Shown in pieces: positions 1-37,344 of a stretch of DNA of 37,344 nt (the stretch's first letter is position 1; the number at the start of each line of letters is the position of its first letter). The DNA is taken from contig JAFXAR010000066.1 of assembly GCA_017516885.1 (NCBI GenBank), forward strand, positions 1 to 37,344, read 5' to 3'. The DNA comes from Bacteroidaceae bacterium (GTDB taxonomy: Bacteria; Bacteroidota; Bacteroidia; Bacteroidales; Bacteroidaceae). The position numbers and the translations under genes are program-made. The notes beneath the pieces were generated by a model. It searched no databases and was not told where the DNA came from. It saw nothing but the letters and a program-made list of their open reading frames with translations.

Positions 1-93
1 AAAGAGTTATTTGAAAAGCATGAGGAATATAGTGTAACAAAACAAGTTAGCAATTTCTTATCCATTGCCCATTCTCATGCAAGTTCTTCTTAA
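1..93 (+). CDS. 3' end of an unknown gene (partial)
   Basis: Frame 1 is open from the window edge to a TAA at 91-93, giving 30 residues that end in FLSIAHSHASSS. The gene begins outside the window. The fragment is too short to assign a family, and I do not recognise it. It is kept as a possible gene end because the frame is uninterrupted from the edge and nothing else explains this stretch. It could also be a chance open frame. Confidence 0.35.
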   Translation, partial: KELFEKHEEYSVTKQVSNFLSIAHSHASSS

Positions 94-245
94 TGGTTTG
101 ATACTCAAAGAATCTTAATCAAACTACATCAAATATAGTAAAAACTTGGAAGATTTAAGGTAGATTTGCAACACTTTAGTGACTTTGGGATAATATATAA
201 TCCCATTTTCAGCAAAACGCCATACAATAAAAGAAAACAACAGAA
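94..245. other. intergenic leader of the rRNA methyltransferase gene
   Basis: AT-rich spacer. A TGACTTTG at 180-187 resembles a Bacteroidales -7 box (TAnnTTTG) but lacks a properly spaced TTTG upstream. An imperfect palindrome, GGGA...TCCC, lies at 187-204. I see no small gene here. Confidence 0.3.
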
Positions 246-1004
246 ATGCTAAGCAAGGCCACATTAAAGCTCATAAAATCACTTGAGCACAAGAAGTACA
301 GGAAAGAGAGCGGTCTCTTTGTTGCCGAAGGAGGCAAAACCGTAAACGACCTCATTGACTGCGGCATTAAGGCAGAAGCGGTTTTTGCAACAGAAAAATG
401 GATTGAGACCCACAAACTGAGCGGTGGCATAAAAGCAGAAACAGTCACTGAAGAGGAACTGAAGCGCGCAAGTTTCCTTTGCGCGCCGCAAGGTGTTGTT
501 GCCCTGTTCAGGCAACCAAGCTACAGCATTGACATGAATGCGCCAAAGGAGAGACTGTGCCTTGCGCTTGACAATGTGCAAGACCCTGGAAATATTGGCA
601 CAATTATACGCATTGCCGACTGGTTCGGCATTGAAGAGCTCTACTGCTCAACAGGATGCGCCGATGCCTACTCTCCAAAGACAGTGCAGGCCACAATGGG
701 AGCATTGGGAAGGGTGAAGGTTTTCTATGTAGACCTCCCCGCATTCTTAGGCGAGGCAAAAAAGAGCGCGCCGGTTTATGGGACATTCCTCGACGGCGGC
801 AGCATATACGGCAAGAGCCTGTGCAACAACGGAATAATAATAATGGGCAACGAGGGCAACGGAATCAGTGACAGCTGCGCGCAGCATGTAAATGAACGGC
901 TTTTCATCCCCAACTATCCAGCCGGCCGAAGCACGTCAGAATCGCTGAACGTATCAACAGCAACAGCCATTATATGCAGCGAATTCCGCCGCAGAATATC
1001 ATAA
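246..1004 (+). CDS. TrmH/SpoU family RNA 2'-O-methyltransferase
   Basis: A 252-residue SPOUT-class methyltransferase, predicted to transfer a methyl group from SAM to the ribose 2'-OH of rRNA or tRNA. The N-terminal ~100 residues fit the RNA-binding substrate domain of this family (LIKSLEHKKYRKESGLFVAEG). The C-terminal knotted domain carries the three SpoU motifs: NVQDPGNIGTIIRIADWFG (motif 1), IIMGNEGNGIS (motif 2) and IPNYPAGRSTSESLNVSTA (motif 3). The length is normal for the family. The exact target nucleoside cannot be told from sequence. It stands alone on the + strand and converges on the ileS-lspA operon. The ATG at 246 is preceded by an A-rich leader, as is usual in Bacteroidales. 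Confidence 0.9.
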   Translation: MLSKATLKLIKSLEHKKYRKESGLFVAEGGKTVNDLIDCGIKAEAVFATEKWIETHKLSGGIKAETVTEEELKRASFLCAPQGVVALFRQPSYSIDMNAPKERLCLALDNVQDPGNIGTIIRIADWFGIEELYCSTGCADAYSPKTVQATMGALGRVKVFYVDLPAFLGEAKKSAPVYGTFLDGGSIYGKSLCNNGIIIMGNEGNGISDSCAQHVNERLFIPNYPAGRSTSESLNVSTATAIICSEFRRRIS

Positions 1005-1085
1005 ATAACGTAAAACTGGGCAAACACACCGGCAAGGCTTCGTGGAACAGCCTGCATATTCCTTATGCCCCAATACCATGAATAT

Positions 1086-1334
1086 TCAGCCGTCCAAGCG
1101 GACAGGCTGGCCTTCAATCATTGTAAAGGCATAGCGCGGGGAAACGCCATCGCCGCATTCAGAAACAACAGATGCGGGCGAGAAAGAGAGAAACACTTCA
1201 TCCAGCAGCGACATTGAGTGAAGCTCGCGCTCAAAAGGCGACACTGAAACAACCTCGCCGCCGCGCACATCAACCACCATGCGGCCAATTGCCTCGCCCG
1301 ATGGCATAATAAGTTTTACCGCCAAATAGAGCAC
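1086..1334 (-). CDS. small hypothetical protein, last gene of the ileS-lspA operon
   Basis: 82 residues, no signal peptide and no motif I can name. It begins 6 bases after the stop of the DUF4296 lipoprotein gene, so it is probably co-transcribed and perhaps translationally coupled. Codon use resembles the neighbouring genes and the frame is open throughout, which supports a real gene. Residues 1-40 look like a beta-rich fold (LYLAVKLIMPSGEAIGRMVV). No function is proposed. Confidence 0.6.
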   Translation of the reverse strand: MLYLAVKLIMPSGEAIGRMVVDVRGGEVVSVSPFERELHSMSLLDEVFLSFSPASVVSECGDGVSPRYAFTMIEGQPVRLDG

Positions 1335-1340
1335 AACTTG

Positions 1341-2144
1341 CTACCTCTTCTTCTTGTTCTTTTCTACAGGATGAATCCTCTTAAGCGAAATATCGCCAAG
1401 CATGAGTTTAGGCAGCGCAGTAGAGTCATTGTCAAAATAGTAGACAAACCCCGACATTGACTTTAGCCTGCTGCCGTAGTTCCTCTTTAGCGACAGTACA
1501 TAATCCCCTGAATTAAGGATATTCACTCCCCTGCCGTCCGAAGAGCCGTCCTCATAGTCAATCCTTATGGCAGCATGCGCCTCCTGCTTTACATCCTTTA
1601 CACCGCACGGCACAAACCTTGCCGTGAATGCAAAAAAGAGACTGTCACCCTTGACAAACGCCGAATCCTTAGGTGCGTCAAAGCCGAAGGCCACCTTGCT
1701 GTTAAGCGGAGTTGCTGTGAGCATTTTGTTCTTTGGCCCAGTCCACAATTCGGCAGTGTCGGTAGCCAAATAGGCAACATTCAACGATGTATTATCCTCA
1801 ATAACGCCCTTTGCAGCGCCCATAACCTCAACCTCCTTCTCAAGACGCTCCTCAAGATTTGCATAAATCCTCTTCAGGTGCTTTGGATAGCGCACATACC
1901 ACTTCATAGAGTGTTCAAACTGCTCTTTTGTAACATTATGCTTCTTGAAAACATAGTCAAAATAGAGTTTCTCCTTGTATTCCGTTGAAGCATACTCCGA
2001 CGACATTGCCTGAACAAGATGATAGTCATAAAGAAGCGCCTCCATCTTGTCCTGCACAATGACATCCTTTGGCATCTCTACCTCGCATGAACCTAAGCAG
2101 AGAGCCAGCAGAAGGAGCACAATATGTACAAAACGGCAGTTCAT
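1341..2144 (-). CDS. DUF4296-type lipoprotein
   Basis: 267 residues. The N-terminus is a lipoprotein signal: a hydrophobic stretch ending in LCLGSC, with the lipidated cysteine at about residue 20. Residues ~25-115 match the layout of the Bacteroidetes DUF4296 family (VIVQDKMEALLYDYHLVQAM, then helical with KHNVTKEQFEHSMKWYVRYP). The C-terminal half looks beta-rich and the last residues are basic (HPVEKNKKKR). It starts 4 bases after the lspA stop. LspA cleaves lipoprotein signal peptides, so the pairing with a lipoprotein is apt. The protein is expected in the outer or inner membrane facing the periplasm; its function is unknown. Confidence 0.75.
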   Translation of the reverse strand: MNCRFVHIVLLLLALCLGSCEVEMPKDVIVQDKMEALLYDYHLVQAMSSEYASTEYKEKLYFDYVFKKHNVTKEQFEHSMKWYVRYPKHLKRIYANLEERLEKEVEVMGAAKGVIEDNTSLNVAYLATDTAELWTGPKNKMLTATPLNSKVAFGFDAPKDSAFVKGDSLFFAFTARFVPCGVKDVKQEAHAAIRIDYEDGSSDGRGVNILNSGDYVLSLKRNYGSRLKSMSGFVYYFDNDSTALPKLMLGDISLKRIHPVEKNKKKR

Positions 2145-2148
2145 AACA

Positions 2149-2748
2149 CTATTTCATTATTATATTCCTGTACCATATCAGCAGCGCCACAACACTGCAG
2201 CTTACACAGGAATCGGCAAAATTAAATATCGGGCCGAAGAAAATATCTCCTCCCACCAAAGGCATCCATTCAGGCCAGGTAAAGAGCGGGAAGTAGAACA
2301 TGTCCACAACCCTGCCGTGCATGAACTCAGCATAGCCATCGCCCCATGGAACAAATTCCGCAACCTGGCCCAAACTCGATGAAAAAATCTCGCCGTAAAA
2401 GAGACAGTCAATTAGATTGCCAAGCGCCCCGGCAGTAATAAAGGCTATGCAAAGTATATACCCGAAAGGGTGCTTAGCCTCACGCAGCAGCTTTATTATA
2501 TAATAGAAAAGCAGCGCAACGGCAATAATGCGGAACGATGTCAGGAACAGTTTCCCAAACAGTTCCATGCCGAATGCCATTCCATTATTCTCAATAAACC
2601 TTATCTGGCACCACTCGCCAAAGACCATAATCCCTTCGCCCAGGCACATATTGGTTTTTACGGCAATCTTTATTGCCTGGTCAATAATTACCGCAAGCGC
2701 CAAAAGCGAGAATACAATCCAGTAACGTCTCCTGTTTTCTGCAGCCAT
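2149..2748 (-). CDS. lspA: lipoprotein signal peptidase (signal peptidase II)
   Basis: 199 residues, an inner-membrane aspartyl protease that removes the signal peptide from prolipoproteins. Four hydrophobic segments are visible, starting with IVFSLLALAVIIDQAIKI. The two catalytic aspartates sit in the expected motifs: GALGNLIDCLFYG and FNFADSCVS. The family's conserved FIENNGMAFG is also present. It lies 3 bases after the dksA-like gene and 4 bases before the DUF4296 lipoprotein gene, inside the ileS operon. ileS-lspA linkage is common in bacteria. The family is usually ~160-200 residues, so the length is normal. Confidence 0.95.
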   Translation of the reverse strand: MAAENRRRYWIVFSLLALAVIIDQAIKIAVKTNMCLGEGIMVFGEWCQIRFIENNGMAFGMELFGKLFLTSFRIIAVALLFYYIIKLLREAKHPFGYILCIAFITAGALGNLIDCLFYGEIFSSSLGQVAEFVPWGDGYAEFMHGRVVDMFYFPLFTWPEWMPLVGGDIFFGPIFNFADSCVSCSVVALLIWYRNIIMK

Positions 2749-2751
2749 TGC

Positions 2752-3126
2752 TTATCTGTTCTTCTTCGCTTCAATACTCAAAGTTGCGTGAGGAACAGCC
2801 ATCAAGCGCTCCTTGGAAATGAGCTTGCCGGTCTCGCGGCAAATGCCGTAAGTCTTGTTCTCAATGCGTACCAAAGCTGCCTGAAGCCCCTGAATGAACT
2901 TTGCCTGGCGGCTTGCAATCTGCATCTGCTCCTCAAGGAAAGCTGCATCACTGCCATCCTCAAGTCCCTTGTAGGTGGGAGAGGTATCGGCAACGTCATT
3001 GCTGTCCTCGTGACGCAAAGCCCTCATAATCTGGTCGTAGTCTCTTTTCGCAAGTTCTAGTTTCTTTAAAATCACCTCACGGAATTCAGCCAATTCCTCA
3101 TCGGAATAACGAAGTTTTTCTGCCAT
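2752..3126 (-). CDS. DksA/TraR family RNA polymerase regulator lacking the zinc-finger cysteines
   Basis: 124 residues. An N-terminal helical hairpin (residues ~10-85, ending KFIQGLQAALVRIENKTYG) resembles the DksA coiled coil that inserts into the RNA polymerase secondary channel. The C-terminal region matches the DksA globular segment (YGICRETGKLISKERLMAVPHAT), but only one of the four zinc-ligand cysteines remains. Such cysteine-poor versions are familiar in Bacteroidetes. It lies between ileS and lspA with a 3-base gap to lspA. A role in (p)ppGpp-type transcription control is inferred from the family only. Confidence 0.85.
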   Translation of the reverse strand: MAEKLRYSDEELAEFREVILKKLELAKRDYDQIMRALRHEDSNDVADTSPTYKGLEDGSDAAFLEEQMQIASRQAKFIQGLQAALVRIENKTYGICRETGKLISKERLMAVPHATLSIEAKKNR

Positions 3127-3163
3127 GTCTAATAAATTTATAGTTAGTTATAAGTTATTCATA

Positions 3164-6100
3164 TTAAATTTTTTCAACGGCAACCTTCACTGTGCCGCCC
3201 TCAAGTTCAATTTCATCGCCGGCTGCAAGCGCTGCGTCAACAACAAGCGAATCGGCAAGAACCTGATTACAGATATACTCTCTGAACTGCTCTACCGCTG
3301 CATCGCTCAGTTCGCTTGACGATACAGTAACTGCAATTCGGTCAGTAATGTCAAAGCCGCTCTCCTTGCGCACCGCCTGAATCTTCTTTACAATTTCGCG
3401 TGCAATGCCCTCGCGGCGGAGGTCATCGGTAACCTCAACGTCAAGAGCAACGGTGAGAGCACCCTCGTTTGCAACAGTCCAGCCCGGAACGTCCTCACTG
3501 AATATCTCAACATCGGCAAGTTCAATGACAGCATCAGCGCCCTCAATCTGCAAAGTAATCGCACCGTTCCTTTCAAGCTCCGCAATCTGCTCCTGAGACA
3601 TCTCTGTAACAGCAACATTCACGCTCTTCATGAGCTTGCCGAACTTCTTGCCCAATGTGCGGAAATTACACTTGATTTTCTTAACCAGAATGCCATCGCC
3701 CTCAACGAACACAAGTTCCTTTACATTTACCTCGCTCAGAATAAGCTGCTTGACAGCCTCTATGCGTGCCTTCATTACCTCATCGGCAGCAGGAATTGCA
3801 ATCTTCTGCAGCGGCTGGCGCACTATTATAGCCTCCTTCTTGCGCAGTGCGAGCACCATTGAAGAAATCTGCTGCGCAAGCTTCATGCGGTACTCAAGCT
3901 CAGTGTCAACAGCAGCCTCATCACATTCGGGGAACTTGGCAAGATGAACCGAAGAGGCATCGCCGCGGCCGGTAACCGAAGTCAAATCCTGGTATAGTCT
4001 GTCGGCATAGAACGGAGCGATAGGCGCCATCAGGCGTGAAACGGTCTCAAGGCATGTGTAGAGTGTCTGGTAAGCCGACAGTTTGTCGCTGCTCATGTCA
4101 GAACCCCAGAAGCGCTTGCGGCTGAGGCGCACAAACCAGTTGCTTACGTTGTCAATAACGAACTCCTGGATAAGGCGTCCGGCCTTTGTAGGCTCATAGT
4201 CGTTCAGGCACGCATTAACATTCTTTACAAGAGTATTGAGTTCCGAAAGAATCCAGCGGTCAAGTTCGGGACGCGCATCCAGCGGCAATTCAGGCTCTTC
4301 AAATGTAAAGCCGTCTACATTGGCATACATTGTAAAGAAGCTGTAAGTCTGATAGAGCTTGCCAAAGAATGAGCGTGTAACCTCCTTTACACCCTCCTCG
4401 TTGAAGCGGAGGTTATCCCAAGGAGCTGAATTTGTTATCATGTACCAGCGCAATGCGTCGCTGCCGTAGTTCTCTATTGTGCTGAATGGGTCAACTGCAT
4501 TTCCCAGGCGCTTTGACATCTTGTCGCCGTTCTTGTCAAGCACAAGGCCGTTTGAAATCACAGTCTTGAAGGCAACATTGTCAAACACCATTGTACCTAT
4601 TGCATGCAGCGTGTAGAACCAGCCGCGTGTCTGGTCAACGCCCTCGGCAATGAAATCGGCGGGATAGACAGTGCGGTTGTCAAGAATCTCCTTATTCTCG
4701 AAAGGATAGTGTATCTGCGCATAAGGCATTGCACCTGAATCGAACCACACGTCAATGAGGTCAAGTTCGCGTGTCATCACCTTGCCTGTTGAAGATACAA
4801 GCTTAATATCATCAACATAAGGGCGGTGCAGGTCTATCTTATCATAATTCTCCTTGCTGTAGTCGCCCGGAACAAATCCCTTGTCCTTATATGGGTTGCT
4901 TGCCATTACACCGGCAGCAACAGCCTTCTCAATCTCATTATACAGCTCCTCAATTGAGCCTATGCACATCTGCTCGCCGTCCTCGCTTGTCCAAATAGGC
5001 AGCGGAGTGCCCCAATAGCGGCTGCGGCTCAAGTTCCAGTCGTTCAGATTCTCAAGCCACTTGCCAAAACGGCCTGTACCTGTAGACTCAGGCTTCCATG
5101 TAATAGTCTTGTTAAGTTCGCTCATGCGCTCCTTCATCTGCGAAGCACGGACAAACCAGCTGTCAAGAGGATAGTAAAGCACGGGCTTGTCAGTGCGCCA
5201 GCAGTGCGGATAGTTGTGGACATGCTTTTCAATCTTGAACGCCACACCGCCCTGCTTCATTACCATGCAGAGCGCAACATCAAGCGTCTCGGCCTTCGCA
5301 GCAGCCTTTTCATCAAAGCGGCCGTCTACTGTATACTGCGGGTCGTATGCATTCTTTACAAACGCACCGGCAAACTTAGAGTAGAGTTCCACATTTACAC
5401 ACTCCTTGACGAACTCGTCATCAAGCTCGTCAACAGTCCAGAATTTGCCTGTAAAATCAACCATCGGACGTGTCTCGCCCTTTTTGTTGACCATAAAGAG
5501 TGAAGGCACGCCGGCAGCCTTTGCAACAAAGGCGTCATCAGCGCCAAATGTAGGAGCAATGTGCACAATGCCTGTACCATCCTCTGTTGTTACATAGTCA
5601 CCCGGAATAATACGGAAGGCATCGGCCGACGCATCGGCAATTCTGTCGCCATCCTTAACAATGGGCTTAACCCATGGGAACAGCTGCTCATAATGCATGC
5701 CAACGAGGTCGGTGCCCTTGTATTCGGCTATCACTCTGTAAGGCACAACCTTGTCGCCGGCCTTGTACTCCTCAAGAGGAAGTTCCGCCCCTGCGGGGTT
5801 AAAGTGAGCGGCAAGCAATGCCTTTGCAAGCACCACAGTAACCGGTTCGCCATTATAGGCATTGTATGTCTTAACAGCCACATAGTCAATCTTCGGACCA
5901 ACGCAGAGCGCTGTATTTGAAGGCAGTGTCCACGGTGTTGTTGTCCATGCAATAAAATATGGAGTTCCCCACCCTGTCATTTCGGGCTTAGGGTCGAGCA
6001 TGCGGAACTGCGCCACGGCTGTTGTATCCTTAACATCGCGGTAGCAGCCGGGCTGGTTAAGCTCGTGCGAGCTCAAGCCTGTACCGGCAGCGGGCGAATA

Positions 6101-6646
6101 AGGCTGTATTGTATAGCCCTTGTACAGCAGTCCCTTGTTGTAGAGCTGCTTCAGCAGCCACCACAACGACTCAATATAGCTGTTCTCGTATGTTATGTAA
6201 GGATTGTCAAGGTCGACCCAATAACCCATCTTGCGTGTAAGGTCGGTCCACTCGCGTGTATATTTCATAACCTCCTCGCGGCAGTTGCGGTTATAGTCGT
6301 CAACAGAAATCTTCTTGCCAATATCCTCTTTGGTAATGTTCAGTTTCTTCTCCACGCCAAGCTCTACAGGCAGGCCGTGAGTATCCCATCCCGCCTTGCG
6401 CTTTACCTGAAAACCCTTCATTGTTTTGAAGCGGCAGAATGTATCCTTAATGCTGCGCGCCATAACGTGGTGAATGCCCGGCATTCCGTTAGCCGAAGGA
6501 GGACCCTCAAAGAACACGAACGAAGGAGCACCCTCGCGCTCAGTCATACTCCTTGAGAAAAGGTCGTTGTCATCCCACTCTTTCAGCACCTCCTTGTTTA
6601 CAAGAGGCAAATTCAATTGGCTATAAACAGGAAATTTCTTTTTCAT
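3164..6646 (-). CDS. ileS: isoleucyl-tRNA synthetase with a swapped GXHH signature
   Basis: 1160 residues, a class I synthetase that charges tRNA-Ile. Near the N-terminus the nucleotide-binding signature reads ANGMPGIHHV (residues 52-61). It therefore has G-I-H-H at 57-60 where canonical enzymes have H-x-G-H. The KMSKR loop is at about 709-713 (DKNGDKMSKRLGN). An editing (CP1) domain lies between them (AWTTTPWTLPSNTAL), and the C-terminal region has the anticodon-binding and extra domains of the long form. The length and the GXHH signature match the IleS2-like class. It is the first gene of a leftward operon, with a clear promoter at 6681-6712. Confidence 0.97.
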   Translation of the reverse strand: MKKKFPVYSQLNLPLVNKEVLKEWDDNDLFSRSMTEREGAPSFVFFEGPPSANGMPGIHHVMARSIKDTFCRFKTMKGFQVKRKAGWDTHGLPVELGVEKKLNITKEDIGKKISVDDYNRNCREEVMKYTREWTDLTRKMGYWVDLDNPYITYENSYIESLWWLLKQLYNKGLLYKGYTIQPYSPAAGTGLSSHELNQPGCYRDVKDTTAVAQFRMLDPKPEMTGWGTPYFIAWTTTPWTLPSNTALCVGPKIDYVAVKTYNAYNGEPVTVVLAKALLAAHFNPAGAELPLEEYKAGDKVVPYRVIAEYKGTDLVGMHYEQLFPWVKPIVKDGDRIADASADAFRIIPGDYVTTEDGTGIVHIAPTFGADDAFVAKAAGVPSLFMVNKKGETRPMVDFTGKFWTVDELDDEFVKECVNVELYSKFAGAFVKNAYDPQYTVDGRFDEKAAAKAETLDVALCMVMKQGGVAFKIEKHVHNYPHCWRTDKPVLYYPLDSWFVRASQMKERMSELNKTITWKPESTGTGRFGKWLENLNDWNLSRSRYWGTPLPIWTSEDGEQMCIGSIEELYNEIEKAVAAGVMASNPYKDKGFVPGDYSKENYDKIDLHRPYVDDIKLVSSTGKVMTRELDLIDVWFDSGAMPYAQIHYPFENKEILDNRTVYPADFIAEGVDQTRGWFYTLHAIGTMVFDNVAFKTVISNGLVLDKNGDKMSKRLGNAVDPFSTIENYGSDALRWYMITNSAPWDNLRFNEEGVKEVTRSFFGKLYQTYSFFTMYANVDGFTFEEPELPLDARPELDRWILSELNTLVKNVNACLNDYEPTKAGRLIQEFVIDNVSNWFVRLSRKRFWGSDMSSDKLSAYQTLYTCLETVSRLMAPIAPFYADRLYQDLTSVTGRGDASSVHLAKFPECDEAAVDTELEYRMKLAQQISSMVLALRKKEAIIVRQPLQKIAIPAADEVMKARIEAVKQLILSEVNVKELVFVEGDGILVKKIKCNFRTLGKKFGKLMKSVNVAVTEMSQEQIAELERNGAITLQIEGADAVIELADVEIFSEDVPGWTVANEGALTVALDVEVTDDLRREGIAREIVKKIQAVRKESGFDITDRIAVTVSSSELSDAAVEQFREYICNQVLADSLVVDAALAAGDEIELEGGTVKVAVEKI

Positions 6647-6680
6647 TGTATCTATTTGTATCTGTTTTCATTTAATCTTG

Positions 6681-6712
6681 CAAAGATACTCAAAAAAATC
6701 TGTAAATACAAA
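6681..6712 (-). promoter_or_regulatory. Bacteroidales sigma-A type promoter of ileS
   Basis: On the minus strand a TTTG (-33; 6709-6712) is followed after exactly 20 bases by TATCTTTG (-7; 6681-6688), a perfect TAnnTTTG box. The ATG of ileS lies 35 bases downstream of the -7 box. Confidence 0.8.
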
Positions 6713-6786
6713 GAAAGAGCGCGTGAATGAGATTCCGAAAATTCATATCATGACTAAACGGCAACAGCAAACCGGCAAGTGAGTAC

Positions 6787-6840
6787 AAAAAAAAGAAGGC
6801 CGTCAGAAGCAAAAACAGCTCCAACGGCCTGCATAAGTTT
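6787..6840 (-). terminator. intrinsic terminator of the kinase/RapZ-C gene
   Basis: Read on the minus strand, AGGCCGT (6834-6840) pairs with ACGGCCT (6797-6803) around a ~30-base loop that has its own small AGC/GCT stem. The structure is followed by a run of eight T (6787-6794). It lies just past the gene stop at 6853. Confidence 0.8.
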
Positions 6841-6852
6841 ATAAACAGAGAA

Positions 6853-8283
6853 TCACTCCGCCCTGCTCTCAATCACATACGACACATTCAGCATCTTGTG
6901 CGTAACCACTACCCTGACACCGAATTTCCCGGCCACATGACGCGCAATATGCTCGGCGCTGTAAACCGAGCGGTGCTGTCCGCCGGTGCATCCGCAACAA
7001 ACCTGAATATGCGTAAATCCACGCCTTTTGTAAGTATCGACCATATTGTCAACAAGCGCATAGGCATTCTCAAGGAATTCGGCAATATTACTCTCAGCCT
7101 CAAGGAACTTTATTACAGGCTCGTCCATGCCGGTAAGTTTCTTATAAGGCTCATAGCGTCCCGGATTATGTATCGCCCTGCAGTCAAAGACAAAGCCTCC
7201 GCCGTTGCCCGACGTGTCATCTGGAATGCCGCGCTTATAGGAAAAGCTCATAACATCAACCGTCAGTTCGCCAAGTTCCCTTGCTGCAAACATAGGCAGA
7301 GCGGCAATCTCCCTCACAAGAGAAAGAATGTAAGGAAAATCCCCGGCCGACTGGCCGAGCAGCTCCTCCAGCTGTCCAAGCGCAGCCGGAATGCTCTCCA
7401 CGAAAGCCTTCTTGCGCTCAAAAAGCCCGCGGTAGCCATAAGCGCCAAGATTCTGCAAAAGGCGGAATATGCGGAACATGCGAAGCATCTGCATAAAATG
7501 CGCCCTGTCCACCTTCTTGTACTCCTCAAGAGCTGCAATGTACGCATCAATCATTGCCTCAACTGCCGCAGGAGTATATTTTGCACGCGCCTGGCCCACA
7601 AACGATGCTATATCATAATATATCGGGCCACGACGGCCGCCCTGAAAATCAATAAAATAAGGCACACCGTCCTTAAGCATTACATTGCGCGACTGAAAGT
7701 CCCTGTATAGAAACACATTATCGTTATCGCTGAGCAGCACTGCCGCAAGACGGTCAAATTCATCCTCAAGGCGGTTCTCATTAAACTCCACGCCAACACC
7801 CTTCAGAAAACAGTACTTGAAATAGTTCAAGTCCCACATAACAGTGCGTTCATTGAAATCGCTAACCGGATAGCAAAGCGCGAAATCAAAGAACTGCGGA
7901 ACGCGGAACTGAATATGCGGCAGCTGCGACACCGTGCGGCAAAGCAGTTCAATGTCGCCACTGTCAAAGAGAGCGTTAGAACGAGCCTCCTGCAATGCCG
8001 TGTAGAGCGTATCATTGCCAAGGTCGTTCTGCAGATAGCAGATACAGTCATCGGAAACCGCAAGCACCTTGGGAGCAGCAATCCCGCTCTTTCCAAAAGC
8101 ATCGGCAAGAGCCACAAACACCCTATTCTCATCGGCCGAAGTGCCCACAACGCCAATAACCGTATCATCTTGCGACGAAAGCCTGAAATATACACGGTTC
8201 GACCCATCACCCGTAAGCCGCACCGCCGACAACGGAGCAACACCCCTCCATTCCTTATATAATTTCTTTATTTTCTCAACCAT
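6853..8283 (-). CDS. APH-type sugar kinase fused to a RapZ C-terminal domain
   Basis: 476 residues. Residues ~1-330 have the aminoglycoside-phosphotransferase fold seen in AmgK-type cell-wall sugar kinases: the Brenner-like loop FLYRDFQSRNVM (191-202) and metal loop YFIDFQGGRRGP (209-220). Residues ~338-476 match the C-terminal domain of RapZ (FVFDCRAIHNPGRYEPYKKL, then GCTGGQHRSV at 431-440). In E. coli that domain binds glucosamine-6-phosphate. The RapZ P-loop ATPase half is absent and the kinase takes its place. Inference: a MurNAc/GlcNAc-type kinase gated by an amino-sugar phosphate sensor. No murU-like gene is adjacent. It is single-gene, with its own promoter-like site and terminator. 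Confidence 0.85.
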   Translation of the reverse strand: MVEKIKKLYKEWRGVAPLSAVRLTGDGSNRVYFRLSSQDDTVIGVVGTSADENRVFVALADAFGKSGIAAPKVLAVSDDCICYLQNDLGNDTLYTALQEARSNALFDSGDIELLCRTVSQLPHIQFRVPQFFDFALCYPVSDFNERTVMWDLNYFKYCFLKGVGVEFNENRLEDEFDRLAAVLLSDNDNVFLYRDFQSRNVMLKDGVPYFIDFQGGRRGPIYYDIASFVGQARAKYTPAAVEAMIDAYIAALEEYKKVDRAHFMQMLRMFRIFRLLQNLGAYGYRGLFERKKAFVESIPAALGQLEELLGQSAGDFPYILSLVREIAALPMFAARELGELTVDVMSFSYKRGIPDDTSGNGGGFVFDCRAIHNPGRYEPYKKLTGMDEPVIKFLEAESNIAEFLENAYALVDNMVDTYKRRGFTHIQVCCGCTGGQHRSVYSAEHIARHVAGKFGVRVVVTHKMLNVSYVIESRAE

Positions 8284-8308
8284 AAGACACTAATAAAGCA
8301 CTCTCCCG

Positions 8309-8338
8309 CGAAGATAGCAAAAACTTTGTTTACACAAA
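8309..8338 (-). promoter_or_regulatory. probable promoter of the kinase/RapZ-C gene
   Basis: On the minus strand TTTG (8335-8338), an 18-base spacer and TATCTTCG (8309-8316) resemble the Bacteroidales consensus with one change in the -7 box. It lies 25 bases upstream of the start codon. Confidence 0.5.
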
Positions 8339-8493
8339 CAACAAAAAGACAATAAGGAAGGAATACGCGTAAAATTCCATTAAAAAGCAAAAAAATAACT
8401 AAAATAATTGCGAAGTCAATGCCAAAAGCCAAAATTGTTAAGAACTAACAACAGAATACACAACCCGAAAATATTATACACGAATAATATAAA

Positions 8494-8537
8494 ACAGAAA
8501 ATCACCTCTCCGTCAAATCAGAGAGGTGATTTTCTGT
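8494..8537 (-). terminator. terminator hairpin of the secreted-protein gene
   Basis: A perfect 17-bp stem (ACAGAAAATCACCTCTC at 8494-8510 against 8521-8537) closes a 10-base loop. On the minus strand a T-rich tract follows. It begins 20 bases after the stop of the gene at 8557. The rest of the 8284-8556 spacer is AT-rich and shows no gene. Confidence 0.8.
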
Positions 8538-8556
8538 TGCAACCAATTGCAAGCAA

Positions 8557-10929
8557 TTACTTCACCAGCATCTTTTTGCCGTTGACAATGTAGATGCCTG
8601 GGGCTGCAATCTTCTCTATCTTGCGGCCTTGCATGTCAAAGATTCCCTGCACGGCATCTGCCTCAGTAATAACACTGTTTACAGCAGTGTCCTCTGTAAC
8701 TACAAGCATTATGTCAATTATCTGGCCTCCGTAATTTGAGAATGTTCCGCCAAAGTTCGTGTTGCTGTCGCCCATTGGGTCAATGCTGCACCAGTCCTGC
8801 TTGATGCGCATACGGTATGTACCGGCTTCAGCAGGTACAGCAAATGCCGGAATTACAGGCTTGCTGCGGTTATTGCCTGAGATAATCTCTCCCGCACTGC
8901 TCCAGCCGCTCTCATCGCTGTCTGCGCCGTTGTTGTAGAATGAATATGATACAATGTCGCCCGCAGGCTGCCAGTTGCTGCCGTCGGCAATGCTTGCACT
9001 GAAGCCGTCGGCATCAAAGTCAATGTAAACGTAGTGGTTTACCCATGAGCCTTCAGTTGCAACAGTCAAATAGACCTCCTCGCCCGGAGCTGCCAAGAGC
9101 GCTGCAGCAGAGGTTATGTCAAGATACTCATTCAGTTGCTCCTGAGCAGAAAGTTCATATTGCGTCTCGCCATGCAATGGGCTTGTGAGTTTAATTGCAG
9201 TTATATTGCGCTCGGCATAATTTCTTGTGCCGGTGTTTGTTGGCGTATAATCCACATCGCCTGGTTCTGGTGTCGGGTCGGGGTCGGGCTCTGGTTCAGG
9301 ATTCGGGTCTATAACCTCGTCGCCAACAACCTCAAGCATAAAGTCCACAATCTGTCCGCCATTGTCCATGAAGTCGCCGAACTTGCCGTCGCTGTCACCG
9401 GCAGGGTCAATGTTGCACCAGTCGAGCTTAGCGCGAACGCGGTAAACGCCAGGAGTTTCAGGAACTGTAAACGACGGAAGCGCCACTGTGCTGCGCGCAT
9501 CGCCTGACACTGAAGCGCCTTCGCTGTTCCAGCCGGTGTTGTCGTTGCTGCTGCCGTTGTTGTAGAATGAATATGATACAAGGTCGCCCGCAGGCTGCCA
9601 TGAACTGCCATCGGCAATGCTTGCTGTAAAGCCGTTTGAATCGGCATCAATATAAAGGTAAGCATTCATCCATGAATCGTTAAAGCCCATTGAAACTGTT
9701 ACTGTTTCACCCGCAGCCGCCTTCATGGTTACAGAACCTGAATAGTCGTTGTAGCAGAGATTGCCGCTGTTGTCCACATTAAGGGTGTTTGCCGCATGGC
9801 CGCTGTAAGCGCTGCTTTCCAAAGCAACAGATGTAATCCAACGGTTAAGCCTTGTCTTTTCTCCGGTATATGCAGGAGTGTAGTCAACATCGCCCGGTGT
9901 TGGGTCAGGATTTGGATTCGGATTCGGGTCAACCACCTCTCCGCTGCCGAACTGCACTGTGTAGGTGTGAACATTGCTGCTGTTCGCCGCATAGTCATTG
10001 CCCTTCACCTTAATTGTCAGCACAGCACTGGCCTCGTCGTACGATTTTTCAATTACAGCGCCCTTGCCTTTTGAAGCAACAGAGAGCTTGCTCGCGTCAT
10101 ACGCCTCATCAATAACATACTGTGTCTTGCCGGCGGCAAAGTAATCTACGCCGTTATAAACCAAAGACGAAAGCTCGGAATAATACACAAACTGCACATT
10201 GTCAACATAAAGCGTTGTGCCGTCTACAAGATTACCGCGTGTCCAGTAGTCACCGCCCGAAATTACAACATTCATCATCTCAGGCACCTCGCCGTTCTCA
10301 TATTCAATGGGCACTGTAATTGTCTGCCATCCACCGCCTGTTGACGAGAATGCATGATTGCACTTTGCAACAAGAGTGCCGCTTGACGCAGCTGAAACTG
10401 TGCCAAAAACAGCCCTGTCAACATTATCCCTGCTCTGGTTTGGAGACGACTTGCTGCCTATGTTTGACTTATAAGTGCCCTTCCAAAAATAAGCTATAAT
10501 ATACGAATTTTCGCTATTTTCATCCTCTCTCTTGAAACTGCCTGTAATTGCATCGGGCCTATAGCCGAAAGGAACACCGCCGTAAGTGCCGCCGTCGCAT
10601 TCCGAAATTGTCATTGAGGCATACACCCAAGGAGTGCCCAAAGTAATATAGCCAGGAGCTGTTGAGCCGATGCCAAACAAACCAACCCAGGCATTCTTCA
10701 GTTTTACGGTATAGTTATCATTGAACACCAGTTCCTTTTTCTGCCCCATCTGATTAACCGAAGAGCCATTCCAGTCAGACGGTTCAACACCCGGACGCTG
10801 ATTCATTGAACCCGCAGCATCGGTGCTTCCACTTGAGCTTTTCCAACTGTCAAACCCACTGTTAGGCAGATACTGCGCCTGCACAGCAAAGGCCGAACAC
10901 AAAAACAAAGTAGTAAAAATCTTCTTCAT
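8557..10929 (-). CDS. large secreted protein with two duplicated beta modules and a T9SS-like C-terminus
   Basis: 790 residues. A cleavable signal peptide is clear (MKKIFTTLFLCSAFAVQAQ). Residues ~20-250 resemble the Bacteroidetes PCMD (putative carbohydrate metabolism) domain: NSGFDSWKS, DAITGSFK, YVDNVQFVY. Two Pro/Asp/Asn linkers (about 333-345 and 540-556) precede two homologous modules (~346-538 and ~557-745). These share GDVDYTP, SWQPAGD, VSYSFYNNG and GGQI(V/I)D(F/I)ML, and look like GEVED-type beta domains. The last ~40 residues (GIFDMQGRKIEKIAAPGIYIVNGKK) resemble a Por/T9SS sorting domain. Expected to be exported to the cell surface or medium, perhaps binding glycan. No catalytic residues were identified. 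Confidence 0.8.
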   Translation of the reverse strand: MKKIFTTLFLCSAFAVQAQYLPNSGFDSWKSSSGSTDAAGSMNQRPGVEPSDWNGSSVNQMGQKKELVFNDNYTVKLKNAWVGLFGIGSTAPGYITLGTPWVYASMTISECDGGTYGGVPFGYRPDAITGSFKREDENSENSYIIAYFWKGTYKSNIGSKSSPNQSRDNVDRAVFGTVSAASSGTLVAKCNHAFSSTGGGWQTITVPIEYENGEVPEMMNVVISGGDYWTRGNLVDGTTLYVDNVQFVYYSELSSLVYNGVDYFAAGKTQYVIDEAYDASKLSVASKGKGAVIEKSYDEASAVLTIKVKGNDYAANSSNVHTYTVQFGSGEVVDPNPNPNPDPTPGDVDYTPAYTGEKTRLNRWITSVALESSAYSGHAANTLNVDNSGNLCYNDYSGSVTMKAAAGETVTVSMGFNDSWMNAYLYIDADSNGFTASIADGSSWQPAGDLVSYSFYNNGSSNDNTGWNSEGASVSGDARSTVALPSFTVPETPGVYRVRAKLDWCNIDPAGDSDGKFGDFMDNGGQIVDFMLEVVGDEVIDPNPEPEPDPDPTPEPGDVDYTPTNTGTRNYAERNITAIKLTSPLHGETQYELSAQEQLNEYLDITSAAALLAAPGEEVYLTVATEGSWVNHYVYIDFDADGFSASIADGSNWQPAGDIVSYSFYNNGADSDESGWSSAGEIISGNNRSKPVIPAFAVPAEAGTYRMRIKQDWCSIDPMGDSNTNFGGTFSNYGGQIIDIMLVVTEDTAVNSVITEADAVQGIFDMQGRKIEKIAAPGIYIVNGKKMLVK

Positions 10930-10966
10930 ATCATGTAATTATTTGATTACACATGCAACAATTCTG

Positions 10967-10974
10967 CAAAATTA
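10967..10974 (-). promoter_or_regulatory. -7 box upstream of the secreted-protein gene
   Basis: On the minus strand TAATTTTG fits TAnnTTTG and lies about 37 bases before the start codon. No convincing TTTG was found at the right distance upstream. Confidence 0.4.
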
Positions 10975-11226
10975 TCCTTTTTTGAACAAATAAAAAACAA
11001 TTTAGTTTTTTTTATCATTCAACGATAATTCGCTTAAATATCTTTAATAAATACAGCGCCACAACTGCAGCATTTCACAAGCCGCACCGCGACAAGAATA
11101 GAAACATTTTGCTTGCAAAAACACAAAATCACTATAAAATTTCACAAAACCACAACTACAATCAATCTTTTTTCTTATTTTTTCAAAAAATCGCTTGCAT
11201 TTCTTCATTTTTTGAATTCAACTTAC

Positions 11227-11234
11227 TATATTTG
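11227..11234 (+). promoter_or_regulatory. -7 box of gdhA
   Basis: TATATTTG matches TAnnTTTG and lies 31 bases before the ATG at 11266. It falls inside the longer open frame that begins at 11113, so it argues against the upstream start. The -33 element is not clear. The remainder of the 10930-11265 divergent spacer is AT-rich without a visible gene. Confidence 0.5.
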
Positions 11235-11265
11235 CAGGCAAAACAGAATAATCATCTTATATAAT

Positions 11266-12600
11266 ATGAAAGTAGAGACAACGCTTGAGAGCCTGAAAAA
11301 AAGATTCCCAAATGAGCCTGAATATTACCAGGCAGTAGAAGAGGTGCTTCACTCAATTGAAGAGGAGTATAACAAGCACCCAGAGTTTGAGGCAAGCAAC
11401 CTCATAGAGAGGCTTTGCATCCCCGACCGCATTTTCACATTCCGCGTAACATGGGTCGACGACAGCGGCAAGGTGCAGGTGAACACCGGCTACCGCGTGC
11501 AGCACAACAATGCAATTGGCCCTTACAAAGGCGGCATACGCTTCCACCCATCGGTAAACATTGGCATTCTCAAGTACCTCGCTTTTGAACAGACATTCAA
11601 GAACTCCCTCACCACCCTTCCCATGGGCGGTGCAAAAGGCGGTTCAGACTTCGACCCCAAGGGCAAAAGCGACAACGAAGTGATGCGTTTCTGCCAGGCA
11701 TTCATAACTGAATTGTGGCGCAACATCGGGCCCGAAATGGACGTTCCTGCCGGTGACATTGGCGTTGGCGGACGCGAAGTAGGCTACATGTTCGGCATGT
11801 ACAAAAAGCTCACCCGCGAATTCAACGGAGTATTTACCGGCAAGGGACTTGAGTTCGGCGGCTCGCTCATTCGTCCCGAGGCAACCGGATACGGAAACAT
11901 ATACTTCCTCCAGGAGATGCTCAAGACCCGCGGCGAAAGCATTGAAGGCAAGACATGCCTTGTATCAGGTTCGGGCAACGTAGCACAGTACACCGTTGAA
12001 AAAGTGATACAGCTTGGCGGAAAAGTTGTTACCATGAGCGACTCAAACGGCTACATATACGATCCCGACGGCATTGACCGCGAAAAGCTCGACTTCATAA
12101 TGGAACTCAAGAACGTGCGCCGCGGCCGCATAAAGGAATATGCCGACAAATACGGCTGCAAATATGTTGAGAACGCCCGCCCCTGGTGCGAGAAAGGCGA
12201 TATTGCACTGCCCTCGGCCACACAGAACGAAATTGACGGCAACGATGCAAAGGCTCTTATTGCAAACGGCGTAATAGCAGTTTCAGAGGGAGCGAACATG
12301 CCCTCAACCCCTGAGGCAATACACACATTCCAGGCAGCAAGAATCCTCTATGCACCCGGCAAGGCATCAAACGCCGGCGGCGTATCGGTATCGGGCCTTG
12401 AAATGAGCCAGAACTCAGGCAAGATTAACTGGAGCAGCGCAAAGGTTGACCAAATGCTGCACGAAATCATGCATAACATACACAGCGCATGCGTAAAATA
12501 CGGCACTCAGCCCGATGGATACATCGACTATGTAAAGGGCGCAAACATTGCAGGCTTCCTCAAAGTAGCCAAAGCGATGATGGCACAAGGAATTGTATAA
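11266..12600 (+). CDS. gdhA: NADP-type glutamate dehydrogenase
   Basis: 445 residues from the ATG at 11266, catalysing 2-oxoglutarate + ammonia + NAD(P)H to glutamate. The substrate-binding segment is intact (GYRVQHNNAIGPYKGGIRFHPSV, with PMGGAKGGSDFDPKGKSD carrying the catalytic lysine). PAGDIGVGGREVGYM and the nucleotide-binding SGSGNVAQY are also present. The open frame extends upstream to 11113. Those 51 extra residues are low-complexity and cover the -7 box, so I take MKVETTLESL as the true start. The length is typical of hexameric bacterial GDH. A duplicate of its last 42 bases lies downstream. Confidence 0.96.
   Translation: MKVETTLESLKKRFPNEPEYYQAVEEVLHSIEEEYNKHPEFEASNLIERLCIPDRIFTFRVTWVDDSGKVQVNTGYRVQHNNAIGPYKGGIRFHPSVNIGILKYLAFEQTFKNSLTTLPMGGAKGGSDFDPKGKSDNEVMRFCQAFITELWRNIGPEMDVPAGDIGVGGREVGYMFGMYKKLTREFNGVFTGKGLEFGGSLIRPEATGYGNIYFLQEMLKTRGESIEGKTCLVSGSGNVAQYTVEKVIQLGGKVVTMSDSNGYIYDPDGIDREKLDFIMELKNVRRGRIKEYADKYGCKYVENARPWCEKGDIALPSATQNEIDGNDAKALIANGVIAVSEGANMPSTPEAIHTFQAARILYAPGKASNAGGVSVSGLEMSQNSGKINWSSAKVDQMLHEIMHNIHSACVKYGTQPDGYIDYVKGANIAGFLKVAKAMMAQGIV
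12559..12600 (+). repeat. gdhA 3'-end repeat, copy 1 (inside gdhA)
   Basis: The last 42 bases of gdhA, including its TAA. They recur at 12701-12742 with one difference, GCG in place of GCA at an alanine codon. Confidence 0.85.
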
Positions 12601-12630
12601 CCTAAATATAAGATAGGCCTTACTTAGGGA

Positions 12631-12692
12631 GCTTTTGCAGCAACAGTCGCGCCAAGCACGGTGATAATCGTGCGGCGCGGGATGCGAAAAGC
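12631..12692. repeat. long imperfect hairpin between the two gdhA 3'-end copies
   Basis: The inner stem is CGCGCC-AA-GCACG (12648-12660) against CGTGCGGCGCG (12669-12679), with an AA bulge and the loop GTGATAAT. The outer arms GCTTTTGCA (12631-12639) and TGCGAAAAGC (12683-12692) also pair with one bulge. It is much richer in G+C than its flanks. There is no T-run, so it is not a typical terminator. It could be a REP-like or mobile-element remnant. Confidence 0.55.
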
Positions 12693-12700
12693 AAAAGCGA

Positions 12701-12742
12701 CTCAAAGTAGCCAAAGCAATGATGGCACAAGGAATTGTATAA
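12701..12742 (+). repeat. gdhA 3'-end repeat, copy 2 (downstream)
   Basis: 41 of 42 bases are identical to the end of gdhA, including the stop codon. The spacing from the first copy is 142 bases. It is not part of an intact gene. Confidence 0.85.
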
Positions 12743-12784
12743 GAGTACAGAGTACAGAGAACAGAGTACAGAGTACAGAGTACA
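12743..12784. repeat. heptamer array 1 (GAGTACA x6)
   Basis: Six consecutive 7-base units of GAGTACA; the third is GAGAACA. It starts directly after the second gdhA end copy. Confidence 0.85.
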
Positions 12785-12787
12785 GAA

Positions 12788-12843
12788 CCGCTTTCCGTTT
12801 TCAGTTTTCCGCTTTCGGTTTTCAGTTTTCAGCTTTCAGCTTT
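12788..12843. repeat. heptamer array 2 (CAGTTTT-like x8)
   Basis: Eight consecutive 7-base units of the form CNGYTTT: CCGCTTT, CCGTTTT, CAGTTTT, CCGCTTT, CGGTTTT, CAGTTTT, CAGCTTT, CAGCTTT. Only three bases separate it from array 1. Confidence 0.85.
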
Positions 12844-12855
12844 AATGAGCGCAGC

Positions 12856-12903
12856 GTATAAACAAAAACAAATCCCGAGATTGGGATTTGTTTTTGTTTA
12901 TAC
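12856..12903. terminator. perfect 21-bp-stem hairpin upstream of the permease gene
   Basis: GTATAAACAAAAACAAATCC at 12856-12875 (plus C at 12876) pairs perfectly with 12883-12903 around a 6-base loop. A T-rich tail follows on the + strand. It probably ends gdhA-side transcription. Its right arm overlaps the -33 region of the next promoter. Confidence 0.75.
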
Positions 12904-12922
12904 ATATTTTTAACTATCTTAG
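12893..12922 (+). promoter_or_regulatory. probable promoter of the AmpG-like permease gene
   Basis: TTTG (12893-12896), an 18-base spacer and TATCTTAG (12915-12922) give a near-consensus Bacteroidales promoter 30 bases before the ATG. The -33 element lies within the right arm of the terminator hairpin. Confidence 0.5.
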
Positions 12923-12952
12923 CGGCTGTAACAAGAAAAACCAAAGGAAAAC

Positions 12953-14233
12953 ATGCAAACACTGACACAAGCAGCAAAAAAAACAAATGCCTGGCTATGG
13001 ATTCCCACCCTCTATTTCGCATCGGGACTGCCCTATCACGCCATTACATCAATATCGGACATAATGTACAAGGACATGGGCGTTGACAACGCCACCATAG
13101 CCCTTTACACAGGAATTTTCCTTATACCATGGACAATAAAGCCCCTATGGAGCCCCTTTGTGGAACTGATGAGCACAAGACGCAAATGGACACTCTATTC
13201 ACAACTGCTGCTTGTACTCTGCTTCGCTGCAGTAGCAATATCCGTTCCCATGGAGAGTTTCCTGCTGCTGACAATAATAGCATTCATGGCAGGCGCATTC
13301 GTATCATCGACGCACGACATTGCACTTGACGGATTCTACATCCTTGGACTAAGCCAAAAAGAGCAATCATTCTTTTCAGGAATCAGAAACACCTTCTACC
13401 GCATTGCAACGGTATTTGGTTCGGGGTTTCTTGTTATGCTTGCCGGCACTCTTGGAAACACCTGCGGCAAGACCATGGGCTGGAGCGCCACATTTGCTGT
13501 TACTTCAATAATTATGCTCGCCCTGTTCCTCTACAACCGAAAGGCGATGCCAAAGCCCGAGAATGACATTGACCGCGCACCGGGCAGCATAAAAGAGGTA
13601 TTCAGCAATTTCGGCGACATAATAAAGACCTATTTCCAAAAACCGGGAATATTCACCGCGCTGCTGTTCCTTTTGCTGTTCCGCTTTCCCGAGGCACAGT
13701 TAGGGAAAATAGGCAAGCTGTTCCTAATGGACACCGCAAATATGGGCGGATTGGGACTTGGCATGGAAGAGATTGGATTCGCCAATGGAGTTATAGGCAT
13801 CATAGGACTGATTCTTGGAGGAATCATTGGCGGAATATGCATATCGCAGAACGGCTTGAAATACTGGCTGTGGCCTATGGTAATAGCAATTTCACTGCCC
13901 GACGCCGTATATGTATACATGAGCATGGCGCTCCCCGACAGTATGGGCATAATATGCAGCTGCATTTTCGTTGAACAATTCGGCTACGGATTCGGTTTTA
14001 CTGCATATACCCTTTACATGATATATTTTGCGCAAGGCAAGTACCCCACAGCACATTTTGCAATCTCCACCGCATTTATGTCACTCGGAGTAATGCTGCC
14101 CAGCATGGCATCGGGCTACATACAGCAGTGGTTAGGATACGAGAATTTCTTCATTTGGGTAATGGCATGCACAACGGTTACCTTTGCAGTGTCGGCACTT
14201 ATAAAAATAGACCCGGGCTTTGGAAAGAAATAA
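12953..14233 (+). CDS. MFS permease of the AmpG (muropeptide) type
   Basis: 426 residues with about 12 hydrophobic segments, an inner-membrane major facilitator. The N-terminal signature LYFASGLPYHAITSISDIMYKDMGV and the loop LWSPFVE (MFS motif-A position) resemble AmpG permeases, which import anhydro-muropeptides for recycling. The helix-4/5 region HDIALDGFYI also fits AmpG. The next gene (77 bases on, same strand) is a BadF-type amino-sugar kinase, a sensible partner for using imported GlcNAc. The specific substrate is inferred. A lipid or siderophore permease of the same superfamily cannot be excluded. An AAAGGA ribosome-binding-like stretch precedes the ATG. Confidence 0.8.
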   Translation: MQTLTQAAKKTNAWLWIPTLYFASGLPYHAITSISDIMYKDMGVDNATIALYTGIFLIPWTIKPLWSPFVELMSTRRKWTLYSQLLLVLCFAAVAISVPMESFLLLTIIAFMAGAFVSSTHDIALDGFYILGLSQKEQSFFSGIRNTFYRIATVFGSGFLVMLAGTLGNTCGKTMGWSATFAVTSIIMLALFLYNRKAMPKPENDIDRAPGSIKEVFSNFGDIIKTYFQKPGIFTALLFLLLFRFPEAQLGKIGKLFLMDTANMGGLGLGMEEIGFANGVIGIIGLILGGIIGGICISQNGLKYWLWPMVIAISLPDAVYVYMSMALPDSMGIICSCIFVEQFGYGFGFTAYTLYMIYFAQGKYPTAHFAISTAFMSLGVMLPSMASGYIQQWLGYENFFIWVMACTTVTFAVSALIKIDPGFGKK

Positions 14234-14239
14234 GAAACA

Positions 14240-14255
14240 GTTTCTTGCAAGAAAC
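14240..14255. promoter_or_regulatory. 16-bp perfect palindrome between permease and kinase genes
   Basis: GTTTCTTGCAAGAAAC is its own reverse complement. A further GAAAC sits just upstream (14234-14238), so GAAAC and GTTTC arms alternate three times in 22 bases. It lies 4-22 bases past the permease stop and 55 bases before the kinase start. It may be an operator or a weak terminator. Confidence 0.45.
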
Positions 14256-14309
14256 TTAATAAATTTCTAAAATAAACCTTATCTTCGCGTAAAATTTTGA
14301 AAAGACTAT

Positions 14310-15158
14310 ATGATACTCATAGCAGACAGCGGTTCTACCAAAACAGATTGGGTTCTGTGCGACAACGGCAATATCGCCCTGCGCGTAAAAACCCAAGGGT
14401 TTAACCCCACAATACAGGACTCAGATGACATATTCAGCATACTGTCCGAAGAACTTGCGGGCAAAATAGACGCCACCGCACCCGAAAAGATTTTCTTTTA
14501 CGGAGCCGGCTGCGCCTATGACAGCGCAAACAAAAGAATGCACGATGCACTCAGCAGAATATTCTCAACAAAGGAAATTGAGATAAACAGCGACCTTCTT
14601 GCCGCAGCAAGAGCACTCTGCAAGCACGAGGAGGGAATAGCCGGAATACTTGGTACAGGCTCAAACTCCTGCCTCTACGACGGAGAGAAAATCATTGACA
14701 ACACTCCCTCGTTAGGCTACATACTCGGTGACGAAGGAAGCGGAGCAAGCCTCGGCAAGCAGCTGGTCAGCGACTGCATAAAAAAACAGCTAAGCAAGGA
14801 AATAAGAGAAAAATTCCTCAAGCAGTACAATCTCACCGTGCCGGCAATTCTTGAGAGGGTCTACCACACCCCACTGCCCAACCGCTGGCTTGCAAGCCTC
14901 ACTCCGTTCCTTAGCGAGAACAAAGAGAACATTGAGATTAAGCTGCTCCTGAAGAACTGCTTCACACAATTCTTCAAACGCAACATCATGACCTACCGGC
15001 ACTCCTGGCTTCCGGTGCACATAATAGGCGGCATTGGAGTGAATTTCGCAACAGAAATAAAGGAGACAGCCGAAAGCCTTGGACTTTCCATAGGCAAAAT
15101 AGCAGAAAGCCCCATAGAAGGACTGGTAGAATACCACAGCAAGCAAGAAACAGAATAA
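14310..15158 (+). CDS. BadF/BadG-type N-acetylglucosamine kinase
   Basis: 282 residues of the ASKHA (actin-like ATPase) fold. The phosphate-1 motif is ILIADSGSTKTDWVL at the N-terminus, the catalytic/phosphate-2 region is GILGTGSNSCLYDG (~residues 116-129), and LGYILGDEGSGASLGK follows (~134-149). These are hallmarks of the BadF/BadG/BcrA/BcrD family that includes N-acetylglucosamine and N-acetylmuramic acid kinases. It likely phosphorylates GlcNAc (or MurNAc) in the cytoplasm. The AmpG-like permease just upstream supports a cell-wall sugar recycling role. A TATCTTCG -7-like box lies at 14280-14287. Confidence 0.85.
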   Translation: MILIADSGSTKTDWVLCDNGNIALRVKTQGFNPTIQDSDDIFSILSEELAGKIDATAPEKIFFYGAGCAYDSANKRMHDALSRIFSTKEIEINSDLLAAARALCKHEEGIAGILGTGSNSCLYDGEKIIDNTPSLGYILGDEGSGASLGKQLVSDCIKKQLSKEIREKFLKQYNLTVPAILERVYHTPLPNRWLASLTPFLSENKENIEIKLLLKNCFTQFFKRNIMTYRHSWLPVHIIGGIGVNFATEIKETAESLGLSIGKIAESPIEGLVEYHSKQETE

Positions 15159-15189
15159 TTATCTAAAACATTAAATCCAAAATAGAGAT

Positions 15190-16269
15190 ATGAAAAAGAT
15201 TTTTCTTAAATTTTCAGCACTTGCAATAGCAGTGTCAGTAATTTCATGCGGCAACGCCGGAACAAAGAACGACAGTACGGATGCCGACAGCACAAAGAAA
15301 GTTGCAGCAAAAATTCCTCAGCCACAAAAGATGGCCCCACTTACACCACCCGAATTCAAGAACCTTGAAAACATAGACACGCTCTCCTATGCATACGGAT
15401 GCGTTATGAGCAGACAGCTTATAGACGGCATATTGCCGCAGCTAAACGTCGACTTCAACGCAATAGTAGAGAATATTGAAAAGGCAGCAAACAAGGAAAG
15501 CATTAAGGCCGAAGGGGTTACTATCACCGAAAGCAACCTCAGAGATATGGTTGCCGAGCACATCTCGCCCAAGATTATTGCAGCAATGAGAGACACTACA
15601 GGAACTGCCAAAATATTCAACAGCGACAAAGAGAAGAAGGTTGGCGCAGCAGTTGTTGGCGCAGAACTTGGCTATTCGCTCAACAAACTTCCATTCCAAA
15701 TTGACACAAAGTCTGTGGTTGCCGCATTGAACGACTCCTACAACAACGTGGCAAAAATGAATGAAACAGCAGCAATGGAAACAATAGACAGATTCTTCAG
15801 CATAGAGCTTCCGGCCAAGAACAAGAAGGAATCGGCAGAATGGCTTGAAAAAATCAAAGGCAAGAGCGGTGTCCAGAGCACAAAGTCGGGCCTGCTGTAC
15901 AGGATTGTAAAACCCGGAACCACCAAGGCAACTAAAGATACCGACGTTGTAAAGGTCATCTACACCGGAAGAACACGCAAAGGCGTAGTTTTTGACAGCA
16001 ACCGCTGGAGCGACATGCCCGAGGAGCGCCAGGCTATGGCAAAGGCACAGGCTCCCGACAAGGCAGGCAAGGACAACCCTATCGAATTCCCTCTCAACAG
16101 AGTAATTCCCGGATGGACCGAAGGCATGAAACTAATTGGCAAAGGCGGAAAAATCGAGCTGTGGATTCCATCGGAGCTTGCATACGGCGAGCAGGGAGCA
16201 GGAATGAACATTGGTCCTAACGAAGCCCTCTTCTTTGAAGTAGAACTGCTTGACGTTACCTCAAAGTAA
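15190..16269 (+). CDS. FKBP-type peptidyl-prolyl isomerase lipoprotein
   Basis: 359 residues. The N-terminal lipoprotein signal ends in VISC (lipid cysteine about residue 20). A helical FKBP_N-like dimerisation region (~55-215: NIDTLSYAYGCVMSRQL, ESNLRDMV) precedes a C-terminal FKBP domain (~235-357: GLLYRIVKPG, VKVIYTGR, VFDSN, FPLNRVIPGWTEGMKLIGKGGKIELWIPSELAYG, EVELLDV). This is the FkpA/Mip architecture: periplasmic prolyl isomerase and chaperone. It begins 31 bases after the kinase stop, so it may be read from the same promoter. A strong terminator follows. Confidence 0.92.
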   Translation: MKKIFLKFSALAIAVSVISCGNAGTKNDSTDADSTKKVAAKIPQPQKMAPLTPPEFKNLENIDTLSYAYGCVMSRQLIDGILPQLNVDFNAIVENIEKAANKESIKAEGVTITESNLRDMVAEHISPKIIAAMRDTTGTAKIFNSDKEKKVGAAVVGAELGYSLNKLPFQIDTKSVVAALNDSYNNVAKMNETAAMETIDRFFSIELPAKNKKESAEWLEKIKGKSGVQSTKSGLLYRIVKPGTTKATKDTDVVKVIYTGRTRKGVVFDSNRWSDMPEERQAMAKAQAPDKAGKDNPIEFPLNRVIPGWTEGMKLIGKGGKIELWIPSELAYGEQGAGMNIGPNEALFFEVELLDVTSK

Positions 16270-16288
16270 CCAGCATATAAACATTTCG

Positions 16289-16332
16289 CATAACCATTGA
16301 CAGCGGGCCAAGGCCCGCTGTCAATGGTTATG
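16289..16332. terminator. bidirectional terminator between FKBP gene and druE
   Basis: A perfect 21-bp stem (16289-16309 with 16312-16332) closes on a 2-base AA loop, with the GC-rich core CAGCGGGCC/GGCCCGCTG. It lies between convergent genes, 19 bases after the FKBP stop and 27 bases from the druE stop. It marks the junction of core and accessory DNA. Confidence 0.85.
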
Positions 16333-16359
16333 AGTATATGCACTAGCATTCCACGCACC

Positions 16360-19300
16360 TTAATCCGCAGTTCTAACCCATCTGTTGAATGAAACAGTGT
16401 ACAAAATACCTTTGTAATTCTTCTTTTGGTTAAACAGTTTCATATCCCTTTCCCAATCACATTCAAAATCGGCATCAGTAACAGAACTGTTCTCATAGCC
16501 AAAAGGCTTCCAGCCATTTCCTATTCCAGCATCGGGCCTGATGCACAATTCCATCTCCCCGGCCCTAATAATCATGCACCTTTCATGCTCAACATATCCC
16601 GAATCCCTAATAGTTGGCGACACACCACAAAGTTCATCAACAGCAGCGCTCAAGAATTCATTGCGCCTGTCATTACTAACAAAATCATCGGCAACATTCG
16701 TCTCCTCCCTATCCTGCATATAACGGTTGTCAATCCTTGCAACAATCACAGACACATCACTGATTTCAAGATTAAGTTCGTTCTTCATGGACGCTGCAAG
16801 ATGAGCAAACAGCATGCACGATAACGGAGTCATAAGATACCTGTCAGAATATTCAATGGAAACAGAACAGTTGCGCAATGCATCCTTTATCTTCTTCCAC
16901 TTGCTCTCATTGCCACTTGTCAGCAGATTGCAGAATGTAGACAACAAACAATCGTCCTTAAGCCTTGAATTAAACATCACTTCATCATCACTCTGCGCTA
17001 TTCTCTCCAAAATACTGCCGGCATCAACATTCTCATATTTCAATCCACAATCATTAAAGGTTGCAAACACATCGCCGCTACCCCACTTTTCAGAATAAGT
17101 TCTGTTTACACCATTGCCAAAATAGGTTTTAACCTTACCATTGCTGAATGTTACAGACAACAGCGGACGCAATCCACCGGCAAGTCCGTTTCGGCAATAC
17201 ACGAAATTATACTTGAGCAAAACTGACATAACTACAGAAGATACTGAAGGCGGACACGATGACAAAGCAATCTTCCGGTCAAGGACAAATGCCGCACTTA
17301 CTCCCGACAGCCCCATTTCCAGTATTATTCTCTCATATGGGAAATCAGCAGGCCTCCACAGCGAATAATCACTGTCAATGAAGATTTTAACCTCTTTAAT
17401 ATCCCTATTTCTTGAAAGGCGGTATAATTCAGTTGTAAAATCTGTAGTTACAGCATTAGCATCGGGGAGTACATTCCTTATTTCTGCAGGAGCAATTCTT
17501 GACTTACGTTCAGTCTCAATCCATTCTAAAGCCTTTTTACGGTTCAGATAGTTCAGATACCATTGAGAGCGGCGGTCTATTAAACAACCGGTGCAAGAAC
17601 GCTCGCAACCGCACTCCTTCAATGTTTTATACGCCAATTCAAGAACACTGTCCTTATATTCTCTGAAAAGCGTAGAATAGCCAGCTCCTCCAAGAGCTGT
17701 ATCATATATAAAAATAGAATGGCTTATACTGTCATATCCAAAATCAATTTCACCATCATTAACTCCAAGCAGTTCAGTCAGCTTACGGCTCAGAATAACA
17801 CCCAATGAGTAGAGCGTATCGGAATCCGTTATAAGTTCATTCTCGCGGTCAAAGAACTTGATTTCCACAAAATCGGTCTGATAACGTCCAACCAACAGCA
17901 CATGCCTTCGTACACTGCTGCCATTGTTCTCCCCTCCCGGGCAGGGCATTCCTGTTGAAAGATGCTTGTGTCCGGCCATCACAGTATTAGCGGCAAGTTC
18001 CTTCTCCGATTCCATTCTGCCGCAATATGGGCAAAAGGCAAATCCGTAACCACTATTGCCCTTATTATAGAACAGTATTTCAGTGTTTTGTCCCGAACAG
18101 CGCATCATCATTTTGGCAGAAGAATCTTTATCCTCCCATGGGTCCATTCTTAAAAAAACAGGCTGAATGAAGTTCATTGAACTTCTTGTATTCATTCTTC
18201 TTGTCGGTTTATCACCCCATGCTGTTGAGAAAGCTGCCGGCTCTACAACCTCGGTAAACCTTTGCTCCAAACTCATATTCATCCCCTTAAGTCCATGCAT
18301 TGAATTCTGCGCGCCGCATTTAGGGCAGTCACATAAGGCCGAACCATAATTTATGGTGGTATAGCCGCAAGCGTTACATTTCTGCAGGATATATCTTGTG
18401 CTATCATCGTACTCTGTCTTTATGCGTATGCCGGCAGGCTCATATATCCACTCATTCCTTACCACCTGGCTTCCCGGAGCATATGCCGAAATCGCCTGGC
18501 TAAGATGCATTGTAGGCTGCTCTTTTTTCTCATTCATCCCCAACTGGCACTCCACAAGTCCTGTAGGTATTCCCGCACTTGGCAGAAAAGCATTCTCGGC
18601 CAAGAAGGCAAGCAGTGATGTCTCCAAAAGATTTCTCTTCTGCCGTTCAATAGCCCCTTTGACAGCAGCACGGCCATCGCTGCCGTTCAAGGCACGCAAT
18701 GACTTTTCAATTGACTCAAGGTGCATGCTGAAAGTATTCTTAACCTCTGCAATGTTCTTTTTTGTAATGTATGCCGCATCGGACAAAGGCACTGATTCAA
18801 GACCGGTTCCGGCTACCAGCCTCTCATAGGACGCTGCAATCTCCGGCACATTATTGCCACTAATACGGTCTATCTCGTCAAGGAATTTGTCAAAGAAACA
18901 GCCTCCACCGGCCGGCGCAAAGAAATCGCCCAAATTTGAGGTAACTTTTATAACCCCAGGCGCATTGCCCTGCGCACTATTGCCCTGTTCAATAAGTTTC
19001 TGTACAAAATACGAGAATATCAGGGCATTTACATGCCTTTGAATCAGCTGGCGGCTTTCAAGTTTCAGCAACGGGGTTTCAGTCACATGCGTAATTGGAT
19101 ATTCAGGATGATGCCATGTGTATGTTCCAATGGGATTAGGTGCACAGAATGTCAATGCCAAGGCCTTTGTCTCTCTGCGGCGTCCCGCACGTCCCGCCCT
19201 CTGGAGATAATTAGCCGATTTTGGCGGAACATTATTCATCACAACCTCGCTGATGCCTCCAATGTCAACACCCATTTCCATAGTCGTTGAGCACGACAAT

Positions 19301-22300
19301 ATATTAAGATGACCATTCTCAAACTCCTTTTCGTACCTTTCCAAATCCTCACGGGACTGTTGGGCCGAATGCTCAGCCGCTATAAAAATAGGTTTCTGCA
19401 TGTAAACACGCCTATGCAAATCACTGAAAACGCCATTGTCAATCTGCTCTTTTAAAGCCTCATCAATCCATGCGGCAACCTTCTCCTCATCTGCCTCGCC
19501 CGACTTGAAAGGGAAATATGGAGCATGAAACTCCTTTTTTACCTTGTACCGCTCAAAATTCCCCTTTCCAATGTAACCGCTCATGCGTGGGCTGTAGCCA
19601 CAGAAAGCCACATCGACAAACACATTATCAACAGGGCACAAATAAGTCCTGTCATGCAGTTGCAACCGTACATTTGCGCCAAGCAGGTCAAGCATATAGC
19701 CTTTATTTTCACGGTCGGTCAATTCAAGAATATTCTCTGTAATAAATCTCCAGGCCTCTAATAAGAGATTATTGACCACTCTAACCTTCTCTTCATCAAA
19801 GCCACCGGCATCGTTATACCCAAGCACTGCACACAAAAGCAGGACAAGACGGTTCTGGCCATCTTCCAGAACACCTCTCAGCGTCTGCTTTACCATAGGC
19901 CATTTGCCCACTGGTTTTCCTTCCTTACGCAAATCAGAACTCTGAGGATAAACGGCCGACGTATATGAATTTTGAGTAAGGTAGTTCTTTTGCTCACCGG
20001 CAATCATATAATGCTTGTTCCCTCTAATGAAATAGTCAAGGCAAATCTTCAAATAATCCTGCCAATCCTCATCACAGCATCCTTTTTCCTTAAGTTTCTG
20101 CGGACATTTGGCATTTCTCAGTTTAGGATACGAAAGCTTTACCAATCCTAATGTTTCAAGAGAATTGGCGCGTTTTGGAATCCACCCGAACTGGTCAACC
20201 ATAAGAGCCCAAAGATATGTGACGGTATTCTCTGCTGCATTTCTGCCTTTGGCATTCTTTATATGCTGGAACAGTCTTCTGAAATCGGAATCATTTTCCA
20301 GAGCACGCACAATTTCCGTCCACTCCGTTTCCTGTGGCGGAGGAACTATGCTATTGCCGTTCCTTTTGGCTTCAAGTGCATCAAACCTGCTTTTTAATAC
20401 AGCAGGCAAAACAGAACGAATTTCATTATAACCCTGATATTCCGCCTCCTCTTCAGGAGTAAGCCCGCCATCCTGTACATTTTCAATCCTTTTGTCGGCA
20501 AGCTTATGAAATATTGACGACCTTATCCATGAGCGCTCAACATCCTGGTTCAGCCCCATGGCAAAGCGCGCAGAACCTTGACGGTTGTCTGTGAAGGCTA
20601 TATACTTCCTGCCGCTGTACAACACATCGGCATCTTTCGTATCTGCAGCTTCGGCCTGGTCCAAGAGCAGTGTAGACAGAATACGGCCCATTTGAACCGC
20701 ACTCGCCCGCAAGTAATTCAGTACCGTAATCCTGTTTCCGCAATGCGGACACAGGTCGGCATTATTTTCTGAGTGCCTCAATGACTTATAGACGACACCC
20801 TCTTCAGCATCTTCAGATGCTATCTCAATCCTGTTCCTTTCAACATTGAACACATGAGAATCCTCTCTTGCAAGCCGGCGCATGCATTTGCGGTCGGGTT
20901 TTGCAAAATAGAAAGGAGTATATCCGTCGACCTCCCTTAAAGCCCCTGCCACAGTTTCATTTTCCTCATCCTCTATCAAATCCCTATTGACCTCAAAGAA
21001 CGGATTGCTATCAAGGTCAAGGGCATTCACATGCATTCTGTACCCCTCGGACGTACTGGTTTCGCCGGTCACTATTATACCGCCGCACGAGGGACATGTG
21101 GCAATCTCAAGCAATCTTGATTTGCACGAAGGGCAATTAGTGTTTTGAACAGTGGTCAAGCTGCCAGTCTTCAAGCGGAAATCCCTGTGCCTGCTGCATT
21201 CATCATTAACACAAGTATACACTCCGCTTATTGACCTCACAAAGAAATGCGCCCTTGTAGGCAACAGGGCCGACTGCGAGCCGTCGGCATTCAAAGAATC
21301 CACCTTGTCTCCAAGAGCATCAATCAGTTCCAGCGCCTTGACCGTATCATTGCACCTTCTGCTGTCAATCTGCTCTACAATCTCCCTTGCACCAAGAACC
21401 GGGTTAGTGTTTATTTTCTCACGAATCCTCTTAATGCAGTCAAGAGTGATTTTTGTTCCGTACTTTTCATTTATGGCAGAAATCGCCTCTTGCGCTTTTC
21501 CCGCATCCATATCAGGAACTATCCTTCTGCCGCCAATAACTACTATGTCATCAACAGGCTTACCGGTCAATTGCGACACAAAAGTCTTAAGTTTCAGTTC
21601 AGTGTTTGGGTCTTTTTCATCGCCTATTGTTGCCGATGTTACGGCAAAATTTACATTTTCAGGCTTTACACCGAATGCATCAAGCACACGTTTGAGCTGC
21701 AACGACAGCTCAGCCGCAGATGAACCGGTATAGGTATGCGCTTCGTCAAGCAGTATCCATTTCAGCTTGCCCTGGGATTTTTCAAGAATAGACTTGTCCT
21801 CGGCCCTCACAAGCATATAGTTCAGCATTGTTGGGTTTGTAAAAAGAATCTGAGGCGGATTGCGCCTGATTTGCGGACGTGTAACAAGCTGAGGGTAATA
21901 TTGCTGGGTAACCCTGTCGCCTTCATCCGTCTTAATTGTATCGCCATTATATATTGCATAGGTGATTTTATCAGGGACAGCCTTGCACCAGGCGTCAATA
22001 CGTTTCTGCTGGCTCTTCATTAAAGCATTGAGCGGATAAAGGAATATCGCCTGCACGCAACCTTTTTCGTTGCTCCTTGCAATGTCCTGCAACACTGGAA
22101 TCATAAAGCACTCTGTTTTGCCTGAACCCGTACCCGACGTTACAACAATAGTCTTTCCCTCTCCCGAAAGCATTCTCCTCCAGCTCTCTGTCTGATGCTT
22201 GTAAGGATGCCTTTCCTTTGGGAAACGGTACTCCTCGTCAACCTTGTTACTGCTCAGCGCATCTACAAATGAACTTTCCAATATATTAAGTCCCGCAGCA

Positions 22301-22494
22301 TGCCCTTCAAAATTACAGTCACTGCTTTCCCATGGGAAAATAGACTGAAAGACCGGTTCAGACAGCAGGGGCTCTTCCTCCATTAGCAGATTGCGCAAGT
22401 ATTCCTGCTCCCTGACTTTTCCCCTAAACCACATGGAGGCCATGGAGTCAATAAGCATTTCACGTGCCGAAGTATAGAACTTAGAGTAATTCAT
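16360..22494 (-). CDS. druE: DruE-like giant DEAD/DEAH helicase (Druantia signature gene)
   Basis: 2044 residues. Helicase motifs run in order: Walker A GTGSGKT (121-127), DEAH (250-253), SAT (287-289). The C-terminal helicase lobe has TTMEMGVDIG and QRAGRAGRR (~1080-1105). Zinc-ribbon cysteine pairs occur at ~425-468 (CPSC...CPSCGG), near 600 (CPHCGN) and at ~1370-1400 (CNACGY...CPKCGA). A DUF1998-like segment ends in GGAGYSTLF and the cluster CGCERSCTGCL (~1595-1635). An extra ~400-residue tail follows. Size and domain order fit DruE of Druantia anti-phage systems. The start codon shares one base with the druH stop (TAATG), so translation is coupled. An Lhr/YprA-type helicase outside Druantia is the alternative. 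Confidence 0.82.
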   Translation of the reverse strand: MNYSKFYTSAREMLIDSMASMWFRGKVREQEYLRNLLMEEEPLLSEPVFQSIFPWESSDCNFEGHAAGLNILESSFVDALSSNKVDEEYRFPKERHPYKHQTESWRRMLSGEGKTIVVTSGTGSGKTECFMIPVLQDIARSNEKGCVQAIFLYPLNALMKSQQKRIDAWCKAVPDKITYAIYNGDTIKTDEGDRVTQQYYPQLVTRPQIRRNPPQILFTNPTMLNYMLVRAEDKSILEKSQGKLKWILLDEAHTYTGSSAAELSLQLKRVLDAFGVKPENVNFAVTSATIGDEKDPNTELKLKTFVSQLTGKPVDDIVVIGGRRIVPDMDAGKAQEAISAINEKYGTKITLDCIKRIREKINTNPVLGAREIVEQIDSRRCNDTVKALELIDALGDKVDSLNADGSQSALLPTRAHFFVRSISGVYTCVNDECSRHRDFRLKTGSLTTVQNTNCPSCKSRLLEIATCPSCGGIIVTGETSTSEGYRMHVNALDLDSNPFFEVNRDLIEDEENETVAGALREVDGYTPFYFAKPDRKCMRRLAREDSHVFNVERNRIEIASEDAEEGVVYKSLRHSENNADLCPHCGNRITVLNYLRASAVQMGRILSTLLLDQAEAADTKDADVLYSGRKYIAFTDNRQGSARFAMGLNQDVERSWIRSSIFHKLADKRIENVQDGGLTPEEEAEYQGYNEIRSVLPAVLKSRFDALEAKRNGNSIVPPPQETEWTEIVRALENDSDFRRLFQHIKNAKGRNAAENTVTYLWALMVDQFGWIPKRANSLETLGLVKLSYPKLRNAKCPQKLKEKGCCDEDWQDYLKICLDYFIRGNKHYMIAGEQKNYLTQNSYTSAVYPQSSDLRKEGKPVGKWPMVKQTLRGVLEDGQNRLVLLLCAVLGYNDAGGFDEEKVRVVNNLLLEAWRFITENILELTDRENKGYMLDLLGANVRLQLHDRTYLCPVDNVFVDVAFCGYSPRMSGYIGKGNFERYKVKKEFHAPYFPFKSGEADEEKVAAWIDEALKEQIDNGVFSDLHRRVYMQKPIFIAAEHSAQQSREDLERYEKEFENGHLNILSCSTTMEMGVDIGGISEVVMNNVPPKSANYLQRAGRAGRRRETKALALTFCAPNPIGTYTWHHPEYPITHVTETPLLKLESRQLIQRHVNALIFSYFVQKLIEQGNSAQGNAPGVIKVTSNLGDFFAPAGGGCFFDKFLDEIDRISGNNVPEIAASYERLVAGTGLESVPLSDAAYITKKNIAEVKNTFSMHLESIEKSLRALNGSDGRAAVKGAIERQKRNLLETSLLAFLAENAFLPSAGIPTGLVECQLGMNEKKEQPTMHLSQAISAYAPGSQVVRNEWIYEPAGIRIKTEYDDSTRYILQKCNACGYTTINYGSALCDCPKCGAQNSMHGLKGMNMSLEQRFTEVVEPAAFSTAWGDKPTRRMNTRSSMNFIQPVFLRMDPWEDKDSSAKMMMRCSGQNTEILFYNKGNSGYGFAFCPYCGRMESEKELAANTVMAGHKHLSTGMPCPGGENNGSSVRRHVLLVGRYQTDFVEIKFFDRENELITDSDTLYSLGVILSRKLTELLGVNDGEIDFGYDSISHSIFIYDTALGGAGYSTLFREYKDSVLELAYKTLKECGCERSCTGCLIDRRSQWYLNYLNRKKALEWIETERKSRIAPAEIRNVLPDANAVTTDFTTELYRLSRNRDIKEVKIFIDSDYSLWRPADFPYERIILEMGLSGVSAAFVLDRKIALSSCPPSVSSVVMSVLLKYNFVYCRNGLAGGLRPLLSVTFSNGKVKTYFGNGVNRTYSEKWGSGDVFATFNDCGLKYENVDAGSILERIAQSDDEVMFNSRLKDDCLLSTFCNLLTSGNESKWKKIKDALRNCSVSIEYSDRYLMTPLSCMLFAHLAASMKNELNLEISDVSVIVARIDNRYMQDREETNVADDFVSNDRRNEFLSAAVDELCGVSPTIRDSGYVEHERCMIIRAGEMELCIRPDAGIGNGWKPFGYENSSVTDADFECDWERDMKLFNQKKNYKGILYTVSFNRWVRTAD

Positions 22495-25400
22495 TATCTG
22501 TTTTTATTAGGATTTACAATATATTTTAATGTTTTGAAAAACACATCGCTGTATGTCTCCTTGAAGTATCTTCGGTAGAAATTGACAATGCGGGCGTTTT
22601 CCCTTTTTTCATGCGAGAACAGACTGGTACAGCCATCAACGCATGCAGTATTTTCAGCGGCGCACATTGCCGACTCAAGCATAACACGATACGAAACAGG
22701 CATACTTTCGTTATTATAATATCTGCCTCTCAGGCTGTGCCTTATAATTGGCAAATCGCTATTGGTGTCAGTCAGTCCATGAATCTTTGTCTTGTACTTA
22801 TTTATCTGGTATGGGTAAAATGGAGTTCCCTGTCCAATTTCTCCGGCAGATATGTACATCTTGAATTCATCGGCCACATCAATTGACAGAGTGGTTCTGA
22901 GTATATCGGATAACAGTTCAAGCAGATGCTCTAACTTTGCAAACAAGAAACATTTAACAGAATCAGGCGCTGCAGCTTCCATATTTTTAATCTCATTTTT
23001 CCACACGCCTGCAGGAATCCAATGTATGGCCGTAACCATTTCCTGCTCAAAGCCTTCAACATCCTGAATAAGCACATCGCCGCATCCGTTCAGCCACATG
23101 GCTATTACAAATTTTGCCAGCAGTTCAGGCCTCCGGCATGCCGCCCTAAGCCCATCATACGTCCTGAACGGCAAATCATGGCGAGAACAAATTTCAAAAG
23201 CCTTGCAAACCTTTCTCCATGCAGTGCCCATAAACACATCTTCCTCGGTCAGCCTCGCAGTCCACACCTCTACCCTTTCAAAGGAATTAGCCAGCCTTGT
23301 GCTTTCATCAAAATCAATTTCATTCAGATTAAAATATTTAGGAACAATCCTGCGAGCGGTTTCTGCCCCTGAGAAAACAATTATCTCCTTGCAGCCGCAC
23401 TCCTCGGGGACTGAAAACAGATTGGCATCCTCTGCGTTCCTGACAAGTTCCACCGGATAGAGTTCTTCAGGGTCAATGCCCTCGTCTACCGGGATTGCAT
23501 AAAGAGTTCCATCATATTCAATGAGCGACGAATCATCAGCGCTCCTGTCAATCACACGGATAGAGCCATTTTCTATAGTTGATTCCAGCACAAAACGCCT
23601 GACAAGAATTTCTCTACCAGAGACATTCAGAACAACAGCACTGCTCCTGTCAAAACTGTTTGCACCGTACAGATTGAACATTCTGACTATCAAATCGTGA
23701 TAATCGGAAAGCGGAATCAGTCCGTTGCACACCCTGCCTTTCAAATGCCTTACAGCGTTGCTTCCATCCGTTTTGTCCGACGTATATGAAACATCAATGC
23801 ATCTGTTAGTTCCGCCGTGGCTAATTATGTTATATCGATAAAGGTTTGCAAAAGAGATGGTCTTGCCGTCGGTTACAACATTCCCATCCAAGTCGGTTAT
23901 CATTATGCCGTCAAATGGAATTGCCACAGAAAGCCTCAAAGGCGGATTTCCTTGTTTATATATTCTGAAGGAGCATACCGATGGACATACCGAAGAACCT
24001 TGCTTCCTGCTCACACGCCACGAATTCTCCCCGGCATATTCTATATTCAAATTATCAGTCAATTCAATCTCTGGACGCATATCTGAATGGCACGAGCAGA
24101 GCAGTTCCGTGGACGAAGGACGCTCATTGCGCGAACTGAACGACAAACCGCCTATTGAATAGAATGTTTCAACGACCGACTTGCCATCGGGATACTCAAC
24201 CTTAATATCAACAAGACCCAAAGGCAATACGGATGCCTGTCTTAGCCTTTTCCACTCTCCTGCCCTATCGGTATGCAATTTATATGAAGTTTTTACAGCA
24301 TTCTGGCTAACCCTGTTCTTTTCGCCATCGTACACTTTGATATACGGTACATCCGACATCAATTTATAATTTGCATCCTCCACCCACGAAATATAGTTGC
24401 CCGAAAATTCCGCGATGTATTTCGTAAACTCGTTTGTAAGGTTCAAAATTTCACCGGTAAGCCTATTGCCAAGAGTAACAGAAGAGCAGAACTCCCTGAA
24501 ACCATACTCTTCTCCATTTATTTTCATTGTTCCCGCCCCTTCGGCAGTCCACTCCGTTGAGAAAACAACGATATTCCTTTCAGAATTTGCAGTCTGTCCA
24601 TTGCTCCAGACATTCTCGTCAAGCATTTGAAAGAGCTGAGGATAATCAAAATTAGGAGGGTAACATCCCGGCACGGTAAGAAACAGCCTGTCATCATTGT
24701 CACATCTTACCTTTATTTCAATCACAGTTTCACCTCTCCACAGAATATCCCTGTTCATGCCTACGGAGATTCTTGTATAAGCAGCGTTCAGTAGAGTTCC
24801 ATCATCATCGCGGTTAATTGACTTGCGCACATATTTGCCAACAAGAGTGCCAGCAACAAAAATATCAAATGAATAGCATGTTGAAACATCCAGACCCGGA
24901 ATATCATCGGAAGATATATCCTTTACAGCATCCATATTGAATAGCAGACACCCCTGACCCTCATCGGCTGTACTCAGTTTCCAATAAAGCGACAACGGTT
25001 TTGTTCGCCGTTCTCTTTTAGCCCTTGAATATTCCCTTTTCAGGGATTTAGTCAATTCAGAGAGCGCCTCATCCTCAGCATCATAAGGCAGCAGTTCGCT
25101 GTCGCCCATTATTATGGCGTGCGCAATCTGCATTGCTACGTCATAAATATTGTCATTCTTGAACGCTTTGCCCAAATACGAGATACAGTTAAATTGATGT
25201 ATAATGGAATTATCCCTATTATTCCAATCGTAGTTTATAACAGAGAGTTCCCTTACAAGCCCGGCAAGAAAACGCGAGAAATTTCCAAAGCCTTTGTCAT
25301 TCTGCCTTATATACGTTACCGGCAACCCGCCTTGGTTGAGCAGTGTACGGAAATATTCAGTGCCTTTTTGCGAGTGTATAAAAGTATATTTATGCTTCTT

Positions 25401-25718
25401 GAGGGCCGCGCGCGCCGCATCGAACAGTTCCGAAGCAAAAGCCGCCCGCAAGCCTATTCCGGCTGCCACATCTTCCTTTGAAGGTATATTTCCCTTGTAA
25501 TCACGCCTCCACCATTCGGCATAGCACAGCGCCGCCTCCTCGGCGTATTTCTCCAACTCGTAACTATGGGCGCACAAGGTTTCTCTAAGTTCCTTATATT
25601 CAATAGCATTCAACTTGAATTTCCAAAGAGGGAATTTATCAGGAAATACCGCCATCCCGCGAGATTTCAGAATCCCATGCAGAGCAGCGTGTGAATTATC
25701 AGAATAGTCAATACTCAT
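22494..25718 (-). CDS. druH: DruH-like protein (Druantia type III partner)
   Basis: 1074 residues from the ATG at 25718. No enzymatic motif was recognised. The protein is long, mixed alpha/beta, with an acidic-basic central part and an aromatic-rich C-terminus (FYRRYFKETYSDVFFKTLKY). Size, position directly upstream of a ~2000-residue DruE-like helicase and the TAATG coupling fit DruH of type III Druantia (the STY4851/ECs_5259-type proteins). The open frame can be extended to a TTG at 25769, but the promoter -7 box (25751-25758) lies inside that extension, so MSIDYSDNSH is the better start. The assignment rests on context and size more than on motifs. Confidence 0.7.
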   Translation of the reverse strand: MSIDYSDNSHAALHGILKSRGMAVFPDKFPLWKFKLNAIEYKELRETLCAHSYELEKYAEEAALCYAEWWRRDYKGNIPSKEDVAAGIGLRAAFASELFDAARAALKKHKYTFIHSQKGTEYFRTLLNQGGLPVTYIRQNDKGFGNFSRFLAGLVRELSVINYDWNNRDNSIIHQFNCISYLGKAFKNDNIYDVAMQIAHAIIMGDSELLPYDAEDEALSELTKSLKREYSRAKRERRTKPLSLYWKLSTADEGQGCLLFNMDAVKDISSDDIPGLDVSTCYSFDIFVAGTLVGKYVRKSINRDDDGTLLNAAYTRISVGMNRDILWRGETVIEIKVRCDNDDRLFLTVPGCYPPNFDYPQLFQMLDENVWSNGQTANSERNIVVFSTEWTAEGAGTMKINGEEYGFREFCSSVTLGNRLTGEILNLTNEFTKYIAEFSGNYISWVEDANYKLMSDVPYIKVYDGEKNRVSQNAVKTSYKLHTDRAGEWKRLRQASVLPLGLVDIKVEYPDGKSVVETFYSIGGLSFSSRNERPSSTELLCSCHSDMRPEIELTDNLNIEYAGENSWRVSRKQGSSVCPSVCSFRIYKQGNPPLRLSVAIPFDGIMITDLDGNVVTDGKTISFANLYRYNIISHGGTNRCIDVSYTSDKTDGSNAVRHLKGRVCNGLIPLSDYHDLIVRMFNLYGANSFDRSSAVVLNVSGREILVRRFVLESTIENGSIRVIDRSADDSSLIEYDGTLYAIPVDEGIDPEELYPVELVRNAEDANLFSVPEECGCKEIIVFSGAETARRIVPKYFNLNEIDFDESTRLANSFERVEVWTARLTEEDVFMGTAWRKVCKAFEICSRHDLPFRTYDGLRAACRRPELLAKFVIAMWLNGCGDVLIQDVEGFEQEMVTAIHWIPAGVWKNEIKNMEAAAPDSVKCFLFAKLEHLLELLSDILRTTLSIDVADEFKMYISAGEIGQGTPFYPYQINKYKTKIHGLTDTNSDLPIIRHSLRGRYYNNESMPVSYRVMLESAMCAAENTACVDGCTSLFSHEKRENARIVNFYRRYFKETYSDVFFKTLKYIVNPNKNR

Positions 25719-25750
25719 ACCGTCAGACTGTATATAGCTTTTTGTTTGTA

Positions 25751-25782
25751 CAAAGTAACAAATATACAATTATTTTCACAAA
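25751..25782 (-). promoter_or_regulatory. promoter of druH-druE
   Basis: Minus strand: TTTG (25779-25782), a 20-base spacer, TTACTTTG (25751-25758), one base off TAnnTTTG. The start codon at 25718 is 32 bases downstream of the box. Confidence 0.6.
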
Positions 25783-25807
25783 ACCCAAAAGAAACAGATA
25801 TACAAAT

Positions 25808-25839
25808 AAAAAGAGCATGATAATTTAGAAGCTCTTTTT
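25808..25839. terminator. terminator-like hairpin in the divergent promoter region
   Basis: AAAAAGAGC (25808-25816) pairs with GCTCTTTTT (25831-25839) across a 14-base loop. It sits between the two diverging promoters and its right arm reaches into the rightward -33 element. It may insulate the two transcription units or be a leftover of an earlier locus layout. Confidence 0.5.
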
Positions 25840-25870
25840 GTGGCGGATAATACAAAAATCACTATCTTAG
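25837..25870 (+). promoter_or_regulatory. probable promoter of the macro-like/radical SAM operon
   Basis: TTTG (25837-25840), a 22-base spacer and TATCTTAG (25863-25870), the same -7 variant as before the AmpG-like gene. The start codon lies 37 bases downstream. Confidence 0.45.
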
Positions 25871-25907
25871 CAAGTAAATTACGAACATTTTTTAAAAGAC
25901 AGCCAAA

Positions 25908-27305
25908 ATGGATACACAGAACTGCAAGCAGAGGTGCTACAACAACATCATTCGTCCGCAATATACCCCCGAGAAAATATCAAGGCTTAACGATGACGAA
26001 ATTTTTGTATTCGGAAGCAACCTTGCCGGACATCATGGAGGCGGTGCTGCAAGAGTTGCACTCTTTCACTTTGGAGCAATAATGGGCAAAGGTACGGGAA
26101 TTCAGGGGAACAGCTACGCAATCCCCACAATGCAAGGCGGAACAGAGACAATAAAGCCCTATGTCGACGATTTCATAAAGTTCGCACGTGAACACACAGA
26201 ATTGTTCTTTTATGTAACCCGCATAGGCTGTGGAATAGCAGGTTTCAAGGACATTGACATTGCCCCGCTTTTTGCCGAGGCGGCATCATTGAAGAACGTA
26301 TGCCTTCCCGAATCCTTTGTCCGAATCATAGACCGGCCACTGCCCGCTGAAATCAAGAATATCGTATATGGACAGATGCGCACTCTTGTCGATTTGCTCA
26401 AGGCATTGAACAAAACCGAAAGAATTGAGAGCGCAGATGATGCCGAGGCAAAGCTCCAGAAACTAATTGAAAGAAATGCGCGATACAATGACGATTATGC
26501 ACGCCTGGCTTTAAGAGTCCTGCAGCAGCTAATGCATAGCCATACAGAAAAAGGAGAGCCCATTGACATTGACAAACTTGAAAAGGAGCTTATAGATTTC
26601 AATAAAACCGAAGGACACGATACAGAAGAACTTGTATCCCGAATATACTACCGCTATTCAGCAGCTAAGATTATCAAATACATACAGTTCCTGAACGATT
26701 TCAGACGGTACACAAATTACGAGCAGATATTAAAAGACTTGCCAAGCATAAGTTTCAGTAACTGCTCAGCAAACGATGAAAAGCATTACTACTGTTTCAA
26801 TGAATATGCCCTGTACAGTTTAATGTACATCATAAATACAGACTGGGAAAGTGTAACAAAAAAGGGCATTCTTGACAACGACGCTCTTGAGGAGACAATA
26901 TTCGGACGCTACGAGCGCATAGTCTCAAAGTTCGGAATCGAAGGGCTAATCAAGATGGCCTACGGCGATGTTGGATGCCATCCAAACATTCAAGGACCGC
27001 TCCACAATGACAGCCATAAAATCCATGGCCCATTCTTCATGGTTCATGGCAGGCATATTGAAAAAGGCTGTTCCGACTTCCGCCGCTGGCCATGGAAAAG
27101 CGACAGTTTTGAAATGTCATTTGCATTGGAGATTTTAGAGAATGATGACAAATATATCCATATCAGCAAGAACGGTTTCAGTTACGCCTATGTGCCAAAG
27201 CACGATTACTCCCTGCCGGTATATTCAGCTATGGGCAAAATGCATTTCGATACAGAGGAGGAGAAAATTGATTTCATAAACAAGTCAAAAGAGAATGCTG
27301 ATTGA
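25908..27305 (+). CDS. A1S_2505-like (macro-like) N-domain fused to an unknown C-terminal region
   Basis: 465 residues. Residues ~28-140 match a small phage- and island-associated family (A1S_2505-type) by IFVFGSNLAGHHGGGAARVA, GIQGNSYAIPT and FYVTRIGCGIAGF. The glycine-rich loops recall nucleotide- or ADP-ribose-binding macro domains, but ligand binding is inferred. Residues ~145-465 are largely helical with no known motif. A His/Gly-rich patch (GCHPNIQGPLHNDSHKIHGPFFMVHGRHIEKGC) is striking and could bind metal. The gene leads a rightward operon and overlaps the following radical SAM gene by 11 bases. It diverges from druH-druE across ~190 bases. Confidence 0.6.
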   Translation: MDTQNCKQRCYNNIIRPQYTPEKISRLNDDEIFVFGSNLAGHHGGGAARVALFHFGAIMGKGTGIQGNSYAIPTMQGGTETIKPYVDDFIKFAREHTELFFYVTRIGCGIAGFKDIDIAPLFAEAASLKNVCLPESFVRIIDRPLPAEIKNIVYGQMRTLVDLLKALNKTERIESADDAEAKLQKLIERNARYNDDYARLALRVLQQLMHSHTEKGEPIDIDKLEKELIDFNKTEGHDTEELVSRIYYRYSAAKIIKYIQFLNDFRRYTNYEQILKDLPSISFSNCSANDEKHYYCFNEYALYSLMYIINTDWESVTKKGILDNDALEETIFGRYERIVSKFGIEGLIKMAYGDVGCHPNIQGPLHNDSHKIHGPFFMVHGRHIEKGCSDFRRWPWKSDSFEMSFALEILENDDKYIHISKNGFSYAYVPKHDYSLPVYSAMGKMHFDTEEEKIDFINKSKENAD

Positions 27306-28179
27306 GTTTCATGGAAAGCATATTGCAGTAAAAGAGCACGACTGCAGTTTAGGCGAGCTCTCTCCGGCAAAAATTGCCCCCTTTGTAAACCTCTTCGTAA
27401 AGGTTACAAATGGGTGCAATGCCCGCTGCCCTTTCTGTTCAAATGCAAGCAGCCCTGCCACACCGGTTCCATTCAACACCGGCAAGCTTTTTGATGCCAT
27501 AAGAGAACTGCGCGACAAAGGAATTAGAGTAAACAGAGTAAACATAACAGGCGGCGAGCCATCAGTTGCATCACCGCTTGTTACCGGAATCTTGCAACGC
27601 ATGCAGGATAATGAATTTGCCGGTCTGCATCTGCACCTGAACACAAACGGCCTTCTCCCCGAATCAAAGCAACTAATGCTCCACCCCCGCTGGGACAGCA
27701 TTTCAATCTCGCTTCATCACTACAATATCGCCAAGCTGTCGGAACTCTACGGATGCGAGATTCCCAATGACGCCTTCAGCTTTAAAGGAGTTGATTTACA
27801 AAAAGTAAATGCAAGCTGCAATCTAATAAAAGGATACATTGACTGCGCCGAAGAAGCCGCCAAAATGCTGGACTTCACACTTGAGTTAGGAATTCCGCGA
27901 ATAGGATTTGTCGCACTAATGAAAATAAACAACTACTGCCGGGAACATTTCGCAGACCTTGAAGATATACATTGGCAGGAGATACCACATGTCTATTTCA
28001 CAAAGTCAATGAACAGAGGTGCCAGCTGCAAGTGCAGCAACTACCTATACAACAAAGATTTGAAGATTCTGGAAATATACATGCGCAATTACGCCAACCC
28101 CCATTACTGCGAATCGTCATTAGTCTACGACGGCGAATATCTGCGCCAGGGATTCCATGACAACAATATAATATTTTGA
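27295..28179 (+). CDS. MoaA-like radical SAM enzyme
   Basis: 294 residues. The radical SAM cluster motif CNARCPFC (C41, C45, C48) binds the [4Fe-4S] that cleaves SAM. GGEP follows at 86-89 and binds SAM. Three C-terminal cysteines (C245, C247, C272) lie where MoaA and SPASM-like enzymes hold a second cluster, so an auxiliary cluster is plausible. It lacks the viperin context and no partner substrate peptide is visible. Its start overlaps the previous gene by 11 bases and its stop touches the next start. The substrate is unknown. Confidence 0.8.
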   Translation: MLIEFHGKHIAVKEHDCSLGELSPAKIAPFVNLFVKVTNGCNARCPFCSNASSPATPVPFNTGKLFDAIRELRDKGIRVNRVNITGGEPSVASPLVTGILQRMQDNEFAGLHLHLNTNGLLPESKQLMLHPRWDSISISLHHYNIAKLSELYGCEIPNDAFSFKGVDLQKVNASCNLIKGYIDCAEEAAKMLDFTLELGIPRIGFVALMKINNYCREHFADLEDIHWQEIPHVYFTKSMNRGASCKCSNYLYNKDLKILEIYMRNYANPHYCESSLVYDGEYLRQGFHDNNIIF

Positions 28180-29451
28180 GTGCCCATGACCATTGCCGAA
28201 CTCTTTGAAACAAGGAAAGCCGATTTGCGCTGGAACACCTCCTACCCGCTCTCACCCGATGACTGGAAGGAGTACCGTGTTCATGGCCGGCTTCCTTTCA
28301 GCAACGACATGAGCCTCTCGTTTTACATACACATTCCCTTCTGCAGACAGTTATGCTCATTCTGTGAATACACAAGAATGTTATGCCCCGCAGAAAACAC
28401 CCAGGAACTCTATCTCAGGACAGTAGCCCTGGACATACAGCGCTTTAAAGAGGAGCATAAAGGACGCAAGCTATTAGGGTTTGACATTGGCGGAGGGACA
28501 CCAACCTCATTGTCAGAAGCAAATTTCTACTGTTTGATGGAAGTCTACCGGGAGGCAATTGCAGGAATGCCACTCTCCGATGACTATGAGCCAAGCATTG
28601 AAGCAACCTTCAACACACTATCCAGCAGCAAGCTGCACGCCATGGCAAGCAATGGGTTTCAGAGACTCTCACTAGGAGTGCAGTCCTCATGCAAGTCCTT
28701 GCTCCACAGCCATAGCCGAGTGAACTGCGATGAGCAAAACATGGCCGAATGGCTGAATGCCGCCCATGAAGCTGGCATCAAGAAAGTAAACCTTGACTTC
28801 ATGTATGGTCTAAAAGGACAAGACGAATCCACCATCATCCACGACCTTGAACTGATAGAGCGCCTTCATCCACAGCAGGTGACACTGTACGAACTAAGAA
28901 CCAACATGCTTGCCGGCCAGGAATCATTCTCAAAGAACGAACTCTATTGCCAATACACCCAGTATTACAGCGGACTAATTAAAATGGGATACAATGCCCA
29001 CTTTGGGCAAAACACATTTTCCGTGAACAGGCACGATGAAGGAACATCATCGTACCTTCGCAAAAGGATGCTAAATGGCGCGCCATACAAAGGCTTCGGA
29101 TTAGCCGCACAAAGCATGAGCAGCCACGGAGTTTCATATAACATAGGCAAATTGTCATGCAACCCGCACCAAGTGCTGAACGCAACCGGCTACCCCGAAG
29201 AATACACCTACATGCTGCCACCGCATGAATTAGCATCGAAATATCTGGCAGTTTCAGCATACAACGGCTCATTTAGCACAAAACGGCTCAAGGATTTTGG
29301 CGCAGACAATGAGCAATTGTCGCTGATACTTGATTTCTGTTTTTCAAACGGACTATTACGCAAAGGAAAAACTGAGCGGGTATACATCACCCCAAAAGGT
29401 TTCATGCACTACGGTGCTCTATTCTCCCTTTTCATAAATCCAAAACCTTAA
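28180..29451 (+). CDS. HemW/HemN-like radical SAM protein
   Basis: 423 residues counting a GTG start that follows the previous stop without a gap; an ATG at 28186 is an equally good start. The motif FYIHIPFCRQLCSFCEY (C55, C59, C62) is the HemN/HemW form of the radical SAM cluster. The residue after the third cysteine pair is not cysteine, unlike true coproporphyrinogen dehydrogenase. GGGTPTSL (~108-115), FQRLSLGVQS and GFGLAAQSMSS match HemW-type proteins. The C-terminus looks like a winged helix (LLRKGKTERVYITPKGF). It may act on a special substrate or insert heme for its operon partner; this is not known. Confidence 0.8.
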   Translation: MPMTIAELFETRKADLRWNTSYPLSPDDWKEYRVHGRLPFSNDMSLSFYIHIPFCRQLCSFCEYTRMLCPAENTQELYLRTVALDIQRFKEEHKGRKLLGFDIGGGTPTSLSEANFYCLMEVYREAIAGMPLSDDYEPSIEATFNTLSSSKLHAMASNGFQRLSLGVQSSCKSLLHSHSRVNCDEQNMAEWLNAAHEAGIKKVNLDFMYGLKGQDESTIIHDLELIERLHPQQVTLYELRTNMLAGQESFSKNELYCQYTQYYSGLIKMGYNAHFGQNTFSVNRHDEGTSSYLRKRMLNGAPYKGFGLAAQSMSSHGVSYNIGKLSCNPHQVLNATGYPEEYTYMLPPHELASKYLAVSAYNGSFSTKRLKDFGADNEQLSLILDFCFSNGLLRKGKTERVYITPKGFMHYGALFSLFINPKP

Positions 29452-29466
29452 AATCTACATACAGAT

Positions 29467-29988
29467 ATGGATAAACTAACGAAAGAGCAACGGCATCGAT
29501 GCATGTCATCGATAAAGAGCAAGAATACAAAACCGGAACTGCTGGTTAGAAGATTCCTGTTCAGCCGTGGTTTTCGTTACAGGCTCAACCACCCCCGCTT
29601 GCCAGGCCATCCCGATTTGGTGCTGCGGAAATACAGAACCGTCATTTTTATAAATGGCTGTTTTTGGCACGGACACGAAGGATGCAAACTGTATAATATA
29701 CCTAAAACAAATACCGGCTATTGGGCAAAAAAGATAAAGCGCAACCAGGAACGGGACAAGGAAGTCAAGCTCAAATTAAACAAAATGGGCTGGCACTATA
29801 TTACAATATGGGAATGCGAGCTAAAGCCATCAAACAGGGATAAAACATTGGAATCCCTGCTTTACACATTAAATAGGATTCTATTGCTTAACTATGGAGC
29901 AAAAACATACAAAACAATAGAGGAAGAAACATCTATAATGGCTGCAGAGAATAAAGATGCCGGATATTTTAAAACAACTCAAGCATAA
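29467..29988 (+). CDS. vsr: Vsr very-short-patch mismatch endonuclease
   Basis: 173 residues. Vsr nicks DNA 5' of T:G mismatches that arise when 5-methylcytosine deaminates. Conserved features are present: the N-terminal MSSIKSKNTKPELLVRR, the catalytic aspartate region LPGHPDLVLRKYRTVIFINGCFWHGHEGC, and the zinc-binding His/Cys residues around it, then RDKEVKLKLNKMGWHYITIWECEL. The last ~35 residues are an unusual tail. The start is 15 bases after the HemW-like gene, so it is probably co-transcribed. Its likely partner methyltransferases are ~4-6 kb away on the other strand, beyond the NrtR-like pair. Confidence 0.92.
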   Translation: MDKLTKEQRHRCMSSIKSKNTKPELLVRRFLFSRGFRYRLNHPRLPGHPDLVLRKYRTVIFINGCFWHGHEGCKLYNIPKTNTGYWAKKIKRNQERDKEVKLKLNKMGWHYITIWECELKPSNRDKTLESLLYTLNRILLLNYGAKTYKTIEEETSIMAAENKDAGYFKTTQA

Positions 29989-30180
29989 GTCCGCTTACAA
30001 TAAAACAACCTTGAGCCGCGCCGTCACCTTGCCAAACAACGGCAGGCAATAATCAAAGTGGCAACAATCAAGCAGACTATATCTTTAATTGACCCACAAA
30101 ATACCTCGTTCTTGCGCTCACTCACCACCCTGCTTTTAAACTCCCCGAAACAGATAAAGCAACTTATAAAAGAAGCTCTA

Positions 30181-30199
30181 TTGCGTAAAAATAACGCAA
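30181..30199. promoter_or_regulatory. upstream operator-like palindrome (site 1)
   Basis: TTGCGTAAAAATAACGCAA, with TTGCGT/ACGCAA arms. The same 19-base design recurs at 30233-30251, 52 bases downstream (about five helical turns), so both would face the same side of the DNA. Likely bound by the adjacent regulator. Confidence 0.7.
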
Positions 30200-30203
30200 A
30201 ACG

Positions 30204-30235
30204 TTTGACAAATTAAAATATTCCGCTTAATTTTG
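30204..30235 (+). promoter_or_regulatory. promoter of the Nudix-HTH/ADP-ribosylglycohydrolase operon
   Basis: TTTG (30204-30207), a 20-base spacer and TAATTTTG (30228-30235) match the Bacteroidales consensus exactly. The -7 box runs into operator site 2. Confidence 0.75.
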
Positions 30236-30251
30236 CGTAAATTTAACGCAA
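30233..30251. promoter_or_regulatory. operator-like palindrome overlapping the -7 box (site 2)
   Basis: TTGCGTAAATTTAACGCAA, near-perfect palindrome. It overlaps the last three bases of the -7 box and ends 6 bases before the ATG. Binding here would block transcription, pointing to autorepression. Confidence 0.75.
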
Positions 30252-30257
30252 TAAAAT

Positions 30258-30950
30258 ATGAGTGAATATAATTTTTGCTATAAATACCCGCATCCAGCGG
30301 TCACTGCCGACTGTGTAATTTTCGGTTTCGACGGTTTTTCCATCAAGGTACTTTTGATTCAGCGAGGCATTGAGCCGTTCAAAGGCAAGTGGGCTCTCCC
30401 CGGTGGCTTTATGAACATTGACGAAACTGCCGAAGAATGTGCAAAGCGCGAGCTTGAAGAGGAAACAGGGCTGAAGAATGCTTCGGTTGAGCAGTTCTAC
30501 ACATTCTCCGACGTAAACCGCGACCCTCGTGAACGAGTAATCACTGTAGCTCATTACGCATTGGTAAAGCTCGCGGAAGTCAAGGGCGGCGACGATGCAG
30601 CATCGGCGCGCTGGTTCTCCATGGACGAAGTGCCTAGACTTGCTTTTGACCACGACCGCATCCTGCGTATGGCGGCAAGCCGCTTGAAGGAGCGCATCTG
30701 CTTTGAGCCCATCGGCTTCGAGCTGCTGCCAGAGGTTTTCACTATGACCGAACTCCAAAACCTCTACGAAGCCATTCTGGAAGTAAAGTTTGACCGCCGC
30801 AACTTCTACAGCAAGATGCTCAAGCTTGGCATACTTGTTGAAACCGAGCCGCGCCCCGAATGGGCGTCGCGCCGCATGCCGACGAAGTACCGCTTCAACG
30901 CCGCCATGTACGCCGAACTGAAGCAAAAAGGATTTAGACTGGAATTTTAA
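30258..30950 (+). CDS. Nudix-HTH transcriptional regulator (NrtR/AraR-like)
   Basis: 230 residues. An N-terminal Nudix domain carries an intact catalytic box, GGFMNIDETAEECAKREL followed by EEETGL (GX5EX7REUXEEXGU), at about residues 50-73. A C-terminal winged-helix (~155-230: MTELQNLYEAILEVKFDRRNFYSKMLK) binds DNA in this family. NrtR uses ADP-ribose as anti-repressor ligand, while Bacteroides AraR of the same fold senses arabinose. The downstream ADP-ribosylglycohydrolase makes ADP-ribose the likely signal. The intact Nudix box means it may also hydrolyse the ligand. Two matching palindromes lie in its own promoter. The next gene starts 13 bases on. Confidence 0.88.
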   Translation: MSEYNFCYKYPHPAVTADCVIFGFDGFSIKVLLIQRGIEPFKGKWALPGGFMNIDETAEECAKRELEEETGLKNASVEQFYTFSDVNRDPRERVITVAHYALVKLAEVKGGDDAASARWFSMDEVPRLAFDHDRILRMAASRLKERICFEPIGFELLPEVFTMTELQNLYEAILEVKFDRRNFYSKMLKLGILVETEPRPEWASRRMPTKYRFNAAMYAELKQKGFRLEF

Positions 30951-30962
30951 AAAGCACACACT

Positions 30963-32741
30963 ATGTACAACAATAAGATTTTAGGTGGAATTGCCGGCGA
31001 TGTCACCGGTTCTACCCATGAGGGGAATAACGTCAAAACAGAGAACTTTGAGCCGATGCCTGCAGGAAACCGGCCGCTATACCAGTCCTATGAAGTACAT
31101 GCCAACGGCATTATATATGCAGGCGAATATCCAGGGGACAAGGATGGCAATCTTGCCAGGCAGAAGATAGAACAGATGCACCACTTCGGCATCCGCCACT
31201 TCATAGACCTCACCGAAGAGGGCGAACTTCATCCGTACAGCCATCTGCTGCCGGCAGACACTACATACACCCGCTTCCCGATAGCAGACTGCGGCGCGCC
31301 AAAAAGCATTGAAAGCGTTCAACGCCTGTTGCTTCGCATTGAGGAACTCAAGAATATGAATGGTTATGTGTATGTACACTGCTGGGGCGGCGTAGGCCGC
31401 ACCGGAACTATAGTGGCGTGCTATCTATCTCAGAATTGGGAAGAGCCTGATTTGAACCTCGTTTTAGATGCCCTGCGCAGAAATTTCTCAGAAATGCCAA
31501 AATCGGCATATAAGAAAACTCCTGAGACTAAAGAGCAGATTGACTTTATAGAGCGATTTATAAATGCCAGCAAGCCATGCAAGGAAGAAAAAGCCAAGCG
31601 AATCGCCGACACTGTTCGCGGCTGCCTGATGGCCGGCGCTGCTGGCGATGCACTTGGCTATGAGGTGGAATTTATGAGCCGCAAAGCAATACTCTCTCGC
31701 TTTGGCGAGCAAGGAATAACCAAGTTCGCTCTTGACAGCAAAGGCAAGGCGCTTATCAGCGATGATACGCAAATGACACTCTTTACAGCGAACGGGCTGC
31801 TGAATGCCACGCATTTGCATACAGAGCCACGATACGCAATTGTCCGTGCGTACTTAGATTGGTATTATACCCAAATAGGCAGAACAAACAAAATAAAAAA
31901 CTGCTGGATAGGCATTCTTGACGCACTGCATTCGTTAAGGGCTCCTGGCAACACTTGCATGTCTGCCCTTGAGGCTATCTCCCGGGGGAAAGAACCTTGC
32001 AATTACAGTAAAGGGTGCGGCGGCATTATGCGTGTCGCTCCCATTCCGCTATTTGCTGCCGCCAACAATTGTCTTGACGATGCCGGCGTAGCCCAACTGG
32101 CTGCCGATGCCGCTGAATGCACGCACCAGCACCCGCTCGGATTCTTGCCCGCTTCATTATTTACGGTGCTGATATACAAAGTCATCCCGATGCCTCCCAA
32201 TCAAGTCCGGGAGGAGATTGACAGCATTGTAGCCGACACAGTAAACATCCTTGACCGTATCTATAAAGGCGAATACGAATCGGACAAGCAAATCCTGAAG
32301 GAACTTACCGAAAAGGCTATGCAACTGGCACATTCCGATGCCACAGATGCAGATGCCATTCGTCAATTGGGCGAGGGCTGGACCGGCGAGGAGGCATGGG
32401 CTATTGCACTCTACTCCGCAGTACGCCACATCGACAGCGTGGAAGACGCCATTATTGCATCGGTCAACCACGACGGCGACAGTGACTCAACCGGTTCTGT
32501 TTGCGGAAATATCATGGGAGCAATTTATGGCTACGAGCATATCAGGGAGCGCAGCATCTTCTGCCCCGAAGGCAAGCAGTTGGAAGAAACGCTCGAACTG
32601 TCTGATATAATCCTCGCTCTTGCCGATGACCTTTCATCGGGTTGCATCATCAGCGAGCATGCTCCCATTGACACTCCCGAGAAGCGGCAGTGGCACGAAC
32701 GCTACAGCAAGATGAAGCCGGCAGGCATAAGAAATAATTAA
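30963..32741 (+). CDS. dual-specificity phosphatase - ADP-ribosylglycohydrolase fusion
   Basis: 592 residues. Residues ~1-33 (KILGGIAGDVTGSTHEGNNVKTENFE) look like the start of an ADP-ribosylglycohydrolase (ARH). Residues ~40-205 form a cysteine phosphatase with HCWGGVGRTG (C140, R146). Residues ~217-575 are a full ARH domain: GAAGDALGYEVEF (~225-237), ISDDTQMT (265-272) and HDGDSDSTGSV (near 510), whose acidic residues bind the two Mg ions. ARH enzymes remove ADP-ribose from proteins or small molecules. The phosphatase may act on phospho-tyrosine/serine or a phosphorylated sugar. It is co-transcribed with the Nudix-HTH regulator. Confidence 0.88.
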   Translation: MYNNKILGGIAGDVTGSTHEGNNVKTENFEPMPAGNRPLYQSYEVHANGIIYAGEYPGDKDGNLARQKIEQMHHFGIRHFIDLTEEGELHPYSHLLPADTTYTRFPIADCGAPKSIESVQRLLLRIEELKNMNGYVYVHCWGGVGRTGTIVACYLSQNWEEPDLNLVLDALRRNFSEMPKSAYKKTPETKEQIDFIERFINASKPCKEEKAKRIADTVRGCLMAGAAGDALGYEVEFMSRKAILSRFGEQGITKFALDSKGKALISDDTQMTLFTANGLLNATHLHTEPRYAIVRAYLDWYYTQIGRTNKIKNCWIGILDALHSLRAPGNTCMSALEAISRGKEPCNYSKGCGGIMRVAPIPLFAAANNCLDDAGVAQLAADAAECTHQHPLGFLPASLFTVLIYKVIPMPPNQVREEIDSIVADTVNILDRIYKGEYESDKQILKELTEKAMQLAHSDATDADAIRQLGEGWTGEEAWAIALYSAVRHIDSVEDAIIASVNHDGDSDSTGSVCGNIMGAIYGYEHIRERSIFCPEGKQLEETLELSDIILALADDLSSGCIISEHAPIDTPEKRQWHERYSKMKPAGIRNN

Positions 32742-32785
32742 CAAGCAGTTTCTTAGAATGATAGCGAGCCTTTGCATTTTTAGTC

Positions 32786-34000
32786 TTACCACTGTTTGCC
32801 GTTCGTAAGAACTTCGGTTATTTTTTGCCAATTAAAGGTTAATCCTTTGTCTTTGTCAAAATATCTGTTGTTTTTACATTGCAATAAGCCAAATTTATTC
32901 CACAATTTCAGTTCATCCCTTACATAACTACCTTTGCTGTCAGTTTTTACAGCATTTGGTTTACGTTTGCCAATCAATCCTCTTTCAGTTAATTCTATAT
33001 CAAGAAGCTGCTTAAACTCCATAGATGAGTCAATCATAACATAGGAATCCTGAATGTCGCTGATAATGTGAATTAAATCCAAATGGCGTCCTACTGTCAA
33101 AAATAAATAAGCAATTGCATTTTTAAAATTAGCACTATCAGGACCATACTTGTTGCCTATCTCCAAAAGTCTATAACCTAATTCACTTAACTTACCTTCT
33201 TTACTAGTCCATAGTCCAAGTTGCTCAAATGGTATTCGGTAGTTTTGTTTATATGAACCATAAGAAGTTACAATCTTAGTGGCCGGACATCCATTTTCAT
33301 CCAAAATAGGGTTGCCATCTTTATCAAGCAATTCCTTTGTTTTGGATGCTTCTACTTTTCTTGCATTACCTTCAAAGTCAAAAGTTTTTCCTGTTGTTAA
33401 TTTTTTCCAAAATTCAGGGAAAATATGATCGGTATAGGTATCACCACTTTCACTTGAATAAAGAAAACTTAACCGAAGTAAATCATATACTTCAAAGTGA
33501 CTCATATCTCTCCACCAGCACCAGAAGGTTTTACTTACTTGTTGTGAAGGTTTGACCTTGGCACCAGTTCTTACATTCTCTATAGCTTTGAGAATTTGAA
33601 CATCAAAAGTATTTGGATTATATGAGTACAATGAAATTGGGGTTGCATGCATCGCATCTGAAAGCAAAACATCCCTAAAATATTCTGCTATAGGGAAACC
33701 ATCATCTGCAACTTCCGGAACAATTAACCCACTATAGGTATGATGTTGTAAATAGGTTATACTTTGTCCCAAGCCACAGACATATTCCCTTTTACTTTGC
33801 ATTGGCGGTTTGTATTCCAATGCATAAGTAACTTTATTCTCATCATCATAACAAACAAAATCAGGTCTAGGCCAGCCCCAATCACCAATTCTTGAAATTG
33901 AAGGTGAAAAGACTTGCTTATAAACAGAATTACTTTTTCTTATTTGACTGAGAATAAAACCGCCAGTCTTTTCTGCTCCTAAATCGTGTTCTTGTGCCAT
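32786..34000 (-). CDS. putative type II restriction endonuclease (PD-(D/E)XK)
   Basis: 404 residues. Near the N-terminus, RPDFVCYD (P46-D47) followed 15 residues later by LEYKP (E62, K64) gives a PD-(D/E)XK catalytic layout. The C-terminal ~110 residues look like a winged helix (GLIGKRKPNAVKTDSKGSYVRDELKLWNKFGLL). I do not recognise a named enzyme. It is the last gene of the operon, 4 bases after a cytosine methyltransferase, and converges on the ADP-ribosylglycohydrolase fusion. Position next to m5C methyltransferases and the nuclease motif together support a restriction role. Codon use is AT-rich. Confidence 0.7.
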   Translation of the reverse strand: MAQEHDLGAEKTGGFILSQIRKSNSVYKQVFSPSISRIGDWGWPRPDFVCYDDENKVTYALEYKPPMQSKREYVCGLGQSITYLQHHTYSGLIVPEVADDGFPIAEYFRDVLLSDAMHATPISLYSYNPNTFDVQILKAIENVRTGAKVKPSQQVSKTFWCWWRDMSHFEVYDLLRLSFLYSSESGDTYTDHIFPEFWKKLTTGKTFDFEGNARKVEASKTKELLDKDGNPILDENGCPATKIVTSYGSYKQNYRIPFEQLGLWTSKEGKLSELGYRLLEIGNKYGPDSANFKNAIAYLFLTVGRHLDLIHIISDIQDSYVMIDSSMEFKQLLDIELTERGLIGKRKPNAVKTDSKGSYVRDELKLWNKFGLLQCKNNRYFDKDKGLTFNWQKITEVLTNGKQW

Positions 34001-34004
34001 ATTA

Positions 34005-35030
34005 TTATTCTTCTAGCATTTGTTTTACATGCTTGGCTAAAGCTTCAGCCAATTTTACTGGTACTGCATTACCAACTTGTATGCATTGATTTTGTCTTGA
34101 ACCACAAAATACCACATCATCAGGAAATGTTTGTATTCTTGCAGCTTCTCTTACCGTCAAACTTCTATTTTCTGTAGGATGCAATGGGAAGGCATTATGC
34201 CCTGGCACCATTGTTGTTGCAGGTCTTTTTCTTGATAGTCTTTTGAAAACATGACTGAAGTTCTTGATGGTATGATCAACAAAATCACTTCTTGAACCCT
34301 TTGAAACCTCTTCAGGCAATCCATCTTGTGGTATACCTTCACCTTCAGGAATACATTTTATTCTTTCAGTGACAATAGCATTATGCTTCATTGGAATATG
34401 ATTTGGAAAGTTGTTTTCCTTTCCAACCAAATCCATAATAGCATCACCAACAGTGGCAAAATGTGTGTTGTCAGTGATATCTGGTTCAGGAAATTCTGGT
34501 GTTTGAGCTAAATCCTCACGAACGCCAAGAAAAAACAACCTGTATCTTTTTTGAGGAACGCCATAGTTCGTAGCACAAAGTACTTTGGATGTTATTTTAT
34601 ATCCAATAGCTTTATACTCTGCTTCTATAGCATCCTTAATTTCCCCTTTGCCTGCAGAAAGTAACCCTCGAACATTTTCCATCAAGAATATCTTAGGTTG
34701 AATTACCTTAACAAATCTGATAAATTCAAACACAAGTTCATTTCTTGGGTCTCTTACCAATCTTTTACCGATAGTAGAAAATCCTTGGCATGGTGGTCCT
34801 CCAACAATAACATCTATTTTACCTTTGTAAGGGAGGAGCTTTGACTCTTCAACAGTTCTTATGTCGCAATCCCACACAGGGACATTTGGGTAATTTAGAC
34901 GATGGGTTTCCAATGCGGGTTGCCAAACCTCCAAGGAAAACTCAGGTTTAAAGCCCTGATTCATAAATCCCCTTAATAAGCCACCGGCGCCACTAAATAA
35001 ATCAATAAATGTAAAATCATTTTCACTCAT
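34005..35030 (-). CDS. DNA (cytosine-5) methyltransferase 1
   Basis: 341 residues, transferring a methyl group from SAM to cytosine C5. All key motifs are present: DLFSGAGG (I), GGPPCQGFS with catalytic C81 (IV), ENVRG with E118 (VI), QKRYRLFFLGVR (VIII), RSLTVREAARIQTFPDD (IX) and QVGNAVPV (X). The target-recognition region (~200-285) contains PGHNAFPLHP. It overlaps the upstream paralogous methyltransferase by 8 bases and is followed 4 bases later by the endonuclease gene. Confidence 0.95.
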   Translation of the reverse strand: MSENDFTFIDLFSGAGGLLRGFMNQGFKPEFSLEVWQPALETHRLNYPNVPVWDCDIRTVEESKLLPYKGKIDVIVGGPPCQGFSTIGKRLVRDPRNELVFEFIRFVKVIQPKIFLMENVRGLLSAGKGEIKDAIEAEYKAIGYKITSKVLCATNYGVPQKRYRLFFLGVREDLAQTPEFPEPDITDNTHFATVGDAIMDLVGKENNFPNHIPMKHNAIVTERIKCIPEGEGIPQDGLPEEVSKGSRSDFVDHTIKNFSHVFKRLSRKRPATTMVPGHNAFPLHPTENRSLTVREAARIQTFPDDVVFCGSRQNQCIQVGNAVPVKLAEALAKHVKQMLEE

Positions 35031-36057
35031 TGTAATATTGATCTAAATAAGTTTTGATATGCTTTGCCCATTCAAAAGATAAACCAACAGGAACAGCATT
35101 ACCTACTTGCATACATTGTTTTTGTCTATTTCCCATCAGTTCAAAATCATCAGGGAACATTTGTATTCTTGCAGCCTCACGAACAGTAAGACTTCTATGC
35201 AACCAAGGATGAATAGGAAAAGCATTATGACCTGGCACCATAGTTAAAGATGGCTTATTTCTATCCAATCTTTTGAAAGTACTTCCAAAGTTCTTTCTAT
35301 ACAATTCTGGCGGTAACTTATCTTCAGGCATTCTACCGCCTTCAGGGATAAGTTTGTATCTAGCTATATTGATTGCACCGTGATTTAACGGAACGTGATT
35401 TAGTGCTTCAACATTATCATCTGCCAAATCACCAATTGCTTCCATAACTGTTTTATAAGGGGCCAATCCTTCGCCACAAATCTTTTTTGGCGGGGTCATT
35501 TTAACTCCAATTCTAGTGCCATAGAAGAATACCCTTTCTCTTATTTGGGGTACACCATAATCAGCGGCATTAAGAACTATGTAGTTAAAGTCATATCCAG
35601 TTGCAGCAAAGGTTTCCTTGATTTCTTCAAAAATCTTACCCTTATCCCTTGTCATAATACCTTTTACATTCTCCATTAAGAAGAACTTGGGTTTCAAATA
35701 ATTCAGTACCCTAATGTATTGTTTGAACAGCGTGTTTCTTGGGTCAAATCTATTTCTTCTTTCTTCATTCGATGAAACCCTTGCACCTATAGTGCTGAAG
35801 CCTTGACAAGGTGGTCCACCTATCAGAACATCAACATCAGTATTGATATATTTGTCCAACACTTCCTCTGTAAGGTTATAAATATCCCCTAACAAGAAAG
35901 GTATAGCTGGCATATTTTTCTGATGTACTTTTGCACAATCACTATCAAAGTCTGTAGATAAAAGTATATTAAAATCTGCTTTAGTGAAACCAATAGAAAA
36001 TCCACCAGCCCCACTAAATAGATCTACACAAGTATATTTTGAACCGTTCTTTATCAT
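35023..36057 (-). CDS. DNA (cytosine-5) methyltransferase 2 (paralogue of the next gene)
   Basis: 344 residues from the ATG at 36057. A TTG at 36081 could extend it by 8 residues (DYYEEVR), but the ATG has a better position after AAGAAG and just past the presumed old end of the DUF262 frame (36060). Motifs: VDLFSGAGGF (I), GGPPCQGFS with C84 (IV), MENVKG (VI), QIRERVFFYG (VIII), LTVREAARIQMFPDD (IX), QVGNAVPV (X). Its recognition region shares PGHNAFPIHP with methyltransferase 1. Tandem m5C enzymes usually protect the two strands of an asymmetric site. Confidence 0.95.
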   Translation of the reverse strand: MIKNGSKYTCVDLFSGAGGFSIGFTKADFNILLSTDFDSDCAKVHQKNMPAIPFLLGDIYNLTEEVLDKYINTDVDVLIGGPPCQGFSTIGARVSSNEERRNRFDPRNTLFKQYIRVLNYLKPKFFLMENVKGIMTRDKGKIFEEIKETFAATGYDFNYIVLNAADYGVPQIRERVFFYGTRIGVKMTPPKKICGEGLAPYKTVMEAIGDLADDNVEALNHVPLNHGAINIARYKLIPEGGRMPEDKLPPELYRKNFGSTFKRLDRNKPSLTMVPGHNAFPIHPWLHRSLTVREAARIQMFPDDFELMGNRQKQCMQVGNAVPVGLSFEWAKHIKTYLDQYYNE

Positions 36058-36120
36058 TCTTACTTCTTCGTAATAGTCCAACCGTCAGCTTCAGCCATTT
36101 TAAGGACAGACTGAAGTTTA

Positions 36121-36972
36121 TCAATTGTAGTTGTTGAATACAGAATCAGCTTTTCTGAAAATCGTTTTTTCATCAGGCGATACATTGTATTCCGATGATT
36201 GCATCTTAATTTGCAGGAATGCCTGAAAGAAACTTTCAGTATTGCTTCGCTTTGTTCTACCAGCTGTAATGATAGAATCCCAATACTTGATACTAGCTTC
36301 ATCTTTTTCAAAGACTGGAACCCAAATTCCTTTGTACTTCTCAATCTCGCTATCCATAAAGATATAGTTCTTCAAAAGTTCGCCTGTGGTAAGTTTCCTT
36401 CCAACCGAATTGATAGTTTCAAAGATTTGTTGTTCATCTTCATCCTTATCAATTTCAATATCTACCAAGCAGATGTTTTCTACTATCGCATCATAGTTAA
36501 GCTGGTATGAATTTACATTAGCCTTGAAGAAATTGTAAGCTTCAATGATTCTGTTGTCACTAACCAAATCATCAAGCTGTTCCAACAAAATCACCTTTTC
36601 AAATGCTTCTCTATCATAGTAGCTATGGCGGAACTTGATGCTTCTATCTTTGCCCTTCTTGTTTCTGAAGTGCATTAAGAACTCATAAGTTGTTTCATCT
36701 TCTCTAAGGCTAAGTATCTTCAATAGCACAAGAAGGGTGGTCAATCTTTGCTGACCATCCACAATGGATTTTCTTTTGCCATCATTTGTTAGCTTCTTCA
36801 AGATGATTGCACCAAGAAAATAAGGCTTTTCCTGTTTGCATAAATCTTCCATCTCTGAAAGGAACTTCTTCCATTCTTCAGTAGTCCACACATAGGATCG
36901 CTGAAAGAAAGGAACTTCTATTGAAACTCCTGAATCAAATATCTGATATATAGATTGAGTGTTAGAATTCAT
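36121..36972 (-). CDS. DUF262 (ParB/GmrSD N-domain) protein, probably frameshifted near the end
   Basis: 283 residues. Hallmarks of DUF262: VPFFQRSYVW (20-29), FLGAIIL (52-58), DGQQRLTT (72-79), and a helical remainder including FETINSVGRKLT. Related GmrSD/BrxU-type proteins combine DUF262 with a DUF1524 HNH nuclease domain, which is missing here. The frame stops at 36121. A neighbouring frame continues with coding-looking residues (DKLQSVLKMAEADGWTITKK) to a stop at 36060-36062, 2 bases before the methyltransferase ATG. A single-base shift between ~36125 and 36170 would join them. First gene of the restriction-modification operon. Confidence 0.75.
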   Translation of the reverse strand: MNSNTQSIYQIFDSGVSIEVPFFQRSYVWTTEEWKKFLSEMEDLCKQEKPYFLGAIILKKLTNDGKRKSIVDGQQRLTTLLVLLKILSLREDETTYEFLMHFRNKKGKDRSIKFRHSYYDREAFEKVILLEQLDDLVSDNRIIEAYNFFKANVNSYQLNYDAIVENICLVDIEIDKDEDEQQIFETINSVGRKLTTGELLKNYIFMDSEIEKYKGIWVPVFEKDEASIKYWDSIITAGRTKRSNTESFFQAFLQIKMQSSEYNVSPDEKTIFRKADSVFNNYN

Positions 36973-37010
36973 GCCTACAAATTTTAGCCTATTGTATGTA
37001 ATTTAATCTG

Positions 37011-37018
37011 CAAATATA
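37011..37018 (-). promoter_or_regulatory. -7 box of the restriction-modification operon
   Basis: Minus strand TATATTTG fits TAnnTTTG exactly and lies 38 bases before the DUF262 start codon. The -33 element is unclear. Confidence 0.5.
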
Positions 37019-37344
37019 CGCACTTTTTCCCTAAATTTATTCAACTACACCCAAATTCTATATTGTAGTGCGTAGCAGATGCCTTAAGCAAAACAATTCA
37101 CATTTTTGCCTTACAAATTGCAAGCAGAAGAGGTTTTGGCAATCAATGAAACTTAAATAAGGTAATCCATCCGCACCACCCCACAGGCAACCACACCATC
37201 GCTTCACAAGCAACAGCGCCCAGTAACTAAGCAAGATGATTGTTCACTTGCCTGATAAAACTATATCTAACTCAAGTATAAAACAACCCCAAAGAATCCG
37301 GCATCCGCGCAGAATATTCTTTGAATTGCACGCTTGTCTGGAAT
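37019..37344. other. right-end spacer without a recognised gene
   Basis: AT-rich to mixed sequence with no supported gene on either strand. On the minus strand a frame open from the window edge (IPDKRAIQRIFCADAGFF...) stops within 26 codons and is too short to judge. An AACTCAAGTAT-AAAACAACC stretch near 37269-37288 resembles one just after vsr. Confidence 0.35.

What the first reader, a model, noticed from the sequence alone, without database searches (positions are those of the whole stretch)
25908..29988. Candidate undescribed system: macro-like protein + two different radical SAM enzymes + Vsr in one operon, divergent from Druantia
Seen: four genes packed with an 11-base overlap, a 0-base gap and a 15-base gap, reading away from a druH-druE pair. 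The first encodes an A1S_2505/macro-like domain fused to a ~320-residue helical region with a His/Gly patch. The next two are a MoaA-like and a HemW-like radical SAM protein. The last is a Vsr endonuclease. Known: A1S_2505-type proteins occur in phages and islands; neither rSAM family alone implies defence. Inference: the pair may build or modify a small molecule, nucleotide or peptide used in defence, with the first protein as sensor or effector.
Basis: partly seen in the sequence, partly recalled or inferred. Interest (0 to 1): 0.8.

Follow-up and report, generated by a model that had tools for sequence, protein, structure and literature searches.

The report
Swappable ADP-ribose-linked radical SAM cassette
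A gut bacterium carries a patchily distributed gene cassette, found in other gut bacteria too, in which two radical-chemistry enzymes travel with a protein whose parts are swapped between strains and whose partners handle ADP-ribose; its job is unknown and it may be a new kind of defence or conflict system.

Summary
The genes are as described. The three-gene core is conserved: of 39 loci collected (named ones labelled Bacteroidales, Bacteroidia or Bacteroidetes), R2 follows R1 in 38 (the 39th contig ends) and the first protein's C-terminal domain (Cdom) lies just upstream in 35. Four corrections. (1) Vsr does not belong: 0 of 38 other loci; a two-methyltransferase R-M module lies nearby. (2) A Nudix regulator and an ADP-ribosylglycohydrolase (30258-32741) do belong: the Nudix gene recurs in 12 of 38 other loci, in 9 of them with a shared operator. 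(3) The first protein is a mosaic: Cdom follows A1S_2505, DUF1810+A1S, ADP-ribosylglycohydrolase+A1S, MreB-like, tubulin-like or no domain, and Cdom itself is exchanged between otherwise 83-93% identical operons. (4) A regular tie to defence genes was not shown. Best reading: an accessory, ADP-ribose-linked system in which the rSAM pair acts on or with Cdom (inferred) and the exchangeable domain supplies ligand or target. Cdom has only weak, chance-like library matches. Macro homology of A1S was not confirmed, but fusions tie it to ADP-ribose enzymes.

The parts
25908..27305 (+). P1: A1S_2505 domain (aa 32-137, about 26001-26318) fused to the conserved C-terminal domain 'Cdom' (aa ~143-465, about 26334-27302); invariant or nearly invariant Cdom residues include G155 Q156 T159 D162 N168 K254 Y268 G343 C357 H358 P364 P375 C388 E402
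   Evidence: NF049995 1.5e-41; for Cdom only weak, chance-like matches (Pfam 0.098 below cut-off, PADLOC 0.013, PHROGs 0.0069, PDB designed repeats); alignment A2 of 33 rows
27295..28179 (+). R1: MoaA-type radical SAM enzyme with CxxxCxxC (41/45/48) and three C-terminal cysteines C245, C247, C272; N-terminal extension that varies with the Cdom type
   Evidence: PF04055 4.6e-14; profile to MoaA 2fb2 2e-7; 35-row alignment, mean column identity 74%; cysteines; type-specific positions 3, 16, 22, 30
28180..29451 (+). R2: HemN/HemW/STM4012-like radical SAM enzyme, CxxxCxxC at 55/59/62
   Evidence: NF006067 130 bits against a cut-off of 380; HemN 1olt 2.4e-36, NocN 1.7e-24; hhalign to STM4012 99.7%
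30258..30950 (+). Nudix-wHTH (NrtR/AraR type) regulator with intact Nudix box and RDPR motif; part of the recurring set
   Evidence: PF00293 and PF21906; nearest solved relative AraR 5bs6; box intact in 12 of 12 complete copies examined; in 13 of 38 rows including the window (one cut by a contig end)
30963..32741 (+). Phosphatase (PTP/DSP) domain fused to ADP-ribosylglycohydrolase (ARH)
   Evidence: PF03747 6.2e-62, PF22784 3.7e-16; ARH genes or fusions in 12 of 38 rows including the window
30181..30199 (.). Operator copy 1, TTGCGTAAAAATAACGCAA
   Evidence: related sites printed upstream of the Nudix gene in 7 other loci
30233..30251 (.). Operator copy 2, TTGCGTAAATTTAACGCAA, starting 52 bases after copy 1
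29467..29988 (+). Vsr endonuclease: inside the run of genes but judged NOT part of the cassette
   Evidence: 0 of 38 other loci; G+C 40.6% against 47.6% (R2), 43.6% (P1) and 36.0% (R-M genes)
32786..36972 (-). Neighbouring type II R-M-like module (weak REase_II match, two C5 cytosine methyltransferases) and a GmrSD_N/DUF262 gene; the likely partner of Vsr
16360..25769 (-). Druantia III druE and druH: a neighbour, not part of the cassette
   Evidence: PADLOC DruE3 2653 bits, DruH3 1242 bits; no match in the 38 other loci

Best explanation
This is an accessory, recombining gene cassette of Bacteroidales, tied to ADP-ribose. Shown by sequence: its core is Cdom + R1 + R2; the N-terminal domain in front of Cdom changes repeatedly, mostly among A1S_2505 and ADP-ribosylglycohydrolase (both ADP-ribose-linked) and DUF1810 (role unknown), with single MreB-like and tubulin-like cases; in about a third of loci it comes with a Nudix-wHTH regulator with intact Nudix box and an ADP-ribosylglycohydrolase, usually with a shared operator in front. 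Inferred: R1 recognises Cdom through its N-terminal extension and, with R2, acts on it or with it. The most likely form is a post-translational radical modification at the conserved Cys/His/Glu site (C357-H358, C388, E402) that makes P1 active. The N-terminal domain then provides the ligand or target, an ADP-ribose-bearing molecule in most versions. ADP-ribose or NAD imbalance, as caused by phages, toxins or NAD-consuming defence, would relieve Nudix repression. The repeated exchange of Cdom and N-terminal domain suggests a conflict role rather than housekeeping.
For: Core: R1-R2 in 38 of 39 loci, Cdom directly upstream in 35 of 39; in draws of 393 order genomes R1 and Cdom were each found in 2, the same two. 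Modularity: eight N-terminal states among 36 Cdom proteins, at least 11 changes on a tree of 33 labelled rows; in L038 an MreB-like domain sits in front of the last 41 residues of A1S. Cdom exchange: L035 and L040 are 93% identical in DNA over Nudix-ARH-DUF1810-A1S, 31% in Cdom protein, and DNA identity resumes (83%) from about R1 residue 27. Coupling: partial Mantel Cdom~R1 given R2 0.73 (0 of 2000 shuffles), Cdom~A1S given R2 0.08 (378 of 2000), Cdom~R2 given R1 -0.30; the 4 type-specific R1 sites lie at residues 3-30, none found in R2 or A1S. Two Cdom proteins share one R1-R2 pair in L039. ADP-ribose link: ARH and Nudix genes; elsewhere A1S is fused to Nudix (L012) and ARH (L015); Nudix box and RDPR intact in 12 of 12. 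PMC4666351 (passages): AraR proteins lack an intact box, and SoNrtR Arg98, an ADP-ribose contact, is Gly89 in BtAraR; in my reading of the alignment the window has Arg91 there. Operators: 13 of 20 printed sites in 586 kb lie within 100 bases upstream of a Nudix start.
Against: No chemistry is shown; Cdom has no recognisable fold and structure prediction was off. The Cdom-R1 coupling can be explained by one recombination tract between two conserved blocks, without contact. N-terminal labels are partly inherited: 12 changes for all 8 labels against a shuffled mean of 19.7, several long branches, and some rows are near-copies (L046 and L059 come from one assembly). Nudix and ARH genes are missing from about two thirds of loci, some cut by contig ends. 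PMC4666351 also says the box is impaired in NAD-metabolism NrtR regulators, so an intact box may mean an active hydrolase rather than a typical NrtR sensor. A1S resembles Macro only in short motifs: hhalign 3.6%, below one control (4.6%) and above four others (0.2-1.1%). A regular tie to defence genes was not shown. The MreB-like version is a single metagenome-assembled contig, the tubulin-like one a single genome with a match just under the Pfam cut-off, and neither obviously fits ADP-ribose. In the window the operators precede Nudix-ARH only; upstream of P1 there is at most a shortened operator-like GTAAATTAC.
Confidence: 0.4

Rival explanations
1. Small-molecule reading: P1 binds an ADP-ribose- or NAD-type nucleotide, and R1 (like MoaA or viperin) with R2 converts it into a modified nucleotide used as signal or antiviral, or destroys such a signal; Cdom is a substrate-handling subunit, not a substrate.
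For: R1's best PDB match is MoaA and it also matches viperins weakly. Three C-terminal cysteines could leave an open iron site as in MoaA (general knowledge). ADP-ribose enzymes accompany it.
Against: The N-terminal domain can be absent (8 of 36 Cdom proteins; 4 of those 8 have a separate A1S gene in the same locus) or replaced by MreB- or tubulin-like domains. R1 matches to MoaA and viperin are weak and largely cover the common rSAM core. Cdom conservation is low (mean column identity 41%) and it is exchanged, odd for a catalytic subunit.
Confidence: 0.25
2. Repair or salvage reading: an ordinary accessory pathway that cleans up ADP-ribose, ADP-ribosylated molecules or damaged NAD derivatives, with no role in conflict.
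For: ARH, Nudix and A1S recur together; 6 of 10 neighbours scanned in other loci are ordinary enzymes.
Against: Very patchy (1 of 395 phylum genomes; 2 of 393 order genomes; 1 of 16 in the second genome's family), at a site where 15 of 15 same-genus stretches lack the island genes (some stretches short), and Cdom and N-terminal parts are exchanged. It does not explain two conserved rSAM enzymes.
Confidence: 0.2
3. One reading: P1, R1, R2 and Vsr form one defence operon, perhaps working with Druantia.
For: Gene packing in this window; Druantia III next door.
Against: Vsr in 0 of 38 other loci, Druantia in 0 of 38; Vsr has a ready partner in the two C5 methyltransferases.
Confidence: 0.04

Closest known systems
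STM4011-STM4015 cluster of Salmonella (two rSAM proteins with STM4013, STM4014, STM4015)
   Same: R2 aligns with STM4012 over most of its length (hhalign 99.7%, 376 columns); both clusters pair a HemN-like and a smaller rSAM protein.
   Different: R1 is not detectably related to STM4011 beyond the rSAM cysteine region (21.5% probability over 54 columns); I did not search the loci for STM4013-4015 relatives; function of that cluster unknown to me, 0 papers in the library for STM4011 or STM4012.
Prokaryotic viperins (pVip)
   Same: R1 shares the rSAM core; weak PADLOC match 7.9e-9 over residues 35-143.
   Different: R1 has a conserved C-terminal CxC...C set and the partners Cdom and R2; NCBIfam viperin score 30.6 against cut-off 180.
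NrtR/AraR Nudix-type repressors of Bacteroidetes
   Same: Nudix plus winged helix; nearest solved relative AraR 5bs6; palindromic operators at the promoter.
   Different: Intact Nudix box and RDPR motif in 12 of 12; PMC4666351 (passages) says the box is impaired in AraR and in NAD-metabolism NrtR proteins. The genes behind the operators belong to this cassette.
NTP-dependent, effector-swapping biological conflict systems (PMC7159879, eLife 2020; passages only)
   Same: Swappable domains; those passages mention Nudix and Macro effectors, rare FtsZ/tubulin, and an rSAM domain thought to modify a peptide effector.
   Different: No MoxR, vWA or TRAFAC GTPase match among the cassette proteins I scanned; Cdom-R1-R2 is not mentioned in the passages I saw.
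Druantia III and type II R-M with Vsr
   Same: Lie on either side in this window.
   Different: No shared genes; Druantia and Vsr were not found in the 38 other loci.

Membership tests
Viperin (pVip) | Score over the curated viperin model | tested here: not met
   30.6 bits against 180
MoaA (GTP 3',8-cyclase) | Score over the MoaA model | tested here: not met
   40 bits against 284
MoaA-like rSAM with auxiliary cluster | CxxxCxxC plus three further conserved C-terminal cysteines | tested here: met
   C41, C45, C48, C245, C247 in 35 of 35 rows, C272 in 34 of 35; spacing differs from MoaA's (recalled); that they bind a cluster was not testable
HemN/HemW family rSAM | CxxxCxxC and GGGTP core with similarity to HemN | tested here: met
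   HemN 1olt 2.4e-36; C55/C59/C62 and GGGT in 27 of 27 rows; every NCBIfam cut-off missed, so no specific function is assigned
Macro domain (A1S_2505 part) | Profile similarity to Pfam Macro | tested here: not met
   No Pfam Macro match; hhalign 3.6% against 8 Macro proteins, controls 0.2-4.6%; only short motif likeness
Radical-SAM-matured peptide/RiPP system | Small precursor peptide gene beside the maturase | tested here: inconclusive
   No room for one between P1, R1 and R2 in the window; no common short gene noticed in the ORF lists of at least 60 aa; shorter genes were not searched
Radical-SAM-matured peptide/RiPP system | Modified residues in the substrate | not testable with these tools
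   Needs mass spectrometry
Anti-phage defence system | Regular association with defence genes | tested here: inconclusive
   Defence neighbours in this window; tallies of 231 neighbours of the other loci show PADLOC families with 1-3 members each at E up to 1e-10, with no background control
Anti-phage defence system | Protection against phage | not testable with these tools
NrtR-type Nudix regulator | Nudix-wHTH protein with palindromic sites at its own promoter | tested here: met
   ligand not testable; 148.7 bits against 400 for the curated ADP-ribose-responsive repressor model

The most novel reading that the evidence does not exclude
A new class of modular conflict system: a radical SAM pair writes a chemical modification onto a swappable domain (Cdom), arming an N-terminal module that is exchanged among ADP-ribose-handling, actin-like and tubulin-like domains, with expression released when an ADP-ribose-type signal is sensed by the Nudix repressor.
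Probability: 0.22. Interest if true: 0.92.

Novelty: categorically new. Interest (0 to 1): 0.72.

Why it matters
If the inferred mechanism holds, it would join two fields that rarely meet, radical SAM protein chemistry and ADP-ribose signalling, in one accessory cassette, and give a test bed for how bacteria swap sensor or effector domains while keeping a radical-chemistry core. It also gives A1S_2505, a domain matched in 317 phage records and named in the family library only as a phage non-structural protein, a testable link to ADP-ribose through its fusions to Nudix and ADP-ribosylglycohydrolase.

Tried and rejected
Vsr as a member: rejected (0 of 38 other loci; a C5-methyltransferase R-M-like module is near). 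Druantia as partner: rejected as a rule (0 of 38). RiPP with a separate precursor: no gene space in the window; not searched below 60 aa elsewhere. Macro identity of A1S: hhalign against 8 Macro proteins, not supported. PDB search for P1: designed repeat proteins and chance helices. R1 relation to STM4011: not supported. Viral contigs: the single-protein scan found nothing; the alignment scan found 7 distant rSAM stretches of 25-37% identity, not followed. Neighbour PADLOC tallies give families, not numbers of proteins, and had no background control, so only a weak conclusion is drawn; 238 neighbours of at least 140 aa were listed, of which 7 from L039 and L061, already scanned with Pfam, were left out, leaving 231. 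The tree omits L065, L066, L068, L070 (cut or decayed) and L093. The Mantel tests use 24 rows of two Cdom types only (22 with A1S). The operator listing printed the + strand only; L053 and L062 have a Nudix gene but no site by that pattern, and L063's Nudix gene is cut. The 39 loci are not all independent (L046 and L059 are one assembly; L035 and L036 have 99% identical Cdom and R1). Literature: 9 library searches, of which some aimed at the gene set; their listings showed no paper describing it. Passages only were seen of PMC9503650, PMC4666351, PMC12926258 and PMC7159879; the rest were listings. Most subscription papers are not held, so absence in print is not shown.
Full report
What is there. 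P1 (465 aa) carries an A1S_2505 domain at residues 32-137 (NF049995, 1.5e-41) and a C-terminal half with only weak, chance-like matches in Pfam, PADLOC, PHROGs and PDB sequences and none in NCBIfam. R1 is a MoaA-type radical SAM protein, R2 a HemN/HemW/STM4012-like one; R2 misses the cut-off of all 18 NCBIfam matches and R1 of the 25 shown of 45. The flanks are Druantia III and a module with two C5 methyltransferases, a weak type II REase match and a GmrSD_N/DUF262 gene.

Collecting relatives. One Prevotella plasmid held R1 at 60% identity with a C-domain homologue upstream and R2 downstream. A two-row R1 alignment scanned against the 84,980-species genome collection gave 36 loci, labelled Bacteroidales or families within it, or Bacteroidia/Bacteroidetes without an order, many from animal gut or rumen by their titles. 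The scan needs exact peptide seeds, so this is a lower bound, and two loci come from one assembly. The set is rare: R1 in 1 of 395 phylum genomes (single protein), 2 of 393 order genomes (profile) and 1 of 16 genomes of the second genome's family, the window's genome counted in the first two. Cdom was found in 2 of 393 order genomes, the same two.

Conservation. R2 follows R1 in 38 of 39 loci; in the last (L066) the contig ends 70 bases after R1. Cdom lies immediately upstream in 35 of 39; two exceptions are contig ends (L065, L068), one is a decayed remnant (L070), and in L045 another gene lies upstream and R1 lacks an ordinary start codon. All three genes are seen in 34 of 39. Vsr and Druantia were found in none of the 38 other loci (blastp, E up to 1e-5 and 1e-4, within the stretch held). 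A Nudix gene of 60-67% identity is in 13 of 38 rows including the window (one cut), an ARH gene or fusion in 12 of 38, DUF1810 in 14 of 38; L093 has none of these. Several loci are too short to show them.

Modularity. The 36 Cdom proteins (L039 has two) carry these N-termini: A1S alone 12; DUF1810 then A1S 9; ARH then A1S 3; none 8; MreB-like with the last 41 residues of A1S 1; tubulin/FtsZ-like 1 (31.7 bits, just under the Pfam cut-off of 33, with GVGGAG and GGTSGYG motifs); A1S without its GGG motif 1; unknown 269 residues 1. In 4 of the 8 without an N-terminal domain a separate A1S gene lies in the same locus. On a tree of R1+R2 from 34 loci the labels change at least 11 times among 33 labelled rows; they also cluster (12 changes for all 8 labels against a shuffled mean of 19.7, as low in 0 of 200), so architecture is partly inherited and partly exchanged. 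The two odd fusions are single observations; the MreB one is from a metagenome-assembled contig, although its DNA homology to L037 starts within a few residues of where the MreB match ends.

Exchange of Cdom. Cdom falls into three main types and two singletons at 40% identity. L035 and L040 share Nudix-ARH-DUF1810-A1S at 93% DNA identity over 2981 bases, have Cdoms of different type (31%), and are 83% identical again over 2485 bases from about R1 residue 27. Among 24 rows of the two larger types, Cdom distance goes with R1 distance once R2 distance is removed (r 0.73, 0 of 2000 shuffles), not with A1S distance (0.08, 378 of 2000; 22 rows) nor positively with R2 (-0.30). The four R1 positions that separate the types are 3, 16, 22 and 30, all before the CxxxCxxC at 41-48; none was found in R2 or A1S. 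I read this as recognition between R1's N-terminal extension and Cdom. A plain recombination tract between two conserved blocks is a simpler account and is not excluded.

ADP-ribose link. The 12 complete Nudix proteins examined keep the full Nudix box and an RDPR motif. The nearest solved protein is AraR. PMC4666351 (passages seen) states that the box is impaired in AraR and in NAD-metabolism NrtR regulators, and that SoNrtR Arg98, an ADP-ribose contact, corresponds to Gly89 in BtAraR; in my reading of the alignment, allowing for a three-residue tag, the window has Arg91 there. An intact box may also mean an active hydrolase. Palindromic operators precede the Nudix gene: 13 of the 20 plus-strand sites in 586 kb lie within 100 bases upstream of a Nudix start, in 8 loci, as two copies 52-56 bases apart in 5 of them, and two more precede the first gene of the operon in L033 and L064. 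Elsewhere, A1S occurs in 31 of 198 order genomes, the window's included, among them proteins fused to a Nudix domain (L012), to ARH (L015) and to a vWA-like region (L025, below the Pfam cut-off). This ties A1S to ADP-ribose by fusion, although a Macro relationship was not supported by profile comparison.

Vsr and the site. Vsr normally accompanies C5 methyltransferases (general knowledge); two lie 4 kb away, and Vsr's G+C (40.6%) is between theirs (36.0%) and R2's (47.6%), though P1 at 43.6% is not far off. In 15 of 15 stretches of same-genus genomes that hold the FKBP gene, none of the window's island genes was found after it, some stretches being short, so the block looks like an accessory island.

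Defence? Here the cassette sits between Druantia III and an R-M-like module. Elsewhere PADLOC tallies over 231 neighbours list families with 1-3 members each (only the first 25 of 92 and of 61 families are shown, in falling order of members). Of 10 neighbours chosen by size, 6 were ordinary enzymes, 1 a transposase, 1 a helicase and 2 unmatched. L050 has a helicase with a DdmD-like stretch and a DEDDh gene beside the cassette, and L048 a GajB/DRT-like helicase. No background control was run. The defence role is therefore possible, not shown.

How it most likely works. Shown: the Cdom-R1-R2 core, its regulator and ADP-ribose company in about a third of loci, and module exchange. Inferred: R1 recognises Cdom, R1 and R2 carry out radical chemistry on or with Cdom, and the N-terminal domain supplies ligand or target; I favour a modification at the conserved C357-H358/C388/E402 site. 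The main rival is nucleotide chemistry in the manner of MoaA or viperin. The searches aimed at the gene set listed no paper that describes it. I rate it categorically new as a gene system because its core domain and its combination match no catalogued kind that I could search, with the caution that the chemistry may turn out to be a variant of known radical SAM protein maturation.

Noticed in passing
window 32786-36972 (- strand) with Vsr at 29467-29988: Type II R-M-like module with two adjacent C5 cytosine methyltransferases, a weak REase_II match and a GmrSD_N/DUF262 gene; low G+C (36%).
   Followed up: partly
L061 1-7203: Upstream of the tubulin-like version lie several coiled-coil-like proteins, a protein with weak MreB/SrfB matches, one with weak MotB/OmpA matches and a trypsin-like protease in one run; it may be a separate multi-gene cluster.
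   Followed up: partly
L033 (Prevotella plasmid), L062, L064: The cassette lies in or beside a longer run with DUF1810 and DUF6717 genes; on the plasmid also a BspA-type leucine-rich repeat protein.
   Followed up: no
L018 787-1875 and L025 1495-2637: A1S_2505 fused to an N-terminal von Willebrand A-like region (L025 match just below the Pfam cut-off; L018 no Pfam match but similar sequence).
   Followed up: partly
L012 1501-2403 and L015 1498-2709: A1S_2505 fused directly to Nudix and to ADP-ribosylglycohydrolase, in genomes not among the R1 matches.
   Followed up: partly
L024 and L026: Proteins with two A1S_2505 domains in tandem; the first copy of each has an altered GGG motif (read).
   Followed up: no
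window 30963-32741: A dual-specificity phosphatase domain fused to ADP-ribosylglycohydrolase; the other loci with ARH have a shorter ARH gene or an ARH-A1S fusion instead.
   Followed up: no
window about 12740-12905: Short intergenic repeats with near-identical copies elsewhere in this and same-genus genomes (40-58 bases, seen).
   Followed up: no
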